A model generated the notes under the pieces. The model was not told the origin of the DNA. It was given only the letters and a program-made list of their open reading frames with translations, and searched no databases. Positions 1-64,000 of a stretch of 64,000 nucleotides of DNA are shown here, in pieces. The translations under genes were made by a program, and so were the position numbers. The stretch lies in the NCBI GenBank assembly GCA_025359785.1, contig JANYET010000066.1:124001-188000 (forward strand), written 5' to 3'. This DNA is from Alphaproteobacteria bacterium (GTDB lineage Bacteria > Pseudomonadota > Alphaproteobacteria > Caulobacterales > Caulobacteraceae). Every line of letters starts with the position of its first letter. Positions within the stretch are counted from its first letter, which is position 1.

Positions 1-375
1 CGAGATCGAGAGCTTGCGCCGCTCGGTAGAGGCTGCGAGCTCGGCCCAGATGGCGGCCTGACGCGGCGTGTCGCCGGCCGTTTCCGCCGCGATGTGGGCG
101 GCGATCAGCGCCGCGCGCAGGCGGGCGTTCTCGGCGCGCAGGGCCGAGAGGCGCAGGTCGGCTTCCGCCGCGCCGTCGTCCAGCAGGGCGGCGATCGCCC
201 GGTTTTCCTCGACCAGCTTGTGCGCCGCGCCATCCCAGACCTCGGCGACCACCCCCAGCAGCATGGCGGTGAGCCCCAGTGCGGTCTGCCGCTCGCCGTC
301 GGCCACGTCGGGGGCGGCGTTGCGTATCGCCAGTTCGGCCAGTTCGCCCAGCACCAGGGGGATCTGCGGGGTCAT
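1..375 (-). CDS. Uncharacterised protein, 3' end outside the window
   Basis: The frame runs from an ATG at 373-375 to the window edge, giving 125 codons with no stop. The start overlaps the stop of the phosphotransferase gene as ATGA, so the two are probably translationally coupled. The visible part is alanine- and leucine-rich and looks helical, with a heptad-like stretch (ALRAENARLRAALIAAH) that could form a coiled coil. I see no signal peptide or catalytic motif. Short helical proteins of unknown function, such as DUF6285, often follow ACAD10/11-type phosphotransferases, but I cannot assign this one to that family. The gene is real on coupling and coding character; its function is unknown. 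Confidence 0.65.
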   Translation of the reverse strand, partial: MTPQIPLVLGELAELAIRNAAPDVADGERQTALGLTAMLLGVVAEVWDGAAHKLVEENRAIAALLDDGAAEADLRLSALRAENARLRAALIAAHIAAETAGDTPRQAAIWAELAASTERRKLSIS

Positions 376-1397
376 AGCTTACCCATCACCTTGAGGATCG
401 CGCGGTCCTGGGCGTTCAGCAACCACCAGGCGGCGTAGGCCAGCACCGGGTCGCGGTTGCCGCCGTCGATGAAGGCCCGCGCCGAGCCGACCCAGATGCC
501 CTGGCCCTTGACGCAGTTGAACAGCAGCCACCAGTGAAGCGCCGCCGGATCGATGGCGAGGCCGCTGGCGCGCGCCCAGATCGCGATGGCGTCCTCGCGC
601 GCGATCAGGCCGCCGGCGAGTCCCCGGCCAAATTCCCAGACCGGATTCAGGCCCCAGGCCAGATCCTCCAGCGGGTCGCCCAGGTGGGCCATCTCCCAGT
701 CGAGGACGCCATGGATGTCGCCGGCCTCGTCGTAGAGGAAATTGCCGGTGCGATAGTCGCCGTGCACGACGCTGAGCATCTGGGCCGGCGGCGGCGGGTT
801 GGCGCGAAGCCAGCGGATGGCGGCGCGCGCGATCGGCTGCGGCTCGGCCTCGTCGGTGTCGAAGATGTGTTCCCAGTGGTCCAGTTCGCGACGCCAGCAG
901 GCGTCCAGCGCCGGGACGGCCATCACCGATGTAAGGCCCAGCGCGGCGGGATCGGCGCGGGCGATCTCGCCCAGGATGGTCCACTTGCGCTGCGCGACAC
1001 GACCGAGCACCGCGTCGTAGCCGCCGCCGAACAGCAGGGCGGGCGCGGCCTGATAACCGCTCAACTCCTCGGCGATGAAGAAGGGGTGTCCCAGCGCCGC
1101 GCTCCCCTCCTCCAGCCACAGCATCTCCGGCACCGGCACCGCCGAGCCGTGGAAGGCGCGGTACGCGGCGAACTCGATCCGGCGTTCGGTGTCGATCAGG
1201 CTGGCCGGGGGATCGCGCCGCAGGATCAGCTTACGGGTCCGCGTCTGGCCGCCCTGGACGAAGCTCAGCCGGAACCGATAGGTCTCCCGCGAGGCCCCGC
1301 CGGAGATGCGCTCAAGGCCGCTCACCGCGACGTCGGAGGCGTCCGTCAGCCGCGTCGCGATATAGGCGGCGAGTTGCGGTTCGAGAGCGTGGGTCAT
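372..1397 (-). CDS. Phosphotransferase family protein (APH/ACAD10-like kinase fold)
   Basis: This 341-residue protein has the aminoglycoside/choline-kinase fold. The catalytic-loop motif HGDYRTGN lies at about 212-219 (catalytic Asp about 214), and the metal-binding motif VLDWEMAHLGDP follows at about 231-242. An N-terminal segment (ISGGASRETYRF) fits the nucleotide-binding loop. Proteins of this type resemble the kinase domain of ACAD10/ACAD11, which phosphorylates 4-hydroxyacyl-CoA, and are often found with acyl-CoA or steroid catabolic genes. The neighbouring P450 would fit such a role. Substrate is not determinable here. It is coupled to the downstream partial gene by a 4-base overlap. 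Confidence 0.85.
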   Translation of the reverse strand: MTHALEPQLAAYIATRLTDASDVAVSGLERISGGASRETYRFRLSFVQGGQTRTRKLILRRDPPASLIDTERRIEFAAYRAFHGSAVPVPEMLWLEEGSAALGHPFFIAEELSGYQAAPALLFGGGYDAVLGRVAQRKWTILGEIARADPAALGLTSVMAVPALDACWRRELDHWEHIFDTDEAEPQPIARAAIRWLRANPPPPAQMLSVVHGDYRTGNFLYDEAGDIHGVLDWEMAHLGDPLEDLAWGLNPVWEFGRGLAGGLIAREDAIAIWARASGLAIDPAALHWWLLFNCVKGQGIWVGSARAFIDGGNRDPVLAYAAWWLLNAQDRAILKVMGKL

Positions 1398-1406
1398 CGT
1401 CTAAAA

Positions 1407-1540
1407 ACCTCCCCCGATTTCGGGGGAGGTGTCAGCGAAGCTGACGGAGGGGGCGTTGGGGCCGTGCTGTGACTCCGTTGGGGGGCAGCGCCCCCTCCAC
1501 CGCTTCGCGGTCCCCCTCCCCCGAAATCGGGGGAGGTGTT
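1407..1540. repeat. Compound palindromic repeat element
   Basis: Two near-identical palindromes with arms CCTCCCCCGA/TCGGGGGAGG sit at 1407-1430 and 1515-1536. Between them is a G/C hairpin near 1480-1495 (GGGGGC and GCCCCC separated by AGC). The whole unit is roughly inverted-symmetric and fills the gap between the P450 stop and the phosphotransferase start. It looks like a dispersed REP-type element of Caulobacteraceae. It could act as a terminator or mRNA-stabilising structure between two same-strand genes. Confidence 0.7.
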
Positions 1541-1558
1541 TGGAGCGAAAGCCCAACG

Positions 1559-2860
1559 TCAGCTCATCCGAAAGCGGATCGGCAGGCGCTTGGGGCCGTT
1601 GACGAAGACGCTCTCGCTCATGGCCGGCTCGCCGTCGAGGGCGAGATCGGACAGGCGCGGCAGCAGCTCTTCCCAGAGAATGCGCATCTCCATCTTGGCC
1701 AGGTGCTGGCCCAGGCACAGGTGGGCGCCATAGCCGAAGGCCAGATGCTTGTTGGGCTTGCGGTCGACGTGGAATTCCTGGGGCGCGTCGAAGACCGCCT
1801 CGTCGCGGTTGCCCGACGCGTAGCAGAGCATCATCCAGTCCCCGGCCTTCATCTGGCGGCCGGCGAACTCGGTATCGGCGGTGACGGTGCGCATGAAGGT
1901 CTTCACCGGCGTCGTCCAGCGTATGCTCTCGTCCACCAGACCGGGGATCAGCGCCGGGTCGGCCTTGACCTTGGCGAGCTCCGCCGGGTTCTGGGCCAGC
2001 GCCCACATGGCGCCGGCCGTGGACGACGAGGTGGTGTCGTGCCCGGCGGTGGCGACGATGATGTAGTAGCTCATCGCCTCCAGGTCGCTGATCGGCTGGC
2101 CGTCGACAGTCGAGTTGGCGATCAGGCTAGCCAGGTCCTCGGTGGGGTGCGCCCGTTTGGCCTCCGAGAGCGCCCGGAAATAGTTCGAGAAGTCGACGAT
2201 CACGCCGAAGTCGATGTCCTGCGCCTGGGTGGGTTCGCCGCCCTCGCGGCTAAGCTCGGGGTCCGCCGCGCCGAACAGCTCCTGGGTGAGCTTCAGCATC
2301 CGGGGCTCGTCTTCCTCCGGCACGCCCATGATGCTCATGATCACATGCAGCGGGAAGTGCAGGGCGACCTCATTGACGAAGTCGCAGCGGCCGACGCCGT
2401 CCGGCCCGACCTGGGCCGCCATCTTGGCCACCGACGCCTTGGCGATCACCCGGATCTGGTCCTCCAGGCGGCGCAGGTTCTGCGGCATGAACCAGCCCTG
2501 GGTCAGCGCGCGATACTTCGGGTGGTCCGGCGCATCCATGTGGATCAGGGTGCGCAGCAGGTGCGGGCTGCCGCCCATCATGGCGCGGACCTTGGCGTCC
2601 ACCGCCTGGCTGGTCAGCGTGGGCGAGCGGTCGCCGTTGTGGAACAGGTCGTTCTGGCGGCTGATCTCCAGGATGTCCTCGTGCCGGGTGACGACCCAGA
2701 AGGGGTCCACGCCCTCGACGTCGGCGACGCCCAGCGGCTCGTTCTCGCGCAGCCAGGCGTAGGCCGCCTGCAGGCGCTCGTCGGCGTAGGCCGCGGGATC
2801 GACGAGCTGGCTCGCCACATCCGGCGGGATGCGGTGGTCGGTCGCGGTCATGACGCCCAT
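1559..2860 (-). CDS. Cytochrome P450
   Basis: This 433-residue soluble bacterial P450 carries all the diagnostic motifs. They are the I-helix oxygen-activation motif AGHDTTSSS, the K-helix ExxR (DESIRW) and the haem-binding loop FGYGAHLCLGQ with the thiolate Cys near residue 382. It would hydroxylate a small lipophilic substrate using ferredoxin-delivered electrons; no ferredoxin or reductase gene is adjacent. The start at 2860 is preceded by a GGGAG ribosome site about 7 bases upstream; an in-frame ATG three codons later is an alternative. It is transcribed divergently from the lipocalin-like gene at 2984. The CYP family cannot be set by eye. Confidence 0.95.
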   Translation of the reverse strand: MGVMTATDHRIPPDVASQLVDPAAYADERLQAAYAWLRENEPLGVADVEGVDPFWVVTRHEDILEISRQNDLFHNGDRSPTLTSQAVDAKVRAMMGGSPHLLRTLIHMDAPDHPKYRALTQGWFMPQNLRRLEDQIRVIAKASVAKMAAQVGPDGVGRCDFVNEVALHFPLHVIMSIMGVPEEDEPRMLKLTQELFGAADPELSREGGEPTQAQDIDFGVIVDFSNYFRALSEAKRAHPTEDLASLIANSTVDGQPISDLEAMSYYIIVATAGHDTTSSSTAGAMWALAQNPAELAKVKADPALIPGLVDESIRWTTPVKTFMRTVTADTEFAGRQMKAGDWMMLCYASGNRDEAVFDAPQEFHVDRKPNKHLAFGYGAHLCLGQHLAKMEMRILWEELLPRLSDLALDGEPAMSESVFVNGPKRLPIRFRMS

Positions 2861-2900
2861 CGGCGGCTCTCCCTAAGCGCTTGTGTTCTTGTTGTCGTCG

Positions 2901-2926
2901 CCACTTGATACGCCGCCCACTTGATA
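2901..2926. promoter_or_regulatory. Direct repeat CCACTTGATA in a divergent control region
   Basis: The decamer CCACTTGATA occurs at 2901-2910 and again at 2917-2926, so the copies start 16 bases apart. It lies in the 123-base gap between the divergent P450 and lipocalin-like genes. Spaced direct repeats of this sort are common binding sites for activators. No regulator gene is adjacent and no clear -35/-10 was found, so the assignment is tentative. Confidence 0.3.
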
Positions 2927-2983
2927 GCGTAGGGGCGTGCGTCGCAAGCGTGACGAAGCGTCAAGGGCTTAAGGGAACCGACC

Positions 2984-4066
2984 ATGCTGACCAAAGGCGA
3001 CGACTTCCCGATCCACCAGACGCCGGAGCCGATCGCCTATTCCGGCTCCGACCGGAATTTCTACGACCGCTATTTCTTCAACGGTTATTCGGCGGACGGC
3101 TCGGAATTCGTCGCGGTGGCCTTCGGAGTCTATCCGGCGCTGAACGTCGCCGACGCCCACGTCTCGATCATCCGCGACGGAGTGCAGCGCTGCCTGCATG
3201 CCTCCCGCGTCCTGGGCATGGAGCGGATGGACCTGACGGTCGGGCCCGTGCGGATCGAGGTGATCGAACCTCTGCAGACTTTGAAGGTGACCCTGGACAA
3301 GGCCGAGGGCCTGGCCTGCGCGCTGACCTTCACGGGCCGCGCCTTCCCCATCGAGGAGCCGCGCTTCACCCGCCGCAACGGGCCGCGCATGTTCATGGAC
3401 TACACGCGGCTGACGCAGAACGTCCGGGTCTCCGGCTGGACCGAGATCGACGGCGACCGCCGCGACTGCGGCGCGGGCTGGACGGGCACGCGCGACCGAT
3501 CCTGGGGCATCCGGCCGGTCGGCGCGCCGGACCCGCAACCGACGCCGGGGGCCGGCCTGGCCGGGTTCTTCTGGCAGTGGACGCCGCTCAATTTCGCGGA
3601 TGTGTCGGTCTTTTTCCACGTCAACGCCGACACCGAAGGCAAGCCCTGGAACACCCGCGCGGTGATCCTGCCGGATGGGGCGGGTCCCGAAGGCGGCTGG
3701 CATTCCGACGCGCCGCGCATGGAGGACGTCTCGATGCAGCCCGGCACGCGCCACGCGGCGAGCGGAACGCTGAAAATCCCGCTGCTGCAGGGTGAGGCGA
3801 GCATCGCGATCACGCCCAGGTCGGTCTTCCTGATGCGCGGCATCGGCTACAGCGGCGAGTGGCGGCACGGCGCGCTGAAGGGCGATCTGGCCGTGGCCCG
3901 TGAAGACATCGACCTGGCCAAGACCGACATGGGCGCGCCAGAGAACCTGCATATCCAGGCGATCTCGACGGTGGTGATGCAGACCCCGGGCGAGCCGACG
4001 CGCCAAGGGGTCGGCATCTTCGAGCAGCTGATCGCGGGGCCTTACCGGCCGTATGGGCTGAGCTGA
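2984..4066 (+). CDS. Lipocalin-like protein (DUF7064/DUF7065-type)
   Basis: This 360-residue protein has no signal peptide and is rich in beta-strand patterns, with paired halves resembling the carotenoid-hydratase/AttH lipocalin-like fold. The first half contains YFFNGYS and VYPALNVADAHV; the second contains FFWQWTPLNFADVSVFFHVN. That pattern matches what I recall of the DUF7064/7065 proteins, whose function is unknown but which recur near lipid and steroid catabolic genes. It is divergent from a P450, which supports a role with a hydrophobic substrate. An AAGGGAACC stretch upstream of the ATG gives a weak ribosome site. Confidence 0.7.
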   Translation: MLTKGDDFPIHQTPEPIAYSGSDRNFYDRYFFNGYSADGSEFVAVAFGVYPALNVADAHVSIIRDGVQRCLHASRVLGMERMDLTVGPVRIEVIEPLQTLKVTLDKAEGLACALTFTGRAFPIEEPRFTRRNGPRMFMDYTRLTQNVRVSGWTEIDGDRRDCGAGWTGTRDRSWGIRPVGAPDPQPTPGAGLAGFFWQWTPLNFADVSVFFHVNADTEGKPWNTRAVILPDGAGPEGGWHSDAPRMEDVSMQPGTRHAASGTLKIPLLQGEASIAITPRSVFLMRGIGYSGEWRHGALKGDLAVAREDIDLAKTDMGAPENLHIQAISTVVMQTPGEPTRQGVGIFEQLIAGPYRPYGLS

Positions 4067-4080
4067 CGTCTGGCCTGCCC

Positions 4081-4136
<56 letters not shown>

Positions 4137-4161
4137 GGCTAACCGCCTCACAGCGGGGTCG

Positions 4162-5118
4162 CTACTGGTGGCTGAAGACGTGGGCCAGGCGGGCGGCGGC
4201 GGGTAGCATCAGGGCGCCCAGCAGGCACGGGAAGATGAAAATCACCAGCGGCACGGTCAGCTTGGCTGAGAGCGCCAGCGCCTTTTCCTCGGCGCGCAGC
4301 ATGCGCTTGGCGCGCATATCCTGAGAGAACACCGTCAGGGTTTCGCCAAGGCTGGTGCCCATCTCTTCGGCCTGGCGCAGCATGGTCGCGAGCTGGCGGG
4401 CGTCGTCGATGCCCAGGCGGTCGGCGAAGGCGGACCAGGCGTCCTTGCGCGACTTGCCGGCCCGCAGTTCCAGCACCAGGAAACGCAGGTGGACCGTCAG
4501 GCTCGGATAGCGCCGGGCCAGTTCCTCGGTCACCCGGCTGACGGCGGCGTCCAGGCTCAGGCCGGCCTCGACCGAGGCCACCAACAGGTCGAGCAGGTCG
4601 GGGAAGCCGTCGCCGTATTCGCGTTCGCGCTTGGTGCGGCGCACCTTCAGCACCTGATCGGGGCCGAGGATGGCCAGGCCGGCGAGGGCGCTCGCGACCG
4701 CCAGGCCGCCCATGCCGGCCCTGCCGCCGGCGATCAGCGGCAGGAGGGTGACCACGCCGATGGTCGCGACGCCGAGCGCGGCCGCCCGGACGCCCAGATA
4801 GACCATCGGCGCCTCGCGGTTGTAGAATCCCGCCTGCATCAGCCGCGAGCGCAGCACCGACAGCTTCGCCGGGTCGCGCACCGCGCTCTTCTGGCCCAGC
4901 GTCCGCAACTGACCGACCAGCGAGGCGCCGACCCCGCCGCGGCGCTTTTCCGCGGTGCGGGCAAGCCCGGTCTGGCCGCCGGCGTTCTGCATCCGGCCCC
5001 GGCGGATGGCGCGCAGGCGAAGCTCGCCGGCTGTCAGCCAGGCGACCCCGCCCACGCCGGCCAGCATGAAGGCGCCGCCCGCGAGCGTGATGACGTACTG
5101 GAGTTGAGCCGGGTCCAT
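4162..5118 (-). CDS. tadC: TadC, type II secretion F-family inner-membrane pilus protein
   Basis: This 318-residue membrane protein has the T2SSF domain (DLLDLLVASVEAGLSLDAAV, then the EMGTSLGETL motif). Hydrophobic segments lie near residues 5-30, 105-150 and 285-312. It is the last gene of the tad block and follows tadB by 12 bases. TadB and TadC form the inner-membrane platform on which the CpaF ATPase drives Flp/Tad pilus assembly. The length is normal for TadC (CpaH in Caulobacter). Gene order and the family motif make the assignment firm. Confidence 0.93.
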   Translation of the reverse strand: MDPAQLQYVITLAGGAFMLAGVGGVAWLTAGELRLRAIRRGRMQNAGGQTGLARTAEKRRGGVGASLVGQLRTLGQKSAVRDPAKLSVLRSRLMQAGFYNREAPMVYLGVRAAALGVATIGVVTLLPLIAGGRAGMGGLAVASALAGLAILGPDQVLKVRRTKREREYGDGFPDLLDLLVASVEAGLSLDAAVSRVTEELARRYPSLTVHLRFLVLELRAGKSRKDAWSAFADRLGIDDARQLATMLRQAEEMGTSLGETLTVFSQDMRAKRMLRAEEKALALSAKLTVPLVIFIFPCLLGALMLPAAARLAHVFSHQ

Positions 5119-5130
5119 GACGCCGCCCGC

Positions 5131-6090
5131 CTAGAGCCGAAGGTCGATCATGCGGCGCATGACCATGTTGCCGAGGAACATCCACACCCCCAGCCCGCCG
5201 AGCCCGTACTTCACCATCGGCTCATCGATGACGTCGCCGTAGAAGTGCGGCGAGGAGATCATGATGAAGCCCATGGCCAGCAGCGGCGCCGACGTCAGGA
5301 TCATCGCCGAAGCGCGGCCCTCCGAGGACGCGGCCTTGATCTTCAGGCGCATCTTGTGGCGCTCGCGCACCGTGTTGGCGTTGAGCTTCAGAAGGCCGGT
5401 GAGGTTACCCCCGGTGCCGGCCTGCAGGCGCACGGTGGCGGCGAAGAGGTCGACGTCGGCATGCTGGCAGCGCTCGGCCATGCGCGCGATCGCGTGCTCC
5501 ATGGTGGAGCCATAGGCGATCTCGTCGGCGACCATCCCGAATTCAGTGCCGACCGGATCGGCCATTTCACGGCCCACCAGATTGATCGCGGTGGGCACCG
5601 GATGGCCGGCCTCGAGCGAGCGCACGATGATCTCCAGCGCTTGCGGCAGCTGGAACCCCAGCGCCTTGGCGCGTTTGCCGACCATGTGCTTCAGATAGAA
5701 TATTGGTCCGCCGATCCCCATCACCAGCGCGCCCACCGGAAACAGCAGCGGGTTCTTGCTCAGCACGGCCGCGGCCATGCCGCCCGCCAGGCCCGCGGTG
5801 ATGGCGTAGATCGCCCACTTCTTCGGATCATAGGCCAGGCCGGAAGCGACGATCAGGTTCGACAGCCACTTCAGCCGCCGGCCGCGCTCGCCCTCGGCGT
5901 TGAGGCCGCGCTGCTTGCGCAGTTCCATGACCAGGGCCGAGACCCCGTCCACCTTCTCGGCGACCTTCAGGCGCTTGTTCACCTTGCGCTTCTGGGTGGC
6001 CACCGACACCAGGCCGATGATCGCCTGGCCGGCGGTGAACACCGCGGCGAAGACCAGGATCAGGAAGACGATATGCGGGTCGACGCTCAT
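5131..6090 (-). CDS. tadB: TadB, type II secretion F-family inner-membrane pilus protein
   Basis: The product has 319 residues with an N-terminal membrane segment (about 8-32), two central segments near 90-130 and two at the C-terminus. The T2SSF domain includes LPQALEIIVRSLEAGHPV and the LQAGTGGNLTGLLKLN motif. It partners TadC in the Tad pilus membrane platform. Its ATG overlaps the cpaF stop as ATGA (6087-6090), so it is translationally coupled to the ATPase gene. The equivalent Caulobacter gene is also called cpaG. Confidence 0.93.
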   Translation of the reverse strand: MSVDPHIVFLILVFAAVFTAGQAIIGLVSVATQKRKVNKRLKVAEKVDGVSALVMELRKQRGLNAEGERGRRLKWLSNLIVASGLAYDPKKWAIYAITAGLAGGMAAAVLSKNPLLFPVGALVMGIGGPIFYLKHMVGKRAKALGFQLPQALEIIVRSLEAGHPVPTAINLVGREMADPVGTEFGMVADEIAYGSTMEHAIARMAERCQHADVDLFAATVRLQAGTGGNLTGLLKLNANTVRERHKMRLKIKAASSEGRASAMILTSAPLLAMGFIMISSPHFYGDVIDEPMVKYGLGGLGVWMFLGNMVMRRMIDLRL

Positions 6091-7562
6091 GAGGCCCCCA
6101 GGGCGCGGCTGGGGTCGAAGTTGGCCATGTCATAGTTGACGCCGCGGCGGGTCATCTCGTCGATGCAGCGCGGACGCAGGCCCGTGGCGCGGAACTCGCC
6201 ATGCACCGTGCCGTCCGGATCGGTGTGGGTGCGGTTGAAGGTGAAGATGTCCTGCATCTGCACCACCTGACCCTCCATGCCGGTGATCTCGGTGACGTGG
6301 GTGATCTTCCGCTTGCCGTCCGACAGGCGCATCACCTGGATGATCAGGCCGATCGCCGAGGCGATCTGCTGGCGCATGGCGTCAGGGCTGATGGCGAGGC
6401 CGCCCATGGCGATCATCTGCTCCAGGCGTCCGATCGCCTCGCGCGGATTGTTGGCGTGGATGGTGGCCATGGAGCCTTCGTGGCCGGTGTTCATCGCCTG
6501 CAGCATGTCGAAGGCCTCGTCGGCCCGGACCTCGCCCAGGATCACCCGGTCGGGACGCATCCGCAGAGCGTTCTTCACCAGCTCGCGCTGGCGGATCTCG
6601 CCCTTGCCCTCGATGTTCGGCGGACGGGTTTCCAGGCGCACGACATGCGGCTGCTGCAGCTGCAGCTCCGCGGCGTCCTCGATGGTGATCAGGCGCTCGC
6701 CGTGGCTGATGGCGGCCGACAGGGCGTTCAGCAGCGTGGTCTTGCCGGAGCCGGTGCCGCCGGAGATCACGGTGGAGATGCGGGCTTTCACCGCGCCGTG
6801 GATGAAGTCGGCGACCGCCATGGGCATGGCGTTGAACTCGACGAGCCGTTCCAGCGTCAGCGGCTTCTTGGAGAATTTCCGGATCGAGACCGCCGCGCCG
6901 TCGATGGCGATGGGCGAGATGGCGGCGTTGACGCGGGAGCCGTCAGGCAGACGGGCGTCGACCATCGGCTGGCTCTCGTCGATCCGGCGGCCGACACCGG
7001 CCACGATGCGGTTGACGATGCGCAGCAGGTGGTCGTTGTCGCGGAAGCGGACGGCGGTCAGTTCCAGCTCGCCGCGCCGCTCCACATAGACCTGGTAGGG
7101 GCCGTTGATCAGGATGTCGTTGATGCTGTCGTCCTTGAGCAGCGGCTCAAGGGGGCCCAGCCCCACCATCTCGTCGTAGATCGACGCGCCCAGGTCGGCG
7201 AGGTCGGCGGTGTTCAGCGCCATCCGTTCGGAGCGCGCGAAGTCGGCGGTCAGGCTCATGACCTCGCGGCGCATGTCCTTCTCGTCGAGCTGGTCGAGCT
7301 TGGCGAGGTCGAGCTCCTCGATCAGGCGCGAGTGCAGGCGAAGCCGGACGTCGAGCTGCGAGGGCGGCGCGCCCTTGGCCTGCGGCTGCGGCTTGGGTGG
7401 CAGGGGCGGCTGCGGGGAGGCCAGCGTCTGCGCCGGCGCGACCGGCGCCGCGACGGCCTGGCCGGCCAGTGGCGCGGCCAGTGGCGCGGCCAGTAGCGCG
7501 GACGCCGCGGCGGCGGCCGGTTCGCTGGCGGGACGGAGGCCGGGAAGACCGAAGCGGCTCAT
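6087..7562 (-). CDS. cpaF: CpaF/TadA-type pilus assembly ATPase
   Basis: This 491-residue secretion ATPase of the VirB11/GspE superfamily powers Tad/Flp pilus assembly. The Walker A motif GGTGSGKTT is at about 268-276. The Asp-box/Walker B region includes VILGEVRADEAFDML, and the His-box region includes GSMATIHANNP. The first 70 residues are a low-complexity Ala/Pro-rich linker not conserved in the family, encoded partly by a 12-base tandem repeat. It lies 72 bases downstream of cpaE and overlaps tadB by four bases. Confidence 0.95.
   Translation of the reverse strand: MSRFGLPGLRPASEPAAAAASALLAAPLAAPLAGQAVAAPVAPAQTLASPQPPLPPKPQPQAKGAPPSQLDVRLRLHSRLIEELDLAKLDQLDEKDMRREVMSLTADFARSERMALNTADLADLGASIYDEMVGLGPLEPLLKDDSINDILINGPYQVYVERRGELELTAVRFRDNDHLLRIVNRIVAGVGRRIDESQPMVDARLPDGSRVNAAISPIAIDGAAVSIRKFSKKPLTLERLVEFNAMPMAVADFIHGAVKARISTVISGGTGSGKTTLLNALSAAISHGERLITIEDAAELQLQQPHVVRLETRPPNIEGKGEIRQRELVKNALRMRPDRVILGEVRADEAFDMLQAMNTGHEGSMATIHANNPREAIGRLEQMIAMGGLAISPDAMRQQIASAIGLIIQVMRLSDGKRKITHVTEITGMEGQVVQMQDIFTFNRTHTDPDGTVHGEFRATGLRPRCIDEMTRRGVNYDMANFDPSRALGAS
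7471..7494. repeat. 12-bp tandem repeat inside cpaF
   Basis: The unit GGCGCGGCCAGT occurs twice in tandem at 7471-7482 and 7483-7494, with a partial copy before it. On the coding strand it encodes the Ala/Pro-rich LAAP repeat in the non-conserved N-terminal linker of CpaF. Copy-number change would keep the frame and alter only linker length. Confidence 0.75.
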
Positions 7563-7584
7563 GCTACTTCGCTCCCTTCAGGAG

Positions 7585-7626
7585 CTTCGAAGGCTTGTGG
7601 ATGCAGGCTGCGAAGCCTTGGCGAAG
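7585..7626 (-). terminator. Inverted repeat between cpaE and cpaF
   Basis: The arms CTTCGAAGGCTT (7585-7596) and AAGCCTTGGCGAAG (7613-7626) pair except for a two-base bulge, with a loop of about 16 bases. The structure occupies most of the 72-base gap between cpaE and cpaF. No T-run follows it on the minus strand, so it is more likely an attenuator, an mRNA-processing or a stability hairpin than a full terminator. Confidence 0.4.
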
Positions 7627-7634
7627 CCAGCTCA

Positions 7635-8810
7635 TCAGGCGGCCTTCGTGGCGGCGCGGGCCGGCTGGGCGGCCAGCCGGTCGACCAGGGTTTGGACATC
7701 CTTGACGATCTTTGACTTCGGCCGGTGCGTGGCGATGGGGCCGCCCAGGTTGACGGAGGCCGCGGCGGCCTCCCAATCGGAGCTGATGCCCGCCTCGGCC
7801 TTGCGCTGCAGGCACTTCTCGGCCTCGGCCATGGAGGGCGCGGGCCCGAACATCCGCGCGGCCAGGCGGTTCAGCACGATCTTCGGCTTCTCGCCCGAGC
7901 CCAGGTCGCGCTCGATCTCGTCGGACAGCGCGCGGGCGGCGAGCAGGGCCGGGACGGTCAGTTCGGAGACCACCAGCATCTCGTCGCAGCCGCAGAGCGC
8001 TTCGAGGCTCCAGGCGCGGCGGTGGCGCGGCATGTCGAGGATCACCCAGTCGTAGCTTTCGCAGGCGACCTCCAGCATCCGCAGGATCGCCTCACGGGGG
8101 GCCGCATCGAAGGCCGTGGGATCGCGGGCCGCGGCCAGGAGGTCGAGCTTGTCGTTCACCGGGCTGACGAAGGCCTGCAGCATGGCGACGTCGAGCCGGT
8201 CGGCCGCGGCGGTCAGGTCGCCCAGGCGCATGGACGGGCTCGCGCCCAGGTAGGCGGCCGCCGAGCCGTCGGCGAGGTTCAGGTCGATCAGGCAGACGCT
8301 CTTCAGCTTGTCCTGGCGCGCGCAGAGCTGGTTGGCGATCTCGATGGCCAGCGTCGTGGCGCCCGAGCCGCCGACCGCGCCGGTCACCGCCCAGCAGCGG
8401 GCCACATGGCCGCCCGTGACCGGGACGGCGATCGTCGCGGGTGTCCGGAGCGCCATCAGGCCGCCGATCGCCGCTTCGATGTTCTGGGCGCTGTAGGGGG
8501 CGTCGAGCACGTCGGACCGTTCGAGCCGCAGCAGGTTGCGCACCACGCTGGTGGGCAGGCGGGTGCCGACCAGCAGGACCGGCGGCGGGGCCGACGCCAG
8601 CGTCAGCGCCTGGATACCGGCGGCCAGCTGGGGTTCGCCCCAGGCGTCGGCGTCGATGAGGATCAGATCCGCGTCGGCCTGGCTGACGCCCAGCAGGCGC
8701 TCCAGCCCACAAGCCTCCAGATGTGCGCCCTCCAGCGGCCCCTGGGTGAGGGCCTGAAACGCGCCGCCTAGCACCAGAACGCGGCGGCCGTGGAGAGACT
8801 GGGTACTCAT
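7635..8810 (-). CDS. cpaE: CpaE/TadZ, MinD-like pilus localisation ATPase
   Basis: This 391-residue protein has an N-terminal receiver-like domain (about 8-120) and a C-terminal MinD/ParA-type ATPase. The deviant Walker A motif GAVGGSGATT is at about 144-153, followed by the switch region VCLIDLNLADGS. CpaE/TadZ proteins position the pilus machine at the cell pole. The gene starts eight bases after the cpaC stop. Its direct placement after cpaC is unusual because cpaD normally lies between the two. Confidence 0.93.
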   Translation of the reverse strand: MSTQSLHGRRVLVLGGAFQALTQGPLEGAHLEACGLERLLGVSQADADLILIDADAWGEPQLAAGIQALTLASAPPPVLLVGTRLPTSVVRNLLRLERSDVLDAPYSAQNIEAAIGGLMALRTPATIAVPVTGGHVARCWAVTGAVGGSGATTLAIEIANQLCARQDKLKSVCLIDLNLADGSAAAYLGASPSMRLGDLTAAADRLDVAMLQAFVSPVNDKLDLLAAARDPTAFDAAPREAILRMLEVACESYDWVILDMPRHRRAWSLEALCGCDEMLVVSELTVPALLAARALSDEIERDLGSGEKPKIVLNRLAARMFGPAPSMAEAEKCLQRKAEAGISSDWEAAAASVNLGGPIATHRPKSKIVKDVQTLVDRLAAQPARAATKAA

Positions 8811-8818
8811 AGGAACGC

Positions 8819-10312
8819 TTACTTTCCGGAGGCCGGCGCCGTGGGGATGGGAACGATTTCACCGCGCAGCTGAAGGCGCGGCGCGGGGGTGGCGGCGGCT
8901 AACGGCCCGACCGCCCGCGGCTGGACCGGACCGCGCAGGTCGTGGGCCATCGGCTTGTCCAGCGCCTTGCCGAACAGCAGCAGATCCGTGGTCGAGGGTT
9001 CGGCGCCGGCCAGGGTCTTGTCCTTGGCGCCGTCGATGTCGGTCTGGGTCACGATGTGCGGGGTGACGATGATCAGCAGCTCGGTCTCGTTGCGCTTGAA
9101 GCGCGTCGAGCGGAACAGGGCCGAAAGGATCGGAACCGAGCCCAGGCCGGGAATCTGGCTCACGTCGTTCTGCGCGGAGTGCTGGAACAGGCCGCCGATC
9201 ACCAGGGACTCGCCGTCGCGCATTTCGACGGTGGTGTTGGCGCGCCGCACCGTCAGCGCCGGGATCGTCACGTTGTCGATGCGCACGGTGTTGGTGGGGT
9301 CGAGCGCGCTGACTTCAGGCACGACCTGCAGCTTGATCTTGCCATCTTCCTGAACCGTCGGCGTGAAGTCGAGCTTCACCCCGTACTGGCGGAACTCGAT
9401 GGTGATCAGGTTGACGCCGCTGGGCACCGGGAACGGGAACTCGCCGCCGGCCAGGAAGCTCGCCTTCTCGCCGGACATCGCCACGAGGTCGGGCCGCGCC
9501 AGAGTGCGGATCGAGCCGTTGGCTTCGAGAGCCGCCAATTGCGCGTTGATCGCCGTATGGCCGATGCGTCCGACGATACCGAGCGCCCCGATCGCCGGAC
9601 TCGAGCCGACCAGACCCACCAGGGGAAACTGGCCGCCGACCGGCACGATCGGGTGCCCGACGATATTGGCGCCCTGCTGAAAGGCGAAGGATTGATTGCC
9701 GAGCTCCGTGCCGACCCCGAGATCGCGCGACGTCGATCGCGTGGCCTCCAGGATGCGCACCTCCAGCATCACCTGCGTGCCGCTGACGTGCAGCATCGAG
9801 GTGACCGCGTCCGGGGCGAACTTCTGAGCGATGGCGGTGGCGCGGATCGCCGCGCCGGGACTGGACACGTTGCCGGTCAGCAGCACGCTGTCGCCCATCG
9901 ACTGCACCTTGATATGCTCGGCGGGCAGGGCCTGATCGAGGTCGTTCTGCAAGGCCTGGGCATCCAGGCCGACACGGATGTCGATCACCTGCAGCAGCCG
10001 TCCGCCCGGCCCGTAGACCAGCAGGTTGGTGGCGCCGGTCTCGATGCCGCGGACGTAGAAGCTGCGGTCGGTGGTGGCGATCACCTCGGCGATGTCGGGC
10101 TGCGAGACGACGATCTTGGTCGCGGGTTCATCCAGGCGATAGGACAGCGACTTGTCCTTCGGCACGGAGATCACGCGGCTGGGGGCCTGTTCGCTGACCA
10201 TGGCGTCGGCGAAGGCGGGCGTGGCGACGGCGGTCGCGCCGATGAGGGCGAGCGCGGCGACGCCGGCGGCGATGAGATTACGCGGCATGGTCATGGGCTC
10301 CAGGCGGCTCAC
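8819..10312 (-). CDS. cpaC: CpaC/RcpA outer-membrane secretin of the Tad pilus
   Basis: This 497-residue secretin has a signal peptide ending near ATPAFADA (about residue 35), an N-terminal pilus-formation domain (ISVPKDKSLSYRLDEPATKI) and a BON-like section. The C-terminal secretin domain includes VPVGGQFPLVG and ESLVIGGLFQ. It forms the outer-membrane channel for the pilus. The ATG overlaps the cpaB stop as ATGA (10309-10312). Internal ATGs at codons 7 and 9 are alternative starts that would give a more typical signal peptide. Confidence 0.94.
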   Translation of the reverse strand: MSRLEPMTMPRNLIAAGVAALALIGATAVATPAFADAMVSEQAPSRVISVPKDKSLSYRLDEPATKIVVSQPDIAEVIATTDRSFYVRGIETGATNLLVYGPGGRLLQVIDIRVGLDAQALQNDLDQALPAEHIKVQSMGDSVLLTGNVSSPGAAIRATAIAQKFAPDAVTSMLHVSGTQVMLEVRILEATRSTSRDLGVGTELGNQSFAFQQGANIVGHPIVPVGGQFPLVGLVGSSPAIGALGIVGRIGHTAINAQLAALEANGSIRTLARPDLVAMSGEKASFLAGGEFPFPVPSGVNLITIEFRQYGVKLDFTPTVQEDGKIKLQVVPEVSALDPTNTVRIDNVTIPALTVRRANTTVEMRDGESLVIGGLFQHSAQNDVSQIPGLGSVPILSALFRSTRFKRNETELLIIVTPHIVTQTDIDGAKDKTLAGAEPSTTDLLLFGKALDKPMAHDLRGPVQPRAVGPLAAATPAPRLQLRGEIVPIPTAPASGK

Positions 10313-11262
10313 GCGGGCTTCGACGATGACGAGGGGCTGGCGGTGGGCTCCGGCAACGCGGCGGGCGCAGCCGGCGCGGCGGGGGCCGCCTTCGGCATGC
10401 GCGGCTTGTGGGCCGCGCCGCTACCGGCTTCCACGACGACGATCATCTTGGGTTCAGCCGGCGGGCCGGCCAGGGCGGGGCCGCTGAACCGGCGGATCGG
10501 GGCGCGGTTGCGCGGCGCCGGGGGCCGGCCGCCGCCCACGAAGTTGGCGGTATGCATCGGCGCGGTCTGGGCCACCTCGACCGAGCCGCTCTTGCGCAGC
10601 GCCAGCGACAGCTTGCCGAGGTCGGCGGCGACCGCCAGCTTCTGGGCGTCGGGCACCGAGACTTCCAGGGTGGCGGTGCTGGGCGTGGCCGGCTTGTTGG
10701 AGGCCGGGTCCTCGTTCAGGTCGACGCCGAGGACGCGGATGTTCTGGGTCACCACCTCGGAGACAAAGCTGCGGCTCTGGCCTTCGGGGGTCAGGTCGCG
10801 CATCAGCACCACGTCGACCCGGTCGCCCGGCAAGGCGTGGCCGCCGACGCCGGTGACGTCGGTCACCTTGATCGTGTAGGCGCGCATGCCGTCGGAGATC
10901 TCCGCGGCGATCGAGGCGCGCGCGCCGGGCCCGGAGAGCTTGGCGGGCAGGATCGGCTCGCGGCTGGCGATCTGGGTCAGGGCGACGGGCGCGCCGCCAT
11001 GATCCTGGGCCAGCACCTGGGCCACGGTGGAAAAGGCGCCGTCCGGCACGGCGTTGGCCGGCAGCTTCAGGATATCGAGCTTGCCCGCCTCCAGCCGGTC
11101 GCCGAACTTCAGCGTCGACTTGGCGACCACGACCGGCACGCCCACGGCCGGGGCGACCTTGGCCACGGCGGCGGAGGACGGCATCATGGTCTTGGCGACC
11201 ACGAGGGCTCCGAGACCGAACAGGGCGCAGGCCCCGAGACTGACGATGGTGACTACACGCAT
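10309..11262 (-). CDS. cpaB: CpaB/RcpC pilus assembly protein
   Basis: The product has 317 residues with an N-terminal membrane anchor (about 4-24), an SAF domain (VPVVVAKSTLKFGDRLEAGK) and the RcpC/CpaB core (ALPGDRVDVVLMRDLTP). The last 45 residues are an Ala/Pro/Ser-rich tail. CpaB is the periplasmic inner-membrane partner of the secretin. It is the first gene of the visible tad block, so the operon promoter should lie in 11263-11400. No pilin or prepilin peptidase gene precedes it. Confidence 0.92.
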   Translation of the reverse strand: MRVVTIVSLGACALFGLGALVVAKTMMPSSAAVAKVAPAVGVPVVVAKSTLKFGDRLEAGKLDILKLPANAVPDGAFSTVAQVLAQDHGGAPVALTQIASREPILPAKLSGPGARASIAAEISDGMRAYTIKVTDVTGVGGHALPGDRVDVVLMRDLTPEGQSRSFVSEVVTQNIRVLGVDLNEDPASNKPATPSTATLEVSVPDAQKLAVAADLGKLSLALRKSGSVEVAQTAPMHTANFVGGGRPPAPRNRAPIRRFSGPALAGPPAEPKMIVVVEAGSGAAHKPRMPKAAPAAPAAPAALPEPTASPSSSSKPA

Positions 11263-11352
11263 GAGGGAAACCGTTCGCCGAAAAGCCTTTTGAGATCGTG
11301 ACCTTAGGGAGCGGAGACTTGCGATATCCCCAACAAACCTAGTGAATGCGCC

Positions 11353-11384
11353 GTCAAGCTTGATGAACGGTGAAGCAGCTTGAC
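11353..11384. promoter_or_regulatory. Inverted repeat upstream of cpaB
   Basis: GTCAAGCT (11353-11360) and AGCTTGAC (11377-11384) form a perfect 8-base inverted repeat around a 16-base loop. They lie in the 239-base divergent gap between cpaB and the aldo/keto reductase gene, about 100 bases upstream of cpaB. It may be an operator. No confident promoter elements or CtrA-type sites were seen elsewhere in this gap. Confidence 0.3.
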
Positions 11385-11501
11385 CATAAGCGCCGTGGCT
11401 TGCCGCTTCGCCCCCGCCGAGGATGCGGTTAGGGTCGCCTCCGCCTCGCGCGGCAGCGTCGCCGCAACGGCCAGCAACACGGGATTTCGGAGGGTGCGAT
11501 C

Positions 11502-12431
11502 ATGAAGATGCGGCGGCTGGGGACCTCGGGCCTGAAGGTCAGCGAGGTCGGTCTGGGCTGTAACAATTTCGGTATGCGCATCGACCAGGCCGCGACGCAG
11601 GGCGTCGTCGACGCCGCGATCGAGGCCGGGATCACCCTGTTCGACACCGCCGACATCTATGGTGGAACCAAATCCGAGGAATTCCTCGGCAAGGCGCTGG
11701 GCAAGCGGCGGGGCGACATCGTGCTGGCCACCAAGTTCGGCATGCGGATCGGCGACGACGAGCGCAGGAGGGGTGGCTCGCGGCGCTGGATCATGCGGGC
11801 GGTCGAGGACAGCCTGACGCGGCTCGGAACCGACTACATCGACCTTTACCAATTGCACGCGCCGGACGCCGACACGCCGATCGACGAGACCCTGCGCGCC
11901 CTCGACGACCTGGTGAGCCAGGGCAAGGTCCGCTACCTCGGCAATTCCAACTTCAGTGGATGGCAGATCGCCGACGCTGACTGGACCTCGGCCGGTGGCT
12001 CGCGGTTCGTCTCGGCCCAGAACCTCTATTCCCTGCTGGAAAGGAAGGTGGAGTTCGAGGTCCTGCCGGCCTGCGAGCACTTTGGCCTGGGCTTCCTGCC
12101 GTTCTTCCCCTTGGCCTCGGGCCTGCTGAGCGGCAAGTACCGGCGCGGCGAGCCGCCGCCGAACGACAGCCGCCTGGCCGCCTGGGGCGCGCGGGGCGCG
12201 GCGGCCATGAGCGACAAGAACTTCGACAAGGTCGAAGCGCTCGCGGCCTGGGCCGAGGCGCGTGGCCACACGATCCTGGAACTGGCTTTCGCCTGGCTGC
12301 TCGGCCACCCGGTTGTATCCTCGGTGATCGCCGGCGCCACCACGCCCGAACAGGTGAGGACCAACGCCGCGACCGCCGCCTGGGCGCTGACCCCGGAAGA
12401 GGTCGACGAGGTCGGAAAGCTGATTTCGTGA
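11502..12431 (+). CDS. Aldo/keto reductase
   Basis: This 309-residue protein has the full aldo/keto reductase signature. The catalytic tetrad is visible as Asp and Tyr in DTADIYGGTKSE, Lys in LATKFG and His in YQLHAPD. The TIM-barrel C-terminus carries the NADP-binding pattern VIAGATTPEQV. A CGGAGGG ribosome site lies about 7 bases before the ATG. It reduces an aldehyde or ketone with NADPH; the YajO/Tas-like subgroup acts on varied substrates. A CoA-transferase gene follows after 24 bases on the same strand. Confidence 0.93.
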   Translation: MKMRRLGTSGLKVSEVGLGCNNFGMRIDQAATQGVVDAAIEAGITLFDTADIYGGTKSEEFLGKALGKRRGDIVLATKFGMRIGDDERRRGGSRRWIMRAVEDSLTRLGTDYIDLYQLHAPDADTPIDETLRALDDLVSQGKVRYLGNSNFSGWQIADADWTSAGGSRFVSAQNLYSLLERKVEFEVLPACEHFGLGFLPFFPLASGLLSGKYRRGEPPPNDSRLAAWGARGAAAMSDKNFDKVEALAAWAEARGHTILELAFAWLLGHPVVSSVIAGATTPEQVRTNAATAAWALTPEEVDEVGKLIS

Positions 12432-12455
12432 CTCTTCATCCCCGCGGAACTTGAA

Positions 12456-13679
12456 ATGTACGACCTCCTGAAAGGCCTCCGCGTAGTCGAGGGCTCGGCG
12501 TTCGTGGCGGCGCCGACCTGTGGGCTCTATCTGGCGCAGATGGGCGCCGAGGTGATCCGCTTCGACAACATCGGTGGCGGGCCGGACTTCCGCCGCTGGC
12601 CGCTCGCGGAGGACGGGTCGAGCCTCTATTGGGAGGGGCTGAACAAGGGCAAGAAGTCGGTGGCGATCGACCTGGCCGCGCCGGCGGGCCGGGAGATCGC
12701 CCAGCGGCTGGCGACGGCGCCGGGCCCCGAGGCCGGGCTCTTCGTCACCAACTTCCCGGTGGACGGGTTCCTGTCCTACAAGACCCTGAAAGCCCTGCGC
12801 GACGACCTGATTTGCGTCCGGGTCATGGGCTGGGCCGATGGCGCGCAGGGCATGGACTATACGATCAACGCGGCGCTGGGCCTGCCGCAGATGACCGGGC
12901 CGGCGGATGACCCCCGGCCGGTGAACCATGTGCTGGCCGCCTGGGACCTGCTGACCGGCGCCTACTGCGCCTTTGGCCTGGTTTCGGCGCTGCTGGCGCG
13001 GACCCGCGACGGCCAGGGCCGGGAGATCCGCGCGCCCCTGTCCGACATCGGGGCGGCGACCATGGCCAACCTGGGCTTTACCGCCGAGACGGCGCTGGCC
13101 GGCCATCAACGGCCGCGCCTGGGGAACGACATCTTCGGCGCCTTCGGCCGCGACTTCACGACGAAGGACGGCCAGACCCTGATGCTGCTGGCGATCACGC
13201 CCAAGCAGTGGAGCAAGGCGCTGGAGGTGCTGGGCCTGGCGGCGGCGGTCGCGGTGCTGGAGGCCGAACTCGGCGTCTCGTTCGCCACCGACGAGGGGCT
13301 GCGGTTCACGCACCGCGCCCGGCTCTATCCGCTGTTCGAGCGGGCCTTCGCGGGACGCACGGCGGCGGACCTGGGGCCGGCGTTCGACGCCGGCGGCGTG
13401 ACCTGGGGCGCCTATCAGCCGCTGGAGGCCGCGCTGAACGATCGGCGGCTCTACAAAGACAACCCGGCCTTCGAGACCATCCGCCACCCCAGCGGGCTCA
13501 GCTACCCCGCGCCGGGCGCCATGGCGACGATCCCGCAGGACAGGCGGGGGCCGGTGCAACCGGCGCCAAGGCTCGGCCAGCACACCGACGAGGTGCTGGC
13601 CGATCTGTTGGGGATGGGCGGAACCGAGATCGGGCGCCTACATGATGCCGGTGTGGTCGCGGGAGCCGACGGACGATGA
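12456..13679 (+). CDS. Class III CoA-transferase (CaiB/BaiF family)
   Basis: This 407-residue protein opens with the family start pattern LLKGLRVVEGSAFVAAPTCG. The probable catalytic Asp is D134 in GMDYTINAALG, where family III enzymes form an aspartyl-CoA thioester. It would transfer CoA between carboxylic acids. The sequence is close to the CaiB/alpha-methylacyl-CoA racemase branch, so racemase activity is also possible. It follows the aldo/keto reductase and overlaps the next secreted-protein gene as ATGA. Confidence 0.9.
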   Translation: MYDLLKGLRVVEGSAFVAAPTCGLYLAQMGAEVIRFDNIGGGPDFRRWPLAEDGSSLYWEGLNKGKKSVAIDLAAPAGREIAQRLATAPGPEAGLFVTNFPVDGFLSYKTLKALRDDLICVRVMGWADGAQGMDYTINAALGLPQMTGPADDPRPVNHVLAAWDLLTGAYCAFGLVSALLARTRDGQGREIRAPLSDIGAATMANLGFTAETALAGHQRPRLGNDIFGAFGRDFTTKDGQTLMLLAITPKQWSKALEVLGLAAAVAVLEAELGVSFATDEGLRFTHRARLYPLFERAFAGRTAADLGPAFDAGGVTWGAYQPLEAALNDRRLYKDNPAFETIRHPSGLSYPAPGAMATIPQDRRGPVQPAPRLGQHTDEVLADLLGMGGTEIGRLHDAGVVAGADGR

Positions 13680-14671
13680 AGACGACGCCGAAAATGAAGA
13701 GTCTGGGGTTTGTACTGCTGGCCTCGGCCATTCTCATGGCCGCGCCGGTTGCGGCGGCCGACTATCGCGCGCCGCGCAATGCGCTGGGCCAGCCCGACCT
13801 GCAGGGCGTCTGGAACACCCACTTCCTCTTGCCGATGGAAGCGCAACCCGGCATGCCGAGCCTGACCTTGCCGGAGGCGGAGGCCAAGGCCTACGCCCGC
13901 AAGCTGAACGAGGATGCCGGCAAGCTGGCAATCTTCTCCCAGGACCCCGAAGTGGCCGAAATCCGCGGCGACGCCAGCCGGTCCGACCTGGCCATCGTGC
14001 GCGGCCAGCGGCGCACCCGCCAGGTGGTGCAGCCAGCCGATGGCCTGCTGCCGCTGACCCGCGGCGCGCGCGGCCAGATGCGCTTCATCGAGCAGGCCCT
14101 GCGCACCCAGAGCGAACCGCCGTTCCCGAACGACGGGCCCGAAGGACGGCCAAACTGGGAGCGTTGCGTCGTGGGCTGGGGCCAGCCGCCGATCGTCAGC
14201 ACCAGCGACATCAATCCGCGCCAGATCGTCCAGACCCGTGACGCGGTGGTGATCCTGACGGAGTACGGCCCGGACCTGCGGATCATCCCCTTCACCGACC
14301 AGCATGGCCCGGCGCTGCAAGCCTCGGCCCTGGGCGACGCGATCGCCCATTGGGAGGGTGAGACGCTGGTCATCGAGACCGTCGGCATGCCCGCGAAGGA
14401 CGCCATGCGCGCCTTTCCGATTCTCTTCGTGCCGGCGTCGGCCAAGGTGATCGAGCGCTATACGCGGGTCTCGAAGACCGAGCTGCTCTACCAGTACACG
14501 GTGGTCGATCCGGCGATCTATTCCGGCCCCTGGCTCGCGGAATATTCGCTCTTTGCGACGCCGAAGCCGCTCTACGAATTCGCCTGCCACGAGGGCAATT
14601 ATTCCCTGCCGAATATCCTGGGAGGCGCGCGGCGGGCGGAGCGGGATCGGTCGGCGCAAGGCTTGCCTTGA
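13676..14671 (+). CDS. Secreted protein of unknown function (PDLQGVW family)
   Basis: This 331-residue protein has a signal peptide (about 1-27, cleavage after PVAAA) and the opening motif LGQPDLQGVWNTHF. It ends with YEFACHEGNYSLPNILGGAR. This combination marks a family common in acidobacteria and sphingomonads whose function is unknown. Its start overlaps the CoA-transferase stop by four bases, so a periplasmic protein is coupled to a cytoplasmic enzyme. That suggests a shared substrate pathway, but there is no direct evidence of activity. Confidence 0.75.
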   Translation: MKTTPKMKSLGFVLLASAILMAAPVAAADYRAPRNALGQPDLQGVWNTHFLLPMEAQPGMPSLTLPEAEAKAYARKLNEDAGKLAIFSQDPEVAEIRGDASRSDLAIVRGQRRTRQVVQPADGLLPLTRGARGQMRFIEQALRTQSEPPFPNDGPEGRPNWERCVVGWGQPPIVSTSDINPRQIVQTRDAVVILTEYGPDLRIIPFTDQHGPALQASALGDAIAHWEGETLVIETVGMPAKDAMRAFPILFVPASAKVIERYTRVSKTELLYQYTVVDPAIYSGPWLAEYSLFATPKPLYEFACHEGNYSLPNILGGARRAERDRSAQGLP

Positions 14672-14686
14672 CGGACGCCGACGAGG

Positions 14687-16567
14687 TCAGGCCGCCGTCA
14701 GCTTCACCAGCACCGCGCCTTCGCTGACCTGAGCGCCGAGGGTCACCGACACGGTCTCCACCACGCCGTCGAACGGCGCGGTGAGCGCGTGCTCCATCTT
14801 CATGGCTTCGAGGGTAAGCAGGGCCTGACCCTTGGCCACGGCGTCGCCGGGTTTGACCGACAGGCCGGTGACCTTGCCCGGCATGGGTGAGCGGATGGCG
14901 CCGTCGGAGGCGCCGCCGGCGTCGTCGGCGGCGGGCGGATGGCTGGCGAAGACGAAGGCCTCGCCGGACTCAAAGACCACGATCTGGTCGTCGTCGGTGA
15001 GCAGGACGGAGCGCGGCGCGGCCATCTCGCGGACGGTGGCGATCACCGGATTGCCGGCCAGGAACAGGCGCACCGTATGCTCGGGCGCCGCGTTCAGGCG
15101 GAAGCCCGCCAGGTCGCGCCAGGGCGAGGGATCGGGCGACAGCGTCTCGTCTACCGCCATGGCCGCCTCGGCGGCGGCGGAGAGCGCGGCGGGCGAGGGC
15201 TCCGGCGGGGCGGCGAGGCTTTCGAGGTTGCGCGCGATGAAGCCGGTGTCGAGATCGCCGGCGATAAAATCCGGCGCCTCCAGGCAGCGGGCGAGGAAGC
15301 CGGCGTTGGTCTTCACCGGCCAGACCTCGACGGCGTCACAGGCCTCGGCCAGTTCCGCCAGCGCCGCTTCGCGGGTCTCGGCGTGGGCGATCAGCTTGGC
15401 GATCATCGGGTCGTAGAAGGCGGTGACCTCGCCACCCTCCTCGACCCCGGTGTCGGCGCGCACGGTGAGCGGTAGCGCGAAATGCTCCAGCACGCCGGTC
15501 GAGGGCAGGAAGCCGGTGGTCGGGCTCTCGGCATAGAGTCGGGCCTCGACAGCGTGGCCGGCCAGGCCGATCTGACCTTGCGTCAACGGCAGGGGTTCAC
15601 CGGCCGCGACGCGCAGCTGCCATTCGACCAGGTCGAGGCCAGTGACCATTTCGGTGACCGGGTGCTCCACCTGCAGGCGGGTGTTCATCTCCATGAACCA
15701 GACGCGGTCCGGCCGCAGGCCAGCCGAGGCGTCGGCGATGAATTCGATGGTGCCGGCGCCGACGTAGTTCACGGCCTTGGCGGCCTTCACGGCGGCGTCA
15801 GTGATGGCCGCCCGGGTCGCGGCGTCCATGCCGGGCGCCGGCGCTTCCTCGATCACCTTCTGGTGGCGGCGCTGCAGGGAGCAGTCCCGCTCGTAGAGGT
15901 GGACGACGTTGCCCTGGGTGTCGCCGAACACCTGCACCTCGATGTGCCGTGGCCGGGTGACGTAGGTCTCCAGCAGCACGCGGTCGTCGCCGAACGCGGC
16001 GGCGGCTTCGCGCTTGCAGGAAGCGAGCGCGGCGCTGAAGTCGGCGGCCCTGTCGACCTTGCGCATACCCTTGCCGCCGCCGCCGGCCACGGCCTTGATC
16101 AGTACGGGAAAGCCGATCCGCGCGGCTTCCTTGGCCAGCGTGGCTTCCGCCTGGTCCTCGCCCAGATAGCCCGGCGTCACCGGCACGCCGGCTTTCTGCA
16201 TCAGCGCCTTGGCCGCGTCCTTCAGGCCCATGGCGCGGATCGCTGAGCTGGGTGGGCCGATCCAGATCAGGCCGGCGGCCATGACCGCGTCGGCGAAGTC
16301 GGCGTTCTCGGAAAGGAAACCGTAGCCCGGGTGGATGGCCTCGGCGCCGGTCGCCTTGGCGGCCGCGATGATCTTCTCCGGGACGAGGTAGCTTTCGCGC
16401 GCCGCGGCCGGGCCGATCAGCACGGCCTGGTCGGCGTCGGCCACGTGGGCGGCGCCGGCGTCGGCCTCGGAATAGACGGCGACGGTCTCCAGGCCCATGC
16501 GGCGGGCGGTGGCGAACACCCGGCGGGCGATCTCGCCGCGATTGGCGACCAGGACGGATTTGAACAT
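14687..16567 (-). CDS. Acyl-CoA carboxylase alpha subunit (biotin carboxylase plus biotin carrier)
   Basis: This 626-residue protein begins MFKSVLVANRGEIARR, the usual biotin-carboxylase start. The ATG at 16567 was chosen over an upstream frame that runs into the preceding gene. The ATP-grasp glycine loop AVAGGGGKGMRK and MNTRLQVEHPVTE are present. The C-terminal biotin site is EAMKMEH (biotinyl-Lys). With the beta subunit at 17535 it should form a methylcrotonyl- or geranyl-CoA carboxylase, less likely a propionyl-CoA carboxylase. Its start overlaps the DUF3667 gene stop by one base (TGATG). Confidence 0.93.
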   Translation of the reverse strand: MFKSVLVANRGEIARRVFATARRMGLETVAVYSEADAGAAHVADADQAVLIGPAAARESYLVPEKIIAAAKATGAEAIHPGYGFLSENADFADAVMAAGLIWIGPPSSAIRAMGLKDAAKALMQKAGVPVTPGYLGEDQAEATLAKEAARIGFPVLIKAVAGGGGKGMRKVDRAADFSAALASCKREAAAAFGDDRVLLETYVTRPRHIEVQVFGDTQGNVVHLYERDCSLQRRHQKVIEEAPAPGMDAATRAAITDAAVKAAKAVNYVGAGTIEFIADASAGLRPDRVWFMEMNTRLQVEHPVTEMVTGLDLVEWQLRVAAGEPLPLTQGQIGLAGHAVEARLYAESPTTGFLPSTGVLEHFALPLTVRADTGVEEGGEVTAFYDPMIAKLIAHAETREAALAELAEACDAVEVWPVKTNAGFLARCLEAPDFIAGDLDTGFIARNLESLAAPPEPSPAALSAAAEAAMAVDETLSPDPSPWRDLAGFRLNAAPEHTVRLFLAGNPVIATVREMAAPRSVLLTDDDQIVVFESGEAFVFASHPPAADDAGGASDGAIRSPMPGKVTGLSVKPGDAVAKGQALLTLEAMKMEHALTAPFDGVVETVSVTLGAQVSEGAVLVKLTAA

Positions 16568-17526
16568 CAACGCACCGTCGCCAGACCGATGAGGAACAGA
16601 GCCGCGACCAGCAGACCGAAGGCGACGCTCGACCCTATGAAGAGAACGAACATCCGCAACAGCGTGCCGAAGATGCTCGACCGATAGGTCCCGCGCATGT
16701 GGACGAAGAGATGCGTTGGCGCGAGCCAGAGCGCCCACCCGACGCCGTCAAGCCAGATGCCGGCCAGGAATACCCCTGACAGCAGGAGTCCTTGGAATGA
16801 CAGGGAATGCATCGAGAAAATCAGGTGATCGAAGACGAAAGTGTCCTTCTTGAACACGAACAGCAGGCTGAGCATCAGGGCCGCGATCGGCAGCATGAGC
16901 ACAGCCACCTTCGGGCCCCACTCCTGAATTTCCTGGAAGAAATTCTGTGGGTTGGCCAGCGCGCGCTTCAGCTGAGCCTTCCAGAACATATTCTCCTTGT
17001 CCGAGCCCAAGACCGAAATATTCACCTTCGAGTTGGAGTCGCCGATATGGCTCATCGTGTTGCTGAAAGCCGCCCGATCCTTGTCCGACATGGCATTCAA
17101 TTTGTCGTTTTTTGGCGACAGCAGATTGAAGTCGTTGGCTGATCGGCTGACGCTCAGGCCGCCGGCGAAGAAGACGATCAGCAGGACGATCAGGAACACT
17201 CGTAACGGCGGCACCTGGGCGGCGCGGTGGCCGTCCAGATACTCTCGGGTAAGCTTCCCGGGCCGTGCGATTAGCCGGGGCAGCGTCTTCCAAAGACGCC
17301 CGTCGAGATCGGTGATCCCCTCGAGGGCTTCCAGGCCCAAACGCCAGATGGAGCGGTGATATTGCGCGCCCCGCTGGCCGCAGGCGTAGCACCAGGGGCC
17401 GGCCAGCGCGGTGTGGCAGTTCGCACAGGGCGCGCCGATCGGCAGGCTGTGCTTGGACGCTCGCGCGGTCTCGTGGGCGATGGTGTCCGCCGTGACCGCC
17501 TCGAAGATGTTGTCGCCGTTCGCCAT
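16567..17526 (-). CDS. DUF3667-type membrane protein
   Basis: This 319-residue protein has an N-terminal zinc-ribbon-like motif (CANCH, then CYACGQ) at about residues 34-50. The conserved TDLDGRLWKTLPRL and RPGKLTREYL follow, which identify the DUF3667 family. Hydrophobic segments lie near 110-130, 210-230, 240-265 and 290-318. DUF3667 proteins have no established function. It sits between the two carboxylase subunit genes, eight bases after the beta subunit and overlapping the alpha subunit, so it is surely co-transcribed. Confidence 0.85.
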   Translation of the reverse strand: MANGDNIFEAVTADTIAHETARASKHSLPIGAPCANCHTALAGPWCYACGQRGAQYHRSIWRLGLEALEGITDLDGRLWKTLPRLIARPGKLTREYLDGHRAAQVPPLRVFLIVLLIVFFAGGLSVSRSANDFNLLSPKNDKLNAMSDKDRAAFSNTMSHIGDSNSKVNISVLGSDKENMFWKAQLKRALANPQNFFQEIQEWGPKVAVLMLPIAALMLSLLFVFKKDTFVFDHLIFSMHSLSFQGLLLSGVFLAGIWLDGVGWALWLAPTHLFVHMRGTYRSSIFGTLLRMFVLFIGSSVAFGLLVAALFLIGLATVR

Positions 17527-17534
17527 GGTTCAGC

Positions 17535-19127
17535 TCACATCCGGAACACGCCGAAGCGCGTCTCAGGGATCGGCGCGTTGAGAGCCGCGCCGATCGAAAG
17601 GCCCAGGACGTCGCGGGTCTGGACCGGGTCGATGATCCCGTCGTCCCACAGGCGCGCGGTGGCGAAATAGGGGTTGCCCTCGTCCTCGTAGGTCTGACGG
17701 ACCGGCGCCTTGAAGGCCTCTTCCTGCGCGGGCGTCCACTTGTCGGCGTCGCGGTGGACGGTGGCCAGGACGCTTGCCGCCTGTTCGCCGCCCATGACCG
17801 AGATGCGGCTGTTGGGCCAGGTCCACAGGAAGCGCGGCGAATAGGCCCGGCCGCACATGCCGTAGTTGCCGGCCCCGAAGGAGCCGCCGATCAGGACGGT
17901 GAACTTGGGCACTTCGGCGCAGGCGACAGCGGTCACCAGCTTGGCGCCATCCTTGGCGATGCCGCCGGCCTCGTACTTCCCGCCGACCATGAAGCCCGAG
18001 ATATTCTGCAGGAAGATCAGCGGGATTTTCCGTTTGCAGGCGAGCTCGATGAAGTGGGCGCCCTTGAGCGCGCTCTCCGAGAACAGCACCCCGTTGTTGG
18101 CCAGGATCGCCACCGGATAGCCCCAGATGCGCGCGAAGCCACAGACCAGGGTCGTGCCATAGAGCGCCTTGAACTCATCGAACCCGCTATCGTCGACGAT
18201 GCGGGCGATCACCTCGCGGACGTCGTAGGGCGCGCGCACGTCGGTCGGCACGATGCCGTAGAGCTCCTCCGGATCGAAGGCGGGCGGCCGCGGCTCGGCG
18301 ACGTCCATGTCGATGTGCCTGGTGGTGTTCAGCCGGGCCACGATGTCGCGAACGATCCCCAGCGCGTCCTCGTCGTCGGCGGCCACGTGGTCGACCACGC
18401 CGGAGCGGCGGCCGTGGGTGTCGGCGCCGCCCAGTTCCTCGGCCGAGATCACCTCGCCGGTGGCGGCCTTCACCAGCGGCGGGCCGCCCAGGAAGATCGT
18501 CCCCTGGCCGCGGACGATGACCGTCTCGTCGCTCATGGCCGGCACATAGGCGCCGCCGGCCGTGCACGAGCCCATGACACAGGCGATCTGCGCCAGGCCC
18601 TCGGCGCTCATCCGCGCCTGATTGAAGAAGATGCGGCCGAAATGGTCGCGGTCGGGGAAGACGTCGGACTGGTAGGGCAGGTTCGCGCCGCCTGAATCGA
18701 CGAGGTAGACACTCGGCAGCCTGTTCTGGAGCGCGATCTCCTGGGCCCGCAGGTGCTTCTTGACGGTCAGCGGATAGTAGACGCCGCCCTTCACCGTCGC
18801 GTCGTTGGCGACGATCATCACCTCGCGGCCGCTGACCCGGCCGATGCCGGTGATCAGGCCCGCGCCAGGGGCTTCATCGTTATAGAGGCCGTAGGCGGTG
18901 AGCTGGCCCACCTCCAGGAACGGCGAGCCTGGATCGATCAGGCGCATGACCCGATCGCGGGGCAGCAGCTTGCCGCGCCCCACGTGGCGTTTGCGGCTTT
19001 CCTCCGGCCCGCCCAGCGCGGCGGTGGCCGCGCGGCTGTGCAGCGCGGCGGCCAGAGCCTTGTTGGCCTTGGCGTTGGCGGCAAAGGCTGCGGACGCAGG
19101 ATCGACGGCGCTCTTGAGTTTCCTCAT
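17535..19127 (-). CDS. Acyl-CoA carboxylase beta subunit (methylcrotonyl/geranyl-CoA type)
   Basis: This 530-residue carboxyltransferase has the crotonase-like two-domain fold. The N-terminal pattern [23 protein letters not shown] is split across the start of the domain. Family landmarks include [35 protein letters not shown] and [20 protein letters not shown]. These match methylcrotonyl-CoA carboxylase beta more closely than propionyl-CoA carboxylase. The ATG overlaps the acyl-CoA ligase stop as ATGA (19124-19127). Confidence 0.93.
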
Positions 19128-20824
19128 GCGGTCTTTTCCGCCGCCAGGTCCAATTCCGCAATCATCGCCTCGCGCATGGCGAACTTTTGCACCTTGCCGG
19201 TGACGGTTGTGGGAAAACCGTCCACGAAACGGATATGGCGTGGAATCTTATAGTGAGCGATCTGGCCCTGGCAGAAGGCGCGCACGGCCTCCGCTGTCAG
19301 GGACTCACCGGGCTTCAGCACCATCCAGGCGCAGAGCTCCTCGCCGTATTTCGCATCCGGGATACCGATCACCTGGACGTCCTGCACCGCCGGATGGCGG
19401 TAGAGGAACTCCTCGATCTCGCGCGGATAGACGTTCTCGCCGCCGCGAATGACCATGTCCTTGATGCGGCCAACGATATTGCCGCAGCCCTGGGCATCCA
19501 GGGTCGCCAGGTCGCCGGTGTGCATCCAGCCTGAGGCGTCGATGGCCTCGGCGGTGCGTTCCGGGTCGTCCCAGTAGCCGATCATCACCGAATAGCCCCG
19601 GGTGCAGAACTCGCCGGCTTCGCCCCTCGCGACGATGCGGCCGGCCTCATCGACGATCTTGACCTCAAGGTGCGGGTGGATGTGGCCGATGGTGGCGACC
19701 CGGACTTCGAGACTGTCGTCGACGCCGGACTGGAAGCTGACGGGCGAAGTCTCCGTCATGCCATAGGCGATGGTCACCTGCGGCATGTGCATGCGCTCGA
19801 TCACCTGGCGCATCACTTCGATCGGGCAGGGCGATCCCGCCATGATACCGGTCCGCAGCGAACTGAGGTCAAAGCGGGCGAACTCTGCATGGCCAAGCAG
19901 GGCGATGAACATGGTCGGCACGCCGTAGAGCGCCGAACAGCCCTCGGCCTGTACGGCCTCGAACACCGCCAGGGGCTCGAAGCCCTCCGAGGGATAGACC
20001 ATGGTCGCGGCGTGGGTGATGCAGCCCAGGTTGCCGATCACCATGCCGAAGCAGTGATAGAGCGGCACCGGAATGCACACCCGCTCCCCGGCCGCCAGCC
20101 GCATGGCCTCGCCCGTGAAATAGCCGTTGTTGAGGATATTGTGGTGCGACAGCGTCGCGCCTTTCGGAAAGCCGGTGGTGCCGCTGGTGAACTGGATATT
20201 GATCGGGTCGTCGAACTGCAGGGTGGCCCCGATCTCGGCCAGCCGCGCCACGTCGGCGGGGGCGCCAGCGTCGCAGGCCTGGTGGAAGGCGAGGCACCCG
20301 GCATGCTCGATCTCACCCAGGGTGATGACCAGCCGCAGCGCCGGCAGGCGCGGGGCCTGGAGGTCGCCGGGCCGCGCCGAGGACAGTTCCGGCGCCAGCT
20401 CGCGCAGCATGGCGAGGTATTCGCTGGTCTTGTGGGCGATAGCGGTGACCAGCGCCTTGCAGCCCACCTTGTTCAGCGCGTATTCCGCCTCGCTCAGGCG
20501 ATAGGCCGGATTGATGTTGACCAGGACCAGGCCTGCCTTGGCGGTGGCGAACTGGGTCAGCGCCCACTCCGCGCAGTTGGGCGCCCAGACCCCGATCCGG
20601 TCGCCGGGCTCCAGGCCCAGCGCCAGCAGGCCCGCGGCCAGCGCATCGACGCGGGTCTGCATCTCTCCATAGGTCCAGCGGATGTGCTGATGGCGTGAGA
20701 TCAGCGCCATCTGGTCTGGGTGCGCCGCACAGATGGCGTCGAACGCCGCGCCGATGGTCTGGCCCAGCAGAGGCTTCGCGCTTGCGCCGCTTACGTAGCT
20801 CAGGTCGGTCACGGTCTCCCCCAT
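19124..20824 (-). CDS. AMP-dependent acyl-CoA ligase
   Basis: This 566-residue adenylate-forming ligase has the P-loop-like [15 protein letters not shown], the YGMTETSP motif and the TGDLATLD core. The C-terminal catalytic Lys is in [11 protein letters not shown]. The start at 20824 ([10 protein letters not shown]) was preferred because the upstream in-frame extension is encoded by an inverted-repeat element. It would activate a fatty or branched acid to its CoA thioester, feeding the carboxylase encoded downstream. It is the first gene of the four-gene minus-strand operon. Confidence 0.92.
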
Positions 20825-20840
20825 GGCGTGCTTTTTTTTG

Positions 20841-20944
20841 AACCACGAACCCACACGAAAAACACGAACAGGTCCATGGCGATCAAGGCGCGGCGGGCCG
20901 AAAGGGCAGCGCGCGTTGGTGTTTGTTCGCGTGGGTTCGTGGTT
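20841..20944. repeat. Inverted-repeat element in the divergent ligase/dehydrogenase gap
   Basis: The left arm AACCACGAACCCACACGAAA begins at 20841 and runs to about 20869. The right arm (20914-20944) is its near-perfect reverse complement. The centre is about 44 bases of GC-rich sequence. Because the arms are inverted, both strands translate to the same start peptide (NHEPTR) when read upstream of the two flanking genes. Neither extension is likely to be translated. The unit looks like a short non-autonomous palindromic element. Confidence 0.8.
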
Positions 20945-20982
20945 TGAGAATCGGAGGGTCGATCTCGCGCGCCCTGCATGGC

Positions 20983-20988
20983 AAGGAA
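20983..20988 (+). promoter_or_regulatory. Ribosome site deciding a GTG start
   Basis: The sequence AAGGAA lies five bases before the GTG at 20994, with an additional G just after it (AAGGAAGT). It is the only good ribosome site in this stretch and supports the GTG over upstream ATG codons that fall in the inverted-repeat element. Confidence 0.6.
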
Positions 20989-20993
20989 GTTCC

Positions 20994-22157
20994 GTGCCCA
21001 ACGATCCCGACCAGACCTTTCCCGAAATCCGCGAGGCGGTGCGCCGGCTGTGCGCGCGGTTCCCCGGCGCCTACTGGCGGGCGCTCGACCGCGAGCGGCA
21101 GTATCCGACCGCGTTCGTCGCGGCGCTGACCGAGGCCGGGTTCCTGTCGGTGCTGATCCCCGAGGAATATGGCGGCTCGGGCCTGGGCCTGGGGGCCGGC
21201 GCGGCGGTGCTGGAGGAGATTCATCGCTCGGGCGCGAACGGCGGCGCCTGCCATGCGCAGATGTACACCATGGGCGTTGTGCTGCGGCACGGCTCGCCGG
21301 TCCAGAAGCAGGCCTATCTTCCGAAGATCGCGTCCGGCGAGCTGCGGCTGCAGGCCTTCGGCGTCACCGAGCCCGACGCCGGCACCGACACCACGCGCAT
21401 CACCACTTTCGCCCGGCGCGACGGCGATCACTATGTGGTCAGCGGCAAGAAGCTGTGGATCAGCCGCGCGGAGCATTCCGACCTGATGGTCCTGCTCTGC
21501 CGCACCACGGCGCGGGCCGACGCCGCCAAGCCGTCGGATGGGATGAGCGTGCTGCTGGTCGATATGCGCGAGGCGGTCGGGAACGGTCTGACCATCCGCC
21601 CGGTCCGCACCATGTTGAACCATGCGACCACGGAGCTGTTCTTCGAAGACCTGCGGGTGCCCGTCGCCAACCGGATCGGCGAGGAGGGCAAGGGCTTCCG
21701 CTACATCCTCGATGGCATGAACGCCGAGCGGATCCTGATCGCGGCGGAGTGTATCGGCGACGCCAAGTTCTTCATCGACCGCGCCAGCGCCTATGCGCGC
21801 GAGCGGCAGGTGTTCGGCCGGGCGATCGGCGAGAACCAGGGCGTCCAGTTCCCCATCGCCCGCGCCTTCGTCCAGATGACGGCGGCGGCGCACATGGTCG
21901 ATCACGCCGCGGCTCTGTTCGAGGCGGGCCAACCCTGCGGGACCGAGGCCAACATGGCCAAGCTCACGGCCTCCGAGGCCTCCTGGTACGCCGCCGACAT
22001 GTGCGTTCAGACCCACGGCGGCTTCGGTTTCGCAGAAGAGTACGACATCGAACGCAAGTTCCGAGAAACCCGCCTCTACCAGGTGGCGCCGATCTCCACG
22101 AACCTCATCCTCTCTCACGTGGCCACCCACGTGCTGGACCTGCCCAAGAGCTTCTGA
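20994..22157 (+). CDS. Acyl-CoA dehydrogenase
   Basis: This 387-residue flavoprotein oxidises an acyl-CoA to the 2-enoyl-CoA. It shows [12 protein letters not shown], the FAD/substrate motif [15 protein letters not shown] and the C-terminal [19 protein letters not shown], which includes a probable catalytic Glu. The GTG start fits the AAGGAA ribosome site. Upstream in-frame codons belong to a repeat element and were rejected. It overlaps the enoyl-CoA hydratase start by one base (TGATG) and is divergent from the ligase/carboxylase operon. Isovaleryl-, citronellyl- or another branched acyl-CoA are plausible substrates. Confidence 0.9.
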
Positions 22158-22963
22158 TGCCCCAGGACGCCTACACGACGATTCTGCTCACCGAGCCTGC
22201 GCCGGGCGTCGCCGTCGTGGCCTTCAACCGGCCCGAGGTCGCCAATGCGCTGTCCACGCAGATGGGCGAGGAGCTGGCCGAAGCCTGGATGGGCTTGGCC
22301 GCCAGGGCTTCCGGAGAGGGGGCGGACCTGCGCTGCGTGATCCTGACCGGCCAGGGCCGCCACTTCCAGGCCGGCGCCGATCTGAAAGAGCGCAACGGCA
22401 TGACGGACGAGACCTGGGCCCTGCAGCACAAGGTCTTCGAGACCATGGTGCGCGCACAGCTTTCGGTGCCGGTTCCGATCATCGCCGCGGTCAACGGCGC
22501 GGCCATGGGCGGCGGTTGCGAGATGACGCTGGCGTGCGATTTCGCCTATGCCTCCGAGACGGCCCGGTTCGGTCTGCCGGAGGTGGGTCTGGGGATCATG
22601 CCGGGCCTGGGCGGCACGCAACTGCTGCGCCGCTGCGCCGGCGAGCGCCGGGCCATCGAGCTTTTGACGACCGGGCGGCCGTTCACCGCGGCCCAGGCCC
22701 TGGAGTACGGCGTGGTCAGCGGGGTTACCGCGCCGGACGCCCTGATGGACACCGTGCTGGCTGTCGCCGCCGAGATCGCGGCCAAGGCACCGTTGTCGGT
22801 CCGCGCGCTCAAGCACGTGGTGCGCGAGGCCCATTCGCTGGACCTGGCGGCGGCGATGGAGATGGAGCTGTCGGCCTACAACCGCCTCTTCAAGACCGCC
22901 GACCGCCGCGAGGGCGTCGCCAGCTTCAACGAGAAGCGGACCCCCAGGTTTGAGGGAAAATAG
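22157..22963 (+). CDS. Enoyl-CoA hydratase
   Basis: This 268-residue crotonase retains both catalytic glutamates of classical hydratases: E122 in MGGGCE and E142 in FGLPEVGLG. The oxyanion-hole region HFQAGADLKE is also intact. It starts inside the stop of the acyl-CoA dehydrogenase gene (TGATG), which makes a coupled dehydrogenase/hydratase pair. It could hydrate methylglutaconyl-CoA or another 2-enoyl-CoA in the branched-acyl pathway. No HMG-CoA lyase gene is in the window. Confidence 0.92.
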   Translation: MPQDAYTTILLTEPAPGVAVVAFNRPEVANALSTQMGEELAEAWMGLAARASGEGADLRCVILTGQGRHFQAGADLKERNGMTDETWALQHKVFETMVRAQLSVPVPIIAAVNGAAMGGGCEMTLACDFAYASETARFGLPEVGLGIMPGLGGTQLLRRCAGERRAIELLTTGRPFTAAQALEYGVVSGVTAPDALMDTVLAVAAEIAAKAPLSVRALKHVVREAHSLDLAAAMEMELSAYNRLFKTADRREGVASFNEKRTPRFEGK

Positions 22964-22969
22964 AACCCG

Positions 22970-23070
22970 CTCCTCCCCGCGAAGGCGAGGACCCTTTTGA
23001 CCTTGGTGTGCGGCCCGGGCGCGGCCGACGCGTCTGACTCAGCTTGGGTCCCCGCCTCCGCGGGGATGAG
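22970..23070. repeat. Inverted repeat of the CCCCGC-GGCGGGGACCC type
   Basis: The left arm at 22970-22994 and the right arm at 23045-23070 are imperfect reverse complements. The right arm reads GGGTCCCCGCCTCCGCGGGG. About 50 bases of GC-rich sequence lie between. This is a widespread alphaproteobacterial intergenic palindrome. The right arm overlaps the 3' end of the minus-strand crotonase gene and supplies its final codons and stop. Confidence 0.75.
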
Positions 23071-23896
23071 CGGCTGGTGATGAGGTCCGGTAGTCTCCGA
23101 ACGCTCCGTCGCGGGCATCCAGCGCCTGGGAGACGCCTTCGCTGAATTTCGCGAAGGTCTCCCGCGAGCTCTTGGTGGTGAGCGCCAGCGCCTGGATCTC
23201 GGCGCCGGCGCGGATCGCGGCGCGCAGGCCCATGATCTCCATGGCGCGGTGCACGGAGCGCTTGTTCATCTGCTGGACATCGGTGGGAATCTTGGCGACG
23301 CGCTCAGCCATCGCCAACACCTGCGCATCGAGCTGGTCGGCCGGGAAGGCGCGGTTGGCGAAACCGACGCGCACGGCCTCGACCCCGTCTATGGCGTCGC
23401 CGGTCAGCATCATCTCCATGGCCGGGCGCAGGCCGCAGAGCCAGGGGTGAAACTGGTTGTCCGGCGGGCTCATCATGCGGACCGGCGGGTAGCCGATCTG
23501 GGCGTCCTCGGCGACGTAGACCAGGTCGCAGGCGGTCGCCAGTTCCGAGCCGCCAGCCAGGCACCAGCCGTGCACCTGGGCGATCACCGGCTTGGCGAGG
23601 TCCCAGACCCGGAAGCAGCCCTCGACCACATGCCGCGACCAATGGCCGGCGCCGGCGGCAGTGTGAAATGGATAGGGCGCCGCCGCGCCGCCGCCCAGGT
23701 CGTAGCCGGCCGAGAAGCACGAGCCGGCGCCGCGCAGGATCGTCACCCGGACCTCTGGGTCGGCATCGGCGGCTTCAAGGGCCGCGAACACCTGGGCGCG
23801 GAGGTCGTTGGAGAGCGCGTTGCGCTTCTCCGGCCTGTTCAGCGTCAGACGCCGGACCATCGGCGCGGGGTCGTCGAGCAACAGAATGTCGGACAT
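23039..23896 (-). CDS. Crotonase-family protein lacking one catalytic Glu
   Basis: This 285-residue crotonase has the fold landmarks CFSAGYDLGGG and GWCLAGGSELATACD. E118 corresponds to the first hydratase glutamate. The second is replaced: the usual PE is PPV (about 137-139). It is therefore probably not a classical hydratase, and could be an isomerase, hydrolase or other crotonase activity. The last eleven residues (ending GGGDPS) are encoded by a palindromic repeat, so the natural C-terminus was probably shorter or has been replaced. Confidence 0.85.
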   Translation of the reverse strand: MSDILLLDDPAPMVRRLTLNRPEKRNALSNDLRAQVFAALEAADADPEVRVTILRGAGSCFSAGYDLGGGAAAPYPFHTAAGAGHWSRHVVEGCFRVWDLAKPVIAQVHGWCLAGGSELATACDLVYVAEDAQIGYPPVRMMSPPDNQFHPWLCGLRPAMEMMLTGDAIDGVEAVRVGFANRAFPADQLDAQVLAMAERVAKIPTDVQQMNKRSVHRAMEIMGLRAAIRAGAEIQALALTTKSSRETFAKFSEGVSQALDARDGAFGDYRTSSPAAHPRGGGDPS

Positions 23897-23969
23897 GGGC
23901 GTTCCTTAATTTGGAGCCAGCTTGGGCGCGGAATAGGCTCTGCGCCAAGCCTTTGAGGACATCTTCCCC

Positions 23970-24221
23970 ATGAACACCCCGACGAAGATCACAGCCGCCG
24001 CCGCCCTCATGCTGGCGCTCGCCCTTCCCGCCGCCGGTCCGGCCCAGGCCAAGGGTTGCCTGAAGGGCGCGGTGGTGGGCGGCGTCGCCGGCCACTTCGC
24101 CCACCGCCATACTGTGCTGGGCGCCGCGGCGGGCTGTGCGGTGGGCCACCATCTGGCGCACAAGAAAGAGGTCGAGGAGCGCCGAGCGGCTCAGGCCCAG
24201 GGGCAACCCGCGCGGCGGTAG
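23970..24221 (+). CDS. Small secreted glycine-zipper-like protein
   Basis: This 83-residue protein has a signal peptide (1-27, ending GPAQA) followed by a short Gly/Ala-rich segment with GAVVGGVAGHFAHRH and GAAAGCAVGHHLAH. Such spaced glycines resemble the glycine-zipper motif of small periplasmic or outer-membrane proteins. The end is charged (KKEVEERR). It stands alone between divergent neighbours. Function is unknown; composition and signal peptide support it as a real gene. Confidence 0.7.
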   Translation: MNTPTKITAAAALMLALALPAAGPAQAKGCLKGAVVGGVAGHFAHRHTVLGAAAGCAVGHHLAHKKEVEERRAAQAQGQPARR

Positions 24222-24301
24222 TTCCCCGCCGCGAGTTCCTGTGGGCGGGATAGGCCGGATTGCCGATAGCGCCGGGCGGGGCGCCATTGCAGACTGGGCG
24301 C

Positions 24302-25570
24302 ATGGATTTAGCGATCGATAGACGCCACGCGCTCGCGGTCGGGCTCGGCGCCTGGGCCGGGACCGCGGTCAGCGCGCGGGCCGCCGCCGCCGATCCGCTG
24401 GCCGGGGCAGCGCTCTATGCCGACGTGAAGACCTATGCGGGTCTGGGCGAACACCGCACCGGCACGGCCGGCGATGACGCGACCACCGTCTGGCTGGAGC
24501 GCGCGCTCAAGGCGGCCGGCTATGCGGTCGAGCGGCAGGGTTTCGACTATCCGGTGTTCGACCTGGTCCGGTCCGACGTGACCCTGGCCGGCCGGACCCT
24601 CGACGGCTTTCCCTACTGGACGCCCGCGACGACGCCGTCCGGCGGGGTCTCCGGCCCTCTGTCGCTGACCGGCGGACCCGGGACGATCATGCTGGTCGAC
24701 CTGCCTATCGGTTCGGGTGGCGGGCTCGACGCGCCGCCGCCCAAGCTGATTTCCCAGGCTGTGGCGACGAAGCCGGCGGCGGTGGTGGCGATCACCGAGT
24801 CGGCGCTGGGGGTCATGGCGGCGCTGAACCGCAATCCGAAGGCGCCGCCCTGGCCCGTGCCGATCCTGCTGGTCGCGGGTGGCGAGGCCGCGGCGCTGAA
24901 GGCCGCCGCCACGGCCGGCGAGATCGCCACCGTGCGGCTGGTCGGGACCACCACCCTGCGCAGGGCCGAGAACGTGATCGGGCGCCGCGCCCGACCGGGG
25001 AAGCACCTGGTGGTCTCCACGCCCAAGAGCGGCTGGCTGCACTGCGCCGGCGAGCGCGGTTCGGGGATCGCCATCTGGCTGGGCCTCGCGCGTTGGCTGG
25101 CGGCCTCGAGCGAGCACAACGTCACCGTCGTGGCGGCTTCGGGCCATGAGTTCGACGGCTATGGGGGCGACCAGTTCACCGAGCACCGGGCGCCCGGGCC
25201 GGCCGACACCAGGCTGTGGGTGGCCATCGGGGCCAATGTCGCGGCCTACGACTTTGCGCTGAAGGACGGCCAGATCGTGCGCCAGGCCGGGCCGCCGGCG
25301 ATGCGGACGCTCGGCTGCAGCGGGCCCCTGCTGGGCGTCGCCGCCAAGGCGTTCGCCGGCCAGCGCGGCTATGAGAAGCCCATCGACCTCGACGCCCAGA
25401 CCGCGCCGGGCGAACTCGGCCACTTCCGGGCGTTGGGCTACCGGCCGCTGGTCGGGCTGGTGGCGAGCCATCCGCTACACCACACCCGCCTCGATCTGGC
25501 CGACGTAACGGGTCCGGCCATGCTGGAGCCGGTGGCGCGCGGCCTGCAAGCGATCATCGCGGCGTCCTAA
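24302..25570 (+). CDS. M28-like exported protein with altered metal-ligand motif
   Basis: This 422-residue protein has a Tat-like signal (DRRHALAVGLGAWAG, cleaved near residue 30). Its layout resembles M28 aminopeptidases with a PA-type insertion: a conserved start (YAGLGEHRTGTAGDDATTVWL), a central domain and a C-terminal catalytic-like region. Where M28 enzymes have an Asp-Asn/Asp-Gly-Ser-Gly loop it has CAGERGSG. Where they have Glu-Glu it has SGHEFDGYGG. At least two zinc-binding or catalytic positions are changed, so it may be inactive or use another chemistry. The ATG at 24302 was chosen because the signal follows at once. Confidence 0.65.
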   Translation: MDLAIDRRHALAVGLGAWAGTAVSARAAAADPLAGAALYADVKTYAGLGEHRTGTAGDDATTVWLERALKAAGYAVERQGFDYPVFDLVRSDVTLAGRTLDGFPYWTPATTPSGGVSGPLSLTGGPGTIMLVDLPIGSGGGLDAPPPKLISQAVATKPAAVVAITESALGVMAALNRNPKAPPWPVPILLVAGGEAAALKAAATAGEIATVRLVGTTTLRRAENVIGRRARPGKHLVVSTPKSGWLHCAGERGSGIAIWLGLARWLAASSEHNVTVVAASGHEFDGYGGDQFTEHRAPGPADTRLWVAIGANVAAYDFALKDGQIVRQAGPPAMRTLGCSGPLLGVAAKAFAGQRGYEKPIDLDAQTAPGELGHFRALGYRPLVGLVASHPLHHTRLDLADVTGPAMLEPVARGLQAIIAAS

Positions 25571-25611
25571 CCGCTGGACCCGGCCAGCGAACTTTGGTTC
25601 GTGGCCGACTC

Positions 25612-27099
25612 ATGAAGATGCCGCTGCCCGACGCCGCCGTGATCGCCCGCAAGGCCGAGATCGTGCGCGCCCTGCAACGGCTGGTTCCGGGCGAGGGCGT
25701 GATCGGCGACCCGGCGGGGCTGGTGCCGTTCCAGTCGGATGGACTGTCGGCCTACCGCCAGACGCCGCTGGCGGTCGTGCTGCCGGAAACGGTCGCCCAG
25801 GTCTCCGCCGTGCTGGCCTGGTGTCAGGCAAACGGCGTCAAGGTGGTGCCGCGCGGCGCCGGCACCTCGCTGTCGGGCGGCGCCTTGCCGCTCACAGACG
25901 GCATCGTGCTCGGCATGGCCAAGTTCAACGCCATCCTGGAGGTCGACTACCCCAATCGTTGCGCGGTGGTGCAGCCGGGTGTCACCAACTTGGCGATCAC
26001 CGGAGCGGTGGAGGCCGACGGGTTCTATTACGCGCCCGATCCGTCGAGCCAGATCGCCTGCACCATCGGCGGCAACGTCGCGGAGAACGCGGGCGGGGTG
26101 CACTGTCTGAAGTACGGCCTCACCACCAACAATCTGCTGGGCTGCGAGATCGTGCTGATGAGCGGCGAGGTGGTGCGGCTCGGCGGCAAGGGGTTCGACG
26201 CCGCGGGCTACGACCTGCTGGGCGTGGTGACCGGCTCGGAGGGCCTGCTGGGCGTGGTCACCGAAGTGACCGTCCGTCTACTGACGAAGCCGCAGACGGC
26301 GCGGGCTCTGCTGCTGGGGTTCGCCTCGGTGGAGGGCGCCGGCGCGGCGGTGGCCGACATCATCGCCGCGGGCGTCATCCCGGCGGGGATGGAGATGATG
26401 GACAGCCCTGCGATCCGCGCCGCCGAGGCCTTCGTCCACGCGGGCTATCCCACCGAGGCCGCCGCCTTGCTGATCGTCGAGCTGGACGGGCCGGAGGCGG
26501 AGTGCGCCGAGCTCTCGGCTCAGGTGGTGGCCCTGGCGCGGGCGCGGGGCGCGACCAGCATCCAGGTTTCGACCAGTGAAGCCGAGCGCCTGAGCTTCTG
26601 GGCCGGCCGCAAGGCGGCCTTCCCGGCGGTGGGCCGGATCGCGCCGGACTATTTCTGCATGGACGGGACGATCCCGCGAAAGCAGCTGCCGCACGTGTTG
26701 ACGCGGATCACCGAAATGAGCGTCCAGTATGGCCTGGGCGTCGCCAATGTCTTCCACGCCGGCGACGGCAATCTGCATCCGCTGATCCTCTACGACGCCG
26801 ACCAGCCGGGTCAGCTGGAGGCGGCCGAGGCCTTCGGCGCCGACATCCTGAAGCTTTGTGTGGCGGTGGGCGGCGTGCTGACCGGCGAACATGGCGTGGG
26901 CGTCGAGAAGCGCGATCTGATGGGCGAGATGTTCAACGAGACCGACCTCGCCTGCCAGCAGCGGGTGAAGTGCGCCTTCGACCCGGACCTGCTGCTCAAT
27001 CCCGGCAAGGTGTTCCCGCGCCTGCACCGCTGCGCCGAACTGGGCCGCGTGCATGTCCATCGCGGCGCGGTGGCCTTCCCTGAGCTGCCGCGGTTCTGA
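25612..27099 (+). CDS. glcD: Glycolate oxidase subunit GlcD
   Basis: This 495-residue FAD-linked oxidase has the PCMH-type FAD site RGAGTSLSGGALPL, VTGSEGLLGVVTEVT, and the C-terminal HAGDGNLHP and GEHGVGVEKRDLM. It oxidises glycolate (or D-lactate) to glyoxylate together with GlcE and GlcF. A TTG six codons upstream is possible, but the ATG at 25612 gives the usual N-terminal length. The stop overlaps the glcE start as TGATG. Confidence 0.93.
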   Translation: MKMPLPDAAVIARKAEIVRALQRLVPGEGVIGDPAGLVPFQSDGLSAYRQTPLAVVLPETVAQVSAVLAWCQANGVKVVPRGAGTSLSGGALPLTDGIVLGMAKFNAILEVDYPNRCAVVQPGVTNLAITGAVEADGFYYAPDPSSQIACTIGGNVAENAGGVHCLKYGLTTNNLLGCEIVLMSGEVVRLGGKGFDAAGYDLLGVVTGSEGLLGVVTEVTVRLLTKPQTARALLLGFASVEGAGAAVADIIAAGVIPAGMEMMDSPAIRAAEAFVHAGYPTEAAALLIVELDGPEAECAELSAQVVALARARGATSIQVSTSEAERLSFWAGRKAAFPAVGRIAPDYFCMDGTIPRKQLPHVLTRITEMSVQYGLGVANVFHAGDGNLHPLILYDADQPGQLEAAEAFGADILKLCVAVGGVLTGEHGVGVEKRDLMGEMFNETDLACQQRVKCAFDPDLLLNPGKVFPRLHRCAELGRVHVHRGAVAFPELPRF

Positions 27100-28280
27100 T
27101 GCTCGACCTTACCGCCAGGACCCAGACGCCGAAGACCGCCGCGGAGGTGGTTGAACTGGTGGCGGACGCAGGCGCCATGGGCCGGCCGCTGGAGATCATC
27201 GGCGGCGGGACCAAGCGTGGGGTGGGCGCGGTCGAGGCCGACAGCGTCCTGAGCCTCGCAGGCCTGGACCAGGTCATCGACTATGCGCCGGAGGAACTGG
27301 TGCTGACCGCCCAGGCCGGCGTCACCCTGGCGTCGCTGGAGACGCTCGTGGCCGCGCAGGGCCAGATGCTGCCGTTCGAGCCGCCGCACCTGAACCGCCT
27401 GCTGAAGACCAAGGGCGAGCCGACCCTGGGTGGCGCGCTGGCGGCCAACCTCTCCGGTCCCAGGCGCATCCGGGCGGGTGCGGCGCGCGATCACTTCCTC
27501 GGCCTGCAGGCGGTGACCGGTCGCGGCGAGCTGGTGAAGGCCGGCGGCAGGGTAGTGAAGAACGTCACCGGCTATGATCTCTGCAAGCTGATCGCCGGAT
27601 CGTGGGGCACGCTGGCGGTGCTGACCGAGGTGACGATCAAGGTGCTGCCGGCGGCGCGGGCCGAGCGGACGCTGCTGTTCTTCGGCCTCGATGACGGCCG
27701 CGCCAACGCGGCCATGGTTCAGGCGATGAACGCGCCGGCCGAGGTTTCCGGCGCGGCGCATCTGCCCCACGCGGTTGCCGCCCGGGCGCCGCTGAACGGG
27801 CGGATGGCGGTGACGGCGCTCAGGCTGGAGGGCTTCGAGGCCTCCGTGGCGGCGCGGGCTGACCATCTCGCCGCCGCGCTGAAGGGTTTTGGCCCGAGCG
27901 AAACCCTCGACGGGCGCCGGAGCCGCGACTTCTGGCTGCAGGTCCGCGAGGTCGAGGCGTTCCACAACAACCCGCGCCGGCTCTGGCGCCTCTGCGTGCC
28001 GCCGTCCGTCGGCTGGAAGGTCGGCCAGGCCCTGGCCGGGGAGGCGATCTACGACTGGGGTGGCGGCCTGGTCTGGCTGGCGTCCGACGCCGAGCCGGCC
28101 GCGGTGCGCTCCGCGATCCGGGCGCTGGGCGGCCACGCCACGCTGTATCGCGGCGACGGCCCCACCTTCGAGCCGCTGGCAGGACCGCTCGCGGCGCTCA
28201 CGGCTCGGGTCAAGGCCGCGTTCGATCCGAAGGGGGTGCTCAATCCTGGTCGGATGGGGCCAGGTGGGGCCACCGTCTGA
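27099..28280 (+). CDS. glcE: Glycolate oxidase subunit GlcE
   Basis: This 393-residue FAD-binding subunit shows EIIGGGTKRGVG near the N-terminus, TLGGALAANLSGPRR, and VKNVTGYDLCKLIAGSWGTL, which is highly characteristic of GlcE. It is shorter at the C-terminus than GlcD, as is normal. It overlaps glcD and glcF by one base each (TGATG), so the three subunits are made in a fixed ratio. Confidence 0.94.
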   Translation: MLDLTARTQTPKTAAEVVELVADAGAMGRPLEIIGGGTKRGVGAVEADSVLSLAGLDQVIDYAPEELVLTAQAGVTLASLETLVAAQGQMLPFEPPHLNRLLKTKGEPTLGGALAANLSGPRRIRAGAARDHFLGLQAVTGRGELVKAGGRVVKNVTGYDLCKLIAGSWGTLAVLTEVTIKVLPAARAERTLLFFGLDDGRANAAMVQAMNAPAEVSGAAHLPHAVAARAPLNGRMAVTALRLEGFEASVAARADHLAAALKGFGPSETLDGRRSRDFWLQVREVEAFHNNPRRLWRLCVPPSVGWKVGQALAGEAIYDWGGGLVWLASDAEPAAVRSAIRALGGHATLYRGDGPTFEPLAGPLAALTARVKAAFDPKGVLNPGRMGPGGATV

Positions 28281-29599
28281 TGCAGACCACCTTCACGCCC
28301 GCCCAGCTCACCGATCCGGAAACCGCCGCCAGCCACGCGGAGATCCGCAAGTGCGTGCACTGTGGCTTCTGCACCGCGACCTGCCCGACCTACGTCCTGC
28401 TGGGCGACGAGCGCGACAGCCCGCGCGGCCGGATCGAGCTGATAAAAGCGATGTTGGAAGCCGGCGGTGCGCCGAGCCAGGAAACGGTCAGGCACGTCGA
28501 CCGCTGCCTGTCGTGCCTGGCCTGCGTCACCGCCTGTCCCTCCGGCGTCGACTACGCCCAGCTGATCGACCACGGTCGCGCGCATATCGAGGCGAATTAC
28601 CGCCGGCCGTTGATCGCGCGGTTCCTGCGTTGGGCCATCCCGCACGTGATGACCCGGCCTCGGCATCTGAGGTTCGCGCTGGGGCTCGGCCGGCTGGCGC
28701 GGCCCCTGGAGCCGGTCTTCACGGCCATCCGGCTCACGACGCTGGCCGCCCTGCTCCGTCTCGTCCCGGCTCAAGTCGCCGCGCCGGACAAGCGCGGGAC
28801 CTATCCCGCCGAAGGCGCCGCGCGCGGCCGGGTCGCCCTGCTGCAAGGCTGCGTCGAGCCGGCCATGGCGCCACAGGTCCGGGCGGCGGCGATCCGGCTG
28901 ATCACGCGGGCGGGATATGAAGTGGTGCTGGCGGACGGCGAGGGCTGCTGCGGCGCGCTGTCGGAGCACCTGGGCCGCACCGACGAGGCGCGGGGCTTCG
29001 CGGCGGCCAATGTGCGGGCCTGGGCCAAGGCGGGGCCGTTCGACGCGATCGTCACCACGGCCGCCGGTTGCGGCACGACGCTGAAGGCCTACGGCCGCCG
29101 GCTGGACGGCGATCCGGACGCGGTCACGGCGGCCGCTTCAGCCCGCGACGTCCTGGAGTTCATCGGCGAGGTCGGCCTGCCGCCGGTGACGCGGGCCACC
29201 GGGCTCAGCGTCGCCTATCACGCGCCCTGCTCGCTGCAGCACGGCCAGCAGATCAAGGCCGGACCCGCCGCGCTGTTGGCCCAGGCCGGGTTCGAGGTCC
29301 GCCCCATCGCCGAGGGTCACCTCTGCTGCGGCTCGGCCGGCGTCTACAACATCCTGCAACCGGCGCTGGCCACGCGGCTGCGCGACCGCAAGGCGGCGAA
29401 TATCGCGCGCACCGGCGCGCAGGTCGTGGCGGCGGGCAATGTCGGCTGCATCGCCCAGATCGCACCCGCCGTGAGCGCGCCGGTCGTCCACCCGGTCGAA
29501 CTGCTCGACTGGGCGACAGGAGGCCCGATGCCGGCATCGATACCCGAATCGATGACCACGTTGACGGCCGCGTTGACGGCCCCTGGGGCGCCCTCCTAG
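28280..29599 (+). CDS. glcF: Glycolate oxidase iron-sulfur subunit GlcF
   Basis: This 439-residue protein has two 4Fe-4S ferredoxin motifs: C25-C28-C31-C35 (CVHCGFCTATCP) and C76-C79-C82-C86 (CLSCLACVTACP). Two CCG domains follow (EGCCGALSEHLG and HLCCGSAGVYN). It passes electrons from the GlcDE flavins to the quinone pool at the membrane. No malate synthase or glc regulator is adjacent. Confidence 0.94.
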   Translation: MQTTFTPAQLTDPETAASHAEIRKCVHCGFCTATCPTYVLLGDERDSPRGRIELIKAMLEAGGAPSQETVRHVDRCLSCLACVTACPSGVDYAQLIDHGRAHIEANYRRPLIARFLRWAIPHVMTRPRHLRFALGLGRLARPLEPVFTAIRLTTLAALLRLVPAQVAAPDKRGTYPAEGAARGRVALLQGCVEPAMAPQVRAAAIRLITRAGYEVVLADGEGCCGALSEHLGRTDEARGFAAANVRAWAKAGPFDAIVTTAAGCGTTLKAYGRRLDGDPDAVTAAASARDVLEFIGEVGLPPVTRATGLSVAYHAPCSLQHGQQIKAGPAALLAQAGFEVRPIAEGHLCCGSAGVYNILQPALATRLRDRKAANIARTGAQVVAAGNVGCIAQIAPAVSAPVVHPVELLDWATGGPMPASIPESMTTLTAALTAPGAPS

Positions 29600-29626
29600 G
29601 GTCAGAGCCACAACAGGGAAAACGCC

Positions 29627-30244
29627 ATGAAGCTGCATACCTCGATCGGCCCCAATCCTCGGGTGGTGAAGATGTTCCTGGCCGAGAAGGGCCTGGATAT
29701 CCCCTTCGTCACGGTCGACCTCATGGCCGGCGAGAACCGTCAGGCGCATTACACCAGCAGCGTCAATCCGGCCGGCCAGACCCCGGCGCTGGAACTGGAT
29801 GACGGCGCCTGCATCACCGAGATCACCGCCATCTGCGAGTATCTCGAAGAGCGCCAGCCTTCGCCGCCGTTGATCGGAACCACGGCCGAGGAGCGGGGCG
29901 CGACCCGCATGTGGACGCGTCGGGTGGACATCAAGATCTGCGAGCCGATGGCCAACGGCTTCCGCTATGGCGAGGGCCTCGCCCTGTTTGAGAGCCGCCT
30001 GCGCTGCCTGCCGGAGGCGTCGGCCGGCCTCAAGGCTGTCGCGCAGGATGGGGTGGCGTGGTTGGAGGCCCAGTTCAAAGGCCCCTGGATCGCCGGCGAC
30101 CGGTTCACCCTCGCCGATGTGCTGCTGTTCTGCTTCCTGGATTTCGGCGGCACGGTGGGCCAGCCGCTCGACCCGAAGTTCGCCAAGATCAACGACTGGT
30201 TCGCCCGCGTGAAAGCCCGGCCCAGCGTGGCGGCCAGCGCCTGA
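29627..30244 (+). CDS. Glutathione S-transferase
   Basis: This 205-residue protein has a thioredoxin-like N-terminal domain (IGPNPRVVKMFLAEKGLD, then NPAGQTPALEL and ITEITAICEYLEE). A helical C-terminal domain follows, with the N-capping motif FTLADVLLF. Two-domain layout and length fit cytosolic GSTs, though the usual catalytic Ser/Cys near residue 10 is not obvious (SIGPNPR). It follows glcF by 27 bases and may share its transcript. An ACAGGGAAA ribosome site precedes the ATG. Confidence 0.88.
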   Translation: MKLHTSIGPNPRVVKMFLAEKGLDIPFVTVDLMAGENRQAHYTSSVNPAGQTPALELDDGACITEITAICEYLEERQPSPPLIGTTAEERGATRMWTRRVDIKICEPMANGFRYGEGLALFESRLRCLPEASAGLKAVAQDGVAWLEAQFKGPWIAGDRFTLADVLLFCFLDFGGTVGQPLDPKFAKINDWFARVKARPSVAASA

Positions 30245-30294
30245 TGTGCTGGATTTGAAGCCGGTCATCCATGCCAGCGCCCAGGCGATGATCC

Positions 30295-31014
30295 CTATTG
30301 CCTCGCTCGTCGCTGCAACGCGGTAGCAAGATCGCGGCTCAGCCGAATCCACAACAGGATGAACCCGGTGACGACTACAAACAGCGTAGCGACGGTTGCG
30401 CCGATGATTGCGGGATGGTTGTACGTGCGGGTGGCGCCAAAGTTCATGATGTGGATTTGATAGAAGAAATCATAGAGCACCCAAATATCTGACCGACGGC
30501 TCAGGACTTCGCCCGTGAAACTGTCGAGGTAAATGCGAGTGTGCTCAGGGTCGGAGAACCGGGCCCGCCAAAGAGGGCCGGAAACCTGGGCTTCCTTGGG
30601 TGCGGGCTCTTCGTAGTCCACGTCCAGGAGCTTGCCCGAGCCCTTGTAGCTGGACGCCGCAAATCGTCTTGCGTCGGCCGCGACCATCTCATCGACGTTC
30701 TCGCCGGTGTAGGCGTTCCACCAGCCCTCGCTGCCGGCTGCCGACTTCAGCACCCAGATCGGACCACGTGGCGTGTTCTTCAGGGTTGCCGAACCGACGT
30801 CGGTATTGTCCGCCAGCGTCAACTGCCGTTCGAGCGGGATCAAACGCTTGAGGTCGATCGGGGCGAGGACCGGCGCGGCGATGTGCTGATCGCCATGAAC
30901 CCTGCTGATCGGGATGGCGGTCATTATCAGCCCGCCCAGCACCCAGCCCAGAACTTGTATCCCGACAACGAGGGCGATCCACTTGTGAATCTGTAGTGAA
31001 AACTTCAGCATCAC
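30295..31014 (-). CDS. PepSY-domain membrane protein
   Basis: This 239-residue protein has a first membrane segment at about 12-34 (HKWIALVVGIQVLGWVLGG) and a second near 200-225. The soluble part between them has PepSY features (WNAYTGENVDEMVA, and RIYLDSFTGEVLSRRSDIW). The FYQIHIMNFG motif before the second segment is typical of PepSY-associated TM proteins, some of which act as reductases in metal uptake. It is the third gene after csoR and the Met-rich protein, 10 bases downstream, so a copper role is likely. Confidence 0.8.
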   Translation of the reverse strand: MMLKFSLQIHKWIALVVGIQVLGWVLGGLIMTAIPISRVHGDQHIAAPVLAPIDLKRLIPLERQLTLADNTDVGSATLKNTPRGPIWVLKSAAGSEGWWNAYTGENVDEMVAADARRFAASSYKGSGKLLDVDYEEPAPKEAQVSGPLWRARFSDPEHTRIYLDSFTGEVLSRRSDIWVLYDFFYQIHIMNFGATRTYNHPAIIGATVATLFVVVTGFILLWIRLSRDLATALQRRARQ

Positions 31015-31024
31015 CGGGCTCGCT

Positions 31025-32458
31025 CTAATGCAGTTTCAGCCTGACGAAGGCCATGGCGCCGCTCGGATCGGAGGCGCCGTAGGCCGCCTGCAGGCCGCTC
31101 GGGACAAAGTTCACCGCGTAGAGGCCGCCGACCCCGAAGCTGACATGGTCCGAGACCGCCCAGTCGCGGATGGCGCCTAGCGAGACCTTGCCGATGGTAA
31201 AGGTCGGCCCTCGGTGGCCCGCCACGGTCGTCAGTTCGTCGTTTTCCACGCGCTCGGCGCGGCCGAAGATCGTCCAGGACGGATTGGGCTTCACTGCGCT
31301 TTCCAGCACCCAGGCGTCGAGGTCCACGCCCTGGCTGGACCGTCGGCCCCAGGCTGCCGTGCTCGACCACCAGCCGTGGTCGCCGACCGGTGCTGTATAG
31401 ATGGCGCTGGCCGACAGCTTGCGCTGGTTCACGTCCGGGTCGAGCTGCTCCGGTCCGTTCTCCTGTGCCCAGGAGGTCTGTAGCGATAGGTTGGCCGTCG
31501 GGTTCCAGGACAGGCGGACGGCGGTGGAATCCAGCGCCCCTGTTTCGATGTCGTAGCGGTGCTGATCCGGTTCGCGGCCGTTGTAGGCCGAGGCTTCGAG
31601 TTTCCAGTCGTTGTGGACGAAGCCGCCGGTCAGCACGCCAAAAGATATATGCGTCGAGTCCAGCCAATGGTGGCTGATTGGGGCCTCGGGGCTGTCCATC
31701 ACCGATGCCCGATGCATGAAAGCCGGCGGCCCGAAGGCGGGTTCCCCCGGCAGGCCCGCATAGACGAAGATGCTATCCTGCGCCGACAGCTTAACGGCAT
31801 AGGAGGCCGACAGCTCCATGAACAGGTCGTGCGGATGTTGGCGATCGACCAGCGGCGTCTTGCCATCCGCGGTCTCGCCGGTCGCCAGCAACAGGGGATA
31901 GCCCTTCGGCCCCATCAGCGGATCGGGGCTCAGCATGGCGCGCAGCTGCAGCGTGCCCACATCGCCCACCGGCCGCTGCGCCATGACCATGAGCATGCCG
32001 GAGACGAAGCCTTTGTCGTCGCCGCGCCGCCCATCCTGGTGGTCGTAAACCCCGTTCAGGATGCCGTGGACCATGATCCGCCAAGGGCCGCGCATGATGT
32101 GCAGGCCCTGGTGCTCCGAAGCGTCCGGCTGCCACGAGGTCCCCGACGCTTCACGGCTCATAGCGTAGGCGCCGAGCGCGCCGGTCATGGGTTCGCTCAT
32201 ATCCATGCCGGCCATGTCGTGACCGGCGTGCGGATCCACAGACGCCGGCGCAGCGTCGGGCATCCCATGATCCATGCCGGGCATGCCGGCCATGTCGTGT
32301 CTGGCGTGGGCATCGGCGGGCGCGGCGGGGTTGGTGGTGGCCTTCCCGTGGTTCATTTTCGAATGATCCATGCCCGGCATGGCGGGCATGTCCTGAGCCA
32401 TCGCTGGGGCGGCGATCAGCAAGGCGACGGCGCTGACGGCGAAAAGCAGGGTCTTCAT
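31025..32458 (-). CDS. Met/His-rich outer-membrane protein, probable copper resistance
   Basis: This 477-residue protein has a signal peptide (1-22, ending PAMAQ) and a Met/His/Asp-rich region at about 23-90 with repeats such as MPGMDHSKMNHG and HAGHDMAGMDM. Similar repeats in CopB/PcoB bind copper. The rest has alternating beta-strand patterns and ends in VRLKLH, as expected for an outer-membrane barrel, but it does not look like the CopB barrel. The ATG at 32458 overlaps the csoR stop as ATGA. The upstream in-frame extension crosses csoR and was rejected. Confidence 0.78.
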   Translation of the reverse strand: MKTLLFAVSAVALLIAAPAMAQDMPAMPGMDHSKMNHGKATTNPAAPADAHARHDMAGMPGMDHGMPDAAPASVDPHAGHDMAGMDMSEPMTGALGAYAMSREASGTSWQPDASEHQGLHIMRGPWRIMVHGILNGVYDHQDGRRGDDKGFVSGMLMVMAQRPVGDVGTLQLRAMLSPDPLMGPKGYPLLLATGETADGKTPLVDRQHPHDLFMELSASYAVKLSAQDSIFVYAGLPGEPAFGPPAFMHRASVMDSPEAPISHHWLDSTHISFGVLTGGFVHNDWKLEASAYNGREPDQHRYDIETGALDSTAVRLSWNPTANLSLQTSWAQENGPEQLDPDVNQRKLSASAIYTAPVGDHGWWSSTAAWGRRSSQGVDLDAWVLESAVKPNPSWTIFGRAERVENDELTTVAGHRGPTFTIGKVSLGAIRDWAVSDHVSFGVGGLYAVNFVPSGLQAAYGASDPSGAMAFVRLKLH

Positions 32459-32730
32459 CGCGTGGCGCGCTCCAGCAGCTGAATCAATTCGGCGGACTTC
32501 CGTCGCTGCTCGGCCTTGTCGCCGCTGACGATGGCGCCCTCGATGCAATGGCCGAGGTGTCCTTTCAGCATTTCGGTCTCGACCTTCGCGACCGCCGCAC
32601 GCACGGCCTGAAGCTGAGTCAGGACATCGATGCAGTAGCGGCCGTCCTCGACCATCTTGGCCACGCCGCGCACCTGACCCGCTATTCGGTTGAGGCGGTT
32701 GAGCAGTTTCGTCTTGTTCTCGCGTTCCAT
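32455..32730 (-). CDS. csoR: CsoR-type copper-sensing repressor
   Basis: This 91-residue all-helical protein belongs to the CsoR/RcnR/FrmR family. The Cu(I) ligand set of CsoR is present as C33 (GRYCIDVL), H58 and C62 (GHLGHC). The ligand spacing is identical to that of mycobacterial CsoR (36/61/65). The N-terminal helix (KLLNRLNRIAGQVRGV) is diagnostic. It should repress its own operon until Cu(I) binds. A palindromic site of the expected type lies 30 bases upstream, and the downstream Met-rich protein fits a copper role. Confidence 0.9.
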   Translation of the reverse strand: MERENKTKLLNRLNRIAGQVRGVAKMVEDGRYCIDVLTQLQAVRAAVAKVETEMLKGHLGHCIEGAIVSGDKAEQRRKSAELIQLLERATR

Positions 32731-32759
32731 TCGGTACTCCCGCCCGCATTCCCACCATA

Positions 32760-32774
32760 TACCCCACTGGGGTA
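32760..32774. promoter_or_regulatory. Predicted CsoR operator
   Basis: TACCCC-ACT-GGGGTA is a perfect inverted repeat with a 3-base centre, set in A/T-rich flanks. CsoR-family operators are short G/C-run palindromes flanked by A/T of this kind. It lies 30 bases upstream of csoR and about 150 bases upstream of the divergent secreted-protein gene, so it could control either. Confidence 0.7.
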
Positions 32775-32925
32775 ATTTGGTCCGCCCAAAGATTTCCTTC
32801 AAGCCGGCGCCTTGAAAATTTCATCGCCGACATGAATGGCGGCTAACCGCCCTGCTCAGGGTCGGCTCACAGCTGGTGCGTTCCAGTGGCAAGGCGCGCT
32901 ACAGCGCTTCAAAAAGGAGACGCAA

Positions 32926-33402
32926 ATGAACAAGCTACTTGGCGCTCTGCTTGCGGCGGCCGCGATCGGCGCCGTGGCCGGCCAGGCTCTGGCTCACCCC
33001 GACGATGGGGATGAAAACCCCGGCTACAGCCAGAATTTCGGCGGCTATCAGAACTTCGAGGCGCTGTACCAGCATGACCTGGAAGGCATCCAGCACAGCG
33101 TCGGCGACGGCGCCTACACCCGCCGCGAGGCGCAGTATTTCCTGTCGCAGCTACGCGGTATCCGCCAGCGCGAATACGATTACCGCTCGCGCGATGGCGT
33201 GTTGAGCCGTTGGGAAGCCCAGGACATCAAGATCAGGCTGGAGCGCCTGCATGAAGTGATGCACCAGGCCCACGATGACGGCCACGCCCGCCAGGACGAC
33301 TGGAACAGCGGCTACCGCTCCAACAGCTACGGCTATAATTCCTACGGCTATGGCCCCAATGCCTACGGCCGAGCCCAAGATGGGTATTATCGTCCCCGCT
33401 AA
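32926..33402 (+). CDS. Small secreted protein with Asn/Gly/Tyr-rich tail
   Basis: This 158-residue protein has a signal peptide (1-23, ending GQALAHP). A charged helical middle part (YTRREAQYFLSQLRGIRQRE, then WEAQDIKIRLERLHEVMHQA) is followed by a tail of SNSYGYN-like repeats. The ATG follows a strong ribosome site (AAAAAGGAGA). An upstream in-frame ATG at 32836 lacks one and a signal peptide. I do not recognise the family. Divergence from csoR raises the chance of metal-dependent expression. Confidence 0.7.
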   Translation: MNKLLGALLAAAAIGAVAGQALAHPDDGDENPGYSQNFGGYQNFEALYQHDLEGIQHSVGDGAYTRREAQYFLSQLRGIRQREYDYRSRDGVLSRWEAQDIKIRLERLHEVMHQAHDDGHARQDDWNSGYRSNSYGYNSYGYGPNAYGRAQDGYYRPR

Positions 33403-33450
33403 GCGCTCCGGGTGGAGCGCCTCGCCGCGCTCCACCCTCGCTTCCGGCGC

Positions 33451-35376
33451 CTACCGGCCATCCACTGAGAAGGCCATCAGCACCATCCCCGGCTGGCCGG
33501 AGCGGCCCTGATAGCCGGAGGTGACGTAGACGATCCCGCCGGCCACCGTCGGTCCCGCGCCGTCGATCACGCCGCCCGTCGCGCTTCGGCCGGAGACGGT
33601 GGTGACCGGGGCGGCGGCCGTGTCATAGGCCCACAGCACCTTGCCGGTCTGGCTGTCATAGGCGCGAAAGCGGCCGTTCATGGCGCCGGCGAACACCGCG
33701 CCAGGGATGGCCGTCACGGCCTGGGAGATCGCGCCGTTGCAGTAGGGGGCCTTCCAGGCGCAAGCCAGCGCCTCGCTGGGCGTCGACCACAACAGCGCGC
33801 CGTCGGCGATGCGGAAGGCGTAGAGGCCAGGCTTCGGCGCGGGGATGAAGATGTCGGCGATGCCCACATAGTAGTTGTCGCCATCCGCCGCCGGGCCGAA
33901 CTCGACACCGCCCAGCGGGCCGCCGCGGCTCAGGCGCCGCTGCCAGACGACCTTGCCCTTGGCGTCGGGGTCGAGGGCATAGACCTGGCTCGACTTCTGG
34001 CCAACCAGGATCAGCTGCTGGCCGCTCTTCAGGGTGTGCAGGATCGGCGAGACTCCGAAGTCGTAGTCTGGACCGGCCGGCGAGGGGCAGTTGGCCCGCA
34101 CGTTCGGCGGGTAGCAGCCGATGATGTAGTTGTCGCCCTTGGTCAGCTGGTTCGCCCAGCGAATCGCGCCGGTTCTGATGTCCAGCGCCACGACCGCCTC
34201 GGCGAGGGGCACATCGATGTCGGTGTAGCTGTCGCCGGTGGCTACGTAGATCAGGCCGCGCTTGGCGTCGACTGTCGGCGCACCCCAGATCGCCGCGCCC
34301 GCGGGTCCGTACATCCGCGCGCCCTTGAGGTTCGTCTTGAAGGTCTTCGGCGGGTCGGCCATGTAGCTGCGCCAGATGACCTTGCCGGTGGCGGCGTCGA
34401 CGGCCACCACCTCGCCGCGGAACTTGCAGCATTGGTATTTGTCGTCGGTCGCGATGGCCTCCTCGGCGGACGAGACCGGGATGTAAAGGCGGCCAGCGTG
34501 CAGCACCGGCGAGCCGGTCATCTGCACTTCCTGCTGGTCGGTGACCTGGCGCTTCCAGATCAGCTGGCCGGTCTCCGCGTCGAGCGCATAGGCGGTGCGC
34601 TCGGTCCAGCCGGTGAAGTAGGCGGCGTAGCGCGCACCGGCCCTGCCGCCCGAAATCTTGCCAATCGTGATGCTGCTGCGCGACCCGCCGGGGATGTCGT
34701 AGCGCCAGTATGCGCACCCGGTCCGAGCGCTCAACGCGTAGATCGCTCCGGAGGTGGAGGTCAGAAACAGACGTCCGCCGACCACGCTCGCCTGGCCGTT
34801 GCGGCTGCCGGCGTAGGCCATGGCCCACTTGAGTTTCAGCTTCGGAATGTCGGCGACGGCCAGGCCCGGATCGGGCTGGAAACGGGCTTGCGTCGCGGCG
34901 TTTCCCCAGCCGTTCCAGGTCGGGCCGGTCAGGCGCATCGCCGCCGGCTTGTCGGTGCAGGCCGGCGCCTCCAACGCGCCCGCGCCGAGGCCGCCATCCT
35001 GGCGTTTGGACAGATAGGCCGCCACCGAGGCCATATCATGCGGCGACAGACCGGAAGCCATCGGCCGCATGACGCCTTCCAGCATGGCCGAGACGATGAA
35101 GGTCGGGGCGTTGTTGGCGATGGTTTCCTTGGGTGGCGTGCGGCCGGTCGGATTGTCGTGACAGCTGGCGCACTTCGTCTGATAGAGCGCTTCGCCCAAG
35201 GCCGGGTCGCCACCCAGGCCGGTGAACTGACCCATGACGCCGTTGCCGCGCTCGGCCTGGGCCGCGCCCTCACCTGGGTTGGGCGTGGGGCTGGCGCCCG
35301 GCGGCGCGGCGATGGCGCCCGCGCTGAGCGTTAGGCTGAAGATCGCCGCGGCGATGACTGCAGGGCTTAATCGCAA
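33451..35376 (-). CDS. Quinohemoprotein dehydrogenase with N-terminal cytochrome c (PVA dehydrogenase-like)
   Basis: This 641-residue exported protein has a signal peptide ending AGAIA-A and an N-terminal c-type haem site CASCH at 69-73. A PQQ-type eight-bladed propeller with repeated W-motifs follows (for example YALSARTGCAYWRYD and VVAVDAATGKVIWRS). Haem before the propeller is the layout of polyvinyl-alcohol dehydrogenase; most quinohemoprotein alcohol dehydrogenases have haem at the C-terminus. It probably oxidises an alcohol or sugar in the periplasm. The TTG start at 35376 has an AGGAG site seven bases upstream; longer frames cross the uxuB gene. Confidence 0.82.
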   Translation of the reverse strand: MRLSPAVIAAAIFSLTLSAGAIAAPPGASPTPNPGEGAAQAERGNGVMGQFTGLGGDPALGEALYQTKCASCHDNPTGRTPPKETIANNAPTFIVSAMLEGVMRPMASGLSPHDMASVAAYLSKRQDGGLGAGALEAPACTDKPAAMRLTGPTWNGWGNAATQARFQPDPGLAVADIPKLKLKWAMAYAGSRNGQASVVGGRLFLTSTSGAIYALSARTGCAYWRYDIPGGSRSSITIGKISGGRAGARYAAYFTGWTERTAYALDAETGQLIWKRQVTDQQEVQMTGSPVLHAGRLYIPVSSAEEAIATDDKYQCCKFRGEVVAVDAATGKVIWRSYMADPPKTFKTNLKGARMYGPAGAAIWGAPTVDAKRGLIYVATGDSYTDIDVPLAEAVVALDIRTGAIRWANQLTKGDNYIIGCYPPNVRANCPSPAGPDYDFGVSPILHTLKSGQQLILVGQKSSQVYALDPDAKGKVVWQRRLSRGGPLGGVEFGPAADGDNYYVGIADIFIPAPKPGLYAFRIADGALLWSTPSEALACAWKAPYCNGAISQAVTAIPGAVFAGAMNGRFRAYDSQTGKVLWAYDTAAAPVTTVSGRSATGGVIDGAGPTVAGGIVYVTSGYQGRSGQPGMVLMAFSVDGR

Positions 35377-35383
35377 GACCCGA

Positions 35384-35389
35384 CTCCTC
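35384..35389 (-). promoter_or_regulatory. Ribosome site deciding a TTG start
   Basis: On the minus strand GAGGAG is followed by seven bases and then TTG, the proposed start of the quinohemoprotein dehydrogenase. The predicted protein then opens directly with a signal peptide. No ATG or GTG in the right frame lies close by. Confidence 0.65.
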
Positions 35390-35468
35390 AGTTTGACGAT
35401 GCGGCGTGACCGTGACGCTCGGCCGGCCACAACGCCAGAGCCTCTACGGCGATGGCCTTCGCGCGGTT

Positions 35469-36935
35469 CTAGCTCATATATTTCCGAAGGGCGGTCGCCG
35501 GATCGGCCTGTAGCGCGGCGTAGGCGTCCCGCAGCGCGGCCGCCAGGCAGGCGGATGCCGCCACCGCCGGCGGAAAAACGCCTCTCAGGCCGAGGAACAT
35601 CGCGATGTCCCGCGCCGGGTCGCCATCGCAGGCGAGCCCGATCTCGGTCAGTCGGTCGGCCAGGGGATCGGTGATCGCCACCGCCCCGCGCGCGCTGTCG
35701 CGGACGAACAGCATCCAGGCCACGACGCCCACCGCGAGGCGCGCCACGGACCGTCCAGCGGTCAGGGCTTCGGTGATGGTTTCCAGCAGCCGGTAGGGCA
35801 GCTTCTGCGATCCGTCCCAGGCGATCTGCGACAGCTGGTGGACGATGGCCGGATTGCGGAAACGCGCCAGGACCTGGGTGATGTAAGCGCCGACATCGAG
35901 CCCGGCCGTGGGCGTCAGGCTGGCCGCAATATCGTGGCGCATGAGGGCTTCGACGAAGGCCGCCAGGTCCGGATCGCTCATGGCTTCGGCGACCGTCTCG
36001 TGACCCAGCCGCAGACCGACATAGGCCAGGGTCGAGTGGGCGCCATTCAGCAGCCTGAGCTTCGCGCGCTCGAAGGCCGCCACGTCGCCGGTCAGGGTGA
36101 CGCCAGCGTTCGCGAAAGTCGCGGCGTCCACGCCCAGGTCGCCGCCGATCACCCACTGCACGAACCGCTCCCGCTGGATTGGCCAGGCGTCGGTGACCCC
36201 CAGGCGCAGGGCGGCCTGGGCGCGAAGGGGCTCGTCGGTCGCCGGGGTGATGGAGTCGACCATGCTGTCGGGAAAGCCGACCTCGCCCGCGATCCAGCGC
36301 GCCAGTTCGGCCTGCCCGTGCGCTTCAGCGAACTGCAGCGTGGCGCGCCGCCAGCGCTGGCCGTTGCCCGAAAGGTTGTCGCAGCTGAGCGCGGTGAGGC
36401 CGGGAGCGCCCGCCGCGTGGCGCCTGCCCAGGCCCTCGACCAGCCAGCCGATCAGGGTGCTCGGCGCACAGCGCCCGGCCAGGTCAGCGCGCACGCCCAT
36501 ATGGTCCAGGTCGAGATCGCCTGCGGGCGTCAGGCCATAGCCCTTCTCGGTCACGGTCGCGGTGACGAAGCGCACCCGCGGATCGGCCAGCCGCGCGAAG
36601 ACCGCGTCGGGGCCGGCAGGTGCGGTCAGCACCTCCGCGATCGCGCCGATGACCCGGATCGTGGGCTCGGCCTCGCGCTCTGTCAGGCTGTAGAGCCCGT
36701 CCTGCGGGACCAGCGCTGCGCGGACCGTGTCGCTGCGAAGCGACACCGCGCTGATCGCCAGGCTCGCATCGCGCGCCAGCATCGCATCGAAATAGCAGGC
36801 CTGGTGCGCCCGGTGGAACGCGCCCGGCCCGAAGTGGACGACGCCGATTTCCGTGCGGCCCCGGTCATAGGCCGGGCGGATCACCTGCGGCGGCAGGACG
36901 GCAAGGGTCGCGTCGCTCAGCCGGCCGCTACTCAC
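35469..36935 (-). CDS. uxuB: Fructuronate reductase-like mannitol dehydrogenase family protein
   Basis: This 488-residue NAD-dependent dehydrogenase shows VHFGPGAFHRAHQ near the N-terminus and the catalytic KLRLLNGAHSTLAYVG. The former is closer to UxuB (fructuronate reductase) than to UxaB (tagaturonate reductase). It reduces a hexuronate ketose to an aldonate. The GTG at 36935 overlaps the uxaA stop as GTGA; a TTG seven codons upstream (36956) is the alternative. Its coupling to an altronate dehydratase, not a mannonate dehydratase, makes tagaturonate a possible substrate. Confidence 0.88.
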   Translation of the reverse strand: MSSGRLSDATLAVLPPQVIRPAYDRGRTEIGVVHFGPGAFHRAHQACYFDAMLARDASLAISAVSLRSDTVRAALVPQDGLYSLTEREAEPTIRVIGAIAEVLTAPAGPDAVFARLADPRVRFVTATVTEKGYGLTPAGDLDLDHMGVRADLAGRCAPSTLIGWLVEGLGRRHAAGAPGLTALSCDNLSGNGQRWRRATLQFAEAHGQAELARWIAGEVGFPDSMVDSITPATDEPLRAQAALRLGVTDAWPIQRERFVQWVIGGDLGVDAATFANAGVTLTGDVAAFERAKLRLLNGAHSTLAYVGLRLGHETVAEAMSDPDLAAFVEALMRHDIAASLTPTAGLDVGAYITQVLARFRNPAIVHQLSQIAWDGSQKLPYRLLETITEALTAGRSVARLAVGVVAWMLFVRDSARGAVAITDPLADRLTEIGLACDGDPARDIAMFLGLRGVFPPAVAASACLAAALRDAYAALQADPATALRKYMS

Positions 36936-38404
36936 AGCGTGACGCCGCGCTTCCAAAGGGCGATCTCGCGTTCGCCGTTCTCCTCGGCCCGGGTCGGCTG
37001 GCCCGAAGCCGTGTCGAGCACCAGCCGCATCAGGGCCGCGGCGGTGTCGTCAAGGTCATGGCCGGCGGCGACCCGGCCGGCGTCGAAGTCGATCCAGTGC
37101 GGCTTGCGCTGGGCGAGGCCGGAGTTGGTGGCGATCTTCAAGGTCGGCGCCGGAAAGCCCAGCGGCGTGCCGCGCCCGGTTGTGAAGAGGATCACCGTCG
37201 CGCCCGCGGCGGTGAGCGCCGTGGACGACACCGCGTCGTTGCCGGGCGCTTCCAGCAGCACCACGCCGCGCCGATCGCTCCGTTCGCCGTAGCGCAGCAC
37301 CTGGGTGATCTGCCCGCGCCCGGCCTTCTGCACCGCGCCAAGCGACTTCTCTTCCAGGGTCGTGACGCCGCCCTCGATATTGCCAGGCGAGGGGTTCTCG
37401 CTGACCGGCTCTCCGTGGCTGATGAAATAGGATTTGAAGTCGTTCACGACGGCGACGATGTCGTCGAACACCGCGCGGTCGGTGGCCCGCGCCATCAGCA
37501 GTTGCTCGGCGCCGAAGATTTCCGGGATCTCGGTCAGGATCGCGGTCCCGCCGGCGCCGGCCACCGCGTCGGCGATCCGGCCCACCGCGGGATTGGCGGT
37601 CAGCCCCGAGAAGCCGTCCGAGCCGCCACACTTCAGGCCGATCACCAGATCGGAGACCGGGCAGGTTTCGCGCCGATCGTGTTCGGCGACGGCCACCAGG
37701 GCCTCCACGGCCGCCAGCCCGGCCTCCATCTCGTCCTCCGTCGACTGCGCCGTGAAGGCGCGCAGCCGGGCCGGATCGACGTCGGGCGCGGCCGCGAGCA
37801 GCGCGTCGAGCTGGTTGCTCTCGCAGCCCAGGCCCAGGATCAACGCGCCGCCTGCATTGGGGTGCGCGGCCAGCGCACCGATCATCGTCCGCGTCGCCGC
37901 GAGGTCGCCGCCAAGCTGCGAACAGCCGAAGGGATGGGTCAGCGCGTAAACGCCGTCCACCCGGCCCTGGAACCGCTCGTTCGCCACCGCGGCGATCTTC
38001 TGGGCCGTGCGCGCCACGCAGCCCACGGTGCAGAGGATCCAGATCTCGTTGCGGGCGCCGACCCGGCCGTTGGCGCGGCGATAGCCTTCGAACGTCGCGG
38101 CGGTCGCCGGCATCGGCTCGGGCGCGGCGGGTGCGTAGGCGTAGGTCTCCAGACCCGACAGGCTGGTCGCCAGGTTGTGGCTGTGGATGTGCTCACCGGC
38201 CACGATATCGGAGGTCGCATGGCCGATCGGCCAGCCGTACTTGCGCACATCCTGGCCCGCCGTGATCGCCCGCAGCGCGACCTTGTGGCCGGCCGGAATG
38301 TCGGTTGCCGCCATCACCCCCTCGGCCACCGGCTCGCCCTTGGCGAGCGGCGCCAGGGTCACCGCCACGTCGTCGCGCGGGTCGATCTTCAGGACCAAGG
38401 ACAT
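36932..38404 (-). CDS. uxaA: Altronate dehydratase
   Basis: This 490-residue protein carries both parts of full-length UxaA. The N-terminal SAF domain contains PAGHKVALRAITAGQDVRKYG and HIHSHN. The large C-terminal domain has HPFGCSQLGGD, ILGLGCESNQ and KCGGSDGFSGLTANPA. It dehydrates D-altronate to 2-keto-3-deoxygluconate (KDG). The ATG at 38404 was chosen because upstream in-frame codons cross the operator and the lacI start region. An identical copy of the uronate operator lies just upstream. Confidence 0.93.
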   Translation of the reverse strand: MSLVLKIDPRDDVAVTLAPLAKGEPVAEGVMAATDIPAGHKVALRAITAGQDVRKYGWPIGHATSDIVAGEHIHSHNLATSLSGLETYAYAPAAPEPMPATAATFEGYRRANGRVGARNEIWILCTVGCVARTAQKIAAVANERFQGRVDGVYALTHPFGCSQLGGDLAATRTMIGALAAHPNAGGALILGLGCESNQLDALLAAAPDVDPARLRAFTAQSTEDEMEAGLAAVEALVAVAEHDRRETCPVSDLVIGLKCGGSDGFSGLTANPAVGRIADAVAGAGGTAILTEIPEIFGAEQLLMARATDRAVFDDIVAVVNDFKSYFISHGEPVSENPSPGNIEGGVTTLEEKSLGAVQKAGRGQITQVLRYGERSDRRGVVLLEAPGNDAVSSTALTAAGATVILFTTGRGTPLGFPAPTLKIATNSGLAQRKPHWIDFDAGRVAAGHDLDDTAAALMRLVLDTASGQPTRAEENGEREIALWKRGVTL

Positions 38405-38411
38405 CTTGTAA

Positions 38412-38426
38412 AGGTAACCGGTGTCA
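38412..38426. promoter_or_regulatory. Predicted LacI-family operator, uxaA/lacI gap
   Basis: AGGTAACCGGTGTCA, eight bases before the uxaA start codon and about 70 before lacI. The same 15-mer occurs exactly, in both orientations, in the uxaC control region 3.4 kb away. The position in the uxaA leader suits repression by roadblock or by blocking initiation, and could also autoregulate lacI. Confidence 0.75.
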
Positions 38427-38495
38427 TGCATTCGGCCTATACCCTTCGCCATGCCTGCGGCTATGAAGCCCTGAGCCAAACAGGACAGGATCGGA

Positions 38496-39575
38496 ATGCC
38501 GAAGCGCGGGGCGGCCGGTAGCGACGAGCGGGGGAGCGAAGCGCAGGGGACGGGCGAAGGCCCGCGCCGCCGCCCGACGATCAACGACATCGCCCGTCTG
38601 GCCGGGGTTTCCAAAAAGACCGTCAGCCGGGTCATCAACGCGAGCCCTTACGTCCAGAAAGACACCCGCGAGCGCATCGAGGCGGTGATCGCCGAGCACG
38701 GCTATGCGCCGGACCCGCAGGCGCGTGGCCTCGCCTTCCGCCGGTCATTCCTGATCGGCCTCGTCTACGACAATCCCAATCCGCAGTACGTCGTGAACAT
38801 GCAGCTGGGCCTGCTGGACGGCATGAAGGGCTCCGGCTTCGAGCTGGTGGTGCACCCCTGCGATCGCGCGAGTCCGACCTTCCTGGCCGACCTGCGCGGC
38901 TTCATCGAGCGGCAGAAACTGTTCGGCGTGGTGCTGACGCCGTCGGTCTCCGAGGACGAGCGGGTCGCGGCGCTGATGGGCGACATCGGCTGCGAATATG
39001 TCCGCGTCGCCTCGGTCTCTCTCGATGCGCCGGCCCACATGATCGAGACCCGCGACCGGGCTGGCGGCGAGGCGGCGGCGCAGCATCTGGCCGACCTCGG
39101 CCATGCCCGCGTGGCCTTCATCTCCGGCCCGCCCAGCTTCCGCTCGTCGCGCGAACGCCGTGAAGGGTTCGAGACGGGCCTGGCGACGCGCGGCCTGACG
39201 CTCGAGGCCCGTTACAGCCAGGAAGGCGCCTATACCTTCGAGTCCGGCATCGAGTGCGCCGCGGCCCTGCTGAAACTCTCGCCGCGGCCGACCGCCATCT
39301 TCGCTGGTAACGACGAGATGGCCGCCGGCGTCCTGCAGGCCGCCCGCCAGCTCGGTGTGGCCGTGCCGCGGGACCTGTCGGTGGTCGGCTTCGACGACTT
39401 CGAGATCGCGAGACGCCTGTGGCCCAGCCTCACCACGCTGCGCACGCCCACCCGCGAGATCGGCCGCCTCGCCGTCGAGCGCCTGATGGGTCTCTCCGAC
39501 GAGGGCCGCGAGCCCAATGACCGGTTGCCGGTTCTGGTGGTCCGCGAGTCGACCGGGCCGGCGCCCAAGAGCTAG
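38496..39575 (+). CDS. LacI-family transcriptional regulator of the uronate locus
   Basis: This 359-residue regulator has a LacI helix-turn-helix at about 28-50 (TINDIARLAGVSKKTVSRVI) preceded by a charged N-terminal extension. The periplasmic-binding-like effector domain includes HLADLGHARVAFISGP and PTAIFAGNDEMAAGVLQ. It sits divergently to uxaA with an operator between them. The palindromic sites across the 36-57 kb region are its likely targets, and a uronate or KDG its likely effector. Its TAG stop shares the CTAG tetramer with the transporter stop on the other strand. Confidence 0.92.
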   Translation: MPKRGAAGSDERGSEAQGTGEGPRRRPTINDIARLAGVSKKTVSRVINASPYVQKDTRERIEAVIAEHGYAPDPQARGLAFRRSFLIGLVYDNPNPQYVVNMQLGLLDGMKGSGFELVVHPCDRASPTFLADLRGFIERQKLFGVVLTPSVSEDERVAALMGDIGCEYVRVASVSLDAPAHMIETRDRAGGEAAAQHLADLGHARVAFISGPPSFRSSRERREGFETGLATRGLTLEARYSQEGAYTFESGIECAAALLKLSPRPTAIFAGNDEMAAGVLQAARQLGVAVPRDLSVVGFDDFEIARRLWPSLTTLRTPTREIGRLAVERLMGLSDEGREPNDRLPVLVVRESTGPAPKS

Positions 39576-40870
39576 ACCTTCACCGGTTCCATCTTCGGCG
39601 ACAGCAGGTGTACCGCCAGCAGCGCCAGCAGATAGACCGAGGCCGCCACCACGAAGATGGGGGTGTAGACGCCGATCTTGTCGAGGACGTAGCCGGCGTA
39701 CTTGGCCATCGCCATGCCGCCGATGGCCCCGATCATCCCGCCGATGCCGACCACCGAGCCCACCGCCGAGCGGGGAAAGACGTCGCCGGGCAGGGTGTAG
39801 AGCGTGGCGGAGAAGCCCTGGTGCGCGGCCGTCGCGACGCCGATGATGCCGACCGCCAGCCACAGGTTCGAGGCGTGCGCCGCGAAGGCCACCGGCAAGG
39901 CCAGCAGGGCGCAGATCAGCATGGTGGTCTTGCGCGCCCGGTTGATCGACCAGCCCATCTTGATGAACCGCGACGACAGCCAGCCGCCGCCGATGCTGCC
40001 CACGTCGCTCAGCAGATAGACCGCCACCACCGGCGGGCCGAAGGTCTTGAGGTCCAGGTGGTAGCGCTTGCCGAAGAAGTCCGGCAGCCAGAACAGCCAC
40101 ATCCACCAGACCGGATCGATCAGGAACTTGGCGATCGCGTAGGCCCAGGTCTCCCGCGTCTTCAGCAGCACCGACCACGGCACCTTGACGACCGTGTCGG
40201 CGGGATCGCTCTCGATATGCGCCAGTTCGGCGGCGCCTAGCTTCTGGTGCTCGCGTGGCGTGCGGTAGACAATGAGCCAGATCGGCAGCCAGAGCAGTCC
40301 CACCGCGCCGGTCACCACGAAGGCCGCCCGCCAGCCCCAGGCCAGCGTGATCATCGGGATCACCAGCGGGGTGACGATGGCGCCGATATTGGTGCCGGCA
40401 TTGAACAGGCCGGTGGCGAAGGCGCGCTCCTTCTTGGGGAACCACTGGGCCATGGCCTTGATACCGCCAGGGAACGCCCCGCCTTCGCCGACCCCCAGCA
40501 GCAACCGCCCGCCGATGAAGCCCGCCAGCGATGAGGCCAGTGCATGCGACATGTGGGCGACCTGCCAGATCAGATAGGCGACGCCGAAGCCCCAGCGGGC
40601 GCCGATCCGGTCCACGATCCGCCCGAAGGCCAGGTAGGAGACCGCGTAGGTCGCTTGGAACCAGAAGACCAGGTCGGCATAGTTGGTCTCGTCCCAGCCG
40701 AACGCCTTGGACAGGTCGCCCTTCAGAAAGCTGATCGTCTGACGGTCGACGTAGTTGAAGACCATGGCGGTAAACAGCAGGGCCACGACGACCCAGCGGT
40801 AACGGCCCATGGCGGCTGGCTTCAGCGCGTCAGCCAAGTCCCGCTTAGGCGGAATTGCCGCGTTGGTCAT
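39572..40870 (-). CDS. exuT: MFS hexuronate transporter (ExuT-like)
   Basis: This 432-residue major facilitator has twelve predicted membrane segments and the anion:cation symporter pattern WVVVALLFTAMVFNYVDRQT at the start, then GGFIGGRLLLGVGEGG-like text near residue 115. ExuT and its relatives import galacturonate and glucuronate with protons. Genomic context with uxaC, uxuB and kduID supports a hexuronate substrate. The start lies 26 bases inside the 3' end of the FAH-fold gene, so the two are co-translated. It converges on lacI with a shared CTAG. Confidence 0.88.
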   Translation of the reverse strand: MTNAAIPPKRDLADALKPAAMGRYRWVVVALLFTAMVFNYVDRQTISFLKGDLSKAFGWDETNYADLVFWFQATYAVSYLAFGRIVDRIGARWGFGVAYLIWQVAHMSHALASSLAGFIGGRLLLGVGEGGAFPGGIKAMAQWFPKKERAFATGLFNAGTNIGAIVTPLVIPMITLAWGWRAAFVVTGAVGLLWLPIWLIVYRTPREHQKLGAAELAHIESDPADTVVKVPWSVLLKTRETWAYAIAKFLIDPVWWMWLFWLPDFFGKRYHLDLKTFGPPVVAVYLLSDVGSIGGGWLSSRFIKMGWSINRARKTTMLICALLALPVAFAAHASNLWLAVGIIGVATAAHQGFSATLYTLPGDVFPRSAVGSVVGIGGMIGAIGGMAMAKYAGYVLDKIGVYTPIFVVAASVYLLALLAVHLLSPKMEPVKV

Positions 40871-41714
40871 GGTCCGATCCTCCCGGGCCCTCCGCCGGCT
40901 GGGCGGGCCGCGCGATACAGCGGATCTCGTCCAGGTCGCCGAAGGTGATGCGGGCCGTTTGTCCGGCCTCGATGTCGTGGATGCCGCTGGCCGCGCCGGT
41001 GGTCACCAGCTGGCCGCGTTTCAGGGGCCGGCCGCGCGCGGCGACGGCGTTCATCAGGAAGGCCAGCGACGCCGCCGGCCCGCCGGGCAGCGACGAGGGC
41101 GCGCCGCGCCCCACCAGCTGGCCGTTCACGTAGGATGCGCAGGGCGGCCAGTCGTCGGTGCGGCGGCGCCAGTCGGGAATCGTCCGCCCCAGGATCAGGC
41201 CGGCGTTGTTGCCGAAGTCGGCGGCCACCACCCGGGGACCCAGGATATTGATGCTGGCCAGCGGGCTTCCGGCGAACTCGACGCCCACCAGCTCATCCTC
41301 GACCAGGGCCAATGCGTCGGCCGCCGTCCAGTCGGTCTTGCTTGGCGGTGCGTCCTCGCCCATGCGGTAGATGTACTCCGCTTCCACGGCGGCGAAACCG
41401 CCGGCGATCGCGAAGACCGGCGTGGGCTCAGGTCCCGCCTGGACAACATTGGCGGCGAACACCGGACCCATCACCCGCTCGGCGGCGAGGCTGGCCTGCA
41501 GTTCGGTCGAGATGCGACCCACCTTCCACCCCGCGACCTGATCGGGCCACAGGCCGATGGCGGCCTCCTGGATGCGGTAGCCGGTGGCCATGTCGGCTGG
41601 GATCGCGCCTGGAAACCCGGCGAGCGAACGCGCCGCCCGGCGCGCGCTCACGAAGCGGCGCGCCACCTCGGATGGGGCCAGGGCCGTCGCGGTATCCGGC
41701 CGGATTTCGCTCAC
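40845..41714 (-). CDS. FAH-superfamily hydratase (2-keto-4-pentenoate hydratase-like)
   Basis: This 289-residue protein has the fold of 2-keto-4-pentenoate hydratases: GYRIQEAAIGLWPDQVAGWK near residue 45, then AVEAEYIYRM with the metal-binding Glu pair and LVTTGAASGIHDIEAGQ. Members dehydrate, hydrate or cleave 2-keto acids. In sugar-acid loci, relatives process 2-keto-3-deoxy acids, so an alternative route from a deoxy-keto sugar is possible. The GTG at 41714 was chosen, with GAGG about 12 bases upstream; the longer ATG frame runs into the divergent operators. Confidence 0.8.
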   Translation of the reverse strand: MSEIRPDTATALAPSEVARRFVSARRAARSLAGFPGAIPADMATGYRIQEAAIGLWPDQVAGWKVGRISTELQASLAAERVMGPVFAANVVQAGPEPTPVFAIAGGFAAVEAEYIYRMGEDAPPSKTDWTAADALALVEDELVGVEFAGSPLASINILGPRVVAADFGNNAGLILGRTIPDWRRRTDDWPPCASYVNGQLVGRGAPSSLPGGPAASLAFLMNAVAARGRPLKRGQLVTTGAASGIHDIEAGQTARITFGDLDEIRCIARPAQPAEGPGGSDHDQRGNSA

Positions 41715-41804
41715 CCGGACGCCGCCTCGCGGGCGTCGCAAGCGGTCATCCAGAGGTTGGTTTCGGTATAAATCGAGGTCACGATGGCCGGACATTGGGC
41801 GATT

Positions 41805-41819
41805 AGGTAACCGGTGTCA
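41805..41819. promoter_or_regulatory. Predicted LacI-family operator 1, uxaC control region
   Basis: AGGTAACCGGTGTCA, identical to the site before uxaA. On the minus strand it overlaps a TTGACA (41816-41821) that could be the -35 element of the hydratase/transporter operon. It is paired with an inverted identical copy at 41862. Confidence 0.75.
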
Positions 41820-41861
41820 ATTTGCCCGATACGTTCGCCGACAAGACTTGCCAGCCTATCA

Positions 41862-41876
41862 TGACACCGGTTACCT
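41862..41876. promoter_or_regulatory. Predicted LacI-family operator 2, uxaC control region
   Basis: TGACACCGGTTACCT is the exact reverse complement of the site at 41805. The two centres are 57 bases apart. A possible uxaC promoter (TTCGCC, 17 bases, TATCAT at 41857-41862) ends at the edge of this site, so binding would block it. Confidence 0.75.
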
Positions 41877-41918
41877 GAGCCCAGACTGAAACCAGCCCTG
41901 CGAGCCCCGCAAGAGCCC

Positions 41919-43379
41919 ATGTCGCGACCGCTTAGCCTCAATGCCGATCGGCTGTTCCCGGCGGACGCGAGCGTCCGCGGCGTGGCGCGTCGGCTGTACG
42001 CCGAGGTGGCCGGCCTGCCGATCATCAGTCCGCACGGCCACACCGATCCGGAGTGGTTCGCGACCGACGCGCCGTTCGCCGACGCGACCAGCCTGCTGCT
42101 GGCCCCTGACCACTATCTCTACCGCATGCTCTACAGCGCCGGCGTGCCGATGGAGGCGCTGGGGGTGCCCACCCGCAAGGGCGCGAGCGCCGCCGATCCG
42201 CGCGCGGCGTGGCGGCTGTTCGCCAGCCACCAGCACCTGTTCCGCGGCACGCCGTCGGCCCTGTGGCTGAACCACGTCTTCGCGGCGGTCTTCGCCTTTG
42301 AGGTGGTCCTGGAGGCGTCGACCGCCGATCTCTATTTCGACCGCATCGGCGAGAGGCTGGCGACGCCGGACTTCCGGCCCCGCGCCCTGTTTGATCGGTT
42401 CAACATCGAGCTGCTAGCCACCACGGAGAGCCCCACCGACGACCTCGCCCATCACAAGGCGATCCGCGAGAGCGGCTGGGCGAAGACCTCCAAAGGTCGC
42501 GTGGTCACCGCCTATCGCCCGGACCCGGTGATCGATCCGGAGCACGAGGACTTCTGGGTCTCGCTGGAGACGTTCGCCAACCTGAGCGGCCAGGACGTCT
42601 CCTTCTGGTCCGGCTACCTGGAGGCCCACCGCGTTCGCCGCCGCGCCTTCATCGCGGCCGGCGCCACGTCCACCGACCACGGCCACCCGAGCGCGGCCAC
42701 CGCCGACCTGGCGCCTGCCGACGCCGAGGCGCTCTATCACCGCATCCTGGATGGCGTACGCTCCAAGGAAGACGCCGAACTGTTCCGCGCCCAGATGCTG
42801 ACCGAGATGGCGCGGATGAGCCTGGACGACGGCCTCGTCATGCAGATTCACCCGGGCTCGTTCCGCAACCACAACGCTCGCCTGTTCCGGACCTTCGGCC
42901 GCGACAAGGGCGCCGACATTCCTCAGCCGACGGACTATGTCCGCGCATTGAAGCCGCTGCTCGACCGCTTTGGCGGCGAGCCGGACCTGACGATCATCCT
43001 CTTCACCCTCGACGAAACCGCCTACAGCCGTGAGCTCGCGCCCCTGGCCGGCCACTATCCGGCGCTGAAGCTCGGCCCCGCCTGGTGGTTCCACGACAGC
43101 CCCGAGGGGATGCGCCGGTTCCGCGAACAGACCACGGAGACCGCGGGCTTCTACAACACCGTCGGCTTCAACGATGACACTCGGGCCTTTCTGTCGATCC
43201 CCGCGCGCCATGACGTTGCCAGGCGGGTGGATTGCGGCTTCCTCGCGCGCCTCGTCGCCGAGCATCGCCTGGACGAAACCGAGGCCGCCGAGGTGGCGGT
43301 CGACCTTGCGTACAACCTGCCCAAGCGGGCCTACAAACTGGATGCGGACACGCCCTTGCCCTCGTGGGCGAGCGCGTAA
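41919..43379 (+). CDS. uxaC: Glucuronate isomerase (uronate isomerase)
   Basis: This 486-residue amidohydrolase-fold enzyme has the metal-binding HGH at residues 39-41 ([11 protein letters not shown]). Family features include [25 protein letters not shown] and the C-terminal [11 protein letters not shown]. It converts glucuronate to fructuronate and galacturonate to tagaturonate, the entry step of the pathway. The length fits UxaC. It opens the plus-strand uxaC-kduI-kduD operon downstream of paired operators. Confidence 0.94.
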
Positions 43380-43383
43380 CCGC

Positions 43384-43390
43384 GGGAGGA
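43384..43390 (+). promoter_or_regulatory. Ribosome site deciding a GTG start of kduI
   Basis: GGGAGGA stands six bases before GTG at 43397. The resulting protein begins at the conserved N-terminus of KduI, so this start is preferred to longer in-frame options that lie inside uxaC. Confidence 0.7.
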
Positions 43391-43396
43391 AAGCCG

Positions 43397-44233
43397 GTGT
43401 TCAAGAAGACCTATCACGCCACCCATCCGGACATGATGGACGGCGCCACCAACGACCAGCTCCGCGACCGCCACCTGATCGGCGGCCTGTTCGTGGCGGG
43501 CGAGGTGGTGCTGAACTACTCGCACAATGAACGTTTCGTGGTCGGCGGGGCCGCGCCCGGCAAGACCCCGCTGAAGCTGCCCGACCAGACCGAGCCTGCC
43601 TCGGCCGCCGGCCATCCATTCCTGGAACGCCGCGAACTGGGGATCGTCAATGTCTCCGACGGCCCCGGAAAGGTCACTGTCGATGGTACGGCCTACACGC
43701 TGGCGTCCCGCGACTGCCTCTATGTGCCGATGGGCTCCAAGGCGGTGATCTTCGAAGGCGAGGGCGCGCGGTTCTATCTGGTCTCGACGCCGGCTCACGC
43801 GGCCTTTGAGGTGAAGCAGATATCCATCGCCCAGGCCGTGCCGTTGGAGCGCGGGTCGCTGGAGCAGTCCAACGAGCGGACGATCTATCAGCTCGTGGTG
43901 CCGGCCACCTGCAAGTCGGCCCAACTTCTCCTTGGTCTGACCATCCTCAACACCGGCAGTGTCTGGAACACCATGCCGCCGCACCTGCATGACCGGCGCT
44001 CGGAGGTCTATTTCTACTTCGGCCTGAAAGAGGACGAGCGGGTCTTCCACTTCATGGGCGAGCCCGACGCGCAGCGGCACATCGTGATGGCCAACGAAGA
44101 GGCGGTGATGTCGCCGCCCTGGTCGATCCACATGGGCTCGGGGACGTCCAACTACGCCTTCATCTGGGCCATGGGCGGCGAGAACCTCGACTACACCGAC
44201 ATGACCGTCCTCGACATCTGCCAGCTCAAATGA
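43397..44233 (+). CDS. kduI: 5-keto-4-deoxyuronate isomerase (5-dehydro-4-deoxy-D-glucuronate isomerase)
   Basis: This 278-residue cupin isomerises 5-keto-4-deoxyuronate (from unsaturated uronates) to 2,5-diketo-3-deoxygluconate. The zinc ligands of Escherichia coli KduI (H196, H198, E203, H245) are conserved at the same residue numbers here, in [10 protein letters not shown] and WSIHMGSG. It begins 18 bases after uxaC and overlaps kduD as ATGA. Its presence shows that the locus handles unsaturated uronates made by polysaccharide lyases. Confidence 0.95.
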
Positions 44234-44976
44234 ACGGCCTCTTCGACCTTACCGGCAAGACCGCGCTGGTCACCGGGGCCAACACGGGGCTGGGCCAGGC
44301 CATCGCCGTCGGCCTGGCCGGCGCCGGGGCCGACATCGTGGCCGTCGGTCGCAGCGCCCCGGACGAGACCGCCGCGATGGTGTCCGCCTTGGGCCGCAAG
44401 CTCACCGCCATCGCCGCCGACCTGGGCTCGACCGAGCCGATCGCCCGCGTAATGGCGGAAGCTGGGTCCATCGATATCCTGGTCAACAACGCCGGCATCA
44501 TCCGCCGGGACGATTCCACCGCGTTCAGCGAGGACGACTGGGACGCGGTGATGGACACCAACCTGAAGGTGGCCTTCTTCCTCAGCCAGGCCGTCGCCAA
44601 GGCCTGGATCGGCGCCGGCCGCGGCGGCAAGATCATCCAGGTCGCCTCGATGCTGTCCTTCCAGGGTGGCGTCAGGGTGCCCTCCTATACCGCCTCGAAG
44701 AGCGGGCTCGCCGGCCTCACCAAGGCGCTGGCCAACGAATGGGCGGGCAAGGGGATCAACGTCAACGCCATCGCGCCCGGCTATTTCGTAACCAACAACA
44801 CCACCGCGCTACGCGCCGACGAGACCCGCAGCCGCCAGATCATGGAGCGCATCCCGGCCGGCCGCTGGGGCACGCCCGACGACCTTGCCGGGGTCGCCGT
44901 CTTCCTGGCCAGCCGGGCTTCCGACTACATGCACGGCGCCATTGTTCCGGTGGACGGCGGCTGGCTGGCGCGCTGA
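44230..44976 (+). CDS. kduD: 2-keto-3-deoxygluconate dehydrogenase, SDR family
   Basis: This 248-residue short-chain dehydrogenase has the cofactor motif TGANTGLGQ and NNAGIIRRD. The active-site Tyr and Lys are in YTASKSG, and the C-terminal [13 protein letters not shown] is diagnostic. It reduces 2,5-diketo-3-deoxygluconate to KDG. Coupling to kduI by a four-base overlap makes the assignment secure among similar dehydrogenases. Confidence 0.93.
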
Positions 44977-44979
44977 CCC

Positions 44980-46443
44980 TCAGGTCCGGGTGAGGATCAG
45001 TGGTCGCCGGTGCGCCGCCATCGGGTCCGCCGCCTCATAGGCCGCCGCCAGGGTCAGGCAGGCCATATCTGCGTGAACGGGCGCGATGATCTGCAGGCCC
45101 ATGGGGAGACCGTCCGTGTTGAGGCCCGCAGGCACGGCCAGCGACGGGCAACCGGCCATCGTGACGAGGCAAACGCCCTTCATCCACTCATGGTAGGTGC
45201 GCATCGGTTGGCCAGCGATGTCCCGTGGCCACATCTGCTCCACCGGGAATGGGAAGACCTGGGCGGTCGGCGCGACGAGGTAGTCGTAGCGGTCGAACAG
45301 CCGGCGGACCGCCTGGCTCCACTCGGTCCGCACGATGGACGCCGCCGTGACCTCGAAGGCCGAAAGCCGGCGGCCGGTCTCGATCTCCAACACCGCCTCG
45401 GGCTTCAGCATCACGCGGCGCGCGGGATCGTCATAGTGCCCGGCGATCTCGCGGCCCGTCTGCCAGCCGCGCAGGCGCAGGAAGGCCTGCCAGACCTCCT
45501 CCAACGGATGGTCGAGCGCCACCTCCTCAAGGACGCAGCCCAGAGCTTCGAAAGTCCTCAGGGCGGTTCGGCAGACGTCCAGGACACCGGGCTCGCACGG
45601 CGTGACGCCGCCGTAGTCGCCGAGCCAGCCGATACGCTTTCCCCGCACATCGCCGGTCAGGGCGCCGCGAAACTGGGCCCCATCGCCCTCCAGCGACATC
45701 GGCGCGCGCGGGTCGTGGCCGGCCTGCACCGAGAGCAGCAGCGCCAGGTCCGCCACGTTGCGCGCCATGGGCCCCAGCGTGCTCATGGTCGGCAGCCAGT
45801 CATCGAGGCCATGGTTCGGTACGCGGCCGGCGCTGGGCCGGAAGCCGAAGACGTTGTTCCAGCCCGCCGGGTAGCGCAGACTGCCGCCATAGTCGCCGCC
45901 ATCGGCCAGCGGCAGCATCCGTGTGGCCAGCGCCACCGCCGCCCCGCCGCTGGACCCGCCCGCTGAGCGGCTCAGGTCGTAGGGATTGCGGGTCACCCCA
46001 TAGACCGGATTGAAGGTATGCGAGCCGAAGCCGAACTCCGGCGTGTTGGTCTTGCCGATGAAGATCACGCCCGCGGCCCGCAGCCGCTCGACCATGATGC
46101 TGTCGGCGGTGGCGGCGGCGCCGCGGAAGATCGGCGAGCCCATCGTGAACGGCAGGCCCGCGACCGGCTGCAGGTCCTTCACCGCGTGTGGCAGGCCGTG
46201 CAGCACGCCCACCGTCTCGCCCGCCGCCAGCTGCCCATCGCGATCGCGCGCCTGGGCCAGCAAACCCTCGCGGTCCTGCAGGGCCACGATGGCGTTCACC
46301 GCCGGATTGATCGCCTCGATGTGATCCAGATAGGCGGTCATCACCTCCACGCAGGACACCGTCCTTGTACGGATCGCCGTGGCGAGGGCGATGGCGTCCA
46401 GCATCACAAGGTCGTTCACCGCCGTCTCCCGGGCTTGCGTCAC
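44980..46443 (-). CDS. Amidase-signature hydrolase
   Basis: This 487-residue protein has the amidase-signature Ser-Ser-Lys catalytic set: Lys in HAVKDLQP and the serines in SRSAGGSSGGAA. C-terminal features such as GCPSLAVPAGLNTDGLPMG are typical. It would hydrolyse an amide bond. Substrate is unknown. It overlaps the sensor-kinase stop as ATGA, which links it to a two-component system, and converges on kduD with only three bases between the stops. Confidence 0.9.
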   Translation of the reverse strand: MTQARETAVNDLVMLDAIALATAIRTRTVSCVEVMTAYLDHIEAINPAVNAIVALQDREGLLAQARDRDGQLAAGETVGVLHGLPHAVKDLQPVAGLPFTMGSPIFRGAAATADSIMVERLRAAGVIFIGKTNTPEFGFGSHTFNPVYGVTRNPYDLSRSAGGSSGGAAVALATRMLPLADGGDYGGSLRYPAGWNNVFGFRPSAGRVPNHGLDDWLPTMSTLGPMARNVADLALLLSVQAGHDPRAPMSLEGDGAQFRGALTGDVRGKRIGWLGDYGGVTPCEPGVLDVCRTALRTFEALGCVLEEVALDHPLEEVWQAFLRLRGWQTGREIAGHYDDPARRVMLKPEAVLEIETGRRLSAFEVTAASIVRTEWSQAVRRLFDRYDYLVAPTAQVFPFPVEQMWPRDIAGQPMRTYHEWMKGVCLVTMAGCPSLAVPAGLNTDGLPMGLQIIAPVHADMACLTLAAAYEAADPMAAHRRPLILTRT

Positions 46444-48218
46444 AGGCTCACCGGCCGTGGCGGCTGCGTCTCGGCGGCGAGGTGGCTGATCAGCGCCCGC
46501 AGGCGCGCCGGCCCGACCGGTTTGTGGACCAGCGCCACCTTGGCCTTGGCGGCCGCGGCGATGATCTCGGGATCAAGGTCGCCGGTGACCAGGCAGCAGG
46601 CCGTCCGCATGACGCCCGCCCGGGCCAGCTGTTCGATCAGCTGTAACCCGTCCATCGTTCCCGGCAGCCGGAAGTCTGACATCACGGCGGCGTAGCGGGC
46701 GCCTTCGGCGACCTTGGCCAGGCCGCTGGGAGCGTCGCTGACGATATCCGCCGCCACGCCCCATTGGGACATCAGCGCCGACAGCGCGCGCCGCACATCC
46801 GGGTCGTCGTCGATCACCAGCACGCGCAAGCCTGCAATGGGATCATTGGCCTCTGCCCGGGCGGCCGGGCGCAGGGCGGCGCGGGTCGCGATAGGTTGCG
46901 TCAGGTGGAACACCGAGCCGCGCCCAGGTCTGGACGCCACCTCGATTTCGCTATCCAGGAGCCCCGCCGAGCGCCGCGAGATCGCCAGACCCAGGCCCAT
47001 TCCCTTGCGGCGGTTCCGCTCCGGATTGCCCACCTGCACGAACTCTTCGAAGATACGCGCGAGGTCTGGCGCGGCGATGCCGACGCCGGTGTCCCAGACC
47101 TCCAGCCGCACCCTTCCACCGCGCCGTCGCGCCGCGATCAGGACACCGCCCTTGTGGGTGTTGCGAAGTCCGTTGGATCCCAGGTTGATCAGGATCTGCT
47201 CGATCAGCGCCGGGTCGCTATCGATCGCGGTCCCGTCGGAACGGTATCGCAGGTCCAGGCCCAGCTCGACCGCCAGCGGCCGCAGATAGTGATCGAGGCG
47301 GTCGAAAAGTTCGTCGGTGGCGATCGCCTCGCGCTTCACCACGATGGCGCCGGCCTCGAGCCGCGAGATGTCCAGCAGGCCGTTGAACAGGCCTTCCAGC
47401 GCGCCGAAATTGTCCTGCATCTGGCCGACTATAGCCTTGGCGTCGTCGCCGAGATCCAGGGCCTGCAGGGATCCGGACGACAGGCTGAGCGCATAGAGCG
47501 GCTGGCGCAGGTCGTGGCTGGCCGCGGCCAGGAACTGCGACTTGGCCAGGCTCGCCGACTCCGCCGTCGCTCGCGCGGCCACGGCGTCGGCCGTGCGGAC
47601 GGTCAGCGTGTCGAGTAGCTCGATGTTCTCGAACCGGATACGGATGCTCTCGGCGCTGAGCGCGGTCTGCAGCCGGCCCATCAGGGCGAGCACGCCGGCG
47701 TAGGCCAGAGCCGCGCCGGCCAGCACATTGTAGTCGACGGTCTGGAACTGCAGCAGGCGCGCGACGATGAAGAGGAAGATCACCGAGAAGAACCCCACCA
47801 TGGCCGGTGGGTTGTAGGCCAGGCCCGGGACCGCGCCGCTGACGATGATCACCAAGGTGCAGAGCGTGAGCGCCACCGAGATCGGGCTCTGCTGATGGGC
47901 GAAGAGGAACATGGTGGCGCCCCAGACGAAGGCGATGGCGGTCTGGTAGATCGCGTGGCGCCGCGCCCAGTAGGCCGCGAAGTTCTCCGGCGGCACGCCC
48001 TTCGAATAGGGGATCATCATGAAGGCGGTGCGGTAGGCCTGGGTCGCCAGTTCGCAAAGCGTCCAGCCGGCGACGATCCGCCAGTCGGTATGGAATGCCG
48101 CGCTCACCGTCATCAACAGCAGGCAGACGTTCTCCGAAAGGATCGCCCCGCGCGCCTGGCGGTACTGGCTCTGGATCATCTCGGCGTGGACCCGGTCCGA
48201 CGCCGCGAGCGCTGCCAC
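46440..48218 (-). CDS. Hybrid sensor histidine kinase with membrane sensor region
   Basis: The product has 592 residues. About six membrane segments fill residues 28-182. A short coiled linker leads to the HisKA domain with the phospho-acceptor H235 in AASHDLRQPL. The ATPase has LINLGSNGLRN, DTGVGI and GMGLGLAI. A C-terminal receiver domain begins VLVIDDDPDVRRAL, with SDFRLPG and VHKPV. The GTG start overlaps the stop of the response-regulator gene (TAGTG). The input region has no recognisable sensory domain name. Confidence 0.92.
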   Translation of the reverse strand: MAALAASDRVHAEMIQSQYRQARGAILSENVCLLLMTVSAAFHTDWRIVAGWTLCELATQAYRTAFMMIPYSKGVPPENFAAYWARRHAIYQTAIAFVWGATMFLFAHQQSPISVALTLCTLVIIVSGAVPGLAYNPPAMVGFFSVIFLFIVARLLQFQTVDYNVLAGAALAYAGVLALMGRLQTALSAESIRIRFENIELLDTLTVRTADAVAARATAESASLAKSQFLAAASHDLRQPLYALSLSSGSLQALDLGDDAKAIVGQMQDNFGALEGLFNGLLDISRLEAGAIVVKREAIATDELFDRLDHYLRPLAVELGLDLRYRSDGTAIDSDPALIEQILINLGSNGLRNTHKGGVLIAARRRGGRVRLEVWDTGVGIAAPDLARIFEEFVQVGNPERNRRKGMGLGLAISRRSAGLLDSEIEVASRPGRGSVFHLTQPIATRAALRPAARAEANDPIAGLRVLVIDDDPDVRRALSALMSQWGVAADIVSDAPSGLAKVAEGARYAAVMSDFRLPGTMDGLQLIEQLARAGVMRTACCLVTGDLDPEIIAAAAKAKVALVHKPVGPARLRALISHLAAETQPPRPVSL

Positions 48219-48832
48219 TAGCGGATCAGCCCCATCTGCCGCGCGCGCAGGATGGCCTGGACCCGGGTCTGGACGCCAAGCGCCTGAAAGATTTCGGTCA
48301 GGTGGGCGCGCACGGTGCGCTCGGCGATATTCAGCCGGTAGCGGATTTCCTTGTTCCCATGCCCTTCGGCGAGCAGGCCCAGCACCTCGGACTGGCGGGC
48401 GGAAAGCACGGGCAGGGCGCCAGCCGCGCCACCGTCGGAAAACCCCGATTCACCGGCCAGCACCTGCTCGATCAGCGCCACCACGCGCTCCGACGGCAGA
48501 CGCTTGAAGATAAAGCCGCTGGCGCCAGCCTGCCGCGCCCGGGCGCGGGCCGCCGCATCCTCGCGTCCCGAAATAATCACCCGCGGCGCCGCGGCGTTGA
48601 TCAGCGCCATCGCCGCGATAGTCTCGAACCCGTCGCGGTCCGGCAGTTCGATATCGACGATGATCATGTCCAGGCCGGGATTGTCGGCGAGCGCGGCGCA
48701 TCCCTCGGCGGAATTATAGGCGCGGATCAGCCGCCAATCCGGCCGTTGGACCCGCAACATCGTGGCGAACCCGTCGCTGAACAGCGGGTGGTCGTCGACG
48801 ATCAGCAGGCTGACGCGCTCGCTCATGGCCAC
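48218..48832 (-). CDS. LuxR/NarL-type response regulator
   Basis: This 204-residue regulator has a receiver domain at about 8-125 with phospho-acceptor D60 (MIIVDIELPDRDG) and the conserved Lys in FIFKRLPS. A LuxR-type helix-turn-helix lies near 140-200 (LSARQSEVLGLLAEGHGNKE, then RTVRAHLTEIFQALG). It is upstream of, and coupled to, the hybrid kinase gene, its probable partner. Targets are unknown; the amidase gene of the same operon is one candidate. Confidence 0.93.
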   Translation of the reverse strand: MAMSERVSLLIVDDHPLFSDGFATMLRVQRPDWRLIRAYNSAEGCAALADNPGLDMIIVDIELPDRDGFETIAAMALINAAAPRVIISGREDAAARARARQAGASGFIFKRLPSERVVALIEQVLAGESGFSDGGAAGALPVLSARQSEVLGLLAEGHGNKEIRYRLNIAERTVRAHLTEIFQALGVQTRVQAILRARQMGLIR

Positions 48833-48887
48833 AGTGTCGGGGCGCGGACAGCCGATGACAAGGCGAAGCTCGGCGCTCCGGTCGCGT

Positions 48888-50471
48888 CTAGGTCCCCGCC
48901 TGAACGAACGGGACCTTCTCGAAGAGCCGGCGCTCGGCGCCGCGGGGATCGTCGACGAGGCGCGGCGGGGCGTCGAAGATCATCGTCTGCCGGCGCGCCA
49001 GGCCATAGGGCTCCCAGCGCGGGATCGCCTTGCAATTGGGATCACCGGTGCGGGCGAAGGCGAGGAAGGCCTCGCTCATGGCGTCGGCCATGGGTTGGGC
49101 GGTCGGCCCGATTGCGTTGGAGCCCGAGGCGGCGACGTTGTCGAACGCCAACGGGATGTCGGCCATGTGCGGCGCGCCGAACCGGCCGGCCTCGCGCGGG
49201 CTCACCCAGTCGACCTGGTAGACCCAGGCGGGCGTTCCGGCCCTGGCGCGTTCTTCCGCTTCGATGATCGCCGCGCGCCAGGACCGCGCGGCCGTGGTCG
49301 CGGCGAACAGCACGTCGCTGGCGCCATAGGCCGGGTATAGCCGCCGGTACTCGGCAATCACCGTGGCCGGATCGATGTCGACACGCATATTGGCCTGGGT
49401 GAGCTTGGCCGGCAGCCCTGCCCAGTCGACGGTGAAGTTGCTCGCGTCGACCCCCAGGAAGGCGCGGGTCTCGTCGTGAGTGTTGCCGATGATCATCGGA
49501 ATCTTCGCCGACTGGGAGGGCGCGTCCGGATAGAACGGGTGACGGGTCAGGCTGCGTTCGTCCAGCACCGGACCGAAGTAGAGGCCGCCGAAGCCCAGCA
49601 CCGGGTCCAGCGCGGTCTGCGCCTCCACCAGCCGGTCGATCGGCAGCGTACGCACGAGCGACGCCTGTTCGGGCTTCAGCTTCAGCGCGTCGAGCCAGGC
49701 CAGGGTCCGCCGTGTCGCGTTGCCGGGACCAGACGCCGTGACCTGCTGGCCGCTCATGGTCGCGGCGCGCTGGAAGAGCCCCTTGGCGGCCGGCGTCGCC
49801 ATCAGGGTGGCGACCTTCGCGCCGCCGCCGGATTGGCCGAAGACCATGACCTTGCCCGGGTCGCCGCCGAACGCGGCGATATTGTCGGCCACCCAGCGGA
49901 GCGCGAGGATCAGGTCGAGCTGGCCTGCGTTGCCGCTGTCCGCCAGCTCCGGGACCAGGCGCGCCAGATAGGCGTAGCCGAAGGCGTTCAGCCGGTGGTT
50001 CAGGGTGACCACCACCACGTCGCCGCGCCGCGCCAGCCGCGCCCCGTCACAGAGCGGCGACGAGCCCGAGCCGGTCGAATAGGCGCCGCCGTGGATGTAG
50101 ACCATCACCGGGCGCCGGGCGCCGTCCCGCAGGCCCGGCGTCCAGAGGTTGAGATGTAGGCAATCCTCGCTGGTTGCCTCGCCGCCGCCGCGGCTCTGTG
50201 GCGAGGCGGGGCCATAGGCCAGAGCCTCGCGCGCCTCGGTCCAGGGTTCAGGCGGAACCGGCGCCTGGAAACGCCGAGCACCGGTGTCGGCGCCGTAGGG
50301 CACGCCCTTGAAGACGTTGATCCCCGCCTCGGTCGTGCCGCGCACCGGGCCGTGCCGCGTCTGGGCGACCGGCGACGTCGCCGCGCCCGCGCGTCCGGCC
50401 GAGAGCAGCAGGCCCGCGCCCAAGCCCACACCGAGGCCCGCCAGCACGGATCGCCGCTCGAAACCGCTCAT
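48888..50471 (-). CDS. Type-B carboxylesterase, exported
   Basis: This 527-residue esterase has a Tat-type signal (RRSVLAGLGVGLGAG, cleaved near residue 30). The catalytic Ser is in FGQSGGGAKV, the Glu in NTHDETRAF, and a probable His in FGAPHMADIPLAFDN. EDCLHLNLWTP is the family landmark. It hydrolyses carboxylic esters, perhaps acyl or feruloyl groups on plant polysaccharide given the locus. The ATG at 50471 overlaps the stop of the next upstream esterase gene as ATGA. Confidence 0.9.
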   Translation of the reverse strand: MSGFERRSVLAGLGVGLGAGLLLSAGRAGAATSPVAQTRHGPVRGTTEAGINVFKGVPYGADTGARRFQAPVPPEPWTEAREALAYGPASPQSRGGGEATSEDCLHLNLWTPGLRDGARRPVMVYIHGGAYSTGSGSSPLCDGARLARRGDVVVVTLNHRLNAFGYAYLARLVPELADSGNAGQLDLILALRWVADNIAAFGGDPGKVMVFGQSGGGAKVATLMATPAAKGLFQRAATMSGQQVTASGPGNATRRTLAWLDALKLKPEQASLVRTLPIDRLVEAQTALDPVLGFGGLYFGPVLDERSLTRHPFYPDAPSQSAKIPMIIGNTHDETRAFLGVDASNFTVDWAGLPAKLTQANMRVDIDPATVIAEYRRLYPAYGASDVLFAATTAARSWRAAIIEAEERARAGTPAWVYQVDWVSPREAGRFGAPHMADIPLAFDNVAASGSNAIGPTAQPMADAMSEAFLAFARTGDPNCKAIPRWEPYGLARRQTMIFDAPPRLVDDPRGAERRLFEKVPFVQAGT

Positions 50472-51436
50472 GCCGACCGCCCCATGAAGCCGCGTCGCGC
50501 CGCCCAGGCCAGGAACAGGTCCGGCCATACGGCGGCCGGTTTGCCGCGCGCCAGGCCGATGCCGAAGCCGTGCCCGCCCTCTTCAAAGAGGTGCGCCTCG
50601 GCCGGGACCTTCGCGGCTCTCAGCGCGGCCAGGTAGTTCAGGCTGTTCTCCGTCGGCGCCGAGCCGTCATCCCAGGCATGGACCAGGAAGGTCGGCGGCG
50701 TGCGCCCGTCCACATGCCGATGCGGCGAATAGGCGGCCTCGGCGCCCGGCTCCGGCGGCTTGCCAAGCAGGGCCTCGCGGCTGCCCAGGTGCGCGAACGG
50801 TCGGGCCATGTCGATCACCGGATACATCAGGGCGGAGAGGTCCGGCCGCGCCTCCAGCCGGTCGGCGGCGTCGATGGCGTCGTAGACCGTCGCGCCGTAG
50901 CGCGTGGCGAGCGAGGCCGCGACGTGCCCGCCCGCCGAAAAGCCCATAGCGCAGATCCGCTTGGGATCGACGCCCCAGTCGCCGGCGCGGGCGCGGATCA
51001 GGCGGATGGCCCGCTGCGCGTCCTGCAACGGCACGTCGGCCTGGCGGTCCCAGCCCTCGGCGGGCAGGCGGTAGCGCAGGACGAACGCGGTGACGCCCAC
51101 GGCCGCCAGCCGGTGGCCGACCTCGAAGCCCTCCTTGTCGATCACCACGCGGATATAGCCGCCGCCGTGTGCGATCAGCACGGCCGCGCCATTGGGTTTG
51201 GCCGGCCGGAACACAGTCATCAGCGGCGCGCCGATGCCGGTCACGAACCGGTCCTGGAAGCCGGAGGTCGCGCGCCGGTCGACGATCTGTTCGCGCGGGA
51301 CGATCCGCTGGGCGCCCGGCGGCTTGCCCGGCCAGAGCGCGACGATCTCGGTCGGGTCGGGCGGCGGCGCGGCGATCGCGGGGGTCGCGGCGGCGGCCGC
51401 GGCGAGGCCGAAGAGGGCGCGGCGATCCAGCGACAT
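50468..51436 (-). CDS. Alpha/beta-hydrolase esterase (acetylxylan-esterase-like), exported
   Basis: This 322-residue protein has a Tat-like signal (DRRALFGLAAAAAA, ending PAIA). It has the HGGG oxyanion motif (IAHGGGYIR), the nucleophile in GFSAGGHVAAS, the acid in HAWDDGSAP and His in GGHGFGIG. The layout fits the BD-FAE/acetylxylan-esterase-like group that deacylates plant polysaccharide. A predicted uronate operator lies 27 bases upstream of its ATG at 51436. It heads the two-esterase operon. Confidence 0.87.
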   Translation of the reverse strand: MSLDRRALFGLAAAAAATPAIAAPPPDPTEIVALWPGKPPGAQRIVPREQIVDRRATSGFQDRFVTGIGAPLMTVFRPAKPNGAAVLIAHGGGYIRVVIDKEGFEVGHRLAAVGVTAFVLRYRLPAEGWDRQADVPLQDAQRAIRLIRARAGDWGVDPKRICAMGFSAGGHVAASLATRYGATVYDAIDAADRLEARPDLSALMYPVIDMARPFAHLGSREALLGKPPEPGAEAAYSPHRHVDGRTPPTFLVHAWDDGSAPTENSLNYLAALRAAKVPAEAHLFEEGGHGFGIGLARGKPAAVWPDLFLAWAARRGFMGRSA

Positions 51437-51462
51437 GACCTGGAATTCCCTGGAGGACAGTA

Positions 51463-51477
51463 TGACACCGGTAGCAT
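51463..51477. promoter_or_regulatory. Predicted LacI-family operator, esterase/DUF885 gap
   Basis: TGACACCGGTAGCAT lies in the 70-base gap between the divergent esterase operon and the DUF885 gene. It keeps the full TGACACCGGT core and differs in the other half-site. It puts the esterases, the DUF885 gene, or both in the uronate regulon. Confidence 0.65.
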
Positions 51478-51506
51478 TCGACATTTCGGCTCGCTAGCGT
51501 GGCGTG

Positions 51507-52535
51507 ATGCCCAGCCGCAGAACCTTCCTGACGACCGGCCTGAGCGCGCTTGCCGCACCGGCGCTCGCGGCCTCCGGCGCCGAGTATCGAGCGGTGCTGA
51601 GCGGGGCCTATGGCGCGCCGCTCGATCCCCTGGCGGCGCATCGGCGCGCGCTCAGCGCGACCGCCACGCTGCAAGCGCGGGCCGGCGTCCTGCTGCACGG
51701 CCAGGGCCTAAGGACCGGTAGCGTCGCGGAGCGGCTGCGGCGCCTCGCCAAGGATCCGCGCTGGCTCTACCCGGCCGATGAAGCCGGCCGTGACCGCGCC
51801 GTCGCCGACATGAACGGCCGCATCGCCGCGCTGCGGCCCCGGCTTGATCGGGTCTTCGCTGGGGTGGCGATCGCGCCCGCCGCGGTCCAGAGAATGCCGC
51901 TCGCCGACGTCACGGCCGGGCGGGGCGGCTACCGCGAGGCGCCTCAAATCCGCGATCAGGGCGGCTACAAGCCCGGCGCCTACTATCTCGACCTCCACGC
52001 CATCCGCGAACGCCCGATCTGGACGCTGCCCAGCGCCGCCTTCCACGAGGTCACCCCCGGCCATCTGCTGCAGCTTCCCCTGCAGGCCGCCGCCAGTCCT
52101 CCGCCCGATCGAGTCAAGGCGTCGGGCGCCTATTTCGAGGCCTGGGGGATCTACGCCGAACAGCTCGCAGCCGACCTCGGCGCCTATGCGCAAGATCCCC
52201 GTGGCGAGATCGGCTACCTGCAATGGTGCCTCTTCCGCCTCGGCCGCATCGTCGCCGACACCGGGCTGCACGCCCTGGGTTGGAGCCGCGACCAGGCCAT
52301 CGCCGCGATGACCGACCTGCAGGGCCAGTCCGTCGCCTTCATCACCATCGAGGCCGATGTCGACCGGATCGCCGCGACCCCGGGAAAGTACGCCGCCGAA
52401 GGGTTGGGCGCCCTGGCGCTGGCCGCCTGGCGGCCTGCCGATCGTACCCAGTGGCCGGCGTTCCATCGCGCGGTCCTGGCTGACGGGCCGTGGCCGTTCG
52501 GGGAGCTGGAGCAGCGGGTTCGGAACCCCGCCTAG
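51507..52535 (+). CDS. Short DUF885-family protein, exported
   Basis: This 342-residue protein has a Tat signal (SRRTFLTTGLSALAAPALA). The DUF885 landmarks are present: QGGYKPGAYY, the metalloprotease-like HEVTPGH at 180-186, and SGAYFEAWGIYAEQLAADLG. DUF885 proteins are normally close to 550-600 residues; here the region before the HExxPGH motif is about 200 residues short. No frameshifted remnant was found upstream, so it may be a natural short form. Its stop overlaps the LamG protein stop on the other strand in a CTAG. Confidence 0.75.
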   Translation: MPSRRTFLTTGLSALAAPALAASGAEYRAVLSGAYGAPLDPLAAHRRALSATATLQARAGVLLHGQGLRTGSVAERLRRLAKDPRWLYPADEAGRDRAVADMNGRIAALRPRLDRVFAGVAIAPAAVQRMPLADVTAGRGGYREAPQIRDQGGYKPGAYYLDLHAIRERPIWTLPSAAFHEVTPGHLLQLPLQAAASPPPDRVKASGAYFEAWGIYAEQLAADLGAYAQDPRGEIGYLQWCLFRLGRIVADTGLHALGWSRDQAIAAMTDLQGQSVAFITIEADVDRIAATPGKYAAEGLGALALAAWRPADRTQWPAFHRAVLADGPWPFGELEQRVRNPA

Positions 52536-55500
52536 GGCAGAGGGACCGCGTTGTTTAGCTGCGTGATCTCGCGCACGCCGTCCGGCAGAGCCACTCGAAC
52601 CCGCGCGCCCTTGGCCGCGAATCCGACCGGCAGGGTCATCTTCACGACGACCGTCTTCGGCTTCAGGTCGCGAGGCGCCTTGAGAGCCGGCGCCGGCGCG
52701 CTGACCGCCACCTTGCCGGCCGCGCTTTCCACCCAGACCTTGCCGGCTGGCGCGTCGAGGGCGCCGAGGCTGTGGACGGTCACCGACACTGTCCGCCCCA
52801 CGACCTTCACGTCGCCAGGACCGATGCCCAGGTCGGCCCGCAGCTCGGTCGGCGGCCCGGCCTTGGCGAGGTCGAAGGTCAGCACCGTCGTCCCGTGTGC
52901 GGCGAACTCGACGTCCACGGATGAACTCTTCTCCAGTGGCACGGTGCTGGCGACCGGGGCGTCCGCCACGTCGCCGCCACGCGCCGAGACGCCCGAGGTC
53001 ATCCTCCAGTCGCCGGCGGTGATATTCCAACCGGTCATGGCCGCGCGCACCGGCCGGTCGGCGGTGTTGTAGGCGATCACCTTGAAGTGGGTCGGCGTCG
53101 CGCCCGGCATCAGGATCGCCACCTGCTCGGGGGCCTCCGGCCGGTCGAACCGCCAGGAGACCGTCGCGCCCGGCCAGATCCAGTTGCGCTTGAGGGCCAC
53201 GCCACCGAGCCGCGAGCGTTGCAGGAGCTCGGAGGCAATCTCCACCCGGTCGCTCCACCAGTGGCCCTCGGTCATCATGTACATGTGCTGGTTGGCGGTG
53301 CGGATTTCGTCGCCGTAGAGCGCCTCCAGATGCGCCTTGTCGCCGTCTGCCTGCCAGGCGAGGTAGCGGTCGAAGTTCGACGCGCCAGCCCCCGAGCCGC
53401 GCTTCACCGCCTCGTCGGCCCAGGCCTCGCGCTTGCCAAGCCCGTCCAGCAGGTTCTCGTTGAACTCGGCGATCGCCCGGGTGCCGCCCCTGGCCTCGCC
53501 AGCCAGGATCGGCGCCAGATATCTGGCGTCCCCGGTGAGCCGCCAGGCGCCCCAGATCAACTGCATGGCCGGCGTGTTGATTGGCAGGACACCCTTGGTC
53601 GCATCCGTTCGCCAGTTGATCTCGTCAGGCAGGCTCATGTCGGCCTTGGCGTGCGCCAGCAGGCCATCGGCCAGGCCCACGACGTATTTCTTCGCCGTCG
53701 GATCGCCATTGAAATCGGCCATCAGCAGGCCTGGATGCAGCACCAGGACCGACTGGTCCTTCTGCCATTCCCACGGCCCTTCGCTGAACAGCCTGGCGCC
53801 CGAAAACCAGTTGGTCTTGAAGTGCAGATGGCCGGCGGCGTTTGGCTGGATGATCCGCCCGTAGGCGGCCACGGTGCTCATCAGCCGCTCGACGACCTTT
53901 GGGTCGCCCCAGCCGATGTACATGGCTTCCGAGTTGGAGTTGATGCCCTCCTCATAGGAGTGCAACTCGTCGGTCATGATGGTCGACAGGCCGTTCGTGA
54001 ACATGCCGTTCTTGTAGGCCGCGTCGGCGAGCGCGGTGTGCGAGACGCGGATGCGGTCCGGCTCCACGCCCATCAGCGCCAGACCGGGCCATTGCTCGAG
54101 CAGGTCGGTGTCGTCGGAGATGCCGCCGCCGAAGTCGCCATAGGCCACCTGGCGATTGTCGATCCACCAGCCGACGAAGCGGTGGACCAGCTTCAGGTCC
54201 TCCAGCTGGCGGAAGGCCCAGAGCGGCGTGCCGGCCGGCGGCTCGGCCTGCGTGAAGGGCAGGGCGCCTTGGCTGTTGAACGCGATATCGGCCCAGTACT
54301 CGCGGCCGATCCGGTTGTCCGGATCGACCCGCAGCAGGTCGGTGGCGTCGGCGACCACGCGCTCGTAGAGCGCCTCGCGCTTGGACGCGGTGTGCTCCTC
54401 CACCAGGAAGCCCCAGTTGTCCTTCACCTGGTTCAGCCGGTCGGCGACGTGCTCCGGCAAGCCCGCCGCGCGGTCCTTGAACACCAGCCTGATCTTCGCC
54501 CCATCGAGCTGGCCGGCATCGAAGTCCGCGCCGGCGCCGGCGATGGTCAGGTAGAGGCTCTTGTTGGGCAGGATGCGGTCGCGGGTGTCGAGCCAGACGG
54601 TGCGCGCCTCGCCCGGCTTCACGGCGATGGAGACGTCCAGCAGGTTCCGCATCGGCCAGGTCGGGTCCTTGACCTGGATGTTCAGCGGGAAGGTTTCGCC
54701 GTGGGTGGGCTTCACCCTCAGGGCCGGGATGTCGATGGCGATGCCGTCCAGCGCATCGTGCATGTTCTCCCAGCCATAGCCGAAGGACCGATAGAGCGGC
54801 TCGGCCGGCGGCGAGGCCCCGACCTCGTAGGGGATGAGGATGTGTACCAGGGGCAGCTTCGCGCTCTTGTCGGGCGTGCGCGGGCGCATCGGCGCGCCAT
54901 CCGGAAGCGCGGTGACCGTGCTGCGCTCCTCCGGCGGATAGCGGCCGGCGATGAAGCTGTTGAGGTCGGCGATGTCGGGTGAGTCCGGCGCCGCGGCGGC
55001 ATGGATCACGTAGCTGAGCTTCGCGGTCCCGCGGGGCTCCGCGCCCGCGCCCAGGTTATAGGCGGCGATTTCCTGGATCGGCGTTTCCTGGGCGAGGTTG
55101 GTGAAGGTGAGCGTCCCGCCAGTGCGGTCCTCCGTGAACTGATGAACGGTGCGCTCCTGGCCCTGGGCGCGCGTGGCGAGCTTGGCCTCCGGGCCGTCCG
55201 CCGCCCTCCAGCTCAGGTCGCCATAGGCCGCGCCCTGAATCTCGATGTGGTTCCACGGCTCCTTCGGCAACGTCAGCACCAACTGCTTGCCGCCCTCGAC
55301 ATAGGTGTTCCAGTCCGGCAGCTCGAAATAGTCGTCGCGGCCGGGCAGGCGGGAGCGGTTGTAGACGCCGGGCCAGGTGGTCTCGGCGATCCCGTCGGTT
55401 GCCTTCCACATCCATTGCTTCAGGTCGCGCGCATCGGCGAACTCGACCTTGCGGATGCGGGTGACCGGCGCGGTCAGCAGCGGCGGCGCTTCGCCCGGCC

Positions 55501-56320
55501 GGTTCCAGCCGTAGCGCAGCCACCATTCGTCGCGGACGCTCTGAGCGGCGAGGTCGCGGGGCTCGGCTGAGGCCGCGGTCTGCTCGGCCCTGGCGAGCGC
55601 GGCGATGGCCGGCGCGGGGAGCGAATGGTCGTAGATGCGCAGTTCGTCATAGTCGCCACCGCGCAGGAAGTTGTAGCGGCTCTGCACCTGGTGCGGCGAG
55701 ACCGCCCGGCTGGTCGGACCGAACTGGTCGAGGCCCGAATCGTAGACCGCCACCGCAGCCTGCTTGGCCGCCAGCTTGCCGTCCACATAGAGCGCGACGC
55801 CGCGCGTCTCGTCCCAGGTGAAGGCGAGGTGAGTCCAGGCGTCCGGCCCAGGACGCCTCGGGACTTTGAACGAGACGCGGGTGCGGGCCAGGTTGTTGTC
55901 GGTGACAAAGGCGTCGAAGCCCGCGCCATTCCAGTCGATCCGGAGCCAGGCCATGTCCCAGCTCGAGTGGTCGGCATAGCCCACCCGGAACAGCGGAAAG
56001 GGCGCCTCGCCGACCGGATAGCGGCTGCGCCAGAAGAAGGAGAGCGTCCCGCTCTGGGCGTAGATGTTGCCGGCCGCCTTCCAGGACAGCACGACGTCGT
56101 CGGCGGCCGACAGCGCGCCGCCCTGGCGGCCATCCGCCACCATTGCGACCTTGTCGGCGAAGTTGGGGACCGGATCGCCACCGGCCACCTCGGCGGTGAG
56201 CCCCCTGTCGGCCGACATCCGGAACAGCAGACCCGGTTCGGCCGCTTGTCCGGCGCCGGCCAGAACCAGGCCCGCGGTGGCCGCGAGCAGCACGAAACGA
56301 CGATGGCGGTCCTGGCGCAC
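52532..56320 (-). CDS. Large exported LamG-domain protein of unknown function
   Basis: The product has 1262 residues. A signal peptide (1-27, ending AGQAA) precedes a LamG/concanavalin-like domain at about 30-245 (DYDELRIYDHSLP at its end). A second beta-rich domain lies near 285-445. A helical region at about 640-1035 has an acidic stretch YGDFGGGISDDTD (727-739) and a conserved-looking MTEGHWWSDRVE (1016-1027). The end (1040-1262) is beta-sandwich-like. Order and composition suggest a six-hairpin enzyme such as a polysaccharide lyase or glycosidase. I do not recognise a named family. Three uronate operators separate it from the receptor gene. Confidence 0.75.
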   Translation of the reverse strand: MRQDRHRRFVLLAATAGLVLAGAGQAAEPGLLFRMSADRGLTAEVAGGDPVPNFADKVAMVADGRQGGALSAADDVVLSWKAAGNIYAQSGTLSFFWRSRYPVGEAPFPLFRVGYADHSSWDMAWLRIDWNGAGFDAFVTDNNLARTRVSFKVPRRPGPDAWTHLAFTWDETRGVALYVDGKLAAKQAAVAVYDSGLDQFGPTSRAVSPHQVQSRYNFLRGGDYDELRIYDHSLPAPAIAALARAEQTAASAEPRDLAAQSVRDEWWLRYGWNRPGEAPPLLTAPVTRIRKVEFADARDLKQWMWKATDGIAETTWPGVYNRSRLPGRDDYFELPDWNTYVEGGKQLVLTLPKEPWNHIEIQGAAYGDLSWRAADGPEAKLATRAQGQERTVHQFTEDRTGGTLTFTNLAQETPIQEIAAYNLGAGAEPRGTAKLSYVIHAAAAPDSPDIADLNSFIAGRYPPEERSTVTALPDGAPMRPRTPDKSAKLPLVHILIPYEVGASPPAEPLYRSFGYGWENMHDALDGIAIDIPALRVKPTHGETFPLNIQVKDPTWPMRNLLDVSIAVKPGEARTVWLDTRDRILPNKSLYLTIAGAGADFDAGQLDGAKIRLVFKDRAAGLPEHVADRLNQVKDNWGFLVEEHTASKREALYERVVADATDLLRVDPDNRIGREYWADIAFNSQGALPFTQAEPPAGTPLWAFRQLEDLKLVHRFVGWWIDNRQVAYGDFGGGISDDTDLLEQWPGLALMGVEPDRIRVSHTALADAAYKNGMFTNGLSTIMTDELHSYEEGINSNSEAMYIGWGDPKVVERLMSTVAAYGRIIQPNAAGHLHFKTNWFSGARLFSEGPWEWQKDQSVLVLHPGLLMADFNGDPTAKKYVVGLADGLLAHAKADMSLPDEINWRTDATKGVLPINTPAMQLIWGAWRLTGDARYLAPILAGEARGGTRAIAEFNENLLDGLGKREAWADEAVKRGSGAGASNFDRYLAWQADGDKAHLEALYGDEIRTANQHMYMMTEGHWWSDRVEIASELLQRSRLGGVALKRNWIWPGATVSWRFDRPEAPEQVAILMPGATPTHFKVIAYNTADRPVRAAMTGWNITAGDWRMTSGVSARGGDVADAPVASTVPLEKSSSVDVEFAAHGTTVLTFDLAKAGPPTELRADLGIGPGDVKVVGRTVSVTVHSLGALDAPAGKVWVESAAGKVAVSAPAPALKAPRDLKPKTVVVKMTLPVGFAAKGARVRVALPDGVREITQLNNAVPLP

Positions 56321-56384
56321 GATCCGACCCTTCCTGATACGGCGACCCTACTCCGAGCGTCGGTTGCGGCCACGAATTCCCTTA

Positions 56385-56399
56385 TGACACCGGTGGCAA
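56385..56399. promoter_or_regulatory. Predicted LacI-family operator 1, LamG/receptor gap
   Basis: TGACACCGGTGGCAA, 65 bases upstream of the LamG protein start. The left half-site is complete and the right differs by one base from the palindrome. Confidence 0.65.
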
Positions 56400-56463
56400 T
56401 AAATTCCGCGCAGTGTCCGGCGGGGGCTTGCGGGCCCCACTAAACCATGGCTTATTCGCCGTT

Positions 56464-56476
56464 GCTACCGGTGTCA
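56464..56476. promoter_or_regulatory. Predicted LacI-family operator 2, LamG/receptor gap
   Basis: GCTACCGGTGTCA (the reverse-orientation core). Its centre is about 23 bases from the next site, roughly two helical turns, so two dimers could bind on the same face. Confidence 0.65.
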
Positions 56477-56486
56477 TGCCTTGTTT

Positions 56487-56500
56487 TGACACCGGTGTCA
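56487..56500. promoter_or_regulatory. Predicted LacI-family operator 3, perfect palindrome
   Basis: TGACACCGGTGTCA is a perfect 14-base palindrome and the strongest site in the window. It is followed by TATATAGG, a possible -10 element of the receptor gene with TTGTTT (56481-56486) as -35, so the site would lie in the promoter spacer. Binding would be expected to repress. Confidence 0.78.
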
Positions 56501-56584
56501 TATATAGGATGCGAGCAGCGTCAAGCTTCGCGGACCGGTCGGCTTCGTATCGACTGGCTGCGGCTCGCGAGGGAGGGAAAGACC

Positions 56585-59440
56585 ATGTTTCGCCAAGGAA
56601 CCAACGCGTCCGGCCACCGGCTGCTGAACAGCGCCTCGCTCGCCGCGATCGCCTGCGCCACTGCCACGGGCGTCGCGCTCTGGGCCGCCGCCGCCCCCGC
56701 GGCTGACGCGCCGAAGCAGGTCGAGGAGATCGTCGTCACCGGCTTCCGCGGCAGCCTCGAACAGGCCCTGCAGCTCAAGAAGACCTCGCCGGTCTCCGCC
56801 GACTCGATCCTGGCCGAGGACATCGGCAAGTTCCCCGACCTGAACCTCTCCGAATCGATCCAGCGCATCCCCGGCGTCGCCCTGCAGCGCGACGCCGGCG
56901 AAGGGCGCGAAATCTCGATCCGCGGTCTCGGCCCCCAATTCACCCGCGTCCGGATCAACGGGATGGAGGCGCTCTCCACGACCGGGACCTCCGACGCCAA
57001 CGGCGGCGTCAACCGCGGCCGGGCCTTCGACTTCAACGTCTTCGCCTCGGACCTCTTCAACTCGATCACCGTCAACAAGACCGCGCAGGCCTCCACCGAA
57101 GAAGGCTCGCTGGGCGCGACCGTCGACCTGAAGACCGCGCATCCCTTCGACTACAAGGGCTTGACCTTCGTGGTCTCTGGCCAGGAAGGCTACAACGACC
57201 TCTCCAAGAAATATAATCCGCGCGGCGCCATCCTGTTCGCCAACCAGACGGCGGACGGAACCTGGGGCGGCCTCGTCTCGGTGGCCTACAGCCGGCGCGA
57301 CACCAAGGATGTCGGGACCTCGACCGTGCGCTGGGCGACAGGCAGCGCGTTCGCGCCAGGCTTCCGCTCGGTCCTGCCGACCGCCGGCGTCACGCTCGCC
57401 CAGGCCAACGCCGCCTACCACCCGCGCTTCCCGCGCTTCGACGACTACACCGACCATGCCGAGCGTCTGGGGGCCACCGGTTCGATCCAGTGGTCGCCGG
57501 ACAAGAACACGGTCGTCACCTTCGACGCGCTCTACGCGGACTTCAAGGCGACCCGTGAGGAGCGCTACCTCGAGGCGCCGTCGTTCAGTGTCTCCGGCGC
57601 CTGCACCGCGGCTACCACCGCCAGCGGCGCCTGCGGTATCGCTCAGACCGACGTGGTCTCCGCGACCATCGATCCGGCGAACACCCTGAGCAAGGGCGCG
57701 TTCAACAACGTCGACCTGCGCGTCGAAGACCGCTTCGACAAGCTGGACACCAAGTTCACCCAGTTCACGCTGGCCGGCGAGCACACCTTCAACGACCGGT
57801 GGAAAGCCGACTTCGTGGTCGGTCACGCCAAGTCGGATTTCACCAACCCGATCCAGACCACGCTGACCTTCGACCAGTATAATGTGCAGGGCTACGCCTA
57901 CGACTACACCCAAGGCCGCGTTCCGCTCCTGAGCTACGGCAGCGCCAACCTGACGAGCCCGGCGGCCTGGACCCTCACCCAGATCCGCGAGCGGCCGCAG
58001 ACCGCGCTCAACACCTACGATAACGGCCAGGTGAACCTCTATTTCACCCCCTTCGAGGCGGTGAGGGTCTCGGGCGGCCTGGACTTCAAGAAATACGAAT
58101 ATGTCACCACCGAGCGCCGCCGCACGATCGGGACGACGGCCAACCAGGAAGCGGTCATCCCGGCCGGCGTCGCGGCCATTCCGCTGTCCAGCTATTCCAC
58201 GGTCACGACGCTCAATACCCAGGGCCTCGACGCACCGGCCGGCACGGCGGTCAACTGGCTCGCGCCGAACCTCAACCTGGCCAACAGCCTGCTCAGCCTC
58301 TACGATCCGACCGCCTTCAACGGAGCCTTCCGCCTGGGTCCCGAGCCGGCGCTCGGCAACAACAATTCGGTCCGCGAAAAGGATACCGGCGGCTACCTCC
58401 AGGCCGACTGGCATACCCAGATCGGGAACATCCCGTTCCGCGGCAATGTCGGCGTCCGCTACATCAAGACCGACGAGACCGCCTCAGGCTTCAGCTTCCT
58501 CGCCGGCGCGCCGGTGGCGATCACCGCCAGCCGGAAATATTCCGACACCCTGCCGTCGATCAACATGGTGCTGGAGCCGGTCGAGAACTTCCTGATCCGC
58601 TTCGCCGCGGCCAAGGTCATGGCGCGCCCGAACCTTGGCGGCCTGACCCCCAGCGTCACGGTCAGCGTCTCCGGCGCCAGCCACACAGTGACCGCCGGCA
58701 ACCCGAACCTCGATCCGTTCCGGGCGAAGGCCTACGACCTCTCCTTCGAGTGGTACTTCCAGCGTGGCTCGCTGATCTCGCTGGCGCTGTTCCGCAAGGA
58801 CATCGACAGCTTCGTGCAGACCAAGCAGCAGAGCGCGGTCTTCCACAACAACGCCTTCGGGATCCCCGACAGCGTGGCCGTGGCCGCCTGCGGAACCCTG
58901 GTCGGCTGCGACACCACCTCGACCCAGTGGACCTTCACCGTGCCGGTCAACACGCCCGGTGGCCCGGTCGACGGCTTCGAGATCAACTACCAGCAGGCCT
59001 TCACCGCCCTGCCGGGCCTGCTCGCCCATACCGGGGTGCTGTTGAACTACACCCACGTCAAATCCTCGATCGACTACGTGAACGGGGCCGGCGTGGTCGT
59101 GGCGACCAACGACCTCACTGGCCTGTCGCGCAGCTCCTACAACGCCACGGTCTATTATGAGGACGACAGGATCTCGACCCGCGTTTCGGCCGCCCATCGA
59201 TCGAAGTACCTGACCCGCGTGCCCGGCCAGGAGGCCGGCACCGACGTCGACGGCACGAACGGGACTTTCAACCTCGACGCCTCGTTCCAATACACCTGGA
59301 ACCAGCACCTGAAATTCACCCTGGAAGGCATCAACCTGACCGACCAGTTCCAGGATCAGTTCAACGACAGCTCAAACCGCGTGAGCTTCTACCACCACAC
59401 CGGCCGGGAGTTCCTGCTGGGCTTCCGCTACAGCTACTAG
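56585..59440 (+). CDS. TonB-dependent receptor
   Basis: This 951-residue outer-membrane receptor has a signal peptide ending AAPAADAPK. The TonB-box-like VEEIVVTGFRGS is followed by a plug domain (DLNLSESIQRIPGVALQRDAG and EISIRGLGPQFTRVRING). A 22-strand-type barrel follows, ending GREFLLGFRYSY with terminal aromatic. The pattern fits the Xanthomonas/Caulobacter carbohydrate-receptor group. It probably imports oligouronides or related oligosaccharides. The ATG at 56585 follows a GGAGGG ribosome site; a longer frame crosses the operators. The TAG stop is supplied by a palindromic element. Confidence 0.94.
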   Translation: MFRQGTNASGHRLLNSASLAAIACATATGVALWAAAAPAADAPKQVEEIVVTGFRGSLEQALQLKKTSPVSADSILAEDIGKFPDLNLSESIQRIPGVALQRDAGEGREISIRGLGPQFTRVRINGMEALSTTGTSDANGGVNRGRAFDFNVFASDLFNSITVNKTAQASTEEGSLGATVDLKTAHPFDYKGLTFVVSGQEGYNDLSKKYNPRGAILFANQTADGTWGGLVSVAYSRRDTKDVGTSTVRWATGSAFAPGFRSVLPTAGVTLAQANAAYHPRFPRFDDYTDHAERLGATGSIQWSPDKNTVVTFDALYADFKATREERYLEAPSFSVSGACTAATTASGACGIAQTDVVSATIDPANTLSKGAFNNVDLRVEDRFDKLDTKFTQFTLAGEHTFNDRWKADFVVGHAKSDFTNPIQTTLTFDQYNVQGYAYDYTQGRVPLLSYGSANLTSPAAWTLTQIRERPQTALNTYDNGQVNLYFTPFEAVRVSGGLDFKKYEYVTTERRRTIGTTANQEAVIPAGVAAIPLSSYSTVTTLNTQGLDAPAGTAVNWLAPNLNLANSLLSLYDPTAFNGAFRLGPEPALGNNNSVREKDTGGYLQADWHTQIGNIPFRGNVGVRYIKTDETASGFSFLAGAPVAITASRKYSDTLPSINMVLEPVENFLIRFAAAKVMARPNLGGLTPSVTVSVSGASHTVTAGNPNLDPFRAKAYDLSFEWYFQRGSLISLALFRKDIDSFVQTKQQSAVFHNNAFGIPDSVAVAACGTLVGCDTTSTQWTFTVPVNTPGGPVDGFEINYQQAFTALPGLLAHTGVLLNYTHVKSSIDYVNGAGVVVATNDLTGLSRSSYNATVYYEDDRISTRVSAAHRSKYLTRVPGQEAGTDVDGTNGTFNLDASFQYTWNQHLKFTLEGINLTDQFQDQFNDSSNRVSFYHHTGREFLLGFRYSY

Positions 59441-59542
59441 AGCGTTTGCCGCCGGATTTGGATCAAGTCGGGCGATCAGCAAGAACGACCAGCAAAAACC
59501 CAGAGCCGCGTTTCGATTCAATCGAAACGGAGAAGGCTCTAG
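59437..59542. repeat. Palindromic element bounded by CTAGAGC and GCTCTAG
   Basis: The element starts CTAGAGC (59437-59443) and ends GCTCTAG (59536-59542). It contains a strong hairpin CGTTTCGATT/AATCGAAACG at 59509-59529. Both ends supply stop codons: the TAG of the TonB receptor on the plus strand and the TAG of the secreted-protein gene on the minus strand. The hairpin may end transcription from both sides. This is a recurrent alphaproteobacterial interspersed palindrome type. Confidence 0.8.
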
Positions 59543-60141
59543 GGGCCGGTTCGCGAGGCTGCTGTCCGGCAGCCGCGCGAACGGCTGTCTTCGAACCGCG
59601 GATCGGTGGTCGGGTCGGAGCCATCCGCCCGGACCTGGCGGCAGCGCGGATCGTGCGGATCCAGGGCTGAATCGCCAGCGCCGCCCAAGGCGAGGCCGAT
59701 ACTCAGGCTTTGGTGATCGCCGCCGCCGTAGGGGGCCCCGAAGCCTCGGCCCCAGACGCCTCGGCCGCCGCGCCCGTTGAATTGCGTCTCGCTGGCCGCG
59801 ATGCTCAGCGTGCCGGTCTGGCCGACCGGTATGTCGCTGCGCACATACGCGCTGCGGTAGCCGCTCGTGCCCACCGCCACATCGACCACGCCGTGGATCG
59901 CGCGCGGCTCCTCGCCGCCGGGGGTGACGCCGAGCGCCCTGTCCTTGGGAATCTGCGCGCCCGGGGAGGTCTTCAGGTAGGTGTCGATCTGGTCGGCGAT
60001 GCTGATCGGCGGCGCCCCGGCCCCGACCCCGACCCCGACCCCTGGCGCGGTCGCCACGGCCTCTGGTTCCGCCGCCCGCGCCGATCCGACGGTGGCGAGG
60101 GCCAGGAGCAGCAGGGGCAGCAGGTGGCGTGATCGAGACAT
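59539..60141 (-). CDS. Small exported protein of unknown function
   Basis: This 200-residue protein has a signal peptide (MSRSRHLLPLLLLALATVGS, ending SARAA). It then has a Val/Gly/Ala-rich part (VGVGVGAGAPP), a region containing YLKTSPGAQIPKD and VDVAVGTSGYRSAYVRSD, and a Gly/Arg-rich part (GRGGRGVWGRGFGAPYGG). The last residues (RTAASRTGP) are encoded next to a repeat that provides the stop. I do not recognise a family. The ATG at 60141 was preferred because the signal peptide starts there. Confidence 0.6.
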   Translation of the reverse strand: MSRSRHLLPLLLLALATVGSARAAEPEAVATAPGVGVGVGAGAPPISIADQIDTYLKTSPGAQIPKDRALGVTPGGEEPRAIHGVVDVAVGTSGYRSAYVRSDIPVGQTGTLSIAASETQFNGRGGRGVWGRGFGAPYGGGDHQSLSIGLALGGAGDSALDPHDPRCRQVRADGSDPTTDPRFEDSRSRGCRTAASRTGP

Positions 60142-60313
60142 GCCCAGAGCCTGCGCGCCGCAAGGCGCCGGAATAAGGCGCCGTCGCAATGCGCCCGCAA
60201 CACGGGCCCTCCAGTTTGCGCCGCCAGGGCGCACAAGCCAGTTGTCGCCCGTCATGAGCCGCGCAGGCGCCAAGCCCGCGCCGTCGATGCACAACTTCAA
60301 GGGGCTTCACCCG

Positions 60314-61963
60314 ATGATCCAGAAGAGTCTCGCCGCGCTGATCGCGCTTGGCCTGTCCGCGACCGCGGCGATGGCCCAGCCCTCCGCGCCCTCCGAACGG
60401 CCGGCCGCCGCCGCCCGCGCCGCCCGTACGGGCTCCGACGAGCCAGCCGCCGCCGGCCCGGTCGTGGAGCGCCGTACCGACCGCGGCGCCATGGCCGGAG
60501 AGCATAGGATCACCGACGCCGATATCGCCACCGCGCCGTTGATGGAGCAGGCCAAGTCCTCGCACCACACCGTGGTCATCAACGGCCAGACCATCGGCTA
60601 CACGGCCACTGCCGGCACGCTTACCCTGCGTTCCGACGACGGCAAGCCGATCGCCTCGATGTTCTACGTGGCCTACACCGCCGACGGCGGCAAGAACCGG
60701 CCGGTGACCTTCAGCTACAATGGTGGTCCGGGCTCGGCCTCGCTGTTCGTGCACATGGGCCTGGCCGGTCCGGTGCATGTGAACACCGACTCACCGGGCG
60801 CGACCCATGGCCCCCCCTTCAACATCACCGAGAACCACGAGAGCCTGCTGGACAAGTCGGACATGGTGTTCCTCGACGCCATCGGCGCCGGCTACTCTCG
60901 CCCGCTCGGCGACACCAAGGGCGCCGAGTTCTGGGGCGTGGACCAGGATATCGACGCCTTCGCGCGCGGTATTCAGCGCTATGTGACCATCAACCACCGC
61001 TGGAACTCGCCGAAGTTCCTGTTCGGCGAAAGCTACGGCACCACCCGCTCGGCGGGCCTGGTCTACGCGCTGCAGCAGCGCGGCCTGCAGTTCAACGGCG
61101 TGCTCCTGCTGTCGTCGGTGCTGAACTACGGCGCCCACGATTCCGGCTTCGACCACAGCTACGTGAGTTATGTCCCGAGCTTCGCCGCCACCGCCGTCTA
61201 CTGGAAGCGGTCGGCCATCCAGCCCAAGGACCTCAACGCCTATCTCGACGAGGTCCGCGCCTGGGCCGCGGGTCCGTACCTGACGGCCCTGACCAAGGGC
61301 GGCAATATCTCGCCACAGGAATTCGACGCCACCGCCAAGCAGCTCTCAGCCTACATCGGAATCCCCGCCGAGTTCATCAAACGCGCCAATCTGCGGGTCG
61401 ACCTGAACCATTTCCGGGTCGAGCTGCTGCGCGACCAGAACCGCATCCTCGGCCGCTATGACACCCGCTTCACCGGTATCAACACCGACAACGTCGGCGA
61501 GAACGCCGAATACGATCCGTCGGATACCGGCATCAACGGGGCCTATGTCGCGGCCCTGCACGACTGGGTGGAGCAGCTCGGCTACACGACGGATCTCAAC
61601 TACTGGCCCTCGGGTCCGAACATCAACCAGGCCTGGGACTGGCGTCACCGTCCGCCGGGCGGCGGCTTCGGCGGCGGTGGGCGCAAGGAGGCGGTGGCCA
61701 ACACCGCGGCCGACATGGGCGTCGCCATGCGTCAGAACCCGCACCTGATGGTCTATGCGCTGAACGGCTACTACGACATGGCCACGCCGTTCTTCGGGAC
61801 GGAGTACGACATCAGCCACCTCTACCTGGACCCGTCGATCAAGGGCAACGTACGCTTCGGCTACTACGCCTCGGGCCACATGGTCTATCTGAACCAGGAC
61901 GCCCTGAAGCAGATGAAGGCCGACGTCGCCAGGTTCTACGACGACGCCCTGGCCAAAAAGTAG
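60314..61963 (+). CDS. S10-family serine carboxypeptidase, exported
   Basis: This 549-residue protein has a signal peptide (1-22, ending AAMAQ). The S10 signature is complete: TFSYNGGPGSAS, the nucleophile Ser in FGESYGTTRSAG, the Asp in ALNGYYDMATP and the His in YASGHMVYLN. It removes C-terminal residues from peptides in the periplasm or outside. The ATG at 60314 has an AAGGGG site 11 bases upstream. Its stop adjoins the GH3 stop on the other strand (TAGCTA). Confidence 0.92.
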   Translation: MIQKSLAALIALGLSATAAMAQPSAPSERPAAAARAARTGSDEPAAAGPVVERRTDRGAMAGEHRITDADIATAPLMEQAKSSHHTVVINGQTIGYTATAGTLTLRSDDGKPIASMFYVAYTADGGKNRPVTFSYNGGPGSASLFVHMGLAGPVHVNTDSPGATHGPPFNITENHESLLDKSDMVFLDAIGAGYSRPLGDTKGAEFWGVDQDIDAFARGIQRYVTINHRWNSPKFLFGESYGTTRSAGLVYALQQRGLQFNGVLLLSSVLNYGAHDSGFDHSYVSYVPSFAATAVYWKRSAIQPKDLNAYLDEVRAWAAGPYLTALTKGGNISPQEFDATAKQLSAYIGIPAEFIKRANLRVDLNHFRVELLRDQNRILGRYDTRFTGINTDNVGENAEYDPSDTGINGAYVAALHDWVEQLGYTTDLNYWPSGPNINQAWDWRHRPPGGGFGGGGRKEAVANTAADMGVAMRQNPHLMVYALNGYYDMATPFFGTEYDISHLYLDPSIKGNVRFGYYASGHMVYLNQDALKQMKADVARFYDDALAKK

Positions 61964-64000
61964 CTACGGCTTTAGCCACGCCGCCGCGACCTTCGCTGAG
62001 CCCTTCAGCGTCGGCGTGGCGGCGTCCGGTCCGACCGCCACCCGGTAGGCGCCGGCGTCGAGCGTCCAGCCGTGGCCGCGCCAGTCGGCCAGCATCCGCC
62101 GCGGCGCGGTCACGCTCACGACGCGCGCCTCGCCGGGCCTGAGGCTCACCTTCGACCAGCCGATCAGCCGCTGCTGCGACCGCCTGGGCGCGGCGGTCAG
62201 ATAGAGCTGCGGCGTGTCGGTCCCAGGGCGCTTACCCGTGTTGGTGACGGTGAAGCGCGCTGTCAGGGTCTTGCCGCCGGTGACCGTCAGGCCGGAGTAG
62301 CGGAAGGCGGTGTAGGACAGTCCATAGCCGAACGGAAAAAGCGGCGTCGCCCCGGATTTGGCGAAGGCGCGATAGCCGACGTCGGAGCCCTCCGTGTACG
62401 TTACATCGAACGGCTTGGCCGCCGACGGCGTCAGGGTCTCCACGATGTTCTGATCCGAGCCCGGCAGCACCGCGCGCGCAAACTGTTTCTCGCTGGCCGG
62501 GAAGGTCATCGGCAGGCGGCCCTGCGGCCCCACCTCGCCGAACAACAACTTACCGATCGCCTCACCGCCGCGTCCGCCGGAATACCAGGCCTCCAGGATC
62601 GCGCCGACGCCGCCCTGCCAGGGCATGGCGACCGGCCCGGCGGTTTCCAGCACCACCACGGTCTTCGGATTGGCCGCCGCCACCTGGGCGATCAGGGTGT
62701 CCTGCGCTCCATCAAGCCTGGCGGCGATGTCCATGCCTTCCGTCGACCACTGGGTCGCGAAGACCACCACCACGTCGGCGGACCTGGCTAGCGCCACCGC
62801 CGTCGCCAGGTCCGACCCATCGTTGAAGGTCACCACGGCCCCTGGCGCGCGCGCCTTGATCGCGGCCAATGGCGCGGACGGATGATAGACCTGCCCGCCG
62901 CCCCATTGCGGGGCGCCCTTCGGCTTCGGGAACGCCACGGAGCCCAGCGGGATCACCTGCGAGGATCCACCGCCGGAGATCACGCCGACATCGGCATGCC
63001 CGCCGATCACCACGATCCGCTTCGCCGTCTTCATCAGCGGCAGCAGCCCGCTATCGTTCTTCAGCAGTACGATCGCCTGCTCCGCCGTCCGGCCGGCGAC
63101 CCGGCTGTCGGAGGCGGTGTCGAGGCCGCCGGCGACGACCGGATGGTCCACCACGCCCGCCGCGAACAGGCTCCGCAGATAGCGATGCGCCATCTCGCGG
63201 ACCCGCGCCGCCGCGATCTCGCCGCTCGCCACCGCCGCCTTCAGCGGCGCGTCGAAAAACACCTGCTTGTCGAGCTGTTGCCCGCTCTCCTGATCGAGCC
63301 CCGCCTTGGCCGCGGCCACGCCGTGCACGGCGCCCCAGTCGCTCATCACCCAGCCCGGATATTTCCAGTCGTTCCGCAGCACCTCGGTCAGCAGGAACCG
63401 GTTCTCGCAGGCATAGACCCCGCCGACCCGGTTGTAGGCGCACATCACCGAGCCTGGATGGCCGGTCTCAATGGCGATCTCGAAGGCCAGCAGGTCGCTC
63501 TCGCGGAACGCCGCCTCGTCGATCTGGCCGTCCAGCACCATGCGGCCGGTCTCCTGATCGTTCAGCGCGAAATGCTTCACCGTGGAGACGATGTGGTTCG
63601 ACTGGACGCCGGCGATCGCCGCCCCGTCCAGCGTGCCGGCCAGCAGCGGGTCCTCGCCGAAATATTCAAAATTCCGTCCGTTACGCGGATCGCGCAGCAG
63701 GTTCACCCCGCCGGCCAGCAGGACGTTGAAGCCCTTCTGGCGTGCCTGCTTGCCGATCATCGCGCCGGCGGCGAAGGCAGCCTTCGCGTCCCAGGTCGCG
63801 GCCAGGGCCACGCCGGAGGGCAGCGCGGTGGCGTCATCGTCCTTGCGGCCGGCGTTGGCGACGCCGAGGCTGGCGTCGCTCTCGGTCAGCTCGGGGATGC
63901 CGAGCTCGGGGATGCCTGGAAAATAGCCCGCCGAGATCAGCACATGGGCGGGCTTCCTCGGTCCCATGAACACCGGCATCGACCCATGCAGCAGGGCGAT
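61964..64000 (-). CDS. Glycoside hydrolase family 3 (beta-glucosidase/xylosidase-like), 5' end outside the window
   Basis: The frame is open to the window edge; the 679 visible codons begin within a sequence resembling IALLHGSM, so the signal peptide and start lie outside. GH3 features follow in order: LRDPRNGRNFEYFGEDP, VKHFALNDQE, the nucleophile Asp in GWVMSDWGAVHG, the second-domain GGHADVGVISGGGSSQV, and the fibronectin-like C-terminus with FRYSGLTV. It cleaves beta-linked glucose, xylose or similar residues from oligosaccharides, consistent with the uronate/plant polysaccharide setting. Confidence 0.92.
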   Translation of the reverse strand: MALLHGSMPVFMGPRKPAHVLISAGYFPGIPELGIPELTESDASLGVANAGRKDDDATALPSGVALAATWDAKAAFAAGAMIGKQARQKGFNVLLAGGVNLLRDPRNGRNFEYFGEDPLLAGTLDGAAIAGVQSNHIVSTVKHFALNDQETGRMVLDGQIDEAAFRESDLLAFEIAIETGHPGSVMCAYNRVGGVYACENRFLLTEVLRNDWKYPGWVMSDWGAVHGVAAAKAGLDQESGQQLDKQVFFDAPLKAAVASGEIAAARVREMAHRYLRSLFAAGVVDHPVVAGGLDTASDSRVAGRTAEQAIVLLKNDSGLLPLMKTAKRIVVIGGHADVGVISGGGSSQVIPLGSVAFPKPKGAPQWGGGQVYHPSAPLAAIKARAPGAVVTFNDGSDLATAVALARSADVVVVFATQWSTEGMDIAARLDGAQDTLIAQVAAANPKTVVVLETAGPVAMPWQGGVGAILEAWYSGGRGGEAIGKLLFGEVGPQGRLPMTFPASEKQFARAVLPGSDQNIVETLTPSAAKPFDVTYTEGSDVGYRAFAKSGATPLFPFGYGLSYTAFRYSGLTVTGGKTLTARFTVTNTGKRPGTDTPQLYLTAAPRRSQQRLIGWSKVSLRPGEARVVSVTAPRRMLADWRGHGWTLDAGAYRVAVGPDAATPTLKGSAKVAAAWLKP

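Follow-up and report, generated by a model that had tools for sequence, protein, structure and literature searches.

The window, a stretch of 64,000 nucleotides (positions 124001–188000 of contig 13), carries a gene for a LamG-family protein that lies divergent to a TonB-dependent receptor gene and near genes for a DUF885 protein, two esterases, uronate catabolism, a transporter and a LacI-family regulator (Table 1). The LamG gene starts with GTG and encodes 1262 amino acids. Its GC content by codon position (0.67/0.49/0.91) has the pattern that a coding frame should show in DNA of 69% GC such as this. In a search with the protein, 8000 candidates were scored and 2117 matched at E ≤ 1e-3, some of them possibly through the LamG domain alone. 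The 120 best relatives listed are 59–99% identical to the window protein over 97–100% of its length, so the gene is real. The receptor probably starts at a later ATG near 56585, judging by eye from the sequence.

Table 1. Features of the locus, with positions in the window
Feature	Position	Strand	Basis or remark
UxaB-like protein, mannitol-dehydrogenase family, fructuronate/tagaturonate-reductase-like	35469..36956	-	below curated NCBIfam cut-off
UxaA-like protein, altronate/galactarate dehydratase family	36932..38638	-	Pfam
Predicted operator GGTAACCGGTGTCA, near divergent uxaA/lacI starts	38413..38426		palindrome scan, 3 mismatches
LacI-family regulator that may read the operators	38496..39575	+	Pfam
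MFS transporter	39572..40870	-	Pfam
2-keto-4-pentenoate-hydratase-like protein, conserved in LamG loci	40845..41795	-	weak NCBIfam matches
Two predicted operators, GGTAACCGGTGTCA and TGACACCGGTTACC, upstream of uxaC	41806..41875		palindrome scan, 3 mismatches each
uxaC	41919..43379	+	NF002794 above curated cut-off
kduI	43232..44233	+	NF002091 above curated cut-off
kduD	44230..44976	+	TIGR01832 above curated cut-off
Carboxylesterase family protein	48888..50528	-	Pfam
BD-FAE type esterase	50468..51484	-	Pfam
Predicted operator at esterase frame start, before DUF885 gene	51463..51476		palindrome scan, 2 mismatches
DUF885 protein, 343 aa	51504..52535	+	Pfam
LamG-family protein, candidate secreted galacturonan-degrading enzyme	52532..56320	-	ORF, codon-position GC, relatives
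C-terminal beta sandwiches, residues about 1054–1262	52535..53161	-	model
(alpha/alpha) toroid, presumed catalytic, residues about 617–1054	53159..54472	-	models, fold matches
DELHSYEEG, residues 784–792	53945..53971	-	D784, H787, E790 invariant; Y789 ≥90%
YGDFGGGISDDTD loop, residues 727–739	54104..54142	-	D736, D737, D739 conserved throughout aligned samples
Second beta-rich domain, residues about 444–615	54476..54991	-	model secondary structure
CBM32-like (galactose-binding-like) sandwich, residues about 288–425	55046..55459	-	predicted structure, fold matches
LamG (concanavalin-like) domain, residues 89–240	55601..56056	-	PF13385, E 6.3e-10
Putative signal peptide, residues 1–27	56240..56320	-	translation read by eye
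Predicted operator TGACACCGGTGGCA	56385..56398		palindrome scan, 1 mismatch
TonB-dependent receptor	56447..59440	+	TIGR01782 above cut-off
Predicted operator TGCTACCGGTGTCA	56463..56476		palindrome scan, 2 mismatches
Predicted operator TGACACCGGTGTCA, perfect palindrome	56487..56500		0 mismatches; the genome's only exact match

Domain architecture, fold and conserved residues

Export of the LamG protein is probable, given an N-terminus that reads by eye like a signal peptide. The LamG domain named in a preliminary description of this DNA is confirmed by Pfam, with a score of 39.8 bits against a gathering score of 27.6. It is present in all 30 aligned sequences (window protein included), and the window protein is the sole Laminin_G_3 match in its own genome. 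Structure models (pLDDT 88.5 for residues 255–1262 and 92.3 for residues 615–1155) likewise agree with the central helical region and the C-terminal beta sandwich described earlier. Between the LamG domain and the helical part they also place a CBM32-like domain that had been overlooked; its residues 297–340 are strongly conserved, yet poorly modelled when LamG is left out. In some relatives, precomputed Pfam assignments put a CARDB domain (PF07705) in the C-terminal part.

The preliminary description recognised no named family motif, and Pfam, NCBIfam and PDB sequences likewise gave no named catalytic family. LamG was the sole domain that Pfam recognised in the protein, NCBIfam gave zero matches, and the catalytic part had zero matches to PDB sequences; a profile search of PDB returned one LamG match (4qvs, E 0.001) and otherwise noise. 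The only widespread second Pfam match was Pentaxin, which has a LamG-like fold (21 of 30 sequences, best E 9e-4), and the other five families each matched in one or two of the 30. We rejected assignment of the helical region to a Pfam or NCBIfam family, as there was no match for the window protein or, with Pfam, across the 30 aligned sequences. Relatives of 383–985 residues that suggested LamG-free architectures were also set aside: they reflect a length filter, many full-length LamG copies occur in related groups, and many of the short relatives are probably fragments. By these comparisons, the LamG protein represents a putative enzyme family that has no name in the libraries searched.

The domain order had been likened to that of polysaccharide lyases. 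The order itself stands, and toroid followed by antiparallel beta sandwich is, we take it, also the layout of PL8, PL12, PL15, PL17 and PL21 lyases. None of these gave a toroid match among the fold matches listed, in which the one lyase entry, 5xnr, matched via its CBM32. Among solved structures of known job, those nearest the toroid are mannanases of GH76 and unsaturated glucuronyl hydrolases of GH88; the matches are weak, and the GH76 scores equal or exceed those of GH88. GH76 endo-alpha-1,6-mannanases (e.g. 4d4c) are 11% identical, with a Foldseek E of 2.3e-3 at best, a TM by query of 0.35 and matched chains of about 330–475 residues; the GH88 enzymes (3wiw, 1vd5) are 9–10% identical and have smaller chains of 371–397 residues. 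Tied with GH76 is 7tkv, an uncharacterised Thioredox_DsbH-domain protein of Brucella abortus (10% identity) with no known carbohydrate job. Foldseek's top match for the toroid, 7xdi (E 1.4e-4), was set aside for its rmsd of 15.2 and TM by query of 0.20. At E ≤ 1, neither the window protein nor the 30 aligned sequences gave a Pfam match to GH76, to GH88/GH105 (PF07470) or to PL1, PL10 and PL22.

Residue conservation was assessed in 31 sequences, comprising the window protein and others 45–61% identical to it. In the acidic loop singled out earlier, S735, D736, D737 and D739 are identical in 31 of 31. Since other residues are invariant alongside it, the loop is one member of a set of conserved loops: the invariant positions include D736, D737, D739, D784, H787, E790, E811, R812, W850 and D885, as well as W1022, D1024, Q1034, R1035 and R1037, while conservation of Y789 reaches 90% or more. 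Another 27-sequence set retained D784, H787 and E790 in 27/27 and D736, D737 and D739 in 26/26 each. E785 is found in 23 of these 27 sequences, H1020 varies (8 His, 19 Ser), and R1025, present in 26 of 27, is absent from the 90% list of the larger set.

These features bear on whether the protein might be a surface glycan-binding or de-esterifying accessory rather than a depolymerase. Its LamG and CBM32-like modules would suit such a role, and the esterases of the locus show the importance of de-esterification. However, binding alone hardly accounts for a toroid that spans about 440 residues and has invariant Asp/His/Glu loops, Pfam finds no esterase domain in the protein, and we regard an accessory role as very improbable indeed.

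Predicted operators and their genes

We scanned the window for an ACCGGT-centred palindrome, TGACACCGGTGTCA, counting matches at ≤3 mismatches. There are 11 sites where 2.17 are expected, and none of 100 shuffles reached 11. Seven of them (38413, 41806, 41862, 51463, 56385, 56463 and 56487) lie at uxaA/lacI, at uxaC-kduI-kduD, at the esterase/DUF885 pair and at the LamG/receptor pair, the first falling within the longest reading frame called for uxaA. The remaining four (15238, 15442, 47081 and 61459; 3 mismatches each) are away from such genes. The three operators said earlier to face the receptor gene were thus recovered at 56385, 56463 and 56487 (1, 2 and 0 mismatches), and the placing of kduI and kduD in the same predicted regulon is upheld by sites 41806 and 41862, which are of the type found at the LamG gene.

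Across the organism's own genome, 14 sites have ≤2 mismatches, 4 of them in the window, against 4 for the pattern read backwards. Sites elsewhere in the genome have nearby a LacI paralogue (39%), an SDR protein (31% to KduD) and a DUF885 protein (28%); comparison of 3-kb stretches with the seed proteins revealed no clear uronate gene there. In 80 loci of relatives (1.65 Mb), 86 sites lie within 1 mismatch of three operator variants and none within 1 of the reversed variants, a count that is partly circular because the variants were picked after some loci had been seen. Outside Xanthomonadaceae, the motif occurs in 36 of 45 loci (26 at the LamG gene, 10 at the operon head), including 14 of 16 Caulobacter loci, in whose examined stretches no marker gene (see below) was seen. 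None of the 35 Xanthomonadaceae loci has an operator at either place; several have sites near esterase, hydratase or TRAP genes. Together, the outcome of the reversed control and the location of sites at uxa, kdu, esterase and receptor genes argue that the regulon is real. LacI-family proteins that control how galacturonate and glucuronate are used are known under the names ExuR, KdgR, UxaR and UxuR (PMC4052901), and the candidate reader of the operators belongs to the same family.

Neighbourhoods and distribution of the family

Of 416 confirmed relatives, 80 loci from named genomes were kept, and their neighbours were counted with Pfam-checked seed proteins, some taken from the window and some from the loci themselves. 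The markers were KdgK, KDPG aldolase, KduI, KduD, UxaA/B/C, CE8, PL10 and CE12 (presumably the right label for a seed that Pfam assigns to GDSL). Of the 80 loci, 52 have at least one marker no more than 10 kb away (49 at ≥40% seed identity) and 38 have two or more kinds, in counts for which some seeds were drawn from the counted loci, the loci are non-independent and some stretches are short. All loci of Xanthomonas (23/23), Stenotrophomonas (8/8), Pseudoxanthomonas (3/3), Luteimonas (1/1) and Phenylobacterium/Caulobacterales (2/2) have markers, as do 12/17 of the Sphingomonas group and 3/6 of source-unnamed loci. Markers went unseen in 28 of 80 loci, some of them short stretches: Caulobacter (16/16), Nitrospirillum (2/2), Asticcacaulis (1/1), Rhizomicrobium (1/1), the Sphingomonas group (5/17) and source-unnamed loci (3/6). 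Pectin or uronate neighbours span Sphingomonas, Novosphingobium, Xanthomonas, Stenotrophomonas, Pseudoxanthomonas, Luteimonas and Phenylobacterium.

Gene order is also recurrent. Many Sphingomonas loci share a hydratase-MFS-LamG-DUF885 run, and 21 copies of the hydratase-like protein are labelled across the 80 loci. An annotated set on a Novosphingobium plasmid comprises a carboxylesterase, a sugar kinase, KduD, KduI, LacI, a hypothetical protein, MFS, GH43 and LamG. Plasmids account for three records of relatives, and in two of them, from Sphingomonas sp. R1 and Asticcacaulis sp. AND118, the neighbouring genes are different. PL10 is immediately upstream of the LamG gene in 15/80 loci. Xanthomonas loci read receptor-CE8-PL10-LamG or receptor-LamG; in 9 of 23 (hand count) the receptor is immediately upstream and neither CE8 nor PL10 is called in the interval, so the LamG protein looks like the core piece. 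PL10 pectate lyase (PF09492) is thus a neighbour in Xanthomonadaceae loci that shares the pathway, without sequence match to the LamG protein.

KduI, KduD and UxaC serve several uronates. The LamG protein might therefore depolymerise another uronate polymer (rhamnogalacturonan, glucuronan or an alginate-like one) and have been borrowed into a uronate regulon, a possibility to which the GH43 and GDSL esterases that accompany it in some loci, and the relatives without pectin genes nearby, lend some weight. We consider it quite improbable, as CE8 and PL10 are hallmarks of Xanthomonadaceae loci, joined in X. campestris by a receptor induced by polygalacturonate. That receptor, XCC0120, is specifically induced by polygalacturonate and belongs to the pectin CUT locus XCC0120–XCC0122 (TonB receptor, pectin methylesterase, pectate lyase), according to the available part of PMC1790865, which in that part makes no mention of a LamG gene.

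In the organism's own genome (99.61% complete), GH28, PL1, PL10, PL22 and GH88/105 had zero matches, PL2, PL3, PL9, PL11 and PL26 being outside the search; of 14 control genomes, between 1 and 4 gave a match in each of the five family searches. Another contig encodes a single heparinase-II/III-type protein, whose gene lies near what looks by eye to be a ribulose-phosphate epimerase gene.

The LamG protein itself is rare. In two sets of Pseudomonadota genomes, full copies occur in 4 out of 299 and 6 out of 398, the own genome included. A fifth match in the first set is to the LamG domain only; matches in the second (up to 3 candidates scored per genome) are all very strong, with none intermediate. 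Within the genus, it is present in 4 of 80 genomes (own included, one a fragment) and co-occurs weakly with UxaC (17/80; shared 3; Fisher p 0.029), the genome G317 having a LamG-protein fragment and no UxaC match. At least 351 distinct predicted proteins match the family among the matches listed, and those named by their source are called only hypothetical, LamG or concanavalin-like. Source names of relatives in the 31-sequence set include Acidobacteria and Candidatus Latescibacterota, others being Opitutus, Nibricoccus, Edaphobacter and Massilia. Searches confined to the openly accessible literature turned up no report on the family's function. A 2015 Latescibacteria paper, whose full text contains the words pectin and rhamnogalacturonan (PMC4454575), is consistent with a wider spread of the family. 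Patchy distribution combined with tight conservation fits a specific function that may move horizontally.

Possible role and chemistry

The preliminary description proposed a new uronate-polysaccharide enzyme, possibly a lyase. Its first part has gained ground and can be narrowed to pectin: shared operators, conserved neighbours and the absence of the five pectinase-type families make a role in pectin/galacturonan degradation very likely. On the second part we are evenly divided, a lyase acting by exo-type beta-elimination being the most likely chemistry; role and chemistry taken jointly fall just short of an even call. Gene logic favours a lyase and fold a hydrolase. The substrate of KduI and KduD requires a lyase somewhere. 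Both genes are kept without the tested lyases. The LamG protein would either make unsaturated uronate or trim unsaturated oligomers made by others, as GH88 enzymes do. Against a lyase, the known-job folds that appear nearest to the modelled toroid are those of glycoside hydrolases, GH76 and GH88.

The trimming option would make the protein an unsaturated galacturonyl hydrolase of GH88/GH105 type, which would hydrate the 4,5-unsaturated residue at the non-reducing end of oligogalacturonides made by PL10 or by the lyases of neighbours, giving an unsaturated monomer and a saturated oligomer. We think this rather unlikely: PF07470 has no sequence match, GH76 scores tie with or exceed those of GH88, and the tested lyases are absent from the own genome and uncalled between receptor and LamG in the nine Xanthomonas loci, so that the protein would depend on unsaturated substrate from another source. 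An exo-hydrolase of saturated galacturonan, like GH28 exo-polygalacturonases but on a six-hairpin scaffold, would agree with nearest known-job folds that are mostly hydrolases and with UxaCBA-type genes able to use free galacturonate. It would not explain why the regulon also contains KduI and KduD, and we hold it to be improbable.

In the scheme that we tentatively favour, the LamG protein would be the core secreted depolymerase of a system for using homogalacturonan (pectin). Its LamG and CBM32-like modules would grip the chain, ester removal would render oligogalacturonides accessible, and the toroid, with its D736/D737/D739, D784/H787/Y789/E790 and W1022/D1024 loops, would cleave uronate residues off them. 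The products, unsaturated plus saturated galacturonate, would be taken in by the MFS carrier and the divergently encoded TonB receptor and would then enter KduI-KduD and UxaC-UxaB-UxaA, routes that both end in KDG. The set would be switched on through a LacI repressor that recognises the ACCGGT palindrome.

Should the LamG protein prove to depolymerise pectin, it would establish a new enzyme family and supply the missing step in a genome that keeps KduI and KduD without any tested lyase. It would also be an assayable target with a predicted inducer, regulator and active-site residues. With somewhat less than even probability, that family would be one of new polysaccharide lyases whose six-hairpin toroid resembles those of GH76 and GH88, each turning galacturonan oligomers single-handedly into substrate for the Kdu pathway; bacteria of several phyla could then use pectin without the classical pectinases tested here.

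A conserved stretch in the CBM-like domain

Across aligned relatives of the LamG protein, the candidate secreted galacturonan-degrading enzyme, residues 297–340 (TDGI..TTWPGVYNRSRLPGR.DYF.LPDW) are strongly conserved. The same residues have low pLDDT in the model built without the LamG domain. They may pack against that domain or line the active site.

Features discussed, with their coordinates
Feature	Location	Strand	Remark
Conserved stretch, LamG protein residues 297–340	window 55301–55432		inside CBM-like domain
DUF885 protein, 343 aa	window 51504–52535	+	
2-keto-4-pentenoate-hydratase-like protein	window 40845–41795	-	weak resemblance to 2-keto-4-pentenoate hydratases
PQQ/cytochrome-type dehydrogenase	window 33451–36156	-	flanks uronate/LamG region
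GH3 enzyme	window 61964–63979	-	flanks uronate/LamG region
Heparinase-II/III-type match	source genome (G000) contig 18, about 4412–5134 (L110)		

Neighboring and distant genes

The DUF885 gene and the LamG gene overlap by four bases at their 3′ ends. The DUF885 protein is possibly shortened; it covers only positions 214–532 of the 532-position family model, and at 343 aa it falls short of the 484 aa of a copy from Sphingomonas (L067). The hydratase-like protein had no Pfam match at 1e-5 and recurs in uronate loci, with 21 labeled copies across the 80 loci retained. The window motif scan revealed no good operator sites at the starts of the GH3 and dehydrogenase genes. The heparinase-II/III-type match is the only one in the genome and lies close to a gene that, by reading, appears to encode an epimerase.

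Caulobacter loci

In most Caulobacter loci, no pectin genes were seen near the LamG-protein gene within the locus stretches examined, and the predicted ACCGGT-centered operator is retained at that gene. In several, the gene is followed by one for a small, seemingly exported protein of ~165 aa (for example, 13702–14196 in locus L018).
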